From Porphyra umbilicalis (lineage: Eukaryota > Rhodophyta > Bangiophyceae > Bangiales > Bangiaceae), in assembly GCA_002049455.2 (NCBI GenBank), contig KV918830.1, positions 186,001 through 250,000 of the forward strand: a DNA stretch of 64,000 bases, read 5' to 3'. Positions 1 through 64,000 of this stretch are shown in pieces (within the stretch, counting starts at the first letter, position 1; every line of letters starts with the position of its first letter). The notes under the pieces were generated by a model, which saw only the letters and a program-made list of their open reading frames with translations, was not told the origin of the DNA and did no database searches. Made by a program: the position numbers and the translations under genes.

Positions 1-1785
1 CGGAGACCGCTGCGTCAACGTAGTCGAGAGAGCGCGGTGGACATGGATGAGCCACCAATGTGCCGACAACGTGGGGCACACGAAAGAGCGAAGTAAGCAG
101 ACCGTAAGGGAATACAGAGGAAGGGAAGCACAGCTGCTGTTAGTCGCCATGCGAGAGGATTTCATCAACAAGTACGACAGAGAGAAAGGGCAGATCAACA
201 AACGCACATCGGCAACGGGTGGGGAAGTAACAATGGGCGAAAGACCCTGGCACTCACACGGGCGCGAAGAAGCGCTCATCCGAGAGCCGTCGAAGACACG
301 GCCGTCCTCGAAGGAGCAGTTCTGAGGCGATAGTGGGGGACCAGGAGGGGAGGGGTCGGGAGCGTGGGCGAGGCGGCGACGGCGGTGGCCGGCGGAATGC
401 AGAGCGACGCCGACACTGATTTATTCGGCGGGGAGAATGAAGTAGTGTGACGGTGGTGAGCGGGCGGGGTGACGACGGCGGGGGCTCGGGTGACGGCCGT
501 AGGGGGCCGAGCGACAGCGATGCGGGGCGGGGCGACGACGGAGGGTGGCGGCGCGACGACGATCGTGGCCACCGGAGGCGAGACGACGACGGTGGCGGCC
601 GCGGGGGTATCCTTCCAGGTGGTCCTCACAGACGACGTGTGGTGCAGAATGAGCCCAGACTGAGGACCGGGAGAAGATATTTCGTCGACCCACTTCCGGA
701 GGCAATGATGCAGACGATCCGAGTGCATTTTCCATCAGAGCGCAAGCCCACCTGCCCACCTCGACTAAAGCAGCCGTTGGGTCAGCTGAATTCGACAACC
801 CGCCAATTCCATTCCGATTCGTCCCCACCATCTCATCCGACATGTCACTTGGAAGAGAGCCCCGAGGTTCCATGATGCTCATTCGATGTGTGATTGTCGA
901 TGCCGACCACTGACGCCGCGCAGCGCGATGAAGATGAGGCAAGGGTATGGGCGTGGCGTCGTTCTGGCGACGTCGACAGCTACGACTCGAAATAGGAAGA
1001 GAAGCGCCGAACGCCTTCAGAGGGGAGCCAGCTTCGGATGGGGGCTGAGAAGCTGCATTCTTTATACTGCTGCGCGTGATTTCGCGACGAACTCTACTGC
1101 AACGGCTTGGGGAACCTGCTCCGACGGATACTCGTCGCAGAGGGCCTCCTCCGGTACGTCGGGTATTCAAGGTTCCGAAGTTCGCACGGCTGCATGTCCC
1201 ACTGCATGTCTTCCTGGGCCCACGCGTGGCTGACCTGAGAAGGATGCAGTGCTGCCAGTGCCTATGTCCCGCACGCGGCATAGTTTCGGACAGGTATTCG
1301 GCTCATCCCACAGACATGGACTCTCCGCCTACCGCGAGCTGTCGCAGACATCCTGTGGCAGAACGCGCCCCGCGCAGCAGGATGGGAGCTGTTGCGAATC
1401 GACCGCCCCCGCGGCCACCTCCCGCGCTGGCATGTCAACTAGCGCCTACGATACCTTTTCACAGGCAAGAGACGTGCCAGCAGTGGTACGGTATCATCGG
1501 CGCCCACTGTCACCCAGAGCGCGGCGAGCGGCGCACGACAGATACAGCAGGCACGAACCACAACTGCATCATAGCAATGTCTGGCTCTCCTCCCCTTCTT
1601 CCATACGCTGCCTTTTCGAGTGCATGGATCGAGCGCGTCACACTGTTTTGGTGGCTGTCAACCTTTGCAAGTGAGGATATCATGCACACAGACCAGCAGC
1701 GCCCCCATGCGTGGTCAAACGACGAAGTCGAATAACACGTGTACTTAGGTACGCCTTCACATAAATATTCGGTTCTTGCGATCTG
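1..1785. other. no supported gene
   Basis: Open frames occur on both strands here, but none shows a recognisable domain, plausible composition or repeat-independent conservation. Between about 430 and 620 the sequence is a GACGAC/GGCGGC-rich low-complexity stretch that holds frames open by itself. I see no RNA gene. Confidence 0.5.
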
Positions 1786-2034
1786 ATGTCGTATCTCAGA
1801 GGACAGTCGGGGGCCACCCCTGCTTTTCTTGCGGGCGGATCCGCCACCTCCGCCCCCATGTCCCCTTCCATGTCCCCTTTCCTGTTGCCTGAAGCACCAC
1901 GGCCTGCCTCACCGTCGGCAAGGCGGCCACCAAGACCGGCACCACGTGCCAGTTCACCGACGGCGCCGCCATCACGGACCTGTTTGCCAAAAGACGGACG
2001 CCCACGCCGCCGTAGTGTAACCCGGACGGCCACC

Positions 2035-2244
2035 GCGCTCCGTTCCGTGGACGGTGCGGACACTGAGTCGCCCCCCGCGCTCCTTCCCGTCGACGGCGCT
2101 GCCACCGAGACGGCCACCGCGCTCTGTCCCGTGGACGGCGCGGGCCCTGAGGCGGCCCCCACGCTCTTTCCCGTCGACGGCGCTGCCACCGAGACGGCCA
2201 CCGCGCTCTTTTCCGTCGACGGCGACGGCTCCGCCACGGCAACG
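2035..2244 (+). repeat. 42-bp tandem repeat, 5 copies
   Basis: Five head-to-tail 42-bp units start at 2035, 2077, 2119, 2161 and 2203. Each reads as 14 codons of the type AL-x-PVDGA-x-TE in one plus frame, with alternating CCCGTGGAC and CCCGTCGAC versions, which suggests a two-unit higher-order duplication. The array ends 23 bp before the transposase ATG at 2267. The coding reading is possible but unproved. Confidence 0.8.
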
Positions 2245-2266
2245 GCGTGCCTGCCCCACGAAGGCC

Positions 2267-3292
2267 ATGTTCTCTGAGGAGCAACGGCTCCACGCGCTGC
2301 AACTTTGCGACGAGGGGTATTCGATTGACGAGGTGGCCGTCATCATTGGCTGTCCGACGCACTCGATTGACCGCTGGCGGCGCGCACTGGCCGCTACGGG
2401 CTCCGTGTGGCAGGAACCTGAGATGAAGAACTCGCACGCTGACGCGGCCATGCGCAACGACGACCTCGTGCGGGCTGTGAAGTTGCTGGTGGAGTTGGAG
2501 CCTGTCGCATTTTTGCGCGACCACGTGGACCTGTTAGTCCCTCTCAGCACCTACTACCCCGAGGTGGACCACCGCTACGTCAGCTCCGCCACCGTCTACC
2601 GCGTCTTGCGCCATCTCGGCTACACGCGCAAACGGGTCGAGCGTCTTTTCCTCGAGCGCTCAGATCAAAAGCAGCGCGAGTTCGCCGTCATGATCAACCA
2701 GCTCCCGGTCCGCTGTCTGGTCAGTGTCGACCAGACGCATACTGACGGCGGCGACGTGTACCGGAACTTCGGCCGGACGTTGCGCGGTGACCGGTGCGAT
2801 CTGCTGGACCGCGACCCGCGGACCGTGCCGAGGACAAGCACGATGATGGCGGTCTCCATGACGCAGGGATTAGTGTGGTCTCAGACCGTTGTGCTGGGCC
2901 CGGCGCAGACGTCGGACGCCTGGTGCCTCTTTTTGCAATGCCTAGACACGAGGATGAACAAGTATGTGCCTGGATTGCCCTGGGCTTTGCAGCCCGTCGC
3001 CTGCGTCGTCTTGTACGACAATGCAGGCATCCATGATGAGGCGGGCGATGCCTTTATGCAGAAGAGCGGCATCCACCACGTCCGCCTACCTCCTTACTCC
3101 CCCAACTTGATGCCCGTTGAGGAAGTGTTCGCCGAGCTCAAGAAGCACGTGTAAGACCTCGTCCACGCCAACGCGCAGGACTTGGACAAGCCCATGCAGC
3201 TGATGGCGGCAGCCGTGGGGCGCTTGACTTTGCGGCAGATTTTCGGCCAGTTCCAGCGCATGGCAGAGAAGGTGGACGAGTTGCTGCTCTGA
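2267..3292 (+). pseudogene. IS630/Tc1-mariner-type DDE transposase, in-frame stop near the 3' end
   Basis: This is a cut-and-paste DNA transposase. From the ATG at 2267 the protein opens with a helix-turn-helix (residues about 1-45, FSEEQRLHALQLCDEGYSI then IDRWRRAL). A DDE_3-type RNase H-like core follows: first Asp in VSVDQTH, second Asp in VLYDNAGIH, Glu in PYSPNLMPVEE, a DD33-34E spacing normal for the Tc1/IS630 group. The frame meets TAA at 3152-3154 straight after KKHV, then stays open in the same frame for 45 more codons to TGA at 3290-3292 (DLVHANAQ...KVDELLL, amphipathic helix-like). The original protein was therefore probably about 341 aa and this copy lacks its last 46 residues. 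The longer frame upstream of 2267 runs into the 42-bp repeats and is unlikely to be translated. I could not find terminal inverted repeats by eye. Confidence 0.85.
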
Positions 3293-3564
3293 TTCTCCGA
3301 GTGCTTGCTGGCCGCTGTGTTTTTGCTCGGCCGCCGGAGTGCAACGCGTCTTTCTTTCGTGCGTACTTGCCACCGTTCTTTTGTTTCAGTCTCTGTCTCT
3401 CGCGCGCCATCCCTTTTCCGGTCAAACCGGCAGGTGAACGGCCTGCAACCGCACGTGAATGCCACCTACCCCACCGCGTCGACCCTCTCCACGCATCATC
3501 CCTCAACCGCCACAAGGACCTCTTTTGCGCAGCGCAAGAGCGATGAAGCTGTCGTTTCCGCGCC

Positions 3565-4020
3565 GCCGCGACGGCCAATGCCGCCGACGAGCGCGCACCG
3601 CCGGCGCCGTCCCGCCGCCGCCAACGGGCGGCGCCAAGGATGCTAGCGTCCCCGCGCCACGGCGACGGCCACTGCCGCCGACGAGTGCGCACCGCCGGTG
3701 CCGTCCCGCGGCAGCCAACGTGCGGCGCCAATGACGCTGGCGTCGCCGCGCCACCACGACGGCCACTGCCACCGACGAGTGCGCACCGCCGGCGCCGTCC
3801 CGCCGCCGCCGACGTGCGGCGCCAGGGACGCTGGCGTCCCCGCGCCGCCGCGACGGCCACTGCCACCGACGAGTGCGCATTGCCGGCGCCGTCCCGCCGC
3901 CACCGACGTGCGGCGCCAAGGACGCTGGCGTCGCCGCGCCGTAGCGACGCCGCGCCGCCTCGGCAGCCACTGTCGCCGATGAGGGCGGATCGTCGGTGCC
4001 GTCCAGCCGCCGCCGACGCG
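3565..4020. repeat. 94-bp minisatellite, 4 clear units plus degenerate tail
   Basis: Units start at 3565, 3659, 3753 and 3847, exactly 94 bp apart, then decay after 3941. Each carries the segment ACGGCCACTGCC followed by GACGAGTGCGCA and a GGCGCCGTCCCGCCGCC core. Since 94 is not a multiple of three, the long open frames across it on both strands shift frame from unit to unit, so the array is probably non-coding. Confidence 0.9.
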
Positions 4021-5130
4021 CGACCGCAGCACCGATTCGCGTCTATCTTCAGCGCTGACCCGACAAGCGTCGGCGGGGGCGTAGGGATTGGTGGTGGCGG
4101 CGTGATGATTGCCTGCTGCGGAGGCAGAGGCGTGGCGGCGTAAAGCCACAGCACACAAACGACGTGGTGGCGGGCGACGCTGCGCTGAACTCGCCGCCCG
4201 CCACCGCCGTGGGCGTTCTCCACGGCTTGGCGGCACCCACCCGGGCAAAAGGCGCGGCCGCGCGAATGTTCAGCACACAGGCGGACTGGTAGCGATCAGC
4301 GCCGTGCTGGCATCGACGCCCGCCATCGCCGCGGGGGTGCTCCAAGCGCCTGTGGCCGCCGCCTTCATGCCCACGCTACCCCGCCCGCCGCGTCATCCCA
4401 CCCCCGCCACGGGCGGGTCCCAGTCTTCTGCGCAGCGCGCCGCCTCGGCGGCCACTGATTGTCGGCGCCGTCCCGCCGCCGCCTATGCGGGCCGCAAAGG
4501 ACAACGCGCGCCGCCAAGTACGCTGGCGTCGCCGCCCCGCCTCGGCGGCCGCTGCTACCGATACGGCGCCGTTCTGCCGCCGGCGAGGCGCGCCGTCAAG
4601 GACGCTGGCGTCGCCGCGCTATCACGACTGCCACTGCCGTTGATGAGCGCGCATCATCGGCGCCGTCCCGCCGCCGTCGACGCGAGAACGGGGCATCTGT
4701 GCGCGCCTATTGTCGGTGCCGACCCGAAACGCGTCGGCGGTGGCGTAAGGCTTGGCGGCCGCGGCGGTAGAGGCGCAGCTGCGCCAAGCCGTTGCACATA
4801 GTCGGCCCGGTGGCGGGCGGCGCCGTTCTGGTATCGCCGCCGGCCACCGCATCTGGCGTCGTGCACGGATTGGCGGCACCGGAGCCGAACGCGCGAACGC
4901 GTGAAGGCGCAGCACGCAGGCGGCCCGGTGCCGAACGGCGGCGTCCTGATATTGCCGCCCGCCACCGCCGTGGAGGTGATGCATCCCTAGTGGCCGCCGG
5001 GGGGAGTTGTCAGTCCCCCGTGGCCGTCACCTGCCCCAAAGCACCACACCCCGTGCGCATCACCCTACGACAGCCACCGGCACGCTGGCGACGCCGCGGG
5101 GGGCGCGCCTCCGTGCAGCATGGTGCCGTG
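4021..5130. repeat. degenerate higher-order duplication of the 94-bp array and its flank
   Basis: Copies of the 94-bp unit reappear, decayed, at about 4440-4690. The sequence after each array matches too: GTCGGCGG-x-GGCGTA occurs near 4069 and 4734, and the segment ending TTGGCGGCACC near 4232 and 4873. This indicates an old tandem duplication of a block of about 650 bp. No gene is supported here. Confidence 0.65.
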
Positions 5131-5711
5131 TAACGCTGTGTCGACCAGTGCAGCGCCGAGTGCGCCGTCGGTCACCGACGCGAGAAGAGTGACACCCCGC
5201 AGTCGACACGGGAGTTCTCAACCTTCAACGGATTCCACCTGGGCCGTCGGAACATTCCCTGCCCGTGCAACACGCCCAGCGCGATCCACACGACCTTTGT
5301 TTCACTCTTTGGCCACTGTGGGCACCACCAGGGGAGGTTGGGCACTGTGGCATCAAGTGCGCGGCACGCATAAAATAGACAGGCTTCCAACAGACGATGT
5401 CCAGGTTTCGAGTTCAATCTGTGCGCGCAAAGACTGGGAGGATGGCCTCAAGACTACAGCAATGACGTCTTGCAGAGCCGCCCGACTCAACCCGAGACGC
5501 ATACCACCGCCCTGCGACCCATCACCACCCTACACACAACCTCATACGCCCACCTCCACCCTACACGCCACCTCAAACGCATGTGCACAACTGCACACGC
5601 ATGTGACGACTGTAATCGACGCCCGAATCACGTGTCCGACGGGCCGCGCACAGGTGCTGACGCACTATCATCGGTGGTGTCTGCTGTAGTAGCTGCGGCC
5701 CTACCGGCGCA
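5131..5711. other. no supported gene
   Basis: No domain or conserved frame is visible. Positions 5500-5590 form a C/A-rich stretch with loosely repeated CACCCTACAC/CACCTC words. Confidence 0.4.
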
Positions 5712-7053
5712 CTATTGCAAGGCGTCGACATTCATGAAGACCGACTCGCCTGCGCGTGCGGCGGCGGCAGCTGGCAGCGTGTCGCCAGAGGCGGAGCCGA
5801 GTCGCGACTGCTGCTGGGCAGTGGGGGAGGCCGCCAACTTGCCCTTGCGTCGTACGAGCGTCTCCACGGCGAGGGCGACGCTGGAGAGCAACGCCGGCTG
5901 CAAGGTCGGGGGCATACCAGAACAGGGCCATTCCGCGACTTGGGCAGCCGACAAAATGCCTGACATGAGGGAGTAGCCCCTGACGTGCGTCGCCAGGGCC
6001 CCCTTCATGAGAGCGGACGCTTGTTCTGGGTCTGCATCTGCGACAGGGCAGTGGCACATCTTTTCAATAACCATGTGTGCCACACAGAGCGGCGTGCTGC
6101 TGCCGAAGGCTTTGTCGTAGAAAAACGGCATCTCGGCCGAGAAGGCCCCCCGCGTGCGGGTCGGCCACAGACTGTCGGGGTTGACGGCGACTGTCTCGTT
6201 CTCGGGAAGCGGGTAGACTGTCGACTGCCCGGTTTTCTTGCGCCTTCGCATTGCCCTTTCCCTTGGTGCTGCGCTGCGGCGCCTCCGCCGGCGACTTGGC
6301 CTTGCTGATGGCGGCGGCGTAGAGGCCCATGCGACCGCCCGGCGGGCCGCGCTGCCCCTTGCGGCTGCCTCTGCCACTGTGCTGTTTCGCAACGGCGCTG
6401 TTCCGGTCCTCGTTGTCAGTGGACTCGTCCTCCGTGGCGCCGTCATCGTCACCGCCGTCGACGTCGCTCTCAACGGCGTTGGCGGCGCGGCGGTTCGCTT
6501 CCACAGCGCCTTCGTCGCGATTCTCAACCAGAGCGTCAAAGGCCACCTTGTTGCTGCCTTGGAGCACGGACGCCTGGCTGCCATTGGACTGCAGCAGCTT
6601 GATCGACTCGCCCAGGTCGACGCCCGCAGCGCAGGTGTTGGCCCGCAGCCGCGACACATTGCGCCGCCGTTCGGCGCCCATCTCGGAAGCGGCCGCCGAG
6701 ACGCTCTGCGTGCTGTCAACAAGGTTCTTGACAGTCTCGTCCTTCATCATGACGCAGACAAAGTCCGACTCATCCAGGTCACGCTTGCACGTCTTGTGGA
6801 GTAGACGCCCATCCTTCAGCTGCCACCGGTCCAGAGCATACGTCTGGGTGCCGAACTGGAGCCCCGTCAGACCGCACACGCCGCAGAGCTTGAGGTGGAT
6901 GCACTTCGCGTCACCACACTGGCCCTTCTTGTGGAAGGGGTGGTCCGCGGGCAAGCTGTGGCGGCAGAGCGTTTGGCGTAGAGGGCAGGTGCGCGCCGTG
7001 TGACCGCTCCCGTCCGGCGGCGCCACGTAGTGGCAAATGCCACACATCTTCAT
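5712..7053 (-). CDS. hypothetical Cys/His-rich (zinc-binding-like) protein, frame change inside
   Basis: I do not recognise this gene. Read leftward from the ATG at 7053-7051, the protein starts MKMCGICHYV and has a Cys/His cluster over the first 75 residues or so (CGIC, then H...C, then CGDAKC, HLKLCGVC), which looks like two structural zinc sites. A helical Ala/Glu/Arg-rich part and an acidic tract (DGGDDDGATEDESTDNED) follow. Near 6240 the plausible coding moves to another frame, which continues VYPLPENETVAVNPDSLWP and ends at the stop at 5712. That second part contains MPFFYDKAFGSSTPLCVAHMV and a long hydrophobic-helical section. A short intron, a one-base indel or an assembly error could explain the switch. 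A longer upstream frame exists but lacks an ATG with good context. The gene could be host or element-derived; there is no neighbour to decide. Confidence 0.45.
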
Positions 7054-8730
7054 GTTGGGATGGGTGGGGATGGCGGCAGGGATGAGCGGGGAGAGGAAGA
7101 AAAGACGACACAAGCCACACAGACGCCACCCGTGTAAGGCCAAGAGGTCGTGAGTACTCTGCCACGGCTGAAATGGGGCGATCAACGGACGCGGCAGAGT
7201 GGCGAGGCGCGCCACAGCAACTAGGCAGCCGCGTCCTCCCGTCAAAGCCATCAAGGGTGGCCCACGTGGCCCTGCGCCGCTCTCCATTACGGCATCCCCC
7301 CCACACCCCCCACAGAACAATCATGAGTGCCCCACGGCGCCTCAACGCCCCCCCCCAGCGCGCGGAGAGCACCGACGCGCCACGCCGAACAGCCCCAGGA
7401 TGCATCTCCGCGGCGGGTGATTGCAAAAGAGGCCCGACCAAAGTGGCAAACGATGGCAAGGCGCCACGGCGTGGGGCCCATTCAGCCACTCATTCGCACG
7501 TACCGCTACAAAAGAGAAGGCGATGGGGTGGCAAAAACAACGTCACAGAGCAAACTTTACCTGAAGAGACGGTACGGGGCATCACATGGCCCGCATGACT
7601 CGCATCGACTGCCGCTGTGGGAGCAGTGCAGTGCTTGCCGGTGGCAAAAGCGGAGCCGCGCTGGCCGCCATCATACCCGCAGGGCGCCAAGTAAAATATG
7701 CGGAAGCGGGCAGCAAACCGGAAGGGCGATCACTGCCGATTTGGAGAGCAGCCGCCGATGACCGTAGAGGGCGCCCAGGGGAGCGTCCAGGAGGTGGGCG
7801 CCGAGGGGATGCCATTCGTGTTGAAAGTGGAACGCAGCGGACCAGTGCGGAGACCGGGGGGGAGGGATCCCACCCCGCGGTGTGCTGCCAGGAGCATGGT
7901 GGGCGTGTGGGCGCGCCTGTTGCGCCAAAACTGGGCTTTGATGATACCCGTGCCGCTGACAGAGAAGCATGCGGTGAGACCAGGGAGAGAGAATGAAATC
8001 GTCGGTAATCATGGCATTTTATTGGCCCTCGGATTCCCCCAGCTCTCGTGAGGCACTCGGGATTTAGTGGTCCACTTCGGGTTTGGGCAAACGTTGACAA
8101 CATCTAAGGTTGCAATTTATAGAAAAGCACCATAGCTGTCCGGAAAGCTCTCCTATTCTTATTCTTAGACGTCTTGGATACTAAACTGCGTTTGATAAAA
8201 TGAATAAAAAACAAGGTGACTTGTGTGTCGTATCAGTGCCTGTCAAGCCATGCATTTGTGGGCTCATGTTGGGCGTTCATTTGTTGTGGGTTCCCAATGA
8301 GGGTCACGCACCACAACGTTACCGCACAGTTCGCTCACACTGCTCGTGCTTCGCATTCGCACCCTCGGCCACGGCCCCTCTCTTTCTTCTCGAGCTCTCC
8401 TGTGCCGGCACGTTATGGCGCCCAAGCGGCAGCAGAGCGAGCATCTGGGGAGTCTGGGGATCAATTTCGTTCTGCACGCACGTGCTTAACAGATCTACGA
8501 TTGCCTGGCCCTCCTTTCGCGTGGAGCCGCACAGAGTTTCAAACTGCGCCAACTCATGGTATGCACGTACCGCGACATTTTACCGACGACGACGGTTGTG
8601 CAGCACGCCTGAAGCGTGCTGAATGGCGCGTCCGAGGCGTGTCACTGCCCGTTTTCGGGGTGCGCCACACAGTGCGTGCCAAATCCTGAATGAGCACGAT
8701 CAGGGTGTGATCAGAATATATCTTTGCATG
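7054..8730. other. no supported gene; AT-richer patch at 8070-8210
   Basis: Overlapping frames exist but none has a recognisable domain. Positions 8070-8210 are clearly more AT-rich than the surroundings. The end of this stretch is the left flank of the LTR element that follows. Confidence 0.4.
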
Positions 8731-8735
8731 CAAAC

Positions 8736-9283
8736 TGTAGCACAACCCCGTAGCAACGGTCCCGGGGAGGGAAGCAACCCACCGCGGCCCGCCCAAAGAA
8801 CGTGCCCCCTTTGGGATCACCCGATCCGGGAAGAGGAGCCGCCAAAGGTACAAGACAACAGGCGCGGTTTACTTGCCGGCGACGACGGTGCCACCCTCCG
8901 TCGTCGCCCTTCGTCCTCAATCGGGCGACCACCGTTACGGGGGCCCAATTCCCCTAATGGGAATTGGCCCCCACCACCGACCAACCAAGACAACTAAGTA
9001 CAATACGAGGCAAATCCCCCAATGCAATAAGTAGAGACGAGAAGAATCGCGGCTGCCGGGGCGCGCCTGGCGTGGCAGCCCCTGGGGAGGCCGCGCGGAG
9101 GCGCGCGTGGGCCCCATAACCGCCACGGCGCGCGGCGCGGGGAAGGGGCGCGGGGTCCACGCCGCCGCTCCCCACGTGGCCGTGTGGCCCGTGCCGCGCA
9201 TCCTGCTGCTTGCCACCCGCGGGCCGCGTCCCTCCGGCCCCCGTTGGGGGTTGCAAGAGCCACTCACGCCCCGTGGTGGTACA
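8736..9283 (-). repeat. 3' LTR of the chromovirus
   Basis: This copy is about 95% identical by eye to 21000-21547 and lies in the same orientation. Its inner edge is next to a purine tract on the minus strand. Confidence 0.93.
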
Positions 9284-9286
9284 TTA

Positions 9287-9295
9287 CCCCCTTCC
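9287..9295 (-). promoter_or_regulatory. polypurine tract of the chromovirus
   Basis: On the minus strand GGAAGGGGG lies 3 nt from the inner edge of the 3' LTR. This is the expected place and composition for the plus-strand primer of an LTR element. Confidence 0.7.
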
Positions 9296-9506
9296 AAGCG
9301 ACCGCCGTCCTCGGCGGCGCAGGGCGGGGTCGGCTCGACCCGGAGGACCCGTGCCGCGGACGGCAGCGGGGCGGCGCGCCCAAGTGGCGGCCGCGGCGTC
9401 GGCGGCGTCGGCCGGCGCAGCCACAGACGGGTGCCGAGCGCCGGGGACCACCGCGGCGTCGGCAGCGGCGGAGACGACGGGCACCGCGCCCCGGGGTCCT
9501 TAGGGC

Positions 9507-12500
9507 ATGGCGACGCAACGCCTGCGCTCGACGACCCCGCCTCCCGTGCCGGGCGGTGCCGCGGCGTTGGCGGCGGCCGGAGGTACGCCCGGAGGCGAGG
9601 CGTCGGCCGCGGCGGCGGGGGCCGCCGGCCGCGGGGGCGGCGGATCGGTGGGGCGGCGTCCCGTGACGGCGAGACGGGGTGCGTCGGCAGCGTCGTCGGC
9701 GGCGTCCGGAGGGCGGTCGCGCTTGGAGCTCGCGGAGAATCTGGTTCGAAAGGCGATATGGGCCCGGGTGCCCGACCGGGACCATCTGCGACAGACGCCT
9801 CGGCCGCCTCGGACGCTTCCGCTGGGACTACGGGACCCAGTCCCCAACACGGTCGTTCTCCAGCCGCCGGCGGCCCGGGCACCGCTGCCCGTCGGGGTGC
9901 CGATTGAGGTCGCGGACGCCTGCTATGTGGACGGCGAGGGCCCTTGGCCGACGGTGCGCGTCGCGTCCGCGGGCGCCATGCCGAGACCCGGCGACACGGC
10001 GGCCATCGACGAGGCATGGACCCGTATGCTCACCGTGGGCGAGGCGGGCGGGCACTCGGCCCCGGACGCGGCGCCGAACGTCTTGAAGTCGTTGGCCGCC
10101 GTCGACCGCCCGCTCGCCGCCGAGTACTTCCGCCACATTCTGCAGGTAAACGAGGTCGCCGTACTCCTGCCGGAGCCGATGGCGGACTTCACCGAGATGT
10201 TCTGCATCGACGGCGCCTTGGGGTTCGCGTGACTGTCGGCGCTACAGCGGCAGCTGCCGACCCTGCGGGAGACGACGTGCGGGGACGTGAGCGTCGGGTT
10301 GGAGTTTTGGGTGGGGCGTCAGCCCCTACTCACCTTTGTGCCGGTCCCCGAGGACGACTAGGCCAACGAGCGGGACGCCCGCATGATGGGGCGGCTCGCG
10401 CCAGTGGCCCACGCGGGTCATGGCGCAATGCGCCTGCCGCTGCGTGAGTCCGCCGACCGGACGTTCCTCCTCCCGCCGGCTCCCTCCGACTGGGACTTCG
10501 TTTTTGCCGCGCCGCGGCTGCTTCCTTAGTTCTTGCCGCGGGTCTTCACCCATCACGCGCACCGCCTCGCTACGGCGACGAGGGACGCCTTTCTTGGCGT
10601 AGCGCGCCTCGCGGCGACGTGTGCGATGGAAAGCGCCGTCCTTGCTGCGTACGAGCGGGACCGCTGCTTGTTCCGGCCCCAGGCCTTGGCAACGTGGGCG
10701 CTCACCCGCTTTGGGGCGCTGGCCCTCGCCCAAGGGGACACTCGGCGGGACACAACTCTGCGCCCCACCCTGGCGGCGTGGCCGCACGTCCCGTGGCGCC
10801 TTGTGCGCCAGCGCCTTTCTTACTTCATTCCGGGGAAGGCACCTCCAACAATCCCCTACGCCCACTGGGCGACGATGATGAGCGCTGAGCGCCACTGGGT
10901 GGGCGTAGCGCCCTGCGCGTCTTCGCCGACCGGGTTGGGGTGCACGGAGGCCGCCCTCGAGGCGGACGTGCCGCCGGGGTTTCTCTGCGTGGAAATCGGC
11001 GGGGACGGGTACGGTGCTCCGCACCCGGCGGCGTCCGCCGAGCCCCGTGGGGCCAGCGAGGCTGGTCCGCCGCGGTCCTTGCGGTCGAACCCCAAGGAGG
11101 CAGCGCCGACGCTTCTTCGGACGCGGGTGGTGCCGCATCGCTTGGCGGCGGGGCAGGACGTGCGGGCGGCCGCGGTGGGGCCGACCCAGGCGGGGGCCAG
11201 CGGTATCCCCCCGCCGGTGTGGCCGCTGCCGGGTGGGAGCCACCGGCGCACGCTGGGGACCGCGGGGGTCGCGACTACCCGGCCGGCGGTGGCGCGGCCC
11301 GGCCCGGCGGCGAGGGGGCCGGTACCAGTGGCCCGCGCCACGGCGGAGGCTGCCAGCCCGGTAGTGACGACGGCGGCGGCGAGTACGGCGGCGGGTACCG
11401 CGGGGGCAGCGGCTACTACAGCGCCAGCGGCCGCGGCAGCGGGGACGGCGAAGGCGGATACCGCGGCAGTGTCGACCGCGTCGGCGAGTACCGCGGCGGT
11501 GGCGGCTTCAGTTGCGGCGAGTACTGCAGCGGCGGCGGCCGCGGCGGAGAGGGCCGCGACGGCGGATACCGCGGCGGTGATGGCCGCGGGAACGACCGCC
11601 GCGACGACCAGCGCGGTGGCGGGTACCGCGGCGGCGACGACCGCAGCGGCGAGTACGACGGCGAATATCGCGGTGGCGACGGCCGCGCCGGCTGGTACGA
11701 CGGCGGCGAGTATCACAGCGTTGGCGACCGCGGCGGCGAATACCGCGACGGCGGGTGCCGCGGTGGTGCCGACCGCGGGTACGACCGGTACGGCGGCGGA
11801 TACCGAGGAGCGGATGACCGCGGGTACGACGGGTACCCCGGCGGTGGCTACCACGGCGGGGACGCCCGCGGAGACGAGCAACTCGGCGGCGGCTACAACG
11901 GGGGAGGCCAGGCCGGTTGATGGGGCGAAGGTGCTGGCGCGCCCGGAGCCGAGGGCTCTCGGGGTGATGACCCCCGTCCCGAGTACGGCCGGGGCCATGG
12001 CGGTGGGCAGCGCCATTGGGCGCCACCTTCGGTGCCGCCCCGCGACGGACATGGGTGTCCGAGACGTGGCGGGGGTGAGGCCCCGCTGACGCCGCCGCGC
12101 CGAGAGCCCACACCCGCGGCGTCGCCGGTGCGCCCGCGCCGGGAGCCCGCGCCCGATGCACCCCCGCCAGCGCCGCCGCCGGTGTTGTCGGCGGGGGGTC
12201 CGCCGGTGTCCGGACGTTCCCTCGCTCCTGCCGGTGCCGCCGCGTGTCCGACCCTGCCGCCTCCGGAGATGCCGGTCGCGCCGCCGCGCTCCCCGCCGCG
12301 GGGAGCTGCTGTGCCCCCGCCGGTGCTGCCGGTGTCGGGGCGGTCCGCCGCTCCTGCCGGGAACGCCACGTCGCCGACCCTTTCATCCCCGCGGTTGCCG
12401 CCCGCGGCGCCGCCGGTTTCGGCTGTGGACGCTTCGGCGCCTGCTTCTGCCCCGTTCCCGCGCCCGCGTTCGGCGGTTGCGTTTGCCGCGCGCCCTGCCA

Positions 12501-13075
12501 CGTCACGGGCGGGGCTCGCCCCGGTGTCTTGGCAGTCCCCCCCGCCGCCGTTGGCGCCAGCGCCCGAGATGGCGAGCGACGCAGCGGGGCCCACCGTCGC
12601 TCAGGCGGCGATGCTGCTAGCGCCCGCCGCGCCGCCGGCCACGCCGGGGACGGCGGCTGTCGTCTCTGTGGAAGTCGCCCCCGTGGTGCCGGCTGGGGCG
12701 TCCAATCACACGCCGCGTGTGGCCACGTCGGGTGCCCCACTGACGGGGGACCCCCCCCGCGGCGGTCCCGGGCGGGACGCCCCCGGACCTACCCCCCCCC
12801 CGGCCGAGACGATGCCGGGTCCCGACGGCGGGAGCGGCAACGCCGCGGTTGAAGAGGTGGCAGCGGCGGCCGTCAGGGCTCGGCGGCGCGGGGACGACGA
12901 CCCTGCTGGGCGGCAGGTCGCGGCACGGACCAGCGCGCGGGACGTGGTCGCAGAGCGGGAGAACCGCGGGCCGGGCGGCCAGGACGCCAACGTGTCGGCG
13001 TTCTACCAGATGGGGGCGGCCAATACCGCGCAGGCGGAGCCGCCCAGACCGAGTGACCTCCGCAGGGGCGTGTAG
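9507..13075 (+). other. opposite-strand open frames inside the chromovirus
   Basis: Several plus-strand frames, antisense to gag-pol, fill this part. The first (9507-10232) has an Ala/Gly-rich start and then a globular-looking part (LAENLVRKAIWARVP, VADACYVDGEGPWPTVRV). The next, near 10533-10950, is Arg/Leu/Ala-rich and helical. Between about 11350 and 11920 one frame is Gly/Tyr/Asp/Arg-rich with repeated GGGYRGGD units, while the other two frames are Ala/Thr- and Gly/Val-rich shadows. I recognise no domain. It may be an antisense accessory gene, as known in some plant LTR elements, or sequence captured by the element. Treat it as part of the fossil. Confidence 0.45.
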
Positions 13076-13399
13076 GCCGAGGGGGATGACGACCCGGTGG
13101 TGAACTTGGGTCAGGTGACGGATACGATGCTGGGGCTGGCGCTCCTGGAGTACGGCTGGGCCGCGCGTCAGGTGGGTGGCCCGTCGGCCGGGAGCCCGAC
13201 GTGGCACGCGGCACGCCTGAACCAGGCGGTGCACGCTCAGCTGCGGAAGGGCGGGTTCCCTTTTGTGGATCCCGCCTATGTCGACTCGTAGGTAGTGCCA
13301 ACGTGGCGAGCAGGCAGTCAAGCCGGATAGGCCCTCCGGGCGTTTGTGGCGCAGGAACCCGAGGCACCGCCCCACCGGCGATCCGCCCGTCCTGACGAC

Positions 13400-14560
13400 C
13401 GGCGCGACCGCATCGCGGTGGCGTTGCCGCACGGCCGATCCGCCCGTGGGCGCGTGGTGGCGTGCACCAATGGCGACACGACCCCCGCCAGAGCCGGCGC
13501 GACAACGCCGTGGGGGCGTCGGCCCGCCTGCGGCACGCCCCCGGCGTGACCGAGGCGTGCCGACGGCGGGGCATTGCCCCGTTGGCAAAGCGCCCTCCGC
13601 CACGGCCGGCGCCGCAGCGCCGCGGGGCCGACGCCCCACCGGCGACACGCCGTTCGCCACGACCGGTGCACCGGCACCGCGGGGGCGTCGCCCCACGGGC
13701 GATGCGCCCTCCGTTACGGCCGGTGCGACAACACCGTGGGGGCGTCGCCCCACCGGCGCTGCGCCTTCCGTTACGGCCGGCCCGACAGCATCGTCGGGGC
13801 GTTGCCCCACCGGCGACACGCCCACGTCGAACCGGGCGGCGCCAATTCCGGGATGTGTCGCACTTCCGATGCGCTCTCCGCCACGCGCGGCGCAACAGCG
13901 CCGCAGCGGCGTCGCTTTAACGGCGATACGCCCTCTGCAAAACCGGTTGGCGCCGACCCCGGGGTGTGCCTCACCGGCGAGGCGCCTATCGCCCCGACCG
14001 GTGTAACCGCCCCGCGGGGCCGTCGCCCCACTGGTGACGCGCCCGCCGCCACGACAGGTGCGCCGCGCCGTAGGGGCGTGGCACCACTGGCGACGCACTC
14101 TCCGCCCCGACCGGTGCACCCGCACCGCGCGGGCGTCGCCCTACGGGCGACGCGCCCTCCGCCAGGAGAGGTGTAACTGGACTTCGCGGGCGTCGCCTCA
14201 CTTGTGATGCGCCCTTCGCCACGATCGGTGCGGCAGCACCGTGGGGCCGTCGCCCCACCAGCGAGACGCCCACCTCGAAGCGGCTGGCCCCGACTCCGAG
14301 GTGTCCTCAACCGGCGACGCGCCCTTCGCTTGGACCGATGCACCAGCACCGCGGGGGAGTTGCCCCCCCCGGCGACACGCCTTCCGCCACGACCGGTGAA
14401 CCAGCACCGCGGGGGCGTCGCCCCACCGACGACGCGCCCTCCGACACGATCTTTGCACCGTTTGGGCGTCGCCTTACCGGCGACGCGCCCTCCGCCACGA
14501 TCGGTGCACCAGCACTCCAGGGGCGTTGCCCCACCGAAGACACGCCCTCAGAGGTGCTAG
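13400..14560. repeat. 57-bp minisatellite inside the chromovirus
   Basis: About twenty imperfect units, most 57 bp (range about 51-58), carry GGGGGCGTCGCCCCACCGGCG followed by GCGCCCTCCG and a CCGGTGC core. Anchor positions 13681, 13738 and 13795 are exactly 57 bp apart. A 57-bp unit is 19 codons, so all frames stay open. The minus-strand reading is of the type GASPVGRRPRGA. The array lies between the chromodomain end and the opposite-strand frames. Confidence 0.85.
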
Positions 14561-14709
14561 CCGCACTGCGCGTCGGTGGCCGCCGGGTTCTCGGGCGCTC
14601 CCCCGACCGATGGTGCGAGCGCGGCATCGGCAGCGGCGGCTGCGGCGTTGTCCCCGGTCACACCCGGGGGCCGGTCCGCGGCCGTGTGAGAGAGCCTCCG
14701 GCGGCTCGC

Positions 14710-14853
14710 GCGTCGCAGATACATCCGCAGGGTCTCGTGGGGTGCAACGGAGGCGTCCTTCCACGTGGCGTCCTCGTACCCGGTCCAGGTCACCTTGACC
14801 AAGAGGCGACATTCTTCGCCGTCGTCGTGGTCCAGGATCTGGTCGATATGGTA
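14710..14853 (-). other. chromodomain at the integrase C-terminus (fossil)
   Basis: The minus-strand frame reads HIDQILDHDDGEE, then LVKVTWTGYEDATWKD, then TLRMYLRR. This has the chromodomain pattern: a beta strand with hydrophobic residues, the KVxWxGY-x-x-x-T-W aromatic cage segment, and a C-terminal helix. Chromodomains after integrase define the chromovirus branch of Ty3/gypsy and are known to steer insertion to marked chromatin. Confidence 0.8.
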
Positions 14854-14899
14854 CGTGTGCCCATCGGGGTTAGGCCCAGGGCGCCGCACCGTCACGTCC

Positions 14900-15980
14900 A
14901 AGGCGAGAGGCAGTGGTGGCTCGGCCGCGGGCCCCGACGGGGCGCACACGAGGTGCACGATGTTCTCCCGGCGGATTTCCCCCTCGACGTCGAGCACCGC
15001 GGTTGGTTCCTCGATGCGGACGACGCGGAAGAGGCCTTGGGCCCGATGGCCGAGCTGGCTGCCCTTTTAGTCGTGGTGCCGCTTGAAGGTAAACCCGCCA
15101 TTTTCAAGTCCGGACGGCTTGGGCCGGATGCGTGCATCATGGTTGCGCTTGTACCGCTGCTGCGCGGCCGTGAGGGGCTCCGGATCCGGGGTATCAGGCG
15201 TAGTAACCGCGTCAGGAAGGCGGCCTGCTCTTTATTTTCAGCATCATTGCCCCGCTGCGCCGTCGCCAGATACCGACTCCTCCGCGTTAGATCCTTGATG
15301 GACCAGCTGGCTACCCCCAATGAGTTGACGAGCTCCAACGGGGCGACCTTGGTCGCCGCATGCGGCTGTGTGTTGTAGGCCAACGTCAGCGCCGGTAGGA
15401 GCTGGTCCCACGTGGTGGGGTGCTCCGCAACGTAGTGATCGAGGGTGCGGCCCATTGTCCGGTTGAACCGCTCCGCTTGCCCGTTGGTCTGCGGTCGCGA
15501 CGGTGTGGTCACCTTGGCCTCAATGGACAACAGGTTACACACCTGGTGCCAAATCTGCGCGGTGAACTGTGGTCCGCCATCCGACAGGACTCGGTCTGAT
15601 GGGCCGTAGGCCCGATGATGTAGTCCACGTGGACGGTGGCACAGTCCACGGCGCGGGTCTGACCCATCGGGATCGCGCGTACCAGCTTGTAGAACCGGTC
15701 AGTGATGACCATGATGTACTCGTGGCCGGCGGCCGTCTTGGCCAGCGGCTCGAACAAGTCCATGGCGCTGTCCTGGAAGGGCAGCGTGGCTGGGAAGAGT
15801 TGCAACGCGGCTGCCGCCGGAAGGTAGCGTAAGAGGCCGCGGGCGCAGCTGGCGCAGTTTTGGACGTGCAGGACGACGTCCGCCGCCATGCCTGGCCAGT
15901 AGTAGTACCGCCGCATGGCGGAATACATCAGAGACGTACCCGAGTGTCCCGTCAGCGTGGTATCGTGCTCCAATCGCAGC
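14900..15980 (-). other. integrase region of the chromovirus (fossil)
   Basis: The minus strand shows the HHCC zinc-binding head (HDTTLTGHSG ... YYYWPGM ... CASCARG). The core strand MDLFEPLAKTAAGHEYIMVITDRF and the downstream SRPQTNGQAERFNRTMG segment with its conserved Glu follow. These are normal Ty3/gypsy integrase signatures. The region is not continuous as it stands. Confidence 0.85.
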
Positions 15981-16399
15981 GCACGCTCCCGTAGGGACTC
16001 TGGCACGACGATTTGGGCCACCTCATCGTAGGTGGTGTGCAGGCACACGACGCCGTCGCTGTCCTCGAAGAACGGCACCGCCCGCCCGGCATTGAGCGCC
16101 TCTACGACCTTGCGGCATAGGGGATCCTCCACTTGTGCCGTCGCCACCTTGCCCTCGTGAATGGCCCGCGTGGTCAGCCCCGACACGTATTTGGCGGTCT
16201 CCAGGCCCCGGGCCGTCTCTGCCCTGGTCCCGGCGAAGACGGGGAGGTCTATGTCGTCGGCCGAGCGGTCGACCCCCGACGTGACGAGCTGGGACATGCC
16301 GTCTGCGAGCCAATGGGTGTGGCCAAGTGTGTACGCGATGTCGAAGTAGAGCTCATTCAGGCGCATGCGCGAGCGTGCGAGGCGTCCGTGCGCCGTCCT

Positions 16400-17660
16400 G
16401 TCAATGTTGAGGAGCCAGCGGTGGCAGTCGTGGTCCGTCCGGACCAAAAACCGGTCGCCCTCCACGTAGGCTCGCAACATGAGGGAGGCCTACACGACGG
16501 CGAGGCACTTCTTCTACGTCACGTTGAAGGTCCGCTCGGCCCCCTTGAGGACGCAGCTGATAAACGAAACGGGCCGGAGCCCGCCCTCCTTTTTTTTTGT
16601 TCCTGCAGCAGGGCTGTGCCTACTTGTGTGCCGCACGCATCCACGTCCAACATGTACTTGTGGCCGGCGCGCGGGAGGGCGTGCAACGGGGGCTGCGGCA
16701 GCCCGCGCTTCAGCTCCTCGAAGCCGAACAGCTGCTTCGCGGTCGGAGGCGGCACCGTGACCGGAGCAGTCGAGCCCATGAGGTCCGTTAGGGGGGTGGC
16801 GATCCGCGTGAAGTTCGGGACGAACCGTCGGAAGACGTTGCTTATGGCAATAAAGCTCAACACTTGAGTGCGCATCGTCGGAAACGTCGCTTCCCGAAGG
16901 GCCTCGGTATGGGCCTGCAACACGCCGAGGCGGCCGGAAGTGATCTCGTTGCCGAGGTATTCCACCGTCGTGCGGAAGCAGCGGCACTTGGGAAGTGTGA
17001 GGGTGACCCCCGCGGCCCGTAGAAGCACTAGCACCTCGTCCAAATGCTTGACATGCGCCTTTGGCGTCTTGGAGTAGACGATGACGTCGTCGAGGTAAAC
17101 CACGCAGCTTTGCCACTTGACGCCGGACTGGATAATGTCCAGCGCCCGCTGGAACGTCGCGGGCGTGTTTGTCAGCCCGAACGGCATCCGCTTGTAGTGG
17201 TACGCCCCTTTGTGGCAGACGAAGGCCGTCTTCTCCCGGTCGCCGTCGGCGATGAGGACTTTCCAGTATCCGGCGTTGTAGTCCAGGATAGAATAGACCC
17301 TGACCTCCCCGAGGCTGTCGATGCACTCATCCATGCGTGGCAGCGGGTAGGAGTCGCGCTTGCATACCGCAATCAGCAGGCGGTAGTTCACGCAGAACCG
17401 GAGTGTGCCGTCCTTCTTGGGGACCAGGACCACGGGGAAGCCCCATTCGGAGGAGGTTGGCTCGATGACGTCGGCCGCCAACTGAAGTTCAACCTCTGCG
17501 GCCTCCGCCTCTAGAGCTTTTGGTCCGGCTTGCCGGGTTGGAACGCGTACGGACTTTGCCCCCGGGGTGAGCTCCATGTGGTGCCTTGTGGCCTTAAACG
17601 CGCCCAGCGCTTGGCCCGACCACATCGCCTCGTGCCGGCGGAGCACCGCCCGGATCCGGT
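16400..17660 (-). other. reverse transcriptase and RNase H region (fossil)
   Basis: Reverse transcriptase motifs in order on the minus strand are FCVNYRLLI, SYPLPRMDECIDSLG, SILDYNAGYW, MPFGLTNTPATFQRALD, and the catalytic VVYLDDVIVYS at about 17080-17100, then the thumb/connection. RNase H begins near 16700 with YMLDVDACGTQVGTALLQE. The type is typical Ty3/gypsy. Confidence 0.9.
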
Positions 17661-19415
17661 CGTGGAGATGAGGCAAAGCCTCGGGAAGCGGGGCGTCCAG
17701 CACGCGCGGGGGGCTCGGTGCCGCGGGCTCGGGTCCATCCTTGGGGGGGTCCCCCTCGGGCGGTCGGCCCCCGCGGGGGGTTCTGCCATCAGCAGGTTCC
17801 CACGCGCGGCGGCAGTCAGGGTGGGTACCACCGGGGTCCCCGCGTCGGCCGGGTGGACACCACAAAAGGAGGGGACCCGGGCCGGCACGTCGACCCGCAT
17901 CGGCCCCCTGCCACCGGCCGACGGCCGTGCGGATAAGGCGATGACTCCGGTATTGAGGACCTCGACGCGGCCGACGGCCGTCTTCGGGCGGAGGGTCACC
18001 TCGCAGTCCCCGAAGTTCGAGATCACGACCGGGAAGGCGATGTCGGGCCGAGTCTCGTGGACCCCGTTGGCGACCGTCGCCCGGTACATGGTCATCAGCC
18101 GGGACGTCCCGAAAATCTGCCCCAGGCCCTTCCACGGTGTCCGCACCCAGGCAATCGTCGCCAACAGAGGCGCCAACTGCGTTTCGTCGCGCGTAGTTCG
18201 CGACCATGTTGGACGCCTCCCGTCCCAGGGATGCCGTGATCCGGTAGATGTGCAGCGTCCTGAGGAGGATCTCGGCGTCCTTGGTTGCGGGGGCCGGCGC
18301 GGCGGGGGCCGTGGTGACCGGGGCGGGTCCCTCCGTGCTGCGCGCCGCCGCGTCCGATTCCGCTCTTGAACCGGGCGGGCGGGGCAGGATGCGAGGCCGA
18401 AAGGCTGGCAACGGCCGGACGCCTCGTTCGCAGCGCCACACGGCCCGCTGCCGGGCCGCCGTCATGTAGGCCGGACGGCGTGCGGGTTTGAGGCTGACGG
18501 CATCAGTGAGCAGCCCACGTAGGAGGCTGCCACTTCGGCGTCTCCCTGGGCCTCATCATCGGCGTCGCCCGCCGTCTCGTCAGCTTCCCCGCGCGACCTG
18601 TCGTGGGTCAACTGGCGCCAGTCCTCCTCCGTCGTCGTCCCGTCGTCGGTCCCTTCGGCCTCCGGGTTGCGTTCCACCTCGTGGATGACGTGCACGCCCG
18701 TGACGGCCGCCTGCGCTGTCACGGCGGCCGTGGCGGCACCCCCTGACGACCGCACGCGCCGGACCGCCTCGCGGGCGTTGCGCGCGCGCTCCTGCTGCAT
18801 GGGGCCGCCAGCGGGGTACCCGCGCGGATGTGGGGGGTCTCGCCCCGCGTGGCTGTCTGCCGCGTTGGGGCGGCCTGGGAAGGGGACCGCGGTTCCCAGC
18901 CGGGACTCGGCGGCTCCGGAATCTGCGGGACTGGGGCCTCGTGTCAGTGGTGATGGGAATTCCGTCGTGCGGCGGTAACCCGGTCGGGAGGCCGGGCTCG
19001 GTCCCCACCCCAACGGGGGCGGCCAACCGGAGCTGGCGACAAGGGCCGCGGGTCCCTCTGCCTGAGCCGCTGCCAGGGCGGCCTGCGCCGCCTGCCAATC
19101 CCAAGGCGCGGCAGTGGCATCGACCGTGGCCACGTCGCCATCCCCCTCGGGGAATCCCCCGAGAGCCTTGGACGCGGGAGCCTTGCTCCGCGGGGTCAGC
19201 GACAGCCGGTTCCGGGCCGGCGGCTTCGGCGCCAACTTCACCTTGCGCAGGGCCCTGGAAGACTTCCCTTCACGATCAAGATGGGCCTTCAGCTTTGTGA
19301 ACGACCGCCCAGCCGTGTTTTACTGCCGCGCCGCGGCCCGGGGGGATTCGGAGACCCCTTGTCCCAGCACTGCCTTGAGCTATTTGCCGTCCAGGAGGGC
19401 CCCGATGGCGGCGTT

Positions 19416-20876
19416 TCACGCCACGATGCGGTCCTCGAACTGCCCGCCGGTTTCCCAAGCGTGTTGTTTGTCGTACTGCAACCCGCGCAGGCGATCAGAG
19501 AAGACGTCTTCGTCCAGGAATTCCTCCAGCAGGTCACGGACGATGTGCTGAGATTTGGGCTGGGCGGCCACCGCCGCCGTATCGCTGCCCATCGGCACCA
19601 CGCGGCGGATAACCACCATGACGGCCTCGGAGACCAGCCACTGAAGCAGATACACCGCGGCTCCCTCGGCCACAGCGAGGGCGTCGCAGGAGGTTTTCAG
19701 CTTCCGCAGGAAGTTGATGACGCTCACCCGATCCTTGGCGTCCCATCGCCGGTCCTCCGCGAGCATCATCTCCTCGAGGTCACGCCGGTTGAAGCGCTGC
19801 TGCGCCCGCGGCGTGCGCGAGAATCCGGGCGTGCGGTCGTACAACCGACAGGCGTCCGTCTTGAACAGGGGCACAAACCGGGGGTCCGTGACCAGTTCTA
19901 ACCGTTGGACGCTCCGCAGGCGACGGACCGCCTCGCCCACGATCGACTCGCGGAAATCCGCAATTGACGACGCCGGTTCCGCCGTGTCGTCCGAATCCGC
20001 CTCGCTGTCGGAAGAGTGGGCCCCAGCATGGACGCCCCCCGCTCGAGAGGTGGCCCATCCGGGCGTAGGCGCCGCCGACCGTGTGGATGCGCTCGGTCCC
20101 GCGCGCGGGGCCACGCGAGAAGGCACGTCCGGCGCCTCGGGCATGGCTGCCGAGGAGGCCGTCTTGGCGATCTGGTCCCGCAGGCGGAGCAGCTCCCCCA
20201 GATCTTGTCGCATCTCGGCCATGAGCAACTGCGACTCGGTCGTATCGGCGACCGGCTCGAGGAGGTGCCCGCCCGACCGATGGGACCTACGCGTGGCAGC
20301 ACCACGGCGCCCCGAGCGAGTCCCCATCTGGGCCGCGCTGCCATCTGTCGGCGGCAAGGCCCCGCGGCGACGCGCGTTGCGCGCCGCCGCCGATGCGGAG
20401 AACGTCTCCTCTGCCACCGTCGTGTCCAATCCCGTCGTCTCCACGTCCGCCCGTCGGCGCGCGTCGGACGCTGGGGATAGACGGGTCGCCCCTGTGTCAT
20501 GGCGCCTCGGCGGAGCGAAAACGCCGCTCCGACGCGCCACGTCCCGGGGGGTGTTGGCGGGCCCCCCCGGACCCCGTTGGGATGTCATCCCCGTCAGCCC
20601 CTGGTCTGAGGCGACGGCTCGGTCGGTCGCCGCGGGATACACGTGGTCGGGGTCAGAGGGCGACGTGCCGTGCACCACCGCCACCGAACCACTGCCCGCC
20701 GTCGACGCCGCCGGGCTCCCTCGCGTCAGGGCGATGAGGTCAGGCAAGGACGGCAGCCCGCCCCGTCCGTCCGGCCGGGCCCCGGCAACCGCGGCGACGT
20801 CGCTGTCGCTCACGACCGCGCGATGAGCGCCCCCGACGAGGGACGGGGAAGAAGAAGAGGAAGCGACGCGGTCCAT
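19416..20876 (-). other. gag-like region of the chromovirus (fossil)
   Basis: From the ATG at 20876-20874 (MDRVASSSSS) an Ala/Ser/Arg-rich N-terminus leads to a helical capsid-like part (LELVTDPRFVPLF ... RVSVINFLRKLKTSCDALAVAEGAAVYLLQWLVSEAV). The same segment type (VDPRFKGLLS ... LVAFLGKLQTACDG) occurs in the second LTR element at 24146-24900, so the two are related families. Confidence 0.75.
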
Positions 20877-20978
20877 GACCCCGAGGGCCGCGGCGCGTGC
20901 CTTGAGGCGGTTCCTCCCACGGGTCGGTACAGCCTGGAAATCGGGGCCGAGGGTCGTGCAACCAGGCGTATGACCGAT

Positions 20979-20997
20979 GGTCTCACCCGGAGCGCCA
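20979..20997 (-). promoter_or_regulatory. primer binding site of the chromovirus
   Basis: The plus strand reads GTCTCACCCGGAGCGCCA ending 2 nt from the 5' LTR, the form of a tRNA 3' end (CCA terminus preceded by acceptor and T-arm). The minus strand is the matching primer site. The second element has nearly the same site after its 5' LTR (22731 on). Confidence 0.75.
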
Positions 20998-20999
20998 AA

Positions 21000-21547
21000 T
21001 GTAGCACAATCCCGTAGCCAAGGTCCCGGGGAGGGAAGCAACCCACCGCGGCCCGCGCAAAGAACGTGCCCCCTTTGGGATCACCCGATCCGGGAAGAGG
21101 AGCCGCCAAAGGTACAAGACAACAGGCGCGGTTTACTTGCCGGCGATGACGGTGCCACCCACCGTCGTCGCCCTTCGTCCTCAATCGGGCGACCACCGTT
21201 ACGGGGGCCCAATTCCCCTAATGGGAATTGGCCCCCGCCACCGACCAACCAAGACAACTAAGTACAATACGAGGCAAATCCCCCAATGCAATAAGTAGAG
21301 ACGAGGGGGATCGCGGCTGCCGGGGCGCGCCTGACGTGGCGGCCCCTTGAGAGGCCGCGCGGTGGCGCGCGCGGGCCCCATAACCACCACGGCGCGCGAC
21401 GCCGGGATGGGGCGCGGGGTCCACGCCGCCGCTCCCCACGTGGCCGAGTGGCCCGTGCCGCTCATCCTGCTGCTTGCCACCCGCGGGCCGCGTCCCTCCG
21501 GCCCCCGTCGGGGGTTGCCAGCACCACCCCCGCCCGGTGGTACTACA
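21000..21547 (-). repeat. 5' LTR of the chromovirus
   Basis: The 548-bp copy begins TGTAG and ends CTACA (plus-strand reading), so the ends form a perfect 5-bp inverted repeat. CAAAC follows at 21548-21552 as the target duplication. Confidence 0.93.
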
Positions 21548-21552
21548 CAAAC

Positions 21553-22081
21553 AAAAGCAACTGTGGATGGCCCTGACGTGAACGTGAACCGGCCAATGTG
21601 CAGCTATTGAAGACTGCGTCCAGCTTATGTCATCCTTGACGTTAAATTTGGATCGTAGACCGGGGCGTGCTTTCCATGCTCCTGTGCCAAAGGCCATGAT
21701 CGGGGGCGCATCGCCCTCCGCGCCCTCAAAAGAAAAGGTGCGATTCACATCTCTGCCTACGACTTAACGCGCGATTATTGAGCCGCCACATGCAGAAGAT
21801 GCCGGAGTCGTGGCCAGCTCTTTCGTTTGTGGGTACGTGTTGGTAAACCTGATGATCATTCTTCAAGTATATTGCAGATGCCGTGGTGGGGATGCAAATG
21901 CCTTTCATGGCCTATAACAAATTCCAGAAGTATTGTCGACTTGTTTTCTGGCGTATATCTCTCGTTTTAACAGCGTCAGTCCTGTTTCCTCTGATACGGC
22001 TTTAGAAGGGATGAGCATGCCTGACATGCTCATGTCAACAGTCCTAGCACTCAGTGCTAACGTCCAGGGATATATCCAAAG
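21553..22081. other. no supported gene; spacer between two LTR elements
   Basis: This AT-richer stretch is the right flank of the first LTR element and was probably contiguous with 8100-8735 before that insertion. I see no domain-bearing frame. Confidence 0.45.
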
Positions 22082-22728
22082 TGTAGTACTACCAGGCCAC
22101 CTATGCGCCATGGGGCCACCGCGGGGACGTCGGCAGCGACGGAGGACGCGTTACCCGACGGGGGGTGGCGACGCCAGCGGCGGTGCTGGCCGACGGGGCG
22201 GCGACGCGGGGGCCGGGGCGACGGGGCGACCCCGCTGCCCGGCTCGGGCAACCAGGGGAGCGTACCCGACCCGCCGCGCCCGACACGCGGGCCCCGTGGG
22301 AGGCTGGACTGGTGCGCCCGAGAGCTCGCTGGCGCGCCCGAGAGGGCGCGGCAGGCGACGGCCGACCGGGCGCCACGCGGTGGGTGCAGGGCGTTGCGCG
22401 CGGGACGATTTCTCCCCCTCGTCTGTAATGATCGCCTCGGGGGATTGAACAGGAGTGGAGGGAATTATCTGCATTGGTTGGTGACGGCGCGGGTCAATTC
22501 TCATTTGGGGAAATTGGGCCCGGGCGACGGTTGTCGCCCTTTGAGGACGAAGGGCGACGACGGTGGGAGGCACCGTCGTCGCCGGCAAGTCAACCGTGTC
22601 TCGATGTCTTGGCGTTTCGATCGGCCCGACTTCCCGGACCTCGAGTCCCATAGCGGGTGTCGCGCGAGCGGCCGAGACGGCCGTTACTTTCTTCCCTCGG
22701 AAATGACCCCCCCGATTGTGGTACTACA
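22082..22728 (+). repeat. 5' LTR of the second Ty3/gypsy element
   Basis: It starts TGTAGTACTACC and ends GTACTACA. The middle (about 22500-22600) matches the reverse complement of the first element's LTR (GAGGACGAAGGGCGACGACGG and its surroundings), showing family relationship in opposite orientation. A primer-site-like TAGCGCTCCGGGTGAGTC follows at 22731. Confidence 0.8.
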
Positions 22729-24145
22729 TTTAGCGCTCCGGGTGAGTCCCGATGCACGCACGCGGTGCGTATCGCGGATCGACAATTCTCTCGGTATCAA
22801 GAGTCGGGGGACCCTCGTGGGTTGTATTGCGGTGCGGTGACGGAGGACATCCGATCGATACGCGGGCCCCGCTTCCATGGCCCGCGGATCTTCCTCATAT
22901 TCTTCGCTCTACGGGGGCGCTTCACCGAATGAGATGCCCGGCACTAGCCGGGTGACGGACGCGCCACCGGCGGGAGACCTCGGGGCAATGCCGGCGTTGG
23001 GCGCCGTCGCCCTCGTTTGGGGTGGAAGGGCAGTCCCGGGTGGCGGCGGCGGTACGGTGGCAGGTGAGTCCAACTCCCTGCCCGAGGACCCCGGCCGCAC
23101 GCCGACCACCGGGGCTCGCCATCTGCCCGGCGCGGGACGGACGTATACGCTGGCGGAACCCCAGCGTGGGGGCGTGGGGGTTCATCCCTCGCCCCTGGAT
23201 GGGCAGTGCCCGGTCGGGGCGCCGCTTTTCGGCCCACCCCGCATGGAGGCGGTGGGAAGCTCGTCGGGTACCCAGACTGCTAGGCATCCCAACATCCTGG
23301 GACCGATCCGACCAACGGACGCGCTGTCGCCGGAGGAAGAGGAGCGACAGCGTCGGGAGCAACAAAGAGTTTTCGGGGTCACCCCAAAAGACGTGGCCCG
23401 GGCACAGTGGCAGCGTACCACCCGAGACCACTGGTAACTGGACACGCCGTCCGTGACGGGCGGGTCGGAGCCCAGCTTGCAGAGGGTCGGCGGAGCCGCG
23501 ACTCCAGGACTACCTCGGTCGGCGGTCGACCCCGGGCACCAGCGCCACTTGGCTCAGGTGTTCCGCGACGCTGCGGAGGAGGCGTCGACCACGGCATCGG
23601 ACGGGACCCCGGTCCCGGGGCGCGGCGCGGCCGCTGCCCCAGCCCTCGCGGCGGCCCAGGGACCTTTCCCTGGGCTCGCGAGCGCGGGCGTACCGGCACC
23701 ACCGGAAACCGAGTCGGGCACGTCCGGGGAGCGCCCCCGGACGGGGGGCGCTGCCGGGGTGGGGCCCGCCTTGACGGGGGCTGCCTCGCTGGCCGCACGT
23801 CCTGCGCGGCCGCGGGCCCAGAGGGCCGCCGAGCGTCGGCGCCCGAAGGCGGCTCCCTCTACGGGCCATCGACGGCGTCGGCACGCCAGACGGGCCCCGT
23901 CACCCCCATCTTCGGGGCCCCCCTTGTCGACCGAGAGTGACGAGAGTCCGCCGGTCTTGTCCTCCGACCCCAGTGGGGCGGACTCTACAGACAGCAGAAA
24001 CAGCTCGATCACCTCCTTCGCCGTCGGCAGTGACCCCGGGGCAACAAGACGCTGACGGCGGGCACGGGCGGCCGACAAGCGGCCACAACGGGCCCGGGTT
24101 CGAGAGGCGCTGCGCGCCTTCCGACGGGAGCAGCTGGAGGCCACG

Positions 24146-25381
24146 GTGGTCGACCCCCGCTTCAAGGGACTACTGTCGACAGAGCGGTACCGGCTGGCGC
24201 AGCAAGGAGGCCGCCTACACCTCCCCCGAGGCAAGTCCATCCGCGGCATTCGCGCGGACGTCAAGGCATTGATGCACATCTCGCGGCAGTTCCCGGGTGA
24301 CACCCCGCTGGGGTTGGTGGCGTTCCTCGGAAAATTACAGACGGCGTGCGACGGGAGCGGCCTAAATGAGGGGACGGAATTGACACTGCTGCAGTACTTC
24401 GTCACGGGCGAGGTGCTCGGGGTGCTCCAGCGCGCCAAGGATGGGCATGCCTCGCGGCAGCTCACGTACAAGCGCGCGGTCTGCGCCCTGCTCAACGAGT
24501 ACCTCGACGGGGACGACCTGGTGGACCACCTCCAGTCGCTCATGCAAGCGTCCGAGGAGACGTGGGAGGACGAGCACTACTTCGCGAACCGCATCCTCGA
24601 TGCCAACCGCGTCTTGGACTTGGTCCTGCAAGAGTCCGAGCTGAAGAGTATCCTACTCAAGGGCGTCGGACGGGGGGTCCGGGCCCTGGGGAGGAACTTC
24701 AACACCCAGGGCCGGACCTTGTCCAAACTACGCAAGCTCCTCGCTGAGACAGGAGCAGCCACGCGCGAGGCCCGGGGGGTCAAGCTCCAAGCCAAGCACA
24801 AGGGAGGCACCCCCCGGTCGGGCGTCGGCGAAAAACGGGAGGCCCGTCAGGCCCGGCCGGCGGCGTCCGTCGCCCTCCCGTTGGGAGCCGCCTTCGCCGC
24901 GGCCGCCGTGGCCGTCACGGATGACGGGACCAAGGCAGAGCGGGCCGAGTGGGCAGCGGTACTGGCCGCGTCGGGGACGCCCGTTGAGTACGGGTCCCCG
25001 GGCGACGTTCGGTACTACCGGTGGATAGCCTTTTGCACGTGTCGGGCTGGAAACAACAGCCCGCGTGGGGCGGGCGCCCGGAGCTGTACCCCGGTTTTAC
25101 GGGGGCGGGGCGCGGGCGCGGCACCCTGGTGCCGCGCACCCCTTTGCCCCCGCGGGCGGGTACCGTCTTCGCGCACTCCGACCGCCCCCCACGTTTCCCC
25201 CGTGGCAGGGCCCCTCCACCTTGCGGTGGCGCATGAAGCGGCGCGCCCGAGGCGAGGGTCCCGCCCCGGCGGCGGGGGACCTGCTCGTTTTGTGGCCACT
25301 TGGGACACTGGGTGTGGGAGTGCTTCGCCCAGTCACCCGAGGGGCGTGACCACGGACGCTGTTGAAACGCAGTGGGGATAG
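24146..25381 (+). other. gag-like region of the second element (fossil)
   Basis: The frame has no ATG at its start. It contains the helical capsid-like segment also found in the first element. A CX2CX4HX4C zinc-knuckle signature is encoded near 25281-25325 in another frame. Confidence 0.65.
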
Positions 25382-26000
25382 GTCTTGGGGGACCACGGTG
25401 AAGTGGTTGAGTGGCTTGAGCTAGTGTGTGTGTGTGCGAACGTGCTTTGTCGGTTGTCCAAAGGTTCTCCCGCCTCTCCCAACCGAAGGCAGCTCTCAAA
25501 TAGTCCCCACCGGCCTAAGTGCTCCCTCCTCTCGCGCCCACACCGACGCCCACGCCCTCGCACCAAACCGAATCACTCACCAAATCAAAAGCCACTAGAG
25601 CAAAGCGAAGATCAAATCCAAAACATGCCAAAAGTAACGCCCCAAGATGACCCAACACGAATGTGTGCAACTTGACCACGTCTTGCAAATGTACCATGTG
25701 GGGTACCATAAGGGTCACCGACCATCATCCATCCGCGAACCGCCAGTGGAGTCGGCGATGCGCATCACATTCCAACAGACGCGCGCTACGCGAGGCCGTC
25801 GCGGCACACCGGAATGGGCGGGGACCCGCACCGCCGGCGCCCTTGCCTCTGGGCGCGGGACCGCCCGTCGCGCCCCTGCCGCCGGCCATAACCACCCGGG
25901 CTTCCGGCCCGCCGGGCACGGCCGCGTTCGTCCACGACGTAGAAACGGATGATCGGGCGCACCCAGAAGCTGCGGGCAACTAGGGGGCGAGCTCCTCCGA
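25382..26000. other. unexplained 600-bp stretch inside the second element
   Basis: No gag or pol similarity is visible here. The first half is more A/T-rich than its surroundings, with a short TGTGTGTGTG run near 25425. It could be an insertion in the fossil or diverged linker sequence. Confidence 0.35.
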
Positions 26001-26519
26001 GGAGTGGGCCGCGGGCGCCGACGACGCGGGACGCGGAGACGGCCGCCCTTGTCACGCCCAGGGAAACGCGTAAGGGGCTGCTCCATGAGTGGGCTGCCTA
26101 CGGGCGTCGTCCGTCTCAAGGCACACCGGCACTGCTACATCACGGCGACCCGCCTGCGCCAGGTCCGCAAGAGGCGCGCAGCGGCGGGATTTACGCCAGC
26201 GCCCTCCTTCTGCCCCCGTTTCCTAGAGCGGCCCGGCAAGGGCAGCAGTGCCGCGGCAGAAGGACCGAACCGCCCCACCGTCCCGGCGGCGCCGGAGGCC
26301 ACCAAGACTGTAGCTTCGCCTCCGCCAGTCGCCGCAACGGTACTGGCCCTTGGCCACACCGACTTCCGACCGTGGGGCGGTGGGGATGGCATCCCGGCGG
26401 ACACGCCCGCCAATGGGGCACGCACCGGGGAAAGGCTCCGACGGCGCCTGCGTGGGCGCGCCCGGCGCGAGCGTAGCCGCTTTCGCCACCACGCCACCGC
26501 CGTCGCGGACCCCGTCGGT

Positions 26520-28606
26520 GCGCCGGACACCCTGTCCGGGGGCGGGGAATTGCTACTTTTCAGCCTCCACAACTACCGCATAGTGGCCTCGCTGGGCCTG
26601 GACAAGCTGTCCCTCGTCGCGTTCGGCGTCGTCGTAGATATGGGAGCGGGCCCTAACCTGGTCCACCGGAACGCCCTCGCCCCTAACTGGCTCCGCCAGG
26701 TGGTCACCTCCAGGGAGGAAGAGCAGGTACGCCTCCGGGACGCCAACAACGCGCGGTTGCGCACACTCGGTACCGTCACGCTGTGGCTCCAGACGGGCGC
26801 CCGGATCGTCTCTGTGCCCTTCCTCGTCGTCGACGACTAGTCGGTTCCAGTTATCCTGGGCTGTACGTTCATCGACAACAACGCCCCCGCCATCCTGCCT
26901 CCGGACCGGTCCATCCGTTGGACGGACGGGTCCGTCACGGCGATCCTGCGGGGGCCATTGAACGATGGCGACCGCTCGATGGGCATCTCCCGCGTTCTAC
27001 GCTCGACACACAGGACGCGGCTCCCCCCGTCGGCGGCGACGGTCGTCTGGGTGCGAACCAGATGGGGGGGCGTGGGCCAGGTTGTTGGCGCCTTGCGCCT
27101 GTTCACGACACATGGTGTCACCATCGCCAACGGCGTGCACGACTTCGTGCCGGGGCTATCCTTCCCGGTCATCGTGACCAATTTCAAAGCGCGTGAGGTC
27201 ATCCTCCGGCAGAGAGCCAACGTCGGCTACGTCGAGCTGCTCACGACGGGCGTCGTGCAGGTGCCCCACGGGGCTTTCCATGAGACGCTGCCCGCCCTAG
27301 CTTTCACGACGGCAGCGGCCGCCGAGGGCGCGGTGGGGGCGGTGTCGGGCGCACGGTGCGACCCTACACCGGAGCGGGGCCCAGACACGACGGCGCCACT
27401 GGACGGGGGGCCCGCGACGCCCGCGCGACCCCGGGATCCGGGCAAAGGCGACGCCCTGCCGGCCGCAGTGGCACCCGGACCCCATCCCCAAGTGGAGGAC
27501 ATAGAGTGACACTCCGGCTGCCCAAGTGCCGGTTCTTTCGTAAGACCATGGAGTATCTCAGGCACGAGCTCAAGCCAGGCCGGCTGGGCATGATGGACGC
27601 GCACACGCGTGCACTGCGCACGGCGCACTTCCCCACGACCCGCACGTAATTCCGGAGCTCCGTGCGGATGTGCAACGTCTTTCGCCGGTTCGTGCCGAAC
27701 TTCGCCCGGATGGCGGCGCCATTGACGAACTCATGGGGTCCACGGCCCCTGTCGTAGTGCCACCCGCCACGCCATTGCAGCAGCAGGCGTTCGACCGGCT
27801 CAAGGAGGCGCTCACGACCCCACCGATCGTCGCACTCCCGTGGCGCGGGCGGCAGTACGTCCCCGACGTGGATGCCTGCGGGACGCAATTGGGCGCCGCC
27901 CTGCTCCAGGAGCAAGACTACGGGAAGCTTCAGCCGGTCGCATACATCAGCCTGCGGCTGGCGACAAACGAACCCCCCTACGGGGTCACGGAGAAAGAGT
28001 GCCTGGCAGTCGTCTGGGCGTCGCTTAAGCTCCACCCCGACCTTAAGGGTGACCGCTTCCTCTTGCGCAAGGACCACGACTGCTTCCGGTGGATCCTCAA
28101 CATCGAGGGCTTGGGGAATACCCGCTTCGCACGCTGGTGCTTACGCCTGAGCGAGCTGGAGTTCGACGTTGCCTACAAGCCGGGTATTACGCAAAACATG
28201 GCGAATAGCATCCCCCGCCTGGAGTCCGGGGGCAGCGAAGAGACGGCGTTCGACGACGCCGTCCCCGTCTTCGCCGTCCGGGCCAATACGGTCCGGAACC
28301 TCGACGCCGCCAACTACGTCGGCGGCCCCACGGTCCGTGACATCTACCACGACGCGGTGCTCTCGGCCCAAGCCAAGAATGGGTACTTCCAAGAGGTTGT
28401 CAAGGCTCTGAACGCCAGCCGGCGCATCCCGTTCTTCGAGGACCCCGATGAGATACTCCGCCCACGCGCGGCACCTGACGGCGCACACCAAGTGGTGGTC
28501 CCGACCTCCTTGCAGGAGAAGGTCCTCCACGTGGAGCACGACGCGACCCTCGCGGGGCACCCCGGTGAGTCCCGCATGTACGCGGCGATGCGGCGGTATT
28601 CCTACT
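26520..28606 (+). other. pol remnants of the second element (fossil)
   Basis: A retroviral-type protease loop (VVDMGAGPNLVHRNAL) lies near 26635. It is followed by the linker segment shared with the first element (WVRTRWGGVGQVV ... FPVIVTNF), RNase H (VPDVDACGTQLGAALLQE ... KDHDCFRWILNIEG) and the first part of the integrase zinc head (VEHDATLAGHPGESRMYAAMRRY), where the element ends. Confidence 0.8.
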
Positions 28607-28608
28607 GA

Positions 28609-31234
28609 GTGGGAATCAGGGGTTGTCATGGATATATCTTGGCGGTGGCGACGTCGACGTGGACGAAGGTGGAAGTAGTCCTTCCGCGTCAACGACCGAT
28701 ACTGAATTCTTCAGCCTTTCAGAGGAGGAAAGTGCCAAATTTTCTTCTCGTCGAAAGCTGCTCTGTTACGGCTATTTGTACGGGCGTGCACAGTTGCCAC
28801 CAAGACAGTACGACATCATGCGCAGCATAGATAATTCTTTCTCGTCAACAGAGAAGTGGTCATTCCGGCAGCGTCTGCAGCAAGTGAGAGCAAAGCTTCT
28901 GCTCGCAGCTGCATTTTTGAAAGAGCAGGTGACATCCAGGTAGTTCTTGTCGGGAAAAGGAAACTCAACATGGACGCTTCCTGACGTTGTCGTGCCGTAC
29001 ACGACCTTCTCAGAACATGTGAGGCGAGACTTCGCCGACTCATTGACAGCCGCCATTTTGCATGATGAGGGTGACGCATTTCTTCGGACAGTGGACAGCC
29101 CGACAGAGTTCTTCCAGAATGTGGCGGTGACCGATCTTGGGCACTATAACTTTCGGCGTCAGATCAGACGGGATGGCAGGCTCTGCGCGGTCGGAGACAG
29201 TGTCTCCCTGGCCATATGGGCGTCGGTGAGGCTCAAGGCTAAGCTACAGAATACGTGGATGGCCACAGACGGCGAAGTCCAAAACTGGGATAACAGTGTA
29301 TGTGTGGGGGGAACCCCCTCTCCTCTGATGACGCGATCCCCCCGGTATGAGCCGGGGGAGGGGACGCGAGCACACACGCAATGCCCCTAGAGGGAGCGGT
29401 GTGCGGCGCCCCTTCGGGGCGCATGCCAGGTGGCGCTTAGGGCCACCCCCGAGGCTGACATCCCCCTTTCGCAGAGACAAAGGGGGGGCAGGGCCTGACG
29501 CGGACGAGGGGCCACGCGACCCCTCGATCCTGGCCCCCTAGAGGGGCCTGGGAGCTTGTGGATTCTCCTTTGCCTGGAGAGAAGCCCGGGGCCGAGATAA
29601 GATCTCGGCCACTGTCGATATTCCACTAGTACTTCGATCGGAGACTTGAAAATCTGGGGATAAGTCCCTCGTGATGTATTGGGCAATTTCAGTCTAAGCT
29701 GGCTTAAATCCAGGGACCATATCTCTCTTCCAGTGGAAGGGGGTCCCCTGATCCGTGGCAGGGGCCACCAGGACCCCGCATCAGGGAACGTGGCCCGTCG
29801 GGCCCCGGCCCCCCTACGACCGTCTTTTCCTGGGTCGGGATTGTGCACGTCCTGCGTCTTGTTTCTGAGGGTATATGAGTGTATGCTTTGGGGTCATCGT
29901 GCGTACTCGAATAAATCAGCGTTGCGTTTGCATTAGTTCCGGCGTTCTGGTGCGCTCCGCGCCCTGTGATCCAGGCATTTGTGTTCTTTCTCCTTTGTGT
30001 GGCTCCGCATCCTGTGCTGGGTTTTCTGACGGGGCGGTGCCCCGTTGGCTTTGCGGGCAGAAACCACCACAGTATGACGCTTTTACAGGGGGATACGCAC
30101 TGCTCCACATTCACCATGTCGCTGGCATGTTTGGATCTTTAATGGAAGCTAAGCTATACAATACAATTGGCGCTCCCATCGTGGAGCACTGTGCTAGCTG
30201 CGATATCGTCCGTCTAAGGTTGACTTCAGAAAGAAAGGAGCTCGCGCTGAGCAGCACAACGATTTTCGACGTCAGAAACGCTCGATATGCCCGCGTTCAA
30301 GAATGTGATGTTGCTGTAAAGGGCGCTGTCCTTGGTGATGGTCTGAGCTCTGAGGCAACAATAAAAGAAGCGCTTTTTCTGAAAGGAATGCGGAAAGGTC
30401 CTGGCGGCCAGTTCAAGGGTTGGTTCGAGACACATGGGGCTGAAAAATTTGACGTCCACGAGCACGTCGTAGTGGCGCCATCTCATCTCCTATTTTTCAA
30501 TCAAGCCGGCCCGCCACATCAACAGGTTTACAATGCGCTAACAAGCCCTCAAAGGGACGACTTTGTGAAAGACAGGCGTGCGTGTTTCCGGTATGTGCCC
30601 TGACATACCGTTCTCCCGGCCTCTGAGCCAAATAAGATGGGTGGCACAACCTTGTCCATGTCCGTTTACGCTGTTTTTCTCACTATTCCTCCGAGTGTGC
30701 TGGATGACATGCACTCATAATTCGTTTCACCGGCGTTGGCAGTGTCCGCTCTCGCGGCGCTCAAAGCTCTACGTGCGTTTACAAACGCATTGTTCTCCTG
30801 CCCAACAACTCGAAACGACGGGGAACATGCCGTCCGCTGCAAGCCAACCGTTCACACGCTACAGCTATTGGGTTGTCCTCTGCTCAATGAGCTTGGATCC
30901 CTCACAAGCAAAGAGATCAACTGGGAAAAGCCAATCGTGCACAGAGTCCCTGAGCTTCTTTATCGGACCCTGCCACTTGTGAATATTGAGCCGGCTGTAT
31001 GCGAGTTGCTGTTCGAAAAGCTCCATCAATCTTCCAAGAGAGAATATGGGCAGAGCAACAGCCACTATCCTGCTGGCTTCTCGATGCAGAGATGGCAATG
31101 CTAGAACTAGAAGACCCTTCGACACGGTGTATTGTGACCTGCGAGACAGCGAAAGAGCTGGCTCTCGCCCTACGATCTCCGTCGGCTTTCCGATTGTTCT
31201 CCAAACGGTCCGGTTTTCCATTCAAATGTGGTTG
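28609..31234 (+). pseudogene. CACTA/Tnp2-like transposase, fragment A, interrupted by a solo LTR
   Basis: Plus-strand frames are homologous to the intact transposase at 51597-54503. From 28690 there is LCYGYLYGRAQLPPRQYDIM (copy C: LCFGYLFGRARVTFRQYDVM). From 28947 there is LPDVVVPYTTFSEHVRRDFADSLTAAILH, and after 30072 YDAF ... EHCASCDIVRLRLTSERKEL. Then LAALKALRAFTNALFS ... HRVPELLYRTLPLVNIEPAVCELLFEKLHQ follows, and the C-terminus LFSKRSGFPFKCG ends at 31234. About 170 residues that include the first catalytic Asp are missing at the position where the solo LTR now sits, and there are further breaks. It is more diverged from copy C than copy B is. It begins exactly where the second LTR element stops. 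Confidence 0.85.
29303..30071. mobile_element. solo LTR, 769 bp, with 5-bp target duplication
   Basis: The insert begins TGTGGGGGG and ends CCACCACA (near-perfect inverted ends, TG...CA), and is flanked by GTATG on both sides (29298-29302 and 30072-30076). It interrupts the transposase fragment. Size, TG/CA ends and a 5-bp duplication fit a solo LTR of a family different from the two chromoviruses. Orientation is undetermined. Confidence 0.7.
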
Positions 31235-31492
31235 ATTTTGTGTCGTGACCTGTCGAGTGCGATCTGCTTCACATATTTTGTGCCTGAACTATAAACATAA
31301 CCATATTGTTTTTCACGAGTGGACAACAAGCGTTTTCCTGCAGAACAACGCGACGCGAAAATTTCAGTTCAGCTAATCCCGAAGCCCTTTTTGTGGGAAG
31401 ATGTCTGCTTTATCGATGATGAGTTGTGGGCCTAAAACCTTCGCTTGCATTGGGAAGTTGGGTTGTCGCGAAATTGGAAAACAACGAAGGTG

Positions 31493-32550
31493 TCGATGAT
31501 AAACAGGAATATCTTGCTGACGACGGGCGCGCTCGTGGTGCTCGTGCTGGCGATGGACGCGGTGGCGATCGAAGTCAATAAGATGCGAGCGGACACGGCA
31601 CCCACCGCGCAAGCATTGGACATGAGCAGCATGCTCTTGAAGGATGCGTTCTTGGTCCTCGACGACGTGATGCCGCCGGTCGGCGCGCCGATGCAAATGG
31701 GGCACGCGCCCAACCTGACGCCCGTGGATGAGGACGAGACCCGCTGAGAGTGGCAGATGCTGATCAACAAGGTGGTGATGGCGGAGGTGGTGTTGTGCGT
31801 GGACGGGGTGATGGTCGACGTGACGGTGTCCAACGACGTGGCGACGGCGCCGCCGGCGGCGGCATCACCGGTTGTGAAGGCGGAGGAGGTGTCGATGATC
31901 AACAGGTCCATCGTGCTGACGACGGGCGTGCTCGTGGTGCTCGTTCTGGCAATGGACGCGGTGGCGATCGAAGTCAATAAGATGTGGGCGGACATGGCAC
32001 CCACCGCGCACGCGTTGGACGTGAGCAGCATGCTCTTGAAGGATGCGTTCTTGGTCCTCGACGACGTGATGCCGCCGGTCGGCGCGCCGATGCAGATGGT
32101 GCACGCGCCCAACCTGACGCCCGTGGATATGGACCAGACGCGCTGAGAGTGGCAGAAGCTGATCAACAAGGTGATGATGGCAGAGGTGGTGTAGTGCGAG
32201 GACGGGGTAATGGTCGACGTGACGGTCACCAACGACTCGGCGACGGCGTTGCAGGCGGCGGTATTGCCAGTGGTGACGGTGGAGGAGACGTCGATGATCA
32301 ACATGTCCATCGTGCTGGTGACGGGCGTGCTCGTGGTGCTCGTGCTGGCGATGGACGCGGTGATAATAGCGGTCAACAAGATGCGGGCGGAAATGGCACT
32401 CACCGCGCAAGCGTTGGACGTGAGCAGCATGCCCTTGACGGACGCGTTGGTGGTCGTCACCGAATTGAGGGCGGCAGCCGGCGGGCGACCATACATGGGG
32501 CATGTGCCGAAGACGGGGCCGACGCGCTCAGCGGAATGGATGGAGGCGGC
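31493..32550 (+). repeat. 399-bp tandem repeat in the large gene of copy B
   Basis: The word TCGATGAT recurs at 31493, 31892 and 32291, exactly 399 bp apart (133 codons), and the sequence between repeats closely, with a partial third unit. Copy C has related sequence at the same place but with a 510-bp unit. The period being a multiple of three suggests selection on a coding frame. Confidence 0.85.
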
Positions 32551-35034
32551 GACGGCCAGGCCGGTGGGGTTCAGAAGGGGAGGGACGGCCAGAGTGGGCA
32601 TGTGTCCGGAGACAGTGACGGTCGAGGAAGCCGTGGCCGCCCAGGTGACGACGCTGCTAGTGATGATCATATTCGGGGTGGCAAAGGCATGTGCCCTGCG
32701 CGTGCCGGCACGCCCTCGGCGGAGCCCCGTGCGGCCATCTGCACAACGAGAGGTGCCGGCGCTGTGGGCCGGTCTGTGGAACTGTCGGATTTTGTGGCTG
32801 GGTTTGGCCTGAACTCGATGGATTTGGGTCGCGCGTCATGTCGCGGGAATGCGTTAAATAGCTTGGACTCGGCCGACCTAGTCGTCCTCGCCACCTGTGC
32901 TTCTATGTCCCACTGTGCTCGCAACAAACATGCAGAAGAATGCGGAGGTGACTCACAGGAGACGCCCACGTCCAATCTCCGAAATACAACTGCGGTTCAC
33001 GGAGATGCAGCACAGGGTGCGACTGGTGCCGAAGCCATGCGTGGAGTGCCACGCCTGGGTGCCAATAATGGCGTGCCGGCTGCAGTGCGTGTGGCGCCAG
33101 GCCGGGGCCCCACTGCTGGCGAGCCAGTTGCCGACGTTGCCAACGACATGGAATCAGTGCTACGTAGTGCCCCTGCCGATGGCGACACAGATACAGGTCG
33201 CTCACATGAAGCATCACGTGTGCGCGAAGTACCGCCAATCATCGAGATCGGCACATTACAGCGGCGTCTGATTGACTTTCACGCAAGTCCAATTTCTTCT
33301 GTAAGTGCCGTTCCGAAGCTCGGACTGCACGGTCTGATTCGATCCAATCTGGCATCGATTTGGACTTCCTGTGCGTATGTGTTCCGAGTGGTCCCACCCG
33401 AGGTGCGCCCTATTCCGAGCAGGGCTCCAAAGCGACTGGTCGGGGAAAAGGTCAGGGTGCGCATTCAAGGCTTCCCACAGTTTCCGACTATGGTCAGCGA
33501 CACGTTCGATGGTCACCGTGCTATAGACCGCAGCGTGAAGGGAAGACAGCTACAAAGTCAGTTACCATCGGAAGGCGAGAGGTGGATGTCAGCCAGCGAC
33601 CTCAAGGCCAATATTGATGAAAGCACCAATGCTTTGCTTTTCCGGTACAAAAACCTCACTGTTTCGAGCTTCCTGAAGAGCGTGAACGACGCCAGTGTGA
33701 CCTTCGTTCGAAAGGTGAGCGCTGCTGGCCACGAGAAGGCGATAATGGGTCCTGGGAAGCCTCACACAGCTGATGTGTACTATGCGTTGGACTTGTCCCC
33801 TGAAAATGAGGGCGGGTGCAGCAGGAGTCTGGAAGATCCCGCGGGCAAGGCCAGACTGGGCATGTCCTTCCCCACCGCCAAACTGCAGAACCCGCGAACC
33901 CTGAACCATCATAGTATGCTCGCGGCGGGGTCAACATGTGAAGGCGTCAACACCAACTTTCTGTACATGGGAACCATGGGATACTTCTTCAGCTGGCACG
34001 TAAAGGACAGCCTGCTCTTGTCCGTAGCGTACTTGCAGACCGGGGCGAGGAAATACTGGTTCTTTGTGCCCAGATCCGAGCGCCCCCTGATGGTGCGCGT
34101 TCTGAAAGAAGACATGGACCCAGACGTGCTGAAGGCTGCTGGAAGAGATGCGTGGGCGGTTCTAGCGAAGAAGGCCGTGTTGTGACCAACTACTTTCTTC
34201 CTTTCTCACAGAATAAGAGCTGGGTTCGACGCAATGGAGGTCGGGGACTATGTCGTGACTGGCTACAGGGTGCCCCACAGTGGATTTAACTCAGGTAAAA
34301 ACGTGGCGTCGGCTGTGAATCTGGCGTGTACTGGCTGGCTTTCCTATGCAATCGAGCACGCGGCGCAGTCGCGAGGAAAGTTGGCGATCCTCATCTCATT
34401 TGGGAAGCCGTTGGTCTTGGCCGCTATGAAGCTCGTTGATGGAGAATGGTGGGTCGGCGATGCGAAGACCTACGAAGCTTGCGACCCAGCCGAGTTCCGA
34501 CCGGGACCTCCGCGTGATGGTGGCCTACCTCACGCAGTACCTCAACCGCGTCCTGGCGTACATGAAAATCGATGCGCACCGTACTTGCGTTAGCAAGACG
34601 CCAACAGTCATGACACTCGATCGCGCTCCACAGCTTGTGCAGAACCTCGTTGCTGACAAAGCTGTCGGCACGAATGGGGACCCCCTGGAGATTACAAGTG
34701 GGGATGCTGCAATGGTGACTGACTACTCAGTAGACAGCGCGTCATGCCCCCACTGCGGAAGAGTGGCTTGGCTCTCCGTGGTTGTCTGCTAGAAGTGCAA
34801 TGAGGAGCTGAGAGATGAAGCAGCTAAGTTTGCGCCTTTTTTCTGCTTGGAGTGCGCGCCAGATGTATACGATGGCGAGCACGACCGACTCCGCAAGACT
34901 CCGCTACCAGGGACCCAATTCGTGGATGCTCATGTCCCTCTTGTGGTACAGCGACTTGCCAATGGCCGCGTGTCCTTGATGGTGGAGCACCTGAAGAACA
35001 TTGTGGCGGTTGATGGGGAAGAAGGGAGGTCGTA
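31984..35034 (+). pseudogene. large JmjC-domain gene, copy B, degenerate
   Basis: This is homologous to 45187-51378 of copy C. One frame runs unbroken from the Gly/Asp/His-rich repeat part into the JmjC part (31984-34185). In copy C the same junction carries a TAG. The JmjC core starts GVNTNFLYMGTMG then FFSWHVKDSLLLSVAYLQTGARKYWFFVP. The second metal ligand of the HxE motif is Lys here (WHVKD, against WHAED in copy C). A TGA at 34183-34185 replaces the Trp codon found in copy C, and the rest (EVGDYVVTGYRVPHSGFN, then the Cys cluster CPHCG) follows with further damage to about 35034. The enzyme would be inactive even if expressed. Confidence 0.8.
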
Positions 35035-35257
35035 ATGTGGCCGAAGAGTTTTTTTCGGCTGGTGTTTATTGTCTTTTTTTGAGACCTTGAATCTTCTTTG
35101 CAGTGGGCGGAGGGCCGATAATATGCCCTCTTGTGCGCAACATGCTGTCTGCATTCCCTTCTCATGGCAATCTCAGGCACTTTCTTCGTTTCCGACAGAT
35201 CGCACAAGCGACGAACGAAAAAGAATCAAAGCAGTGGAAGGCTATGCCACTGACTAG

Positions 35258-36316
35258 TGTCTATTCTACCATGAGTGCGACTCAATTGAGCCATCCCTTT
35301 GACTCATTTGAGTCTCAACAGAAATCGTCGATCCCAGCGTTCCTACATATGAGAATGGCCGATTTGGTGCCTACGAACTGACGTCGATGCGCTTCCAGAG
35401 AAAACTAGGGGGTGCCAAACCACCGGCTCCAGCTCCACGGAAGGGCAACCCCCTCAGCCCGATGTCTACAGAAAGAAACAGTCTTGAACGCACCAGGAAA
35501 TCCTATTTTGATGGGTCCGACGTCGACCCTCCGCTCCCCCCCCCCACCAGATGGCGAGAAAACGGCGATTTCATCTTGCAAATGCCAGTGCACCGAGCCC
35601 TGTCGACCTCGCCGGTGACCCTTTGCTCTCGCTCCCTGCAGTGGATAATGGCCACCGCGGGCTTGGACGGCTGTTGGTACACCCTGCTGATACTCTGAAC
35701 ACTACAGGAACTGGCAGCACCTCGACCATTGGTGGATTGAGTGGCCCTAAAACAGAGGGTGGTGGACGCCACAGGCCAGCCTTCGTCCCGCTCCGCCCCT
35801 CTCCCCTCACCGTAAATTACCTCCCCATGTGTTCACAATCTCTTGTCTCTGGGGCTCTCAGACCGCCCTCATGGTGTTGCTCGCCTTTTAGGACCACCTG
35901 TCCCCCCCCTGCCTGCATTCGTGCTCGCTGCCCCTGGAAGGGAAACCACCACGTAGGAGGTTGAGAAGATGTGGGAAACAGGCTCATCTGTAGATGCTGC
36001 GTGGTCCGTGAGTCTGCCTGGAGTGTTTCCGAGCTTCAGGGACGGGGGCACAGCAGAAAGCGACGAACTGGAGACAGCCTGCTGCCCTCAAGGCGGACGC
36101 CCTGGACGCGGAAAAAGTTGGCGCTTCCATGCGTCCTGAGGAAACTTGACTGTGAGTTCAAGCTCGGGTCGTTCGCCCAAGACTGAATAGCCACCGCTAA
36201 GACCATTTCCGTCGTCAGAATCGGCGTCTGACGAACTGTTCGTGCACGAGAGACCTCTCAAAATGCGACTCAATTGAGTCTTTGCGATTCAATTGAGCTA
36301 TCTGGTAGAATAGACA
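35258..36316. mobile_element. 1059-bp non-autonomous inverted-repeat element inserted in copy B
   Basis: The insert begins TGTCTATTCTACCA and ends with its exact reverse complement TGGTAGAATAGACA, flanked by CTAG on both sides (35254-35257 and 36317-36320). Copy C has the uninterrupted site (CTGACTAGCCAC near 51594). Because CTAG is palindromic the duplication may be TA, CTA/TAG or CTAG; with TA, the inverted repeat is 15 bp. The subterminal word GACTCAATTGAG recurs near both ends. No transposase domain is visible inside, so it must be mobilised in trans. It contains short frames only. Confidence 0.85.
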
Positions 36317-38480
36317 CTAGCCAGTCTTAAGATGAGATCCTGACCTCTTTGAGAACAGTACCTCGTGCTGACCACAGGGCAGCACGAATGCTACCTGCGG
36401 CACATGATGAGCTCGGGTCATCGCGACGCCAGCTTCTACGTCGATTGATACCAGCACGGGCTGTCCTAGGATAGAGAGCGCCATCGGTGGTAATTTCCAC
36501 TTCTCTACGGCGACGTGTAGCGCTCCGTCAATCGCTCCAATGAAATGCACACGAACTAATAGCTGGCATCAGAATCCGTCGCTTCGGATCTTGATTATTT
36601 TGAGCAGCCCTCTTTCTCCTCAGAAACGGATCAATAATGATATGTGTAAGTGCGTGGCCTTCCCGTAGAACGCTAGGACAGCATTAGGGGCCTGGCGTCC
36701 CCACAACTCCTCAGTAGAAGATCGTACAGTGTGCAGGGCTTTCTTCGGACGCCAGGTCACGTCGAAAGCAGACGAGAGTCACCCGTGTGGAGCTAGTCTG
36801 TGGAACTGAACAGTCTTCAGGGGCTTGCCACTCCAGCAGCCACGACGCAGGAACCTCATATTCGTCTGGCATTAAAAGCGGTCTCTAGAAGTGCTCGGTG
36901 TCCCTCCATCTCTGCATGGAGTACTCAGCGGGGTTCCGGCTGTTGCTCTGGCTTACCTCCTGCTTTGCCAGTTGGTGAAACTTTTCGAAGATCAGCTCTC
37001 ACACTGCTGGACCGAGCTGCACAAGAGGTAGCGTGCGGTACAGAAGCTTCAGTAATTTGTGAACTGCCGGGCCATTGGATGCACAATATCGCATCTTGTG
37101 CAGTGCTGAGTATTTCTAGGGCCAACGGAGTTTGAGCACGTGGCAGCTATGGGGAAGTCGAACACACCGAGGCACAAGTTCACCCTTACAACCGTATTCT
37201 CGCGCTTGAACGCGTCATACGCGGCGACACCGTCGCTGTTCATTCGCAGAGCATCATCCACGACACGCCTGATCAGAGCATCGGAGTTCGCTCCTGATGG
37301 CAGGTAGAAGAATGGTCGAACGGAGAATGCACAATCTTCCAATGATAAAGATGTATAGCCCCCATAGTACCCTTCCAAGCTCCCTCGACGTCTCTTGAAC
37401 ACGTTGATTTCATCTCCGTACAGAGATACATATAGAGTGTACGGATCCTTCTCTGGGAGCACATCGTTCGTTTGTTCAGCCACCTGGGACAGCTCTAGAG
37501 GCTGCAACTCTGTCAAAGCCGACCAGGAATCCTTCTCACGCTCGTCTGAACCCCGCACATCAATGACAAAAACTCCTCCGGACCGGTTGAACCTTAGCGT
37601 TAGCCTCCGATCGGCCATGAAGCACGCAGCCCAGTGCTCAGGGGGCTCGACGCCAGGAAAGACTTCGAAAAGCGCTGTCATGTATCCAACTCTGAGCGTA
37701 CTCTGACGAGCGTACGTTGATTCTTGGATGGGAACATCCCCATCGGGGGCAATGGCAGTGCTCTCCAAGCGGGCTTGAAGCGACGTAGTGCTGTAGAAGA
37801 AGATTTTGACAACACAGTCAATGTCATACCTGTTCCCAGCACGGAAGAAGGCAATCTGGAAGCTAAACCGAGCAGGATCTCTGGCGGCTACGGTTTGAAA
37901 GAACTCTGCGGGACGCTCAACGGTCCCTGCCCCTGAGCCCCCTTTGTTGTGGAACAGCGCTGCCGTGACAGAATCTCCAAAGTCACACTTGATGTGATCA
38001 GAGAACGGAATATATGACACCGTCACGTCGGGGAGTGTTCTTAATGCTTTCCCTTTGCCAACGGGTAGCTTTCGGGTCGTCACATCCCTTCGAATAGGCA
38101 CAGATAGCTTCAGCAGCAGCTTTCGCAGTCTTTGCAGTCGCCACCTCGATGGCCACTTCTCCTTCGGGTTAAAAGAGTTCTTGGCCTCCCGCATGACGTC
38201 GTAATGCCTGAAGGTGACACGAGCTCTGCCAAAGAGGTACCCGAAGCATAGAAACTCTCCGTGAGAAGTGAACTCGCCAGCAGAACTGTCCTCGTCACTC
38301 GAAATCTCTGTGTCCTCAGAGGGGCATCCTTGCCGCTCAGAGTCCGTCGACAAGGCAACCTCTGCATAGCCATCCGTTGCAGCCGCGGAGGGCATGTTTG
38401 TTTCGCTAAGAGGCTCAACACGCCCTGTGACGCTGCTGCTGGGTTCCTACACGCCGGTCGTGTCTACTTCAACAGGAGCG
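36317..38480 (-). pseudogene. CACTA/Tnp2-like transposase, copy B, internally deleted
   Basis: Read leftward, the N-terminal 450 residues are well kept (YAEVALSTDSERQGCPSEDTE ... FGRARVTFRHYDVM ... DPYTLYVSLYGDEINVFKRRRGS ... VRVNLCLGVFDFPIAATCSNSVG), including both Asp motifs. Near 37080 it jumps directly to sequence that in copy C lies about 640 bp further on, so the central part is deleted. The C-terminal part (LFVRVHFIG-like, then PCGQHEVLFSKRSGSHLKTG) is frame-damaged. Compare the intact copy C. Confidence 0.85.
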
Positions 38481-39468
38481 GTAGCACTCTGGGCTTCCAT
38501 ATGCATTAAGTTACCATTGAAAAAATGGAAAAAGGCCGCCCCTCGCGGGCCGCGCCTGCGAAACTTCATTTATTCGAGCCCCCAGCGAGAGCTGGCTGCG
38601 AGGCGACAGTAGGTGATAGAAGAGTGTCGACGAAAGCAGGTATCGTAGGCAAGCACGGTACTAGGGGCCGAAAAAGGGCACAAGTGGAATCGAATCGAGC
38701 TCTTGCGGTACGAGTGACAGAGCTCGGCGGTAACAAGAAGTGTGCAACCGGGCGACGAGGCCATCGGGATTGCAACAGGACAGGAAGAGACAAGGGGATC
38801 ACGCACAACGAAGCCAAGTCAATCGGTCGAAGGGTAGTAAGAGAGCAACATGCGCGCTTGACAAAATGCAGGACGTCTATGCACGCAAGATCAGTTTCGC
38901 ACGTGCCCGCAGTCCAGGTTCGGATACGGGCCGCTGCACTGGCCTCATCTGAGATCTCCCTTAGTCTGGTGACTACCCTCATGTCTATCCATGCGACAGG
39001 TTCAGAGCATTCGTTAAAGACCATCTTGCTTTCGCGAGGCTGATCGGATGGCAAAGAAGAAGTCAGATCATCCGCCAGATGATCCGACGGTCAGTTTGGT
39101 GCTCGGTCTTTTAATTTTTCCCGCGAACTAACCACCGAGCGGTCCAGGTCCGATCCTAATGTGACCCGCGGAACACTTCTGGAAAACACGGGGACTGAAG
39201 CGCAAAAATAGTTCCCAGGTCATTCTGACAAAAGGTTCTCTGTCTCATTCTATTCTAGTTGAAGGACCATATCAAGATAGATCCACGAAAGAACAGGAAG
39301 ACTATCCTGCTTCGTTCCTGAAATCAGTTCTGGATGATATCAGAAATCAGTTATCGCGACCACTAGGATCGATCTGGCTGCAGTCGAAAAACGATCCTTA
39401 GAATTTTCCTCAGGAAAGTTCGCGTTTGACACCAGGATTAAATAAGGAAGAGCAAGCAACGCGCTGTG

Positions 39469-39894
39469 TCCGTAATCAATCACTCGGAAAGAAGCAACCA
39501 CACTTTGCATGGGGTGTGCCTGCGGTCTGCCCGTCACGATAATGCGTTGCGCAAAGAAGGGGCGACCCTTCATGGCGTGGTAGATACGCAAAAACACTGA
39601 CCGGGGCACATGGAACCGTCTCTCGAAGTCCGTCTCGTCGTATTCGAGAAGACAGCCGTCCAATCCAAAATAGTCCCTGCAAATATCTGACAAACCTGAT
39701 CGACAATCACGGTGCTTGTCCGGCCGGCGGCCTGGCATCGGCCCAATGCACCGCCGCCGGCCGAGCCGCGACCGGTCGATGCGACGACGATAGCACCACA
39801 GCGCATGCATGTGGGCCGCCACCGCGATGGCAACTTCGCCGTCGATGGGGACCGCCAGCATCGCATCTGCAAAGAGGTCGAGTGGATCGTCCAT
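39469..39894 (-). pseudogene. PIF/Harbinger-type transposase, N-terminal part, cut by copy B
   Basis: From the ATG at 39894-39892 the frame reads MDDPLDLFADAML, then DICRDYFGLDGCLLEYDETDFERRFHVPRSVFLRIYHAMKGRPFF and VVASFRVIDYG. This is the order seen in Harbinger/plant-transposon-protein transposases (YF...FRRRFRM...LF..I, then QK..AALR.LAYG) just before the DDE core. The similarity ends at YG exactly where the conserved end of the CACTA-like copy begins; the catalytic core is not found in the window. The frame continues into copy B down to 39340 by chance. It is a plain DNA-transposon gene broken by a second element. Confidence 0.75.
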
Positions 39895-40941
39895 TGTGGA
39901 AAGAAGACGGTGTCGTCGACGGTGCCGTCGTCCCTGGACACCGGCGCCGAGACGCGCCTGTCGCCGTCACACAATCACGCCGCGGGGCACCAAAAGGACC
40001 TCGTCCCACTGCCCCCTCCGACAGACCCACAATTTTGTCCCATCTCCCGGCCCGCAACGTCCCCAACCCCCCGCCGCGAGCATGAACAGAAGCAGTCTCG
40101 CGAGGCTGCGGAAACCAGTGCCTGGGGATACCGCCACCGGGCCTGAATTCACGCTGTGCGCGCCACAGAGAGCGGCCGCGGAGCGACCCACCACACCCCC
40201 AATGTGCGTCGAATGGGGGGTCCTGAAATGGTCACACTCGTGCAGGCTTTTCTGGGTCTGGACAGTGATGGCCGAAATGGTAGACGGCCCCGGAAAGCGC
40301 TAGTACCAGGCCGTAAGATTTGAAATCTGATCATGCCACGTGAGCTCGTTTTTCGAAATAAGCTGAATCTGCAACAGCCAATGGCTCGCCAGGAAAATTT
40401 GGGGAGGACCGGGTCCCCCAAAATCGGTGAGAAAATGGGGGACGGGGGCGCCTCCCCCAATTTCTGACGAATGTATGTCTGTGGACTTACCCGATTCAGA
40501 TTAACTGTATTCAAGTTCTATCTGAGCGTTTTGGAGTGCCTGACGCTGCTGTGGGACCCGCGTCAAAATCGGAGGGGGGGGGTGGGATTGGGGTGGGATT
40601 CGACCGATCCTGCGTGTGTCCCCCCCCTCTCATGGATGACCTGGCCAGTGTTTGGGTCGGGCCCGTGATTGCGACGCTTCCAGCCAGGCTGCTGCTACCT
40701 GTCCTTGTCCGTCCTAAAGGTACACATAGGCTCTTGACTATGTAAATACTTCTTCTCATTGGACTGGTCGGATAGCAGTGATTGAACTAGTGTCTGAGCG
40801 TCTGCAAAGGGGCATATGAGTATAGCAGTCGCACCGGCATACTCGACTGTGGCGGTCACTGTGGCGCGCATCTTGCTTGTGTCTTGACACCTGCAGCGGC
40901 CGACGTGTGCTGTACCCACCGGTAGCCACCGGGCCTCGGGC
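39895..40941. other. no supported gene; foldback at 40395-40467
   Basis: No domain-bearing frame is seen. At 40395-40467 a nested foldback is present: outer arms AATTTGGGGAGG and CCTCCCCCAATT, inner arms GTCCCCCA and TGGGGGAC around an 18-nt A/G-rich loop. It could form a hairpin of about 70 nt or be an element end. Confidence 0.5.
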
Positions 40942-42207
40942 ATGGCCGTCGTCATCGCGTGCCGGTGGCCCGGCGCAGATGAGGCCACGCTCGTCTTTTC
41001 TGCTCAGGGACCCGACCGCGGATGTCCACGAGATCTCACCAAGCATGTGTGGCTTCAAGGAGACCTGGAGCTGCAGGTGTTTGACAACAAACATGACGCC
41101 GCGGCGTGGACGAACGCGGGGCTGCAGATGATGCCGCGGGGCGTGCAGGTTCCCTTACCGTCTTCATGTTCGGACCGTGCCGTTCGATTAATGCTGGGAA
41201 GTCGCTGCAGGTTCTTTAACCTGAGCACTGATCGTGGCTTGGAGCGCTTCTTTTCCGCGCTTCGCGACAGTGAAGGTGTTGGGCTGATGCGTACCAAGTG
41301 CTTTTCGTCATTGGCTGCGGCCCTGTCTTCAGTGAAGGTCGCAGCCCCCTCAACATCTACCTCACCCAGTCCATCTATGGTGGGCCTTCAAGTTCGAATC
41401 GCATCCAGTGCGCCGCACCGATCGGTGGGCATCGTACAAGCACCCGCTTCGCTTGGTCGTGGTGAGGGCCGGCCATGGGCCAGGCCTCCGCCTCCCCCGG
41501 CCTCCTACTGGTCCCCGACGGCAACAACCGGGGTCGGTGTCAAGAGGTCCCGCGCGGAGGGATCTTCCGGCCGTGGCGGCTGGAGGGTATCAGGTCATCG
41601 TCGACCTATCGATCCACACGCATCTCTCATCGTCTCCATGCTGGAGAGGGGTGAAAGTGTGTTTGTGACCGGCATCGCCGGGTCGGGCAAGACGACGATA
41701 CTCAAGAAGGTTCTGCCCTTCCTAGAGGTGCTCGACCCCAGGATGGGAGTCTGCGCGACGACTGGAGTGGCGGCCAGTCTCTTGGGTGGAGTTACGCTCC
41801 ACTCCTGGCTCGGGCTAGTGCCGGAGGTTGTTCTCGCTGTGGCCTCTGAGTTGGACGTGGAGGACATTGTAGCGCGATTGCCGCTCCCTGCCCGGCTTCG
41901 GATATGCAGCGCGCGCTTCCTGATCGTGGACGAGATCTCCATGCTGGATGCTGCGCTGCTGGATGTGGTAGACCGTCTCTGCCGCCACCTACGGAGAGCT
42001 CCTTCAACGCCGCTAGGGGGTATTGTCGTCCTTTTTTGCGGCGATTTTTTGCAGCTGGCACCTGTGCAAGGTCAAGGGGCCCTCTCTGGGCAGTTTTCTT
42101 TTCAAGCCGATGTGTGGCCGATGCTCTTCGGCCCGAGGGCTGTCGTTCTTTCGACAGCCGGCCGCCATGGTGCCGATGCTGAGTTCCGCTCCTTACTNCC
42201 CAGATAA
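40942..42207 (+). CDS. PIF1-like: PIF1-family DNA helicase, N-terminal half, cut at assembly N
   Basis: PIF1 helicases are 5'-3' superfamily 1B DNA helicases that act on forks, G-quadruplexes and telomeres. From the ATG at 40942 about 235 residues of unrecognised N-terminus precede the motor. Motif I (Walker A) is GIAGSGKTT at residues 244-252. The usual PIF1 VCATTGVAASLLGG-x-TLHSWLGL stretch follows. Motif II is LIVDEISMLD with D330/E331, and motif III is LFCGDFLQLAPV with D368. The frame breaks at the N at 42198, and nothing downstream resembles motifs IV-VI, so the second domain is missing from this assembly or the gene is truncated. No HUH Rep domain is present nearby, so there is no case for a Helitron. 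Confidence 0.85.
   Translation: MAVVIACRWPGADEATLVFSAQGPDRGCPRDLTKHVWLQGDLELQVFDNKHDAAAWTNAGLQMMPRGVQVPLPSSCSDRAVRLMLGSRCRFFNLSTDRGLERFFSALRDSEGVGLMRTKCFSSLAAALSSVKVAAPSTSTSPSPSMVGLQVRIASSAPHRSVGIVQAPASLGRGEGRPWARPPPPPASYWSPTATTGVGVKRSRAEGSSGRGGWRVSGHRRPIDPHASLIVSMLERGESVFVTGIAGSGKTTILKKVLPFLEVLDPRMGVCATTGVAASLLGGVTLHSWLGLVPEVVLAVASELDVEDIVARLPLPARLRICSARFLIVDEISMLDAALLDVVDRLCRHLRRAPSTPLGGIVVLFCGDFLQLAPVQGQGALSGQFSFQADVWPMLFGPRAVVLSTAGRHGADAEFRSLXPR
42198..42198. other. ambiguous base / assembly join
   Basis: The only N in the window. Helicase coding stops here and sequence character changes afterwards, so the flanks may not be truly contiguous. Confidence 0.8.
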
Positions 42208-43345
42208 TGTAGAGTCGTTACCAGAAACTTCGAGTAACAGACATATCACGGTCGACAAGGGTGACAGGCGCTGTCGAGAGCTCTCCCAGTCAACCGAGAG
42301 TCGTCACAAGCAGCCGAGATCAACAGAGTTATCACGGGCAACCAGGGCGACGGGCGCGGGCAACGGCTGGTCCAGTCAAGAGAAACTCGTCACAAGCAAC
42401 CTTCATCAAGAGGCCTCTGACGGGGGCCAGGGCCACGGGACGCGCGGTGCGGAGTCAAAGAGAGATGACGAGGGGTGCGGGACGCACGATGCCGAGGCAA
42501 CGAGAGGACAGTGGGACGAGGCCCTGCGGGCACTGGCTCTTCTGAGAGCAATGGCCCCAGTCCGGTGGACGTCCGCGACGGGTCAGTTCTCGTCATGAGC
42601 TCGCCCCTGAGATACCGCCACGCAGGCGCCAGACCCCGTCCAGTAAATGCATTTGTAGGTCAGGGGGCTCTGCCTTGTCGGGGCGCTGTCGCACTTGCCG
42701 CTGAAGCGCTCGCAAGAGTCCCAGGAGAAGAATTACTATGGCATCCAGTGGCAAGCGCGGACGGCGAGGGGACGCAAGAATCGTGTGGTCCAGACTAGCT
42801 GCACTCTCTCGCTGGGGGCCCCGGCGTGGATTGATCTCTGTGCAACTACAGACAATTGATGTTCCAATACGTATTTCGCCGCATCCGTCTGGGAAATTGC
42901 AAACGATCCGCTCCGATCGGTCCGGTCGACGAGATCTCGATTTGACCGGCGGCACCCTCCACCGTGGATCTGCCGCCACACAAACGCGCGTGGCGCCCGC
43001 AGATCCAACGGCCACGGAGGCCACGAGGGGACACCTCGATCGGGCACCGCAAGTGTCCGTCAGACCGTCATATCCCCGCGAACCGTCGAGGCAGCGCCCC
43101 CTCCTCCCCCCGAGCACATGCCACTGTTTGCTAACGCCAGCCGCACCGTCGTCCTACCGCGCACTGCCCCGCATCTCTTTGCCACCCGATCCGCTGTGGC
43201 AACGGCGTGCTCCCTTCACCCCCCGCGTGCGCGCTGTGGGCGTTCTCTTTTCATCATCGTAAGTGTAACCCGCTTGTTCCCCCCCCCCCCCTCGCCTTCT
43301 TCCCCCCCCCCCCCCTCGCCCGCCGCACGCTGTGTCTGGCACCAT
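42208..43345. other. no supported gene
   Basis: Only unsupported short frames. Long C-runs lie at about 43279-43290 and 43302-43314. Confidence 0.4.
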
Positions 43346-43350
43346 CGATC

Positions 43351-44312
43351 ACCCCCGAAAGGGTCGACATCGCACGGCACGTGGAAAGGGACGCCCCCCT
43401 TCCACGAGCTCCCCTGAAAAGGGTCGACGCTGCACGGCTCCCCGAAAGGGTCGAGACCGCACGGCACCTGGAAAGGCACGCCCCCCTTCCACGGCTCCCC
43501 TGAAAAGGGTCGAGCTGCACGGCTCCCCGAAAGGGTCGAGACCGCACGGCACCTGGAAAGGCACGCCCCTTCCACGGCTCCCCTGAAAAGGGTCGACGCT
43601 GCACGGCTCCCCGAAAGGGTCGAGACCGCACGGCACCTGGAAAGGCACGCCCCTACCACGGCTCCCCTGAAACGGGTCGACGCTGCACGGCTCCCCGAAA
43701 GGGTCGAGACCGCACGGCACCTGGAAGGGACGCCCCCTTCCACGGCTCCCCTGGAAAGGGTCGACGCTGCACGGCTCCCCGAAAGGGTCGACACCGCACG
43801 GCACCTGGAAAGGCACGCCCCCCTTCCAGAGCTCCCCTGAAAAGGGTCGACGCTGCACGGCTCCCCGGAAGGGTCGACGAATTGTCATGCCTTCGTCGCT
43901 GTACAACGACCGTCGTTGTGATCCCCCGAAAGGGCGGACCGTACACTGCACCCCGAAAGGGACGGCCAGTTGTGTCATCGGCGTTGTTTGGTCTTCGTGC
44001 ACGTCTATCTATCGGCCCTTCGGTCCCCTGAAAAGGCGTACCACACACGGTATCCTGAAAGGGAAGACCTGTAGTCTCATCGGTGTTTGACAGCTGCTGG
44101 CCCGGATCACCATCGTTGAGTCGGTCCCCCCGTGAGGGCGGACTGCGCACAGCACCCCGAAAGGGACGGCCAACTAACCCGAAAGGGACGGCCAACTGTG
44201 TGATCTATGGTGCAAGGAGCTCGCCACACCGCTACCTGCGTGCTCTGTGGCCTCCCGAAAGGGTTGGTTGTGATTCGCGTCCCGAAAGGGACCACGCACT
44301 CCCGAAAGGGAT
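43351..44312. repeat. array of short palindromes with GNRA-type loops, including an 84-87-bp tandem repeat
   Basis: About 25 copies of a compact palindrome occur: CCCGAAAGGG, CCCTGAAAAGGG, CCTGGAAAGG, CCCGGAAGGG and CCCGTGAGGG. The middle four bases are GAAA, GGAA or GTGA, all of the GNRA form, closed by 3-5 complementary pairs (up to GTCCC/GGGAC near 44278). From 43406 to 43885 they sit in a tandem repeat with unit starts at 43406, 43493, 43576, 43660, 43744 and 43829. On the minus strand the same words read Pro-Phe-(Arg/Gln/Gly), so a coding explanation must also be considered. The array lies directly upstream of copy C's large gene. Confidence 0.8.
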
Positions 44313-44378
44313 TGACGAATCGCGGAGCTACCCGCTAGTACGGGCAACAATCTATCGCTGGCAAGCCACACGCCGGAT

Positions 44379-44972
44379 ATGGATGGGGATCGGGACGCGA
44401 GCTGGTGCCGTGGCAGCGGTGGCGACCGGAGCGCGTCTGAAGACGCTCCGACTGAGAACGGGCCCAACAAGCGGCAGCGCAACGAGTCCCGGGGCGCGCA
44501 ACCTGCGATGTCGCAGGCGCAGGTGCTCCAGGCCGAAGCTGCGCGGGCGCAGCGTGTCGCTGCCCAGATGCGTGTGGCGGCCCGTGCCGCCCAGCGCGCC
44601 GAGGACCTCGCGCGGCGGTCTGCTGTGGGCCCCTCGCAATGTGATGCGGGCCAATCGAGCGGCGACGGTGGTGACGTCGGCCGCGGCCGTGCTCGCGGCC
44701 GCGGAAGATCCAAGAGGCAAAGTCGCGGGGCCGGCTCTCACATGGGCGGCGACGGACCCTCAGAAACTGTGGCAAGCCAAGGTCGCGGCAGACCAGCACC
44801 CGACCGTGATCTGGGAGCGTCATCACGGACCGGATCGGCGCCGGAGCACGGGGCGCGATATCTGCGACCGCCCCGAACCGCGCGATGCGGCGCCTGCATC
44901 TGCAGGGAGGTGGGGTCCCAGATGCTCCTGGCAACGCGGGCGCCAATCGCTGGCGTAACCGGCCTGCAGTAG
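44379..44972 (+). CDS. possible N-terminal exon or ORF of the copy C large gene
   Basis: From the ATG at 44379 the frame reads MDGDRDASWCRGSGGD, then an Ala/Arg/Gln-rich segment that could form a coiled coil (QVLQAEAARAQRVAAQMRVAARAAQRAEDLARR) and a Gly/Arg-rich tail (GRGRARGRGRSKRQSRG). It ends before the main frame of 45187 begins. I recognise no domain. It could be an upstream exon, a separate small gene, or a frame without function. Confidence 0.35.
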   Translation: MDGDRDASWCRGSGGDRSASEDAPTENGPNKRQRNESRGAQPAMSQAQVLQAEAARAQRVAAQMRVAARAAQRAEDLARRSAVGPSQCDAGQSSGDGGDVGRGRARGRGRSKRQSRGAGSHMGGDGPSETVASQGRGRPAPDRDLGASSRTGSAPEHGARYLRPPRTARCGACICREVGSQMLLATRAPIAGVTGLQ

Positions 44973-45186
44973 TGTCCGATCGCGCCTCGGTGCACGCCGC
45001 CAACGCATCTGGCGACGGCGAGCCACGGCCGTCGGCTGCCGCACTAGTGGGAGTGCTGCATGACGCGCGGCGGCCGCTGATTGGGCAATCCACAGGGGGA
45101 CTGTCAATGGCCCAGTTGCGGATGGTTCTGAGCGCACTTGAGATTGCCGGTCGACAATTGTTCCCAGCGCAGATCAATCGCGGACC

Positions 45187-48100
45187 ATGCGCAACTGCTC
45201 CGGTGGTTGCGGCGACGCCGCCGCCCTGGATTCGCTACTGGCGGCGGCTGTCAGGGGGTTCGAAGATGACGTCAGCCGCTCCGCACCCAATGCGGCCGAC
45301 ACTGCCTCTGTATTTGTGCAGCGTGCCTTGCAGTGGCACGCGTGCAGCGGCGGCTGTTCCAGTGGGCTGCGAGCGACAACGATGCACGAGCCACGGCCTC
45401 GCCCGCTCGAAGCGACTGCCGAGGCCCCAGCCGCACGGGGCGAGCTGCTGCATGCCGTCAGTCCACTGCCGGACCGCGCCGTTGCTGTGCCAGCCGCCCA
45501 CGACGCTCCACCGCAATCCAATGTACGCCAGGCTCCCTTGCGAGGCTCCCTGGGACTCACCGCGGGCCTCTCCGCGCCTAGTCCTCGGCCGCACGATGTG
45601 CCACGACATGCTCACTCGATTGCCCGAGGGAATGCTCGGCCTTTAGCTGCTGGGGAGGCCGTCAGAGGGGATCGCTCACGCCTTTCAACGCAGCAGCGCT
45701 GTAGCGAAGACCTCGTTTACGACGATGACATGACCATTGCCACGGCGAGCCCGGCACGACAGCGAGGTCGACGTCCCTGGCATGCTACCGCCACCGAGGT
45801 GGGCGCATGTCTGCAGCGCCCCCCCCCGCCACGGTTTCCCCGTGAGCCACCTTTTTTGTTTCCTTCCAACGCCTCTCGGAGTGTGGAGCTCTTCCGAGTT
45901 GATCGGATCTCTCTGGCGGAGGGCAATGCGCTCTCGCGGCGCGTGGTGGATGGGCTATTCCTCTGGTTCCTGATGAAGTTTGGCCACGACGGGGGCTATG
46001 GCGGTCTCCGAGTGTTGACCTCCTTGGACGCTGATGACATGGCAGCATCCGTGTGCCGAGATGATCGCCTGGTTGGGCGGGTTCGTGACGCAATCGTGGA
46101 CCGGCTGGTGTTCAGCGCAGGCACGACGGTAGTTCCCGTGTGTACGGCTGGTACCTGGTGGGCAATCGTTGTGACGGGTCTGCGGGAGACCGTCGTACGG
46201 GTGGTCGCCTCTGTGCGCTCAGGCGCGGCGCTCTCGGATGAGGCCGTGCCAGGGGCGGCGATGGCTGTGATTGACACCTCGTCGGTCGGCAAGGGTGAGG
46301 GGGGGTGGGACGAGCATGTGGTGACAGGCCTCTTCCGTGCGTTAACGGTGGCCATCTGCACTACCTACCTGCGCACTTGCGACGATTCGCGGAAAACTAG
46401 GCTCGTCGAGGATGGCCTGCGCGACCTTCTTCCCATCAAGGTGCTCAAGACTCGGGCAGGGGGGCGAGACACGACGGCGGACAACCTGATTGCGTTCATG
46501 GCGATGCTTCTGTCGGCTGAGCCGGGACAAGCAACCCGCCTTCTTCGCGGTCACGACTCGAGCCAATGGCAGAAGGCCCACGCCCCTCGGCGCTTTCGTA
46601 GCCTTGTCCGCCGCATTATCGACGCCCATCGACCAGGTGGTCTTAGGGACGATGAGGAGGAGCCAGCAGAGGAGCTGCTCAATGGTCGTGATATGTCTGA
46701 CGAAGAGGAGACGGACGCCGATGACGCAATGCGAGACGTGGACGATGACTACGATGCCGGGGGGTCGGGTGACCGGGCAGGCTACATGAGCGACTACCGT
46801 GATGGCGGCCGAGATGGCGGCCTCGATGCGAATCCCGGCAGTCGGGTCGAGTCGATGAGTCGACGTGGATCGCATGGGGCCCTCGATGGTGCTCGTGGTG
46901 GTGATGTACGGCGGCGTCGCGTTTCCCTTGGGCGCGTCGTCGGCGACACAGTCGTCGGCCTAGGTGCCACCCATGGTAGGCTCAGCGGCGGCGGACGAGG
47001 TTCCCACCGCCAATCTGTCGGACATGCGCAAGGTGAACCTGACACCCGAGTTGCTGATGGCATGCATGTGGGTGGTGCTGGCCTTCACTCTGACGCAGAT
47101 GCTGCCCGCGCCCAACCCATTGCATGTGCAAAAGGGGCACATGGTCGCCGAGGTCCCGATGCCGCCCGAGAAGATGCTGGTGACTGTTACGCTGGCAGAG
47201 GAGGCCGACGACGGGGACTCGTGCATGGACAAGGTGCAGACGACGACGGCTCTCAACGAGCAGATGCATTGGATGTTCGACAAGCACGCCGTCCGTCTCC
47301 TGAACGTGCGCATGTTCGCGACGATGCTGGTCGTGCCGGTGCTATCGGAAGACATTATGGCAACAGAGGTGGTGACGGCCGCGAAGGAGGTGAAAGTGCA
47401 GGTTGCGACGGCTGGCATGGTGGTGACCAAGAAGATGGACACGGGGTTGGCGGTTGCGACGATGAGCTTGATCAAAGTGGAGGAGATGAAGGCACCCATC
47501 ATGGCAATGGCGCTGACGACCGGCGCCACCAAGCTCCTTGTGCCGTCGCCAGCGCGGGGGGCGGACGCATGGCGCATGTCCAATCAGTCGCATGTGTGGC
47601 GCGAGAGCGTGAAGCCCGAGCTGTACATGGCAACACTGGGGGCGGCGATGTCGGAGGTGCTGTTGACGCCCATCTTCCATATCGCGCTGATCACGGGCGA
47701 GCGCGTGGTGCTCGTGATGACCCACGACCCGGTTCCGATCAAGGTCATCTTGCTGCAGGCGTGCACGATGCCGGCAGCCGAAGCGTTGGACGCGCGCAAC
47801 GAGCGCCTGACGCCCGAGTTCTTAGTGCTGTTCGAGGGGGTGGTGAAGGCCGAGGAGGTGGTGACCAACAACATGTCGACGGCGGTGCAATTGGCAACAA
47901 TGGAGGTGGCGACGGCGGAGGAGCGGTGGACGCCCATCGTCTCGATGGCGATGAGGACCGGCGAGCCCGTGGTGCTCGTGCTGACCCAGGAGCCGGTGTC
48001 GATCACGGTCATGTGGATGGAGGAGGACATGGTGCCCGCCACCGAAGTGTGGGACGTGCGCAACAAGCGCCTGACGCCCGAGATGCTCATGATGCTCGAC

Positions 48101-49227
48101 GAGGTGATGATCAGCGACGTGACGACGGCGTCGCTGGTGGCGACACTGGCGGCGGCGACGGCGGAGGCGCTGTTGACGCACATCGTCCCAATCGCGCTGA
48201 TCACGGGCGAGCGCGTGGTGCTTGTGATGACCCACGATTCGGTTCCGATCAATGTCATCTTGCTGCAGGCGTGCACCATGCCAGCAGCCGAAGCGTTGGA
48301 CGTGCGCAACGAGCGCCTGACGCCCGAGTTCTTAGTGCTGTTCGAGGGGGTGGTGAAGGCCGAGGAGGTGGTGACCAACAACATGTCGACGGCGGTGCAA
48401 TTGGCAACAATGGAGGTGGCGACGGCGGAGGAGCGGTGGACGCCCATCGTCTCGATGGCGATGAGGACCGGCGAGCCCGTGGTGCTCGTGCTGACCCAGG
48501 AGCCGGTGTCGATCACGATCATGTGGATGGTGGAGGACACGGTGCCCGCCACCGAGGTGTGGGACGTGCGCAACAAGCGCCTGACGCCCGAGATGCTCAT
48601 GATGCTCGACGAGGTGATGATCAGCGACGTGACGACGGCGTCGCTGGTGGCGACACTGGCGGCGGCGACGGCGGAGGTGCTGTTGACGCACATAGTCCCA
48701 ATCGCGCTGGTCACGGGCGAGCGCGTGGTGCTCGTGATGACCCACGACCCGGTTCCGATCAATGTCATCTTGCTGCAGGCGTGCACGATGCCGGCAGCCG
48801 AAGCGTTGGACGTGCGCAACGAGTGCCTGACGCTCGAGTTGCTGATGCTGCGCGAGGAGGTGGTGCTGGTCGTCGTACCGACGCCGATGGGGGACGCGCT
48901 GAGGGCGTTTCCGACTCGCGACGGGGTGTACATGGAGGCGTGCACGGCCAGGGAGGTGGGGAGAACCAGGTCGTCCACGGCCAGAGTGGTCGTGTTGCAG
49001 GAGGCGGTGGCGTTCGTGGAGACGGCGGCCAACTAGGTGACAATGGCGAACGTGATGATGACCAGCGACGTGGCGACGGCTCGGGGCCTGTGCGTGCCAC
49101 CACGGCTGCGGCGGAGCCTGATGCTGCCAGCTCCTCAACGGAGGGCGCCGGTTCCGTGGCCCAGACGGAAGAGCGGTTGGATGTCGCTGGCCTAGGGTTT
49201 GAACTCCTCGGTTTGGGTCCCGCTTAG
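45187..49227 (+). CDS. large element protein, first part: possible Ulp1-like region plus Gly/Asp/His-rich repeats
   Basis: The frame of 1346 codons starts at an ATG. Residues about 1-230 are low complexity. Residues about 233-415 look globular: VELFRVDRISLAEGNALSRRVVDGLFLWFLMKFG, then VVPVCTAGTWWAIVVTG and MAVIDTSSVG. The order (a helix pair, a Pro-Val strand followed by a W-x-x-V-V strand, then an I-D-T/S loop) recalls Ulp1/C48 SUMO peptidases, which plant CACTA and Mutator elements sometimes carry. However, the position of the catalytic His is Trp (W324 or W325), so activity is doubtful and the call is weak. From about residue 520 it is acidic, then Gly/Asp/Arg/His-rich across the 510-bp repeats. 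It ends in TAG at 49225-49227 with AQTEERLDVAGLGFELLGLGPA. The JmjC frame continues in the same phase with no ATG near its start, and copy B is uninterrupted at this point, so one protein of about 2060 aa was probably ancestral. Confidence 0.6.
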   Translation: MRNCSGGCGDAAALDSLLAAAVRGFEDDVSRSAPNAADTASVFVQRALQWHACSGGCSSGLRATTMHEPRPRPLEATAEAPAARGELLHAVSPLPDRAVAVPAAHDAPPQSNVRQAPLRGSLGLTAGLSAPSPRPHDVPRHAHSIARGNARPLAAGEAVRGDRSRLSTQQRCSEDLVYDDDMTIATASPARQRGRRPWHATATEVGACLQRPPPPRFPREPPFLFPSNASRSVELFRVDRISLAEGNALSRRVVDGLFLWFLMKFGHDGGYGGLRVLTSLDADDMAASVCRDDRLVGRVRDAIVDRLVFSAGTTVVPVCTAGTWWAIVVTGLRETVVRVVASVRSGAALSDEAVPGAAMAVIDTSSVGKGEGGWDEHVVTGLFRALTVAICTTYLRTCDDSRKTRLVEDGLRDLLPIKVLKTRAGGRDTTADNLIAFMAMLLSAEPGQATRLLRGHDSSQWQKAHAPRRFRSLVRRIIDAHRPGGLRDDEEEPAEELLNGRDMSDEEETDADDAMRDVDDDYDAGGSGDRAGYMSDYRDGGRDGGLDANPGSRVESMSRRGSHGALDGARGGDVRRRRVSLGRVVGDTVVGLGATHGRLSGGGRGSHRQSVGHAQGEPDTRVADGMHVGGAGLHSDADAARAQPIACAKGAHGRRGPDAAREDAGDCYAGRGGRRRGLVHGQGADDDGSQRADALDVRQARRPSPERAHVRDDAGRAGAIGRHYGNRGGDGREGGESAGCDGWHGGDQEDGHGVGGCDDELDQSGGDEGTHHGNGADDRRHQAPCAVASAGGGRMAHVQSVACVAREREARAVHGNTGGGDVGGAVDAHLPYRADHGRARGARDDPRPGSDQGHLAAGVHDAGSRSVGRAQRAPDARVLSAVRGGGEGRGGGDQQHVDGGAIGNNGGGDGGGAVDAHRLDGDEDRRARGARADPGAGVDHGHVDGGGHGARHRSVGRAQQAPDARDAHDARRGDDQRRDDGVAGGDTGGGDGGGAVDAHRPNRADHGRARGACDDPRFGSDQCHLAAGVHHASSRSVGRAQRAPDARVLSAVRGGGEGRGGGDQQHVDGGAIGNNGGGDGGGAVDAHRLDGDEDRRARGARADPGAGVDHDHVDGGGHGARHRGVGRAQQAPDARDAHDARRGDDQRRDDGVAGGDTGGGDGGGAVDAHSPNRAGHGRARGARDDPRPGSDQCHLAAGVHDAGSRSVGRAQRVPDARVADAARGGGAGRRTDADGGRAEGVSDSRRGVHGGVHGQGGGENQVVHGQSGRVAGGGGVRGDGGQLGDNGERDDDQRRGDGSGPVRATTAAAEPDAASSSTEGAGSVAQTEERLDVAGLGFELLGLGPA
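47640..48890 (+). repeat. 510-bp tandem repeat in the large gene of copy C
   Basis: ATGACCCACGA recurs at 47717, 48227 and 48737, exactly 510 bp apart. Each unit is itself two diverged halves of about 264 and 246 bp. All periods are multiples of three. More diverged units extend back to about 46960. Three frames and the minus strand stay open across it; the frame continuous with both flanking domains is the Gly/Asp/His-rich one. Confidence 0.9.
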
Positions 49228-49242
49228 CGTCTTGGTGATGCG

Positions 49243-51378
49243 TTGAATAGCTTGGACTCTGCAGACCTCAACATCCTCGCCGGTTTTGCTCCTGTGACAC
49301 CATGTCCTCGACACATAGCTGCAGAAGCTGACGGTGGTGGCTCAGCAGAGGCGCGCACGAACGGTCCTAGCCCTGGAACTGTGGTTGATGGCGACGCAGA
49401 ACCGGGCGCCGCTGGCGTCGCAGCCATTCGTGCAGAGCCACGCCCGGGGGCCACTGCAGGCCACCCTGCTGGCGACGATAGCGCTGAGAGGAGGGAAACA
49501 ACGCTACGTAGAGCACCTGCCCGCGCCGACAGAGATGCCTGTGGCTCACTTGAGGCATCGCGTCTACGCGAAGTACGGCCAAATGTCGAGACGGGCACTT
49601 TACAGCGGCGTCCGATGGACTTTCACAGAATTCCCATTACTTGTATAAGTACCGTTCCGGAGCTTGGACTGCATGGTCTGATTCGATCCAAGTTGGCATC
49701 GATGCGGACTTCCGGTGCGCACGTGTTCCGAGTGGTTGCACCCGCGGTGCGCCCGGTTCCTAGCAGGGCTCCAAAGCGACTTGTCGGGGACAACGTCAGG
49801 GTTCGCATTCAAAGCTTCCCACAGTTCCCGACAATTGTCAGCGACACGTTCCGTGGTCGCCGTTCTATGGACCACAGCGTGAAGGGCAGAGAGCTACAGA
49901 ACCAGCTGCCAGCTGAAGGCCAGAAGTGGATGTCAGCAAGCCGGCTGAGTGCCAGGATCGAGGAGAGTTCCAACGCCATGATATCCCGGTACAAGGACCT
50001 CACTGTTTCTAGCTTCCTCAGGAACCTGAACGACGCCAATGTGACCTGGGTCCGAGAGGTGACCGCTGCTGGCCACGAGAAAGCGGTGTTGGGTCCTGGG
50101 AAGCCTCACCCAATTGATGTGTACTATGTGTCGGACTTTTCGCCTGAAAATGAGGACGGGTGCAGCAGGAGTCTGGGAGATCCCGCGTGCAAGGCCGCAG
50201 TGGACCAGTCCTTCCCCACCGACCGACTGCAGAACCCGCGTACCCTGAACCATCACAGTATGCTCGGAGCGGGGTCAACATGTGAAGGTGTCAATACCAA
50301 CTTGCTCTACATGGGAACCATGGGATCGTTCTTCAGCTGGCACGCGGAGGACAGCCTGCTCCTGTCCGTCTCGTACTTGCAGACCGGGGCGAGTAAATAC
50401 TGGTTCTTTGTGCCCAGATCCGAGCTCCCCCTGATGGTGCGCGTCCTGGAAGAACACATGGACCCAGACGTACTACAAGCTGCTGGGGGTGATGTGTGGA
50501 CGGTTCTAGCGAAGAAGGCCGTTTTGTGGCCAGCTACGTTCTTCCTTGCTCACGGAATCAGAGTTGGTTTCCACGCAGTGGAGGTCGGGGACTATGTCGT
50601 GACTGGGTACGGGGTTCCCCACAGTGGCTTTAACGGAGGTAAGAACGTGGCGTCGGCCGTGAACCTTGCATGCACCGGCTGGCTTTCATATGCAGTAAAG
50701 CACGCGGCGCAGTGGCACGGAAAGCTCGCAATCCTGATCCCATTTGAGAAGCTGTTGGTGCTGGCCGCTATGAAGCTTGTTGATGGAGAATGGTGGGTCG
50801 GCAATGCAAAAACATATGAAGCTTGCGACCCAGCCGAGTTCCGACGGGACCTCCTCGTGATGGTGGCCTATCTCGACAAGTATCTCGACCGCGTCCTGGC
50901 TTACATGAAAATGGATGCGCACCGTACTTGCGTCGGCAAGACGCCGACAGTCGTGGGACTCGACCGCGCCCCTCAGCTTGTGCAGCAGTTCGTTGCTGAC
51001 AATGCTGTCGACACGAAACGGGACCCCCTCGTGATTCCACATGAGGATGCTGCAAAGGTGACAGACTACTCGGTGGACGGCGCGTCATGTCCCCACTGCG
51101 GAAAAGTGGCTTGGCTCTCCGTGGTTGTCTGCCAGACGTGCATTGAGGAGCTCGGAGAAGAAGCGGCTAAGTTTGCGCTTTTTCGCTGCTTGGAGTGCGC
51201 GCCAGATGTATTCGATGGCGAGCACGATCGACTCCGCAAGACTCCTCTACCAGGGACCCAGCCCGTGGATGCTCATGTCCCTCTTGTGGTACAGCGACTG
51301 GCCAATGGCCGCGTGTCCTTGATGGTGGAGCACCTGAAGAACATGGTAGCGGTTGATGGAGAAGAAGGGAGGTCGTGA
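49243..51378 (+). CDS. JmjC-domain (2-oxoglutarate/Fe(II) dioxygenase) protein with C-terminal Cys cluster
   Basis: JmjC enzymes of the KDM4/KDM5 kind remove methyl groups from histone lysines using Fe(II), O2 and 2-oxoglutarate. Here residues about 345-480 (numbered from 49243) match the KDM4-like core. GVNTNLLYMGTMG leads to FFSWHAED with metal ligands H367 and E369. LLSVSYLQTGASKYWFFVP has the 2-oxoglutarate-type Lys K385, but Ser where KDM4 has Asn. WPATFFLAHGI comes next, then EVGDYVVTGYGVPHSGFNGGKN with the third ligand H460, then ASAVNLACTGWL. About 340 residues of unknown N-terminal sequence precede the core. A Cys cluster follows: CPHC at 616-619, CQTC and CLEC, a likely zinc module. 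The frame begins at TTG and has no nearby ATG; it lies in phase with the upstream 45187-49227 frame across one TAG. Unlike copy B, the whole JmjC core is uninterrupted and its triad complete. Substrate (histone, transposase or host factor) is unknown. Confidence 0.85.
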   Translation: MNSLDSADLNILAGFAPVTPCPRHIAAEADGGGSAEARTNGPSPGTVVDGDAEPGAAGVAAIRAEPRPGATAGHPAGDDSAERRETTLRRAPARADRDACGSLEASRLREVRPNVETGTLQRRPMDFHRIPITCISTVPELGLHGLIRSKLASMRTSGAHVFRVVAPAVRPVPSRAPKRLVGDNVRVRIQSFPQFPTIVSDTFRGRRSMDHSVKGRELQNQLPAEGQKWMSASRLSARIEESSNAMISRYKDLTVSSFLRNLNDANVTWVREVTAAGHEKAVLGPGKPHPIDVYYVSDFSPENEDGCSRSLGDPACKAAVDQSFPTDRLQNPRTLNHHSMLGAGSTCEGVNTNLLYMGTMGSFFSWHAEDSLLLSVSYLQTGASKYWFFVPRSELPLMVRVLEEHMDPDVLQAAGGDVWTVLAKKAVLWPATFFLAHGIRVGFHAVEVGDYVVTGYGVPHSGFNGGKNVASAVNLACTGWLSYAVKHAAQWHGKLAILIPFEKLLVLAAMKLVDGEWWVGNAKTYEACDPAEFRRDLLVMVAYLDKYLDRVLAYMKMDAHRTCVGKTPTVVGLDRAPQLVQQFVADNAVDTKRDPLVIPHEDAAKVTDYSVDGASCPHCGKVAWLSVVVCQTCIEELGEEAAKFALFRCLECAPDVFDGEHDRLRKTPLPGTQPVDAHVPLVVQRLANGRVSLMVEHLKNMVAVDGEEGRS

Positions 51379-51596
51379 TGTGGCCGAAGTATTTTTTTCT
51401 GCTGTTGTTTATTGTCATTTTTTGGGACCTTGAATCTTCTTTGCAGTGGGCGGCGGGCCATTCATATGCCCTCTAGAGCGCAACATGTTGTCTGCATTCC
51501 TTTCTCATGGCAATTTAAGACACTTTCTTCGTTTCCGACAGATCGCACAAGCGACGAACGAAACAGAAACAAAGCAGTGGAAGGCTATGCCCCTGA
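51379..51596. other. intergenic region between convergent genes of copy C
   Basis: The 218 bp are T-rich just after the JmjC stop (TTTTTTT at 51391). They are nearly identical to the corresponding region of copy B (35035-35257), where the inverted-repeat element is inserted at its end. Confidence 0.6.
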
Positions 51597-54503
51597 CTAG
51601 CCACTCTTGAAATGAAATCCCGACCTCTTGGAGAACAGGACGTCGTGCTGACCACAAGGCAGCACGAAGGCTATCTGCCGCACATGGTGAGCTCGGGTAA
51701 TCGTGACGCCAGCTGCTACGTCGATTGCTACCAGCACGGGCTGTCCGAGGATAGAGAGCGCCATCGGTGGTAATTTCCACTTCTCCACGGCGACGTGTAG
51801 CTCTCCGTCAATCGTTCCAATGGAATGCACACGAACGAAGAGCTGCGCATCAGAATCCGTCGCTTCGGAGCTAGGTTCTTCTGAGGAGCCCTCCCTCTCC
51901 TCAGAAACAGAGAGTGTCGACCCTTCTCGGATCACGAATGATCTGTGTGGGTGCGTTGCCTTCCCGTAGAACGCGAGGACAGCATTAGGGGCCTGGCGTC
52001 TCCACAACTCCTCGGTAGAAGATCGGACAGTGTGCAGGGCTTTCTTCGGGCGCCAGTTCACGTCGACAGCAGACGAGGGTCGCCCGTGCGGAGCTAGTCT
52101 GTGGAACTGGACCGCCTTCAGGGGCTGGCCACTCCTCCCAAGCAGCCACGACGCAGGAATTCCATACTCGTCTGGCATTGACAGCAGTCTCGAGAAGTGC
52201 TCGGTGTCCCTCCATCTCTGCATGGAGTACTCAGCGGGGTTCCGGCTGTTGCTCTGGCTTACCTCCTGCTTTGCCAGTTGGTGAAACGTTTCGAAGATCA
52301 GCTCGCACACTGCTGGTCCGAGCTGCACAAGGGGGAGCGTGCGGTACAGAAGCTCCAGTAATCTGTGAGCTGCCGGGCGCTCCCAACTTCCTTCAAAAGG
52401 TACCAGTCGACGTAGCTTCATCATCAACTGCTCACCCAGAACCTGGAGCGCGGCTACAGTCGGGCGTCCTCTCATTGCTTGTTCTCCATCAGAGGCAAGG
52501 GTTGGTAGATAGAAAAAAGATATGGAAAACATGCGCAGAGCTTTGAGAGCACTAAGCGCCGCAAGGGCGTGTGGTGTCGTGGCATCGGTGTGTACAAGGT
52601 ACTGTAGCACCGTGGGGCCCACCGTCAGCAGGACTGCATAGTCAGACATTGACAGAGTTGTGCCACCCATCTTCTCTGGCTCAAGAGACAACAGGACGGT
52701 GTGAGTTGGGATATGCTTAGCGCTGCGACGCATTTCCCGCATGAACCTGTCGCGCTGTTCAACGGACAGTGCCTCATACGCTTCCATCAAGAGATTAGCG
52801 CCGATGTTATAGTACAGCAGGTGCGAGGGAGCGACAATAACATGGGAATGTATATCAAAGCTCCCTTCACCACGGGCCTGCTCCAGGCGCATCAGCAACG
52901 TACCACTCTTGTCTGTGATGCCGTTCACCACTCGACAGTAACGAGCGTCCTGGACGTCGACAGACACTGTGCTGCTCATCGCGCGCTCCCTCCTCTCTGA
53001 TGTCGTCTTTGGATGCACAATGTCGCAGCATGTGCAGTGCTCAGTACCTCTAGGGCCAACGGAGTTTGAGAACGTGGCAGCCATGGGGAAGTCGAACACA
53101 CCGAGGCACAAGTACACTCTTACAACAGCATTCTTGCGCTTGAACGCGTCATAAACGGCGACACCCTCGCTGCTCATTTGCAGAGCATCATCCACGACAC
53201 GCCTGATCAGAGTATCGGAGTTTGCCCCTGGTGGCAGGTAGAAGAGTGGTCGAACGGAGAATGCACGATCTTCCAATGATAAAGATGTATAGCCCCCATA
53301 GTACCCCTCCAAGCTCCCTCGACGCCTCTTGTACACATTGAATTCATCCCCGTACAGAGATACACATAGAGTGTATGGATCCTTCTCTGGGAGCGCATCG
53401 TTCGTTTGTTCAGCCACCTGGGACAGCTCTAGAGGCTGCGGCGCTGTCAAAGCCGACCAGGAGTCCTTCTCACGCTCGTCTGAGCCCCACACATTAATGA
53501 CGAACACTCCTCCGGACCGGTTGAACCTCAGCGTTAGCCTGCGATCGGTTGTGAAGCACGAAGCCCAGCGCTTAGGGGGCTCGACGCCTGGAAGAACTTC
53601 AAATAGCGCTATCATGTCTCCACTTCTTAGCGTACTCTGACGAGCGTACGTTGATGCTGAGATTGTAACATCTCCATCGGGGGCAATGGCGGTGCTCTCC
53701 AAGCGGGCCTGAAGCGACGTAGTGCTGTCAAAGGAGATTTGGACAACACAGCCGATGTCATACCTGTACCCAGCACGGAAGACGGCATTCTGGAAGCTAA
53801 ACCGAGCAGGATCTCTGGCGGCTACGGTTTGAAAGAACTCTGCGGGCCGCTCAACGGTCCCTGCCCCGGAGCCCCCTTTGTTGTGGAACAGCGCTGCCGT
53901 GACAGGATCTCCAAAGTCACGCTTGATGTGTTCAGAGAACGGAATATATGAAACCGTCACATCGGGGAGTTTGCGCAATGCTTTCCCTTTGCCAACGGGT
54001 AGCTGTCGGGTCGCCACCTCCCGTCGAAGAGGCACAGCTAGCTTCAGCAGCAGCTTGCGCAGCCTTTGCAGGCGCCACCTCGATGGCCACTTCTCCTTCA
54101 GGTTAAAAGAGTTCTCGGCCTCTTGCATGACGTCGTACTGCCTGAAGGTGACACGAGCTCGGCCAAAGAGGTATCCGAAGCATAGGAACTCTCTGCGAGA
54201 AGTGAACTCGCCAGCAGAACTGTCCTCGTCACTTGAAAACTCTGTGTCTTCAGAGGGGCATTCTTGCCGCTCAGAGTCCGTCGACAATGCAACCTCTGCA
54301 TAGCCATCCGTTGAAGCCGCGGAGGGCATGTTTGTTTCGCCAAGAGTCTCAACACGCCCCGTGATGTTGCTTCTGGGTTCCTCCACGCCGGTCGTGTCAA
54401 CGTCAACAGGGGCGGTAGCACTCAGGGCTTCCATATGCATCAAGTTACTATCGAAAAAATTGAAGAAGGCCGCCCCTCGCGGGCCGCGCCTGCGACGCTT
54501 CAT
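51597..54503 (-). CDS. CACTA (EnSpm)/Tnp2-like DDE transposase, intact, 968 aa
   Basis: This is the transposase of the JmjC-carrying transposon, expected to cut at the element ends. The frame is uninterrupted from ATG at 54503 to the stop at 51597. An acidic Ser/Glu-rich N-terminus (residues about 40-95) is followed by a long globular part. Three places match the Tnp2/CACTA DDE order. The first Asp is D386 in SLYGDEFNVYKRRRGS. The second is D471 in LGVFDFPMAATFSNSVG, with a CxCC metal-binding-like motif (C490, C492, C493) just after, as in Tnp2 (NDFPA...GWS..G..ACPxC). Glu is E738 in GPAVCELIFETFHQLAK, followed by SNSRNPAEYSMQRW. HRLLELLYRTLPL before the Glu also fits. KDZ-type transposases share this plan, so exact superfamily is open. 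Two further broken copies lie at 28609-31234 and 36317-38480. Strand is opposite to the JmjC gene. Confidence 0.8.
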   Translation of the reverse strand: MKRRRRGPRGAAFFNFFDSNLMHMEALSATAPVDVDTTGVEEPRSNITGRVETLGETNMPSAASTDGYAEVALSTDSERQECPSEDTEFSSDEDSSAGEFTSRREFLCFGYLFGRARVTFRQYDVMQEAENSFNLKEKWPSRWRLQRLRKLLLKLAVPLRREVATRQLPVGKGKALRKLPDVTVSYIPFSEHIKRDFGDPVTAALFHNKGGSGAGTVERPAEFFQTVAARDPARFSFQNAVFRAGYRYDIGCVVQISFDSTTSLQARLESTAIAPDGDVTISASTYARQSTLRSGDMIALFEVLPGVEPPKRWASCFTTDRRLTLRFNRSGGVFVINVWGSDEREKDSWSALTAPQPLELSQVAEQTNDALPEKDPYTLCVSLYGDEFNVYKRRRGSLEGYYGGYTSLSLEDRAFSVRPLFYLPPGANSDTLIRRVVDDALQMSSEGVAVYDAFKRKNAVVRVYLCLGVFDFPMAATFSNSVGPRGTEHCTCCDIVHPKTTSERRERAMSSTVSVDVQDARYCRVVNGITDKSGTLLMRLEQARGEGSFDIHSHVIVAPSHLLYYNIGANLLMEAYEALSVEQRDRFMREMRRSAKHIPTHTVLLSLEPEKMGGTTLSMSDYAVLLTVGPTVLQYLVHTDATTPHALAALSALKALRMFSISFFYLPTLASDGEQAMRGRPTVAALQVLGEQLMMKLRRLVPFEGSWERPAAHRLLELLYRTLPLVQLGPAVCELIFETFHQLAKQEVSQSNSRNPAEYSMQRWRDTEHFSRLLSMPDEYGIPASWLLGRSGQPLKAVQFHRLAPHGRPSSAVDVNWRPKKALHTVRSSTEELWRRQAPNAVLAFYGKATHPHRSFVIREGSTLSVSEEREGSSEEPSSEATDSDAQLFVRVHSIGTIDGELHVAVEKWKLPPMALSILGQPVLVAIDVAAGVTITRAHHVRQIAFVLPCGQHDVLFSKRSGFHFKSG

Positions 54504-55403
54504 TTATTCGAGCCCCCAGCGAGAGCCGGCTGCGAGGCGATATGAAGTGATAGAAGAGTGTCGACGAAAGCAGGTATCGTGGGCAAGGACGATACGAGGG
54601 GCCGCAAAAGGGCACAAGTGGAATCGAATCGAGCTCTTGCGGTACGAGTGACACAGCTCGGCGGTAACAAGAAGTGGGCAGCCGGGCGACGAGGCCGTCA
54701 GGATTGCAACAGGACAGGACGAGTCAAGGGGACCACGCACGACGAAGCCAAGTCTATCGGTCGAAAGGTAGTAAGAGAGCAACATGCGCGCTTGACAAAA
54801 TGCAGGACGTCGATGCACGCAAGATCAGTTTCGCTCGTGCCCGCAGTCCGAGTCCGGATACGGGCCGCTGCACTGGCCTCATCGGAGATCTCCCTTAGTC
54901 TGGTGACTATTCTCATGTCTATCCATGCGACAGGTTCAGAGCTTTTGTCAAAGACCATCTTCCTTCCGCGAGGCTGATCGGATGGCAAAAAAGAAGTCAG
55001 ATCATCCGCGAGTTGATCCGACGGTCAGTTTGGTGCTCGGTCTTTCGTTTGTTCTCGCGAACTATTCACCGAGCGGTCCAGGTCCGATCCTGATATGATG
55101 CGCGGAACAGTTCTGAAGAACACGGGTACTGGAGCGCAAAAATAGTTCCCAGGTCATTCTGACTGAAAGGTTCTTTGTCTCATCCCATTCTAGTTAAAGG
55201 ACCATATCAAGATAGATCCACGAAAGAACCGGAGGACTATTCTGCTTCGGTCCTGAGATCGTTACTGGATGATCTCAGAAATCGGTTATCGCGACCACTA
55301 CGATCGATGTGGCTGCAGTCGAAAAACGATCCCCAGAATTTTCCTCAGGAAACTTCGCGTTTGACACGAGGATTAAATAAGGAAGAGCGAGCAACGCGCT
55401 GTG
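54504..55403. other. right terminal non-coding region of copy C
   Basis: About 900 bp without a supported gene, well conserved with 38400-39468 of copy B. It must hold the transposase promoter and the terminal/subterminal signals. A purine-rich stretch and GATCCGACGG/GATGATCCG-type words occur near 55000-55030. Confidence 0.55.
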
Positions 55404-57266
55404 CTGCTGCGGGGGGTTTCCAAGCGACTTTCGAATTGCAGAAAACTTCAAGCCGGCATATCTCGGAACGACCATGCTCAAGTGCAATGAGGATTCTATC
55501 GTAAACCGCCACATATGCTTCAGAGCAGAGAATAATGTGTGTGTTTATTCAACTATCAATGCCACGTAGATCCTTCCCGAAAGTTCTGGTCAAAATGCCA
55601 GTTGTGATGCAAGTCGGAACCAGCACTGCACAGACCGGCTGGATCTCCGAAGGTTCCATTCATGACGCGGTCAGCCGCGGCTGTTCCACAAAAATCCCAC
55701 GTGCAGGAGGTCGTACAGTATTGGCTGACATCCGCCATCTGTGCGGATGGTCCCCTCTTCCACACAGACTACAGCTCAGAGGGTTGGGCCCGTGCGTGCG
55801 TGCACACCTTAGAGCACACCCAACAACGTCTCCCCCAAGTTCTGAAACCCCAAACGGAATATGCCACGTTTGCTTACGTGGAGGGCGGTGAGCGGCCCCC
55901 CATTTTTCTCATCCAAGAGGGCCCTCTGCCCTCCTGGAGTTACCGGAAACGAGGGCTACATGATCACCAGATGGGGAAAGTAAGATGGGGGATGCGCGCC
56001 CAGCAACGTTCGTCCCCAAGTGGTCCAAATTCGTGCATATCGTGAAGCAGTCTCGATGGCAAGACACACCGGACGAAAAGGCTGCCGTGCGGCAGAGATC
56101 GTCAGACAAAGTGTCTATGATCCTAGTGGAACCTTCCAAATCGCGGCAATAAAATACACTTTTGGCACACACGTCTGAAATAGAGAGACACGAACCGTGA
56201 ACATCGGACGAAGTGGTCGCACCACGCGTCCAGAGTCAGCATGGCGGGAGAAACTTGGCACACTTGTCTCAAACCCGAGTCTCACGGGACACAACGGAGG
56301 TATTGGCATTGGTCGATGTTCCCTCAACGGGTGCGTGATGCGATGCGCTGTCGCGAGAAGCCCGAGTGGTGGACCGCGCGGTCCGTCCCGAAGCTCCATT
56401 CGGGTGCTTCCAGAAGCAACGGTGGCCGACGCCGTTCGTTGGACCAGGCGTTGGCAGTCCCTGGAGGTGGGCTGGTGCAAAAATCCATTGGGGCAGTATC
56501 GCTGGTCCGACGCCAGAAAACTGGTCCGATCCCGCAACCAGTCTCACGATTTGTTTGCTTGACATGGGGAAATATTGAAAAGGTTGTAGTCGTATGGAGC
56601 CTTGTCATTGGCTCGCGGAATTGTTTAGAAAAACTCAGATGGGAGGCGGATTCGATGCGGCGAGGGGTCAGCCGGCCCGTGATCAGATTGTGTTGTTTCC
56701 TGTGTCCTGTGTGCCCCCCTTCCGCCCAACCGGTCATTTGGGGCCACCCCGTGACCACTGCGGATTGGGCGGGGGTGCGTGGAGGGCGCGCGGGTCACCG
56801 CGCATTGCGGCTGGGGAGGCGTCACCCGGGGTTCGTGTCCACCTCGGGCGCTCCGAAGACACCTCGTGTGTTTCGGGCCCGCTGAGGGCCTGCGCCCCGC
56901 CCCGCCCCCTCGTCCAGCGCGCACGAGGGGTCCCGGGGGCACGGTCGAGCACTGGTGCAGCTTACGGGGGCGCGCCGCCCTCCCGCCCTCGGGCCCAACG
57001 ACCGCCTGCGCGACACCGATCACGTGCTTGCCGCCGGCGTGCCTGAGCCGAAGACGCCAACGGCTCCTGCCCCTCCTCCCCCTGCCCCACTCGTGCTGAT
57101 TCTCTCCTTTTTGCCTCCCGCGCGCGCCTGTTGCAACCGACACGCCGCCGGTGTACCGCGAGCTCCGGCGGCGCGCCCATGTGCTCTGGTCACCGCTCCC
57201 CCCTTGTCCCCGTCTCCACCTCCGGCCTTCAAAAGCCGGCCTTTTTCCCCCCCCCCCTTTCCGATC
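55404..57266. other. no supported gene
   Basis: Homology between copies B and C stops at 55403, so this should be flanking sequence. Frames on both strands lack recognisable domains. A pyrimidine-rich run with C10 lies at 57241-57258, just before the next ATG. Confidence 0.4.
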
Positions 57267-59888
57267 ATGACCCGTAAGCCGGACCGGAAGCGCGACACGG
57301 AGCGTCGCCGTGACCAGCGTCGTCGCCATCAAGAGCGGCTCGCGGTGCTCGCGCGGTGCACGTGCTCCTGCCACGTCGCGGGCTGCCCACCTTGCTCAAC
57401 GTCGGCCCCAGCACGCGGGGGGCCCGCGCTTCCTGTCTCTGGTAGCTGTGCGCCGCCGGCTGGCCAAGGACCGCCGGTAGCTGGCGGCGCGTGGGTGCCG
57501 CCGCCCAACGCTACACCGAACCAGGGCGGCGGCAATTGGGCCGGGGGGGCGGGACGGTCGTCACTGCCGGCGCGCGGCAGCTGGGGACCGGGACCAAAGT
57601 TTGATCCCAACCAAGGTGGCGGACATTTGGGAGGGGGAGCGGGACGGGCGTCGCTGCCGCCGCGTGACGAGTGGGTGCCGCCGGCTCCTTGGAAGGGCGA
57701 TCAAGCCGGCGGCCGTTGGGAGCAACCGCCCGACGGCAACGGCGGACACGTCGGTCGGGGGTGGCATATGGGCGGCCGTCGAGTGTCTCCTCGCCGCTGT
57801 GGCTGGGCGTCGCCGGCTGGTCGGTCTTCTCAAGCCGGCGGCCACTGGGAGCCGTCGTTCTAACCGGACCACGACTACGGCGGCCGGGGACGGGACTCGC
57901 GGGACAGGGACGGATCTCCCCGCCGCGACGTGTGGGCGCCGCCGGGCTCTCAAGGTCAAGGAGATCAACAGCCCGGTGGCCACGGCGGCGGTGGCTTCCA
58001 TCCCAATCGCCAGCATTCGCCAAGGCGGAACTGGGTGCCGCCGGGCGGGCAGCGTCCCCATCAGCCCGGCGGCTTTGGGCCACTGAGCGAGGATTGGTGG
58101 CCGCCGGGTGGCCAAGAAAGTCGTCAAGCCGGCGGCCGCACTGCACGCCACGACAACTGGGGGCCGCCGGGTGTTCAAGCAAGACGTCAATCCGGCGGCC
58201 ACGCGACGCGCCAAGACAACTGGGGGCCGCCGGGATGTCACGCAAGTCGTCAAGCCGCCGGCCACGCGGGACCCTACAACAACTGGAGGCCGCCCGGTGG
58301 AGGACCCCCCGAGACCGGCGCCTTTGAGCCGATCCGCGACAATTGGCAGCCGCCGGTCGGTGGCAGACTTCCGGACGCCGGCGGCTACGGTGCGCGTCGG
58401 GGGCACTTCGGCGACGGTCCAGCGCCGCCGGCTGCTGCCCAATCGCCGCTAGCCGGCTGCGGCGCGTCACCGGCCGCCGGTACCGGCGGCGACGCGCGCC
58501 GCACAGACGGACAAGTGCCGCCGGCAGCTGCTCCATTCCCGCTCGCCGGCGGGGGCGGATCGCTTCGCGCCGGCAGCGGCTCGTCACCGGCCGCCGGTAC
58601 CGGCGACGACGCGAGCCGCACAGACGGACAAGTGCCGCCGGCTGTTGCCTCGTCCCCGCTCGCCGGCGGCGGCGGATCGCCTCGAGCCGGCAGCGGCGCG
58701 TCACCGGCCGCCGGTACGGGGGGCGACGCGCCCCGCGTGAACGGACAAGTGCCGCCGGCTGTTGCCCAACCACCGCTTGCCGGCGGCGGCGCGTTACCGG
58801 CCGCCGGTACCGGCGGCGACGCGCCCCGCACCGACGGACAAGTGCCGCCGGCTGTTGCTCCGTCCCCGCTCGCCGGCGGCGGCGGATCGCCTCGATCCGG
58901 CGGCGGCGCATCACCGGCCGCCGGTACGGGGGGCGACGCGCCCCGTGTAAACGGAGAATTGCCGCCGGCTGTTGCCCAACCACCGCTTGCCGGCGGCGGC
59001 TCGTCACCGGCCGCCGGTACTGGTGGCAGCGCATCACCTGCCGGCGGCACGGGCGGCGACGCGGCCCGCGCGAACGGACAAGTGCCGCCGGCTGCTGCCC
59101 AATCGCCGCGAGCCGGCCGTGGCGCATCACCGGCCACCTGTACCGGCGGCGTCGCGCCCCGCCCCGACGGGCAAGTGCCGCCGGCCCGTGCCCCATCCCC
59201 ACTCGCCGGCGGCGGCGGATCGCTTCGAGCCGGCGGCGGCGCATCGCCGGCCGCCTGTACCGGCGGCGACGGGCGCCGCACCGACGGACAGGTGCCGCCG
59301 GCTGCTGCCCCGTCCCCGCTTGCCGGCGGCGGCTCATCAGCGGTCGCCGGTACCGGCGGCGACGCGCCCCGCACCGACGGACAAGTGCCGCCGGCTCGTG
59401 CTCCATTCCCACTTGCCGGCGGCGGCGGAGCGCCTCGCGCCGGCGGCGGCGCATCACCGGCCGCCGGTGCGGGGGGCGACGCGCCCCGCGTGAACGGACA
59501 AGTGCCGCCGGCTGTTGCCCAACTACCGCTTGCCGGCGGCGGCGCGTCACCGACCGCCGGTACCGGCGGCGGCGCATCACCGGCCGCCGGCACGGGCGGC
59601 GACGCGGCCCGCGCGAACGGACAAGTGCCGCCGGCTTCTTCCCAAGCAACGCTTGCCGGCGGCGGCGCATCAACGGCTGCCGGTACCGGCTGGGACGCGC
59701 GCCGTACCGACGGACAAGTGCCGCCGGCTGCTGCTTCGTCCCCGCCCGCCGGCGGCCGCTCATCACCGGCCGCCGGTACCGGCGGCGACGCGCTTCGCAC
59801 GATCGTGCAGGTGCCGCCGGCTGCTGCGCAACCACCGCCAGCCGGTGGCGGCGCATCACCTGCCGGCGGCGGAGGCACGTCCGTCTAG
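57267..59888 (+). pseudogene. Trp-Pro-Pro-Gly and Pro/Gly/Ala repeat protein, one in-frame stop
   Basis: From the ATG at 57267 (MTRKPDRKRDTERRRDQRRRHQERL) a basic start and a Cys-rich patch (CTCSCHVAGCPPC) lead into tandem units of about 23 residues built on NWxPPG-x-Q...Q-x-GG (about 57480-58380). The Trp is kept in this frame only, which argues that this frame was translated. From about 58450 it continues as 13 imperfect units of 31-41 residues (GASPAAGTGGDAPRTDGQVPPAVAPSPLAG) to TAG at 59886. A TAA at 57861-57863 splits the frame; coding character is the same on both sides. I do not recognise the family; it resembles disordered scaffold or cell-surface proteins. The next gene's ATG is only 23 bp downstream. 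Confidence 0.5.
58450..59885. repeat. GC-rich coding minisatellite with perfect palindromes
   Basis: Thirteen units of 93-123 bp. Many contain the perfect 18-bp palindrome GCCGCCGGTACCGGCGGC or close variants. All six frames stay open over long stretches, which produces large spurious frames on both strands. Confidence 0.85.
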
Positions 59889-59911
59889 GCGGTCGCCGGG
59901 GCGGGCGGTTC

Positions 59912-61237
59912 ATGCCCCCTTCCCCACCTGTGGGTGGCGGCGGGGGCGCCGACCTGCTTGCCGCCACCTACGCGCCGGCTGCCATGGGGACTGGGCCTGG
60001 CTGGACGGACGTGGAGCGGGTGGCTCTCAGCCGGGCCTATCTGTCTACATCATTGGACGCTGTGAAGGGGTCGGACCAGACTGGGACAACCTTTTGGGCG
60101 GAGGTGGTCGGGGAGTCGAAGCGCCTATTGGCCGGTCGCCCTGGCGCTCGACGGCGTACCGAGCGCGGTGTCGGGGGGGTGCAGAAGCAGTGGGACAAGA
60201 TCCGGAGAGGGGTGAGCGAGTTTGGCTTGCACTACTTGGCCGTTAAGCGGCTGTCGCTGACAGGCAACCCGAGCGACGAGGATCTGATCAGCGCCGCTGT
60301 GGCGCGCTTCTGCGGGCTCCACATTTACGAGGCGATGCGGAAGGACCGGGCATCTGACAAGGCGAAGGGCAAGACAACGAAGCGGAAGGCGAAGCAGACG
60401 ACCTGCCCGTGGGTGTCGTGTTGGCGGGTGTTACGTCACGTCGACAAGGTTAGCGGCGCCGCCGGGGCCGCCGCCGCAGACGGCGGCGCTGGCGGCGCCG
60501 GCTCCTCAAGCGTGTCTGCCGGCGGCCGTGCCTCCCCAAGCGACTCGGACGAGGAGGAGAACGGGCCGCCGGCGGCGGGTGCCTTCCAGTCACGTCCGCG
60601 CGGTTCCCAGGCGGCCAAGCGGGAGATGAGTGAGGACATCCGCGCGTCGCGGACACTCAAGGACAGCTCGGACGCTCTGCTGGCGCTGGCGCGGGCAACG
60701 ACGGAGCGGACAACTGTGGCGTTTTTCAACACCGCGGAGATGCGCGACACCCCCGAGGCGATTGACTTCCGCAAGATGCACGCGCGCAAGCTGATGGCGG
60801 CGGCTGGCATGGACTTGTCCTCGTCCCCGCCGGCGCTGTCGTCGGGCCCGGCGGGGACGGCCGCCGCCTTGGCGACGGACGCGGGATCGTCGACCGCACT
60901 GGCGGCCGTGTCCGAGGTGCATCCGCCGCCGCTGGCCGGCAACAAGCCGGCGGCAGTCGAGTCCGATGTGCAATCGCCGCCGGCGTCTGGGCACAACACG
61001 CCGGCGGCGCCTGCGACGACAGATCCTGTTCCCAAGTCGACCGGCCGAGGAAGGCCGAGCCGTGGCGCTCGGTCCCAGGTGACGAAGCAGGCGAAGGCGG
61101 CGGCAGCACTTGCTGCCGCGTCGACTACTTTGGATGACGACGATGAGGTGTACTTGGTGCCCATGCACCACGACAAGGCGGCGGACGACGCCGACTGTGC
61201 TGTTCAAGAGGCCAGTGGGGACGATGACCATTTCTAG
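59912..61237 (+). CDS. Myb/SANT-like DNA-binding protein (Harbinger ORF1 or NAM-associated type)
   Basis: From the ATG at 59912 (441 aa) a short Pro/Gly start leads to a Myb/SANT-like trihelix at residues about 29-115: GWTDVERVALSRAYLSTSLDAVKGSDQTGTTFW, then VQKQWDKIRRGVSEFGLHYLAV. CPWVSCWRVLRHVDKV follows, matching the W..CW..L segment of the NAM-associated/Harbinger accessory family. A disordered Gly/Ala part, an acidic patch (SDSDEEE), a helical stretch (DIRASRTLKDSSDALLALARATTERT) and a basic tail complete it. In PIF/Harbinger elements such a Myb-like protein helps the transposase enter the nucleus and bind the ends. The facing minus-strand gene at the right edge supports that context. 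A host transcription factor is the alternative. Confidence 0.7.
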   Translation: MPPSPPVGGGGGADLLAATYAPAAMGTGPGWTDVERVALSRAYLSTSLDAVKGSDQTGTTFWAEVVGESKRLLAGRPGARRRTERGVGGVQKQWDKIRRGVSEFGLHYLAVKRLSLTGNPSDEDLISAAVARFCGLHIYEAMRKDRASDKAKGKTTKRKAKQTTCPWVSCWRVLRHVDKVSGAAGAAAADGGAGGAGSSSVSAGGRASPSDSDEEENGPPAAGAFQSRPRGSQAAKREMSEDIRASRTLKDSSDALLALARATTERTTVAFFNTAEMRDTPEAIDFRKMHARKLMAAAGMDLSSSPPALSSGPAGTAAALATDAGSSTALAAVSEVHPPPLAGNKPAAVESDVQSPPASGHNTPAAPATTDPVPKSTGRGRPSRGARSQVTKQAKAAAALAAASTTLDDDDEVYLVPMHHDKAADDADCAVQEASGDDDHF

Positions 61238-61287
61238 TCCCTGTAATGTTTGATGTGTATGTGCTTTGTTCTTTAGCGTGCCAAAGG

Positions 61288-61318
61288 TTTTTTTTCCCCG
61301 TTGGGCAGGGGTTTTTTT
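61288..61318 (+). terminator. U-tract/hairpin/U-tract after the Myb-like gene
   Basis: T8, then CCCC...GGGG (8-nt loop), then T7, 50 nt after the stop codon. A mirror version sits after the facing gene (63042-63077). A 3'-end processing or termination role is an inference. Confidence 0.4.
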
Positions 61319-61489
61319 CCTACTTCTGTGCACCGCGCATCCTACCACGAATGCGCAACACCCCTCGTGGATCCCCTGCATTCCCTGCCACTGAAGATTA
61401 CCTCGCACAAACACTGGCGACGGGCGCTACACCCCCCGCACATGTCGGCGCACGGACGCCGGCGGCAACATGCCCGGTCCCTGCCGCAC

Positions 61490-62930
61490 TCCAAACACCC
61501 GCCGCCGGTCTTGTCAACACCGGCGGCGGAGCAGTCCCACGTAGACGTCTCCCTTCCCCGCCCCCCCCCCCCTAAACGCAGAGCCGCCGCCGGCCTTACC
61601 GACACCAGCGGCGACACACCAGCACCCCTCTCCGCCTGACACGCCCGCCGCCGGTCTTGCCAACGCCGGCGGCGGAGAACTCACACGTGGACACCCCCCG
61701 TGCCCGCCCCCCCCCCAACACGCAGAGCCGCCGCCGGCAATACCGACGCCGGCGACGACACACCAGCACCCCGTCCCGCCTGACACGCCCGCCGCCAGTC
61801 TTGCAAACGCCGTCGGCGGACCAGTCACAAGTGGACGGCCCCCATGCCCACCCCCCCTCAACACGCAGAGCCGCCGCCGGCAATACCGACGCCGGCGGCG
61901 ACTCACCAGCACCCCTCCCCGCCTGACACGCCCGCCGCCAGTCTTGCAAACGCCGGCGGCGGACCAGTCACAAGTGGACGGCCCCCATGCCCACCCCCCC
62001 TCAACACGCAGAGCCGCCGCCGGCAATATCGACGCCGGCGGCGACACACCAGCACCCCTCCCTGCCTCACACGCCCGCCGCCAGTCTTGAAAACGCCGGC
62101 GGCGGACCAGTCACAAGTGGACGCCCCCCATGCCCACCCCCCCCTCAACACGCAGAGCCGCCGCCGGCAATACCGACGCCGGCGGCGACACACCAGCACC
62201 CCTATCCGCCTGACACGCCCGCCGCCGGTCTTACCAACGCCGGCGGCGAAGAATTCACACGTGGACGCCCCCCGTGCCCGCCCCCCCCCCAACACGCAGA
62301 GCCGCCGCCGGCAATACCGACGCCGGCGGCGACACACCAGCACCCCTCCCCGCCTGACACGCCCGCCGCCAGTCTTGCAAACGCCGGCGGCGGACCAGTC
62401 ACAAGTGGACGCCCCCCGTGCCCGCCCCCCCCCCAACACGCAGAGCCGCCGCGGCAATACCGACGCCGGCGGCGACACACCAGCACCCCTCCCCGCCTGA
62501 CACGCCCGCCGCCAGTCTTGCAAACGCCGGCGGCGGACCAGTCACAAGTGGACGCCCCCCATGCCCACCCCCCCCTCAACACGCAGAGCCGCCGCCGGCA
62601 ATACCGACGTCGGCGGCGACACACCAGCACCCCTCTCCGCCTGACACGCCCGCCGCCGGTCTTGCCAACGCCGGCGGCGGAGAATTCACACGTGAACGCC
62701 CCCCGTGCCCGCCCCCCCCCCAACACGCAGAGCCGCCGCCGGCAATACCGACGCCGGCGGCGACACACCAGCACCCCTCCCCGCCTGACACGCCCGCCGC
62801 CAGTCTTGCAAACGCCGGCGGCGGACCAGTCACAAGTGGACGCCCCCCGTGCCCGCCCCCCCCCCAACACGCAGAGCCGCGGCCGACAATACCGACGCCG
62901 GCGGCAATCCGCCCCTTTCCATGCCCGCCG
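61490..62930. repeat. 143/144-bp minisatellite, about ten units
   Basis: GCCTGACACGCCCGCCGCC recurs at 61634, 61778, 61921, 62064 (variant), 62208, 62352, 62495, 62639 and 62783, that is every 143 or 144 bp. Units share GCCGCCGCCGGCAATACCGACGCC and a C8-10 run. Periods alternate in length mostly within the C-run and the period is not a multiple of three, so it is probably non-coding. It fills the space between the two convergent genes. Confidence 0.92.
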
Positions 62931-63041
62931 CACACGTGCGCCGCCCGTCTCGCCAACTCCAGCGGCGGGGCAGTCACATGCAGACGTCGACCCTGTCCGC
63001 CGCCTCCCCAAAAGATCCTCTCCTGACGACGTTATCGAAGG

Positions 63042-63077
63042 AAAAAAAAACCCTGCGCAGCAGGGAAAAAAAAAAAA
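63042..63077 (-). terminator. U-tract/hairpin/U-tract after the facing minus-strand gene
   Basis: Plus-strand reading is A9, then CCCTGC-GCA-GCAGGG (perfect 6-bp stem), then A12. On the minus strand it lies 5 nt after the stop at 63082 and has the same architecture as 61288-61318. Confidence 0.4.
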
Positions 63078-63081
63078 CCTT

Positions 63082-64000
63082 TCATACCCTCACGTAGGGC
63101 GCAAGAAGCGTGCTTCTCTCCACCCACACGTGTTCAGCAAGGTCATGCCTCAGGCGTTCGTGCTCCTCCTCGTCCCGTGCCTCCGCCCAAGCGTTCAGCG
63201 CGTGGCCAAAACTTCCGGCAGGAAGCGTGCCGGCCGGCGCGATGACAGGGGCGGCCACACCCGCTGGCGGGCCGTCGCTGCTCCCAGGACTGTTCGCATT
63301 GCTCTGTGGACTGCCTCCAGCCGCACCGCCGCCGGCGGCGTGGCTGCCTCCGCCTCCCGTCGGATCCGTCCCACCGCCCCCACCACTAGCGGCCCCGCCG
63401 CCGGCAGCGCCAACACCGGCGCCTTGGCTGCTACCATCAGCTATCATACCCGTCCCACCGCCCCCACCCCCACCAGCCCCGCCGCCGGCAGCGCCAACAC
63501 CGGCGGCTTGGCTGCCACCATCAGCTATCATACCCGTCCCACCGTTCCCACCCCCACCAGCCCCGCCGCCGGCTGCGCCAACACCGGCGGCGGGAGCACC
63601 ACCATCAGCCATCATACCCGTCCCACCACCGCCACCCCCACCAGCCCCGCCGCCGGCTGCGCCAACACCGGCGGCGGGAGCACCACCATCAGCCATCATA
63701 CCCGTCCCACCACCGCCACCCCTACCAGCCCCGCCGCCGGCTGCGCCAACACCGGCGGCGGGAGCACCACCATCAGGACCCAAACCTGTCTCACCACCGT
63801 CACCCCCACCAGCCCCGCCGCCGGCTGCGCCAACACCGGCGGCGGGAGCACCACCATCAGGACCCAAACCCGTCCCACCACCGCCACCCCCACCAACCCC
63901 GTCGCCGGCCGCAGCGCCGGCCGCACTACCGGCCGCGGCCGGGATCTCAGCAGCCCCGTTCCCCACGCCCTCGGCTCCGGCACCGACTGCGCCTCCGCCG
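63082..64000 (-). CDS. 3' part of a gene with Harbinger-transposase-like C-terminus, runs off the window
   Basis: Read leftward from the window edge, the frame is open to the stop at 63082. Most of it is Gly/Ala-rich, in tandem 28-residue units (GGTGMMADGGAPAAGVGAAGGGAGGGG). The last 50 residues differ: SFGHALNAWAEARDEEEHERLRHDLAEHVWVERSTLL. The EEHxRLRxDLxEHxW pattern is what PIF/Harbinger and plant-transposon-protein transposases end with. With the Myb-like gene convergent at 59912-61237, this looks like the transposase of the same element. The catalytic core would lie beyond 64000. Confidence 0.55.
   Translation of the reverse strand, partial: GGGAVGAGAEGVGNGAAEIPAAAGSAAGAAAGDGVGGGGGGGTGLGPDGGAPAAGVGAAGGGAGGGDGGETGLGPDGGAPAAGVGAAGGGAGRGGGGGTGMMADGGAPAAGVGAAGGGAGGGGGGGTGMMADGGAPAAGVGAAGGGAGGGGNGGTGMIADGGSQAAGVGAAGGGAGGGGGGGTGMIADGSSQGAGVGAAGGGAASGGGGGTDPTGGGGSHAAGGGAAGGSPQSNANSPGSSDGPPAGVAAPVIAPAGTLPAGSFGHALNAWAEARDEEEHERLRHDLAEHVWVERSTLLAPYVRV
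63392..63975 (-). repeat. 84-bp coding minisatellite
   Basis: The anchor GCCCCGCCGCCGG recurs at 63392, 63476, 63560, 63644, 63728 and 63812 and a variant at 63896, exactly 84 bp (28 codons) apart, inside the minus-strand frame. Confidence 0.92.

What the first reader, a model, noticed from the sequence alone, without database searches (positions are those of the whole stretch)
44379..55403. A CACTA-like DNA transposon that carries its own JmjC dioxygenase
Seen: an intact Tnp2-like transposase (minus) convergent with a large plus-strand frame holding a JmjC core with H367, E369 and H460, K385 and a Cys cluster. The pair recurs, in the same arrangement and together with the same non-coding tail, in copy B (31.4-39.5 kb), so the two genes move as one unit. 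Known: fungal KDZ transposons are associated with TET/JBP 2-oxoglutarate oxygenases. I know of no described transposon with a JmjC histone-demethylase-like enzyme. Inference: the element may erase repressive histone methylation at its own copies or target sites.
Basis: partly seen in the sequence, partly recalled or inferred. Interest (0 to 1): 0.93.

Follow-up and report, generated by a model that had tools for sequence, protein, structure and literature searches.

The report
Red-algal transposons carrying a JmjC enzyme
A group of large jumping-DNA elements in a red alga carries, next to the enzyme that moves them, a gene resembling those that erase methyl marks from histones; the gene travels with the elements and is kept by selection, which suggests a tool against silencing, though its activity is untested.

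The parts
42199..55403 (+). Copy A of the F6 element as present in the window; the left part (third gene and left end) is missing at the assembly joint
   Evidence: Nine other loci match from 42199, next to the N at 42198; other copies continue left to a CACTGCG end; right terminus 55403
42198..42198 (.). Single N, assembly joint
   Evidence: Only non-ACGT base of the window; a second copy (C415a) has an N at the same place
43336..44170 (.). Tandem repeats (period about 84 bp) upstream of the JmjC gene; in copies with a complete left part they lie between it and the divergent third gene
   Evidence: family F3 has a different repeat block in the same place
45700..46740 (+). N-terminal domain of the large protein, SENP/Ulp1 fold, no invariant His or Cys
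46741..49224 (+). Low-complexity linker with coding tandem repeats (clearest at 47628-48947)
49225..49227 (+). In-frame TAG that separates the N-terminal part from the JmjC part in copy A
49228..51378 (+). JmjC frame (716 aa)
50305..50664 (+). JmjC domain match; H372, E374, K390, H465
   Evidence: PF02373 E 1.5e-15; JMJ13 3.3e-21 single sequence, 5.1e-34 by profile
51088..51276 (+). Conserved Cys/His cluster C621 to H683 after the JmjC
   Evidence: each position kept in 13-16 of the 13-17 rows that reach it
51597..54503 (-). Tnp2-like transposase (968 aa), about 27 residues shorter than relatives
   Evidence: PF02992 3.7e-8; alignment of 12
54504..55403 (.). Non-coding right tail with terminal motif 55371-55403
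   Evidence: 14 tail loci in the genome, 11 of them with an F6 JmjC (counted by hand); motif
31981..35032 (+). Copy B, JmjC gene in four broken pieces
36320..38446 (-). Copy B, transposase remnants in two pieces
39436..39468 (-). Copy B, right terminal motif
28637..31484 (.). Fragment of a different JmjC transposon family (F1) beside copy B
   Evidence: 77-89% DNA identity to L013/L014/L018

Best explanation
The window holds one damaged copy and one dead copy of a CACTA/EnSpm-like DNA transposon group that has made a JmjC protein one of its own genes. Gene order, pieced together from several copies of F6 and F3: left end CACTGCG (read in F6); a small gene on the minus strand; a tandem-repeat block private to the family; a long plus-strand gene (SENP/Ulp1-fold domain, low-complexity linker, JmjC with a Cys/His cluster); the convergent transposase; right end CGCTGTG. 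Shown: the unit is bounded by ends and, in 5 of 6 copies, 2-bp target duplications; the gene pair recurs in seven diverged families; catalytic residues are kept; JmjC is under purifying selection between F1 and F2 and diverges in step with the transposase. Inferred: the JmjC protein is an Fe(II)/2-oxoglutarate demethylase brought to element chromatin (perhaps through SUMO-like binding by the SENP-fold part) that removes repressive histone methylation from the element's copies, keeping transposase expressed or the ends accessible. The mark is not known. The gene was probably captured from a host JmjC gene such as that on contig C344 before the families split.
For: 2-bp duplications in 5 of 6 F6 copies read at both ends; 90 terminal motifs vs 0 in the control; 63 of 105 JmjC with a correctly oriented end, 61 of them 4.1-6.3 kb away, vs 5 of 105 in any other arrangement; transposase beside JmjC in 19 of 25 loci read; dN/dS for F1 vs F2: JmjC core 0.14-0.24 (9 pairs), JmjC 210-630 0.25-0.29 (6 pairs), transposase 0.13-0.27 (6 pairs); distances r 0.978 in 14 copies, 0 of 9999 permutations as high, 0.967 with one copy of each of six families; transposon JmjCs separate from three host JmjCs, 99/97; H372 21 of 21, E374 20 of 21, H465 19 of 20, K390 19 of 21 rows; profile match to demethylases JMJ13, KDM5A, JMJ14, KDM4; 0 PF00145 matches in the host, so silencing there is unlikely to rest on 5mC; SENP fold.
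Against: No activity, expression or chromatin data. AlphaFold2 on the JmjC part was poor (pLDDT 51, much of the core under 60). K390 is changed in 2 of 21 rows, E374 in 1 of 21, H465 in 1 of 20. 27 of 90 ends have no JmjC match within 12 kb, so JmjC is not needed for every copy to persist; 26 of 105 JmjC matches were not examined; the transposase was not searched genome-wide. Within families ratios run from 0.28 upward and three JmjC-core pairs exceed 2 on few changes (shown part), as expected of decaying copies. Host histone marks were not examined; the methyltransferase search works exon by exon and could miss a split gene. C31 has no matching duplication.
Confidence: 0.66

Rival explanations
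1. The JmjC gene is a captured passenger that moves with the transposon but does nothing for it.
For: DNA transposons often carry host gene pieces (recalled); copies A and B are broken; 27 of 90 ends lack JmjC.
Against: Same position and orientation beside the transposase in seven families; dN/dS 0.14-0.29 between F1 and F2; catalytic residues kept; 33 of 105 JmjC matches lie in frames of 1000 aa or more, two host genes and two with a stop inside the match included (lengths).
Confidence: 0.07
2. The JmjC protein acts without demethylation, as a chromatin-bound anti-silencing scaffold in the manner of fission-yeast Epe1, or hydroxylates a non-histone protein.
For: A JmjC protein with a non-enzymatic anti-silencing role is described (PMC7192584; only the start of the abstract seen, in the listing); the SENP-fold part looks like a dead protease, i.e. 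a binding module.
Against: Metal and 2OG residues nearly invariant; solved relatives are mostly demethylases (which also lists JARID2).
Confidence: 0.22
3. These are remnants of an endogenous virus that had taken up a JmjC gene, as described for KDM4-like genes in Amoebidium giant-virus insertions.
For: Precedent in PMC11244446 (passages read): JmjC genes in 39% of insertions.
Against: Units of 14.5-16.6 kb with transposon ends, 2-bp duplications and a Tnp2 transposase; pattern scans of IMG/VR viral contigs gave no relative of the JmjC or the transposase.
Confidence: 0.02
4. Segmental duplication of a host locus in which a host JmjC gene sits next to a transposase.
For: Two copies 16 kb apart in the window.
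Against: Flanks differ between copies and target duplications match in 5 of 6; six families compared differ by 16-55% in JmjC protein yet share the order.
Confidence: 0.01

Closest known systems
TET/JBP-encoding DNA transposons of fungi (KDZ, EnSpm, ESTA, Plavaka and others; Kojima 2025, PMC12730594: abstract, section 4.2 and passages read)
   Same: DNA transposons, some EnSpm/CMCT with CAC..GTG ends, that carry an Fe(II)/2-oxoglutarate dioxygenase thought to undo silencing marks
   Different: There the enzyme is TET/JBP acting on DNA 5mC; here it is a JmjC of the histone-demethylase kind, fused to a SENP-fold domain, in a red alga in which no C5-DNA methyltransferase was detected
CACTA/EnSpm superfamily
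   Same: Tnp2-type transposase, CAC...GTG ends, short target duplication
   Different: 2-bp duplication rather than the 3 bp of classical EnSpm (2-5 bp for CMCT in PMC12730594), 14.5-16.6 kb, own JmjC gene
Transposons with SET methyltransferase genes (HarbingerS, MuDR of Phytophthora) and Vandal elements with an anti-silencing protein (both as cited in PMC12730594, passages read)
   Same: Mobile elements carrying a chromatin regulator
   Different: SET enzymes write methylation, and nothing read says that the Vandal proteins are JmjC enzymes
KDM4-like JmjC genes in endogenous giant viruses of Amoebidium (PMC11244446, passages read)
   Same: Multiplied JmjC genes in a genomic parasite
   Different: Viral insertions, not a transposon with ends and transposase
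KDM5/KDM4/JMJ13/JMJ14 histone demethylases
   Same: JmjC core with HxE...H and Lys; a Cys cluster follows the JmjC, as in KDM5 (weak alignment only)
   Different: No other Pfam domain found in the transposon proteins scanned; N-terminal SENP fold

Membership tests
CACTA/EnSpm (CMCT) DNA transposons | Tnp2-type transposase | tested here: met
   PF02992 over cut-off in copy A; copy B's remnant just under it; alignment of 12 relatives
CACTA/EnSpm (CMCT) DNA transposons | Ends 5'-CAC...GTG-3' | tested here: met
   CACTGCG...CGCTGTG in six copies of F6 read at both ends
CACTA/EnSpm (CMCT) DNA transposons | Short target duplication (2-5 bp for CMCT per PMC12730594) | tested here: met
   2 bp in 5 of 6 copies; the 3 bp of classical EnSpm not seen
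CACTA/EnSpm (CMCT) DNA transposons | C(2)C and H(3-4)H motifs between second D and E | tested here: inconclusive
   C490 invariant and C493 nearly so after the invariant D471; the H motif and last E were not assigned
CACTA/EnSpm (CMCT) DNA transposons | Terminal inverted repeats | tested here: met
   Short: CACTGCG vs CACAGCG, 6 of 7
JmjC 2-oxoglutarate oxygenases | HxE...H metal triad and Lys for 2OG | tested here: met
   21/21, 20/21, 19/20 and 19/21 rows; roles of the residues recalled
JmjC 2-oxoglutarate oxygenases | Double-stranded beta-helix fold | tested here: inconclusive
   Model pLDDT 51; Foldseek's first 41 rows are KDM5/JMJ14 but TM only about 0.2-0.25
Histone lysine demethylases | Demethylation of histone lysines | not testable with these tools
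   No assay
TET/JBP transposons | TET/JBP domain | tested here: not met
   Pfam scans list JmjC and no TET/JBP family
Ulp1/SENP (C48) proteases | SENP fold | tested here: met
Ulp1/SENP (C48) proteases | His-Asp-Cys triad | tested here: not met
   No invariant or nearly invariant His, Asp or Cys in 10 rows; the triad itself is recalled
Endogenous giant virus | Viral hallmark genes | tested here: inconclusive
   No relatives by pattern scans of viral contigs; no copy was read end to end

The most novel reading that the evidence does not exclude
A histone-side counterpart of the TET transposons: in a host without 5-methylcytosine silencing, a whole radiation of CACTA-like transposons has made a SENP-fold/JmjC fusion its own anti-silencing enzyme, removing repressive histone methylation (and perhaps binding SUMO-marked silencing factors) at its copies.
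Probability: 0.5. Interest if true: 0.92.

Novelty: new variant of a known kind. Interest (0 to 1): 0.86.

Why it matters
Transposons thought to erase DNA methylation are known in fungi, but I found no described transposon with a histone-demethylase-type JmjC enzyme (searches listed in the full report). If the function is confirmed, it suggests that parasites evolve to undo whichever repressive mark the host uses, and it points to histone methylation as a silencing mark in a red alga in which no C5-DNA methyltransferase was detected. Several families, six copies read at both ends and long open frames in siblings make it testable.

Tried and rejected
Segmental duplication, viral origin and passenger status were weighed and set aside (see rivals). 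The left end was first placed wrongly: at 43.3 kb by the tandem repeats, then at 42199 because nine other loci match from there; the latter proved to be an assembly N, and the true left end lies about 2.3 kb further out. In family F3 the break at TTGAG is not shown to be the end either; the left end of F3 was not found. A left terminus with the long right-end motif was sought and not found: only the first bases are shared. The ends of families F1, F2 and F7 were not determined, and the terminal motif does not reach them. Structure prediction of the JmjC part failed. Pfam finds nothing clear for the third gene (351 aa in L036; CC142_N at 0.012, under cut-off). Sequence profiles of the SENP-fold part and of the transposase found no convincing relative in the PDB (best 0.84, and none up to E 1). 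Scans of viral contigs found no relatives. A search for the genome's paper by its size gave nothing fitting. The published Bangiales genome papers and Repbase were not read. L033 (weakest JmjC match) looks like a carrier-protein gene, a false positive (my reading of the DNA).

Full report
What was claimed and what is there. The window encodes a JmjC domain (PF02373, E 1.5e-15, residues 360-479 of the + frame 49228-51378) convergent with a Tnp2-type transposase (PF02992, E 3.7e-8, - frame 51597-54503). Copy B at 31.4-39.5 kb has the same pair and tail, but its genes are broken. Copy A is not perfect: a TAG at 49225-49227 interrupts one long frame, and its transposase lacks about 27 residues present in the relatives that cover this stretch. 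Two sibling copies have JmjC frames of 2181 aa (C64) and 2020 aa (C15), so the normal product is probably one long protein.

The host. The genome is 83.8 Mb in 665 contigs and unnamed. It has 12 phycobilisome-linker matches, 8 of them outside contig C665, which carries the other 4 and looks like the plastid genome, and 10 light-harvesting-protein matches. That is the signature of a red alga (reasoning from recalled biology); the high G+C (0.52-0.79 per kilobase in the window) and the size recall the Bangiales (recalled, not tested). A search for C5-DNA methyltransferases (PF00145) gave 0 matches, while the same search rang in 10 of 14 control genomes, all prokaryotes; it works exon by exon, so a split or very divergent gene could be missed.

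Ends. The right end was found by comparing copies: in families F3, F4 and F6 similarity stops at ...GATTAAATAAGGA(A/C)GAG...C(G/A)CTGTG (L017 and L024 diverge earlier). The pattern has 90 matches in the genome, up to 2 mismatches, and 0 in the reversed control. It does not cover families F1, F2 and F7. The left end took longer. Nine other loci match the window from 42199, but that is only the edge of an N at an assembly joint, present also in copy C415a; in other copies the element goes on for about 2.3 kb and then stops at CACTGCGTGCAGG. Six copies were read at both ends: C31 15,593, C15 14,541, C4 16,614, C64 14,971, C142 15,260 and C53 14,986 bp, lengths from coordinates. Flanks show exactly 2-bp duplications in 5 of 6 (TA, TA, CG, GA, AT); C31 has none. 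These are transposon insertions, not a duplicated host locus.

Co-occurrence. Of 105 JmjC matches, 63 have the terminal motif downstream in the right orientation within 12 kb, 61 of them at 4.1-6.3 kb; 5 of 105 have a motif in any other side or orientation. The 63 use 63 of the 90 motifs; 27 motifs have no JmjC in that position. I read 25 of the 105 loci over up to 10 kb (the 20 best and the 5 weakest): 19 have the convergent transposase; L009, L010 and L011 look like host genes, L020 and L031 have JmjC without transposase in range, L033 is a false positive. Joining the two counts by hand, 73 of 105 JmjC matches are tied to a transposon, 6 others were read and are not, 26 were not examined. 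Within F6, 11 of 14 tail loci have the JmjC and 11 of 12 JmjC loci the tail (counted by hand; one search scored 40 of 56 candidates, the F6 copies on top). The genome-wide transposase search could not be run: 19 calls unanswered.

Families and selection. DNA comparisons of the loci read give seven groups, F7 with one locus: F1 L013/14/18, F2 L012/21/22, F3 L015/16/17/19/23, F4 L024/26/28/30, F5 L025/29/31/32, F6 window and siblings, F7 L027; L020 may be an eighth. Protein distances of JmjC and transposase in 14 copies correlate at r 0.978 (0 of 9999 permutations as high), 0.967 with one copy each of six families, and the trees agree on the main groups; the place of L012 and the order of F3, F4 and F6 are weakly resolved. 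F1 against F2 is the comparison with unsaturated dS (0.32-0.57): JmjC core (residues 300-490) dN/dS 0.14-0.24 in 9 pairs, JmjC 210-630 0.25-0.29 in 6 pairs, transposase 0.13-0.27 in 6 pairs. Other between-family pairs in the part shown have dS of 1.4 or more or saturated and are not used; within families ratios run from 0.28 to above 2, three JmjC-core pairs exceeding 2 on few changes. The output of that call was cut in the middle; the cut part is not quoted. In a 21-row alignment with database relatives H372 is kept in 21 of 21, E374 20 of 21, K390 19 of 21, H465 19 of 20, and the positions of a Cys/His cluster after the domain in 13-16 of the 13-17 rows that reach it.

Mechanism. Shown: a mobile unit with its own JmjC gene, conserved and diverging in step with the transposase. 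Inferred: the product demethylates a repressive histone mark at element copies. The apparent lack of a C5-DNA methyltransferase fits this, because a TET enzyme would have little to act on. Not shown: expression, activity, substrate, location.

Known and new. In fungi, DNA transposons of 11 lineages including EnSpm carry TET/JBP dioxygenases, and SET methyltransferase genes occur in Phytophthora transposons (PMC12730594: abstract, section 4.2 and passages read). KDM4-like JmjC genes are multiplied in endogenous giant viruses of Amoebidium (PMC11244446, passages). I found no paper describing a JmjC-encoding transposon in the listings of searches of an open-access library; Repbase and most subscription papers were not available, so an existing description cannot be excluded. 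Relatives of the JmjC and the transposase in the protein database come from JGI, ENA and metaclust sources with no name given: 14 and 12 at first search, 34 with the JmjC alignment, of which one is a named fish protein with KDM5-type domains (only about 8000 candidates were scored each time). I file the element as a CACTA/EnSpm-like transposon and the gene as a new cargo type: a new variant of the known kind of transposon that carries an epigenetic eraser.

Noticed in passing
window 39469-40560: A 1.1-kb repeat with at least 30 other genome copies at 86-90% identity, directly abutting the right end of copy B (capped list).
   Followed up: no
window 40553-42197: Stretch with a PIF1-like helicase frame (PF05970 1.9e-25), repeated in 5 other places at 88-99% in a capped list, cut by the N at 42198; possibly another mobile element.
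   Followed up: partly
window 42198: Single N that joins other sequence to the middle of copy A; C415 has the same kind of joint, so what lies left of 42198 is not certainly the true neighbour.
   Followed up: yes
window 28637-31484: Fragment of a second JmjC transposon family (F1) next to copy B, suggesting nested insertions.
   Followed up: partly
L053, left side of C31: A repeat of about 195 bp, some 20 copies in a capped list, ends at the left end of C31 and lies within 5 bp of the right end of C15: a possible preferred target.
   Followed up: no
L036:2268-3320, L053, L054: Third gene of the element on the minus strand, similar in families F3 and F6, no known family.
   Followed up: partly
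window 43336-44170; L019:1300-2400: F6 and F3 each have their own tandem-repeat block upstream of the JmjC gene (84-bp units in F6, about 197 bp in F3).
   Followed up: no
window 58232-63912: Long tandem repeats (periods 93/117, 144 and 84 bp), with strong base skew at 61-64 kb.
   Followed up: no
L052 (C7:524386-525043): An internally deleted F6 copy: 578 bp between the 42199-equivalent point and the right end, with no room for JmjC or transposase.
   Followed up: partly
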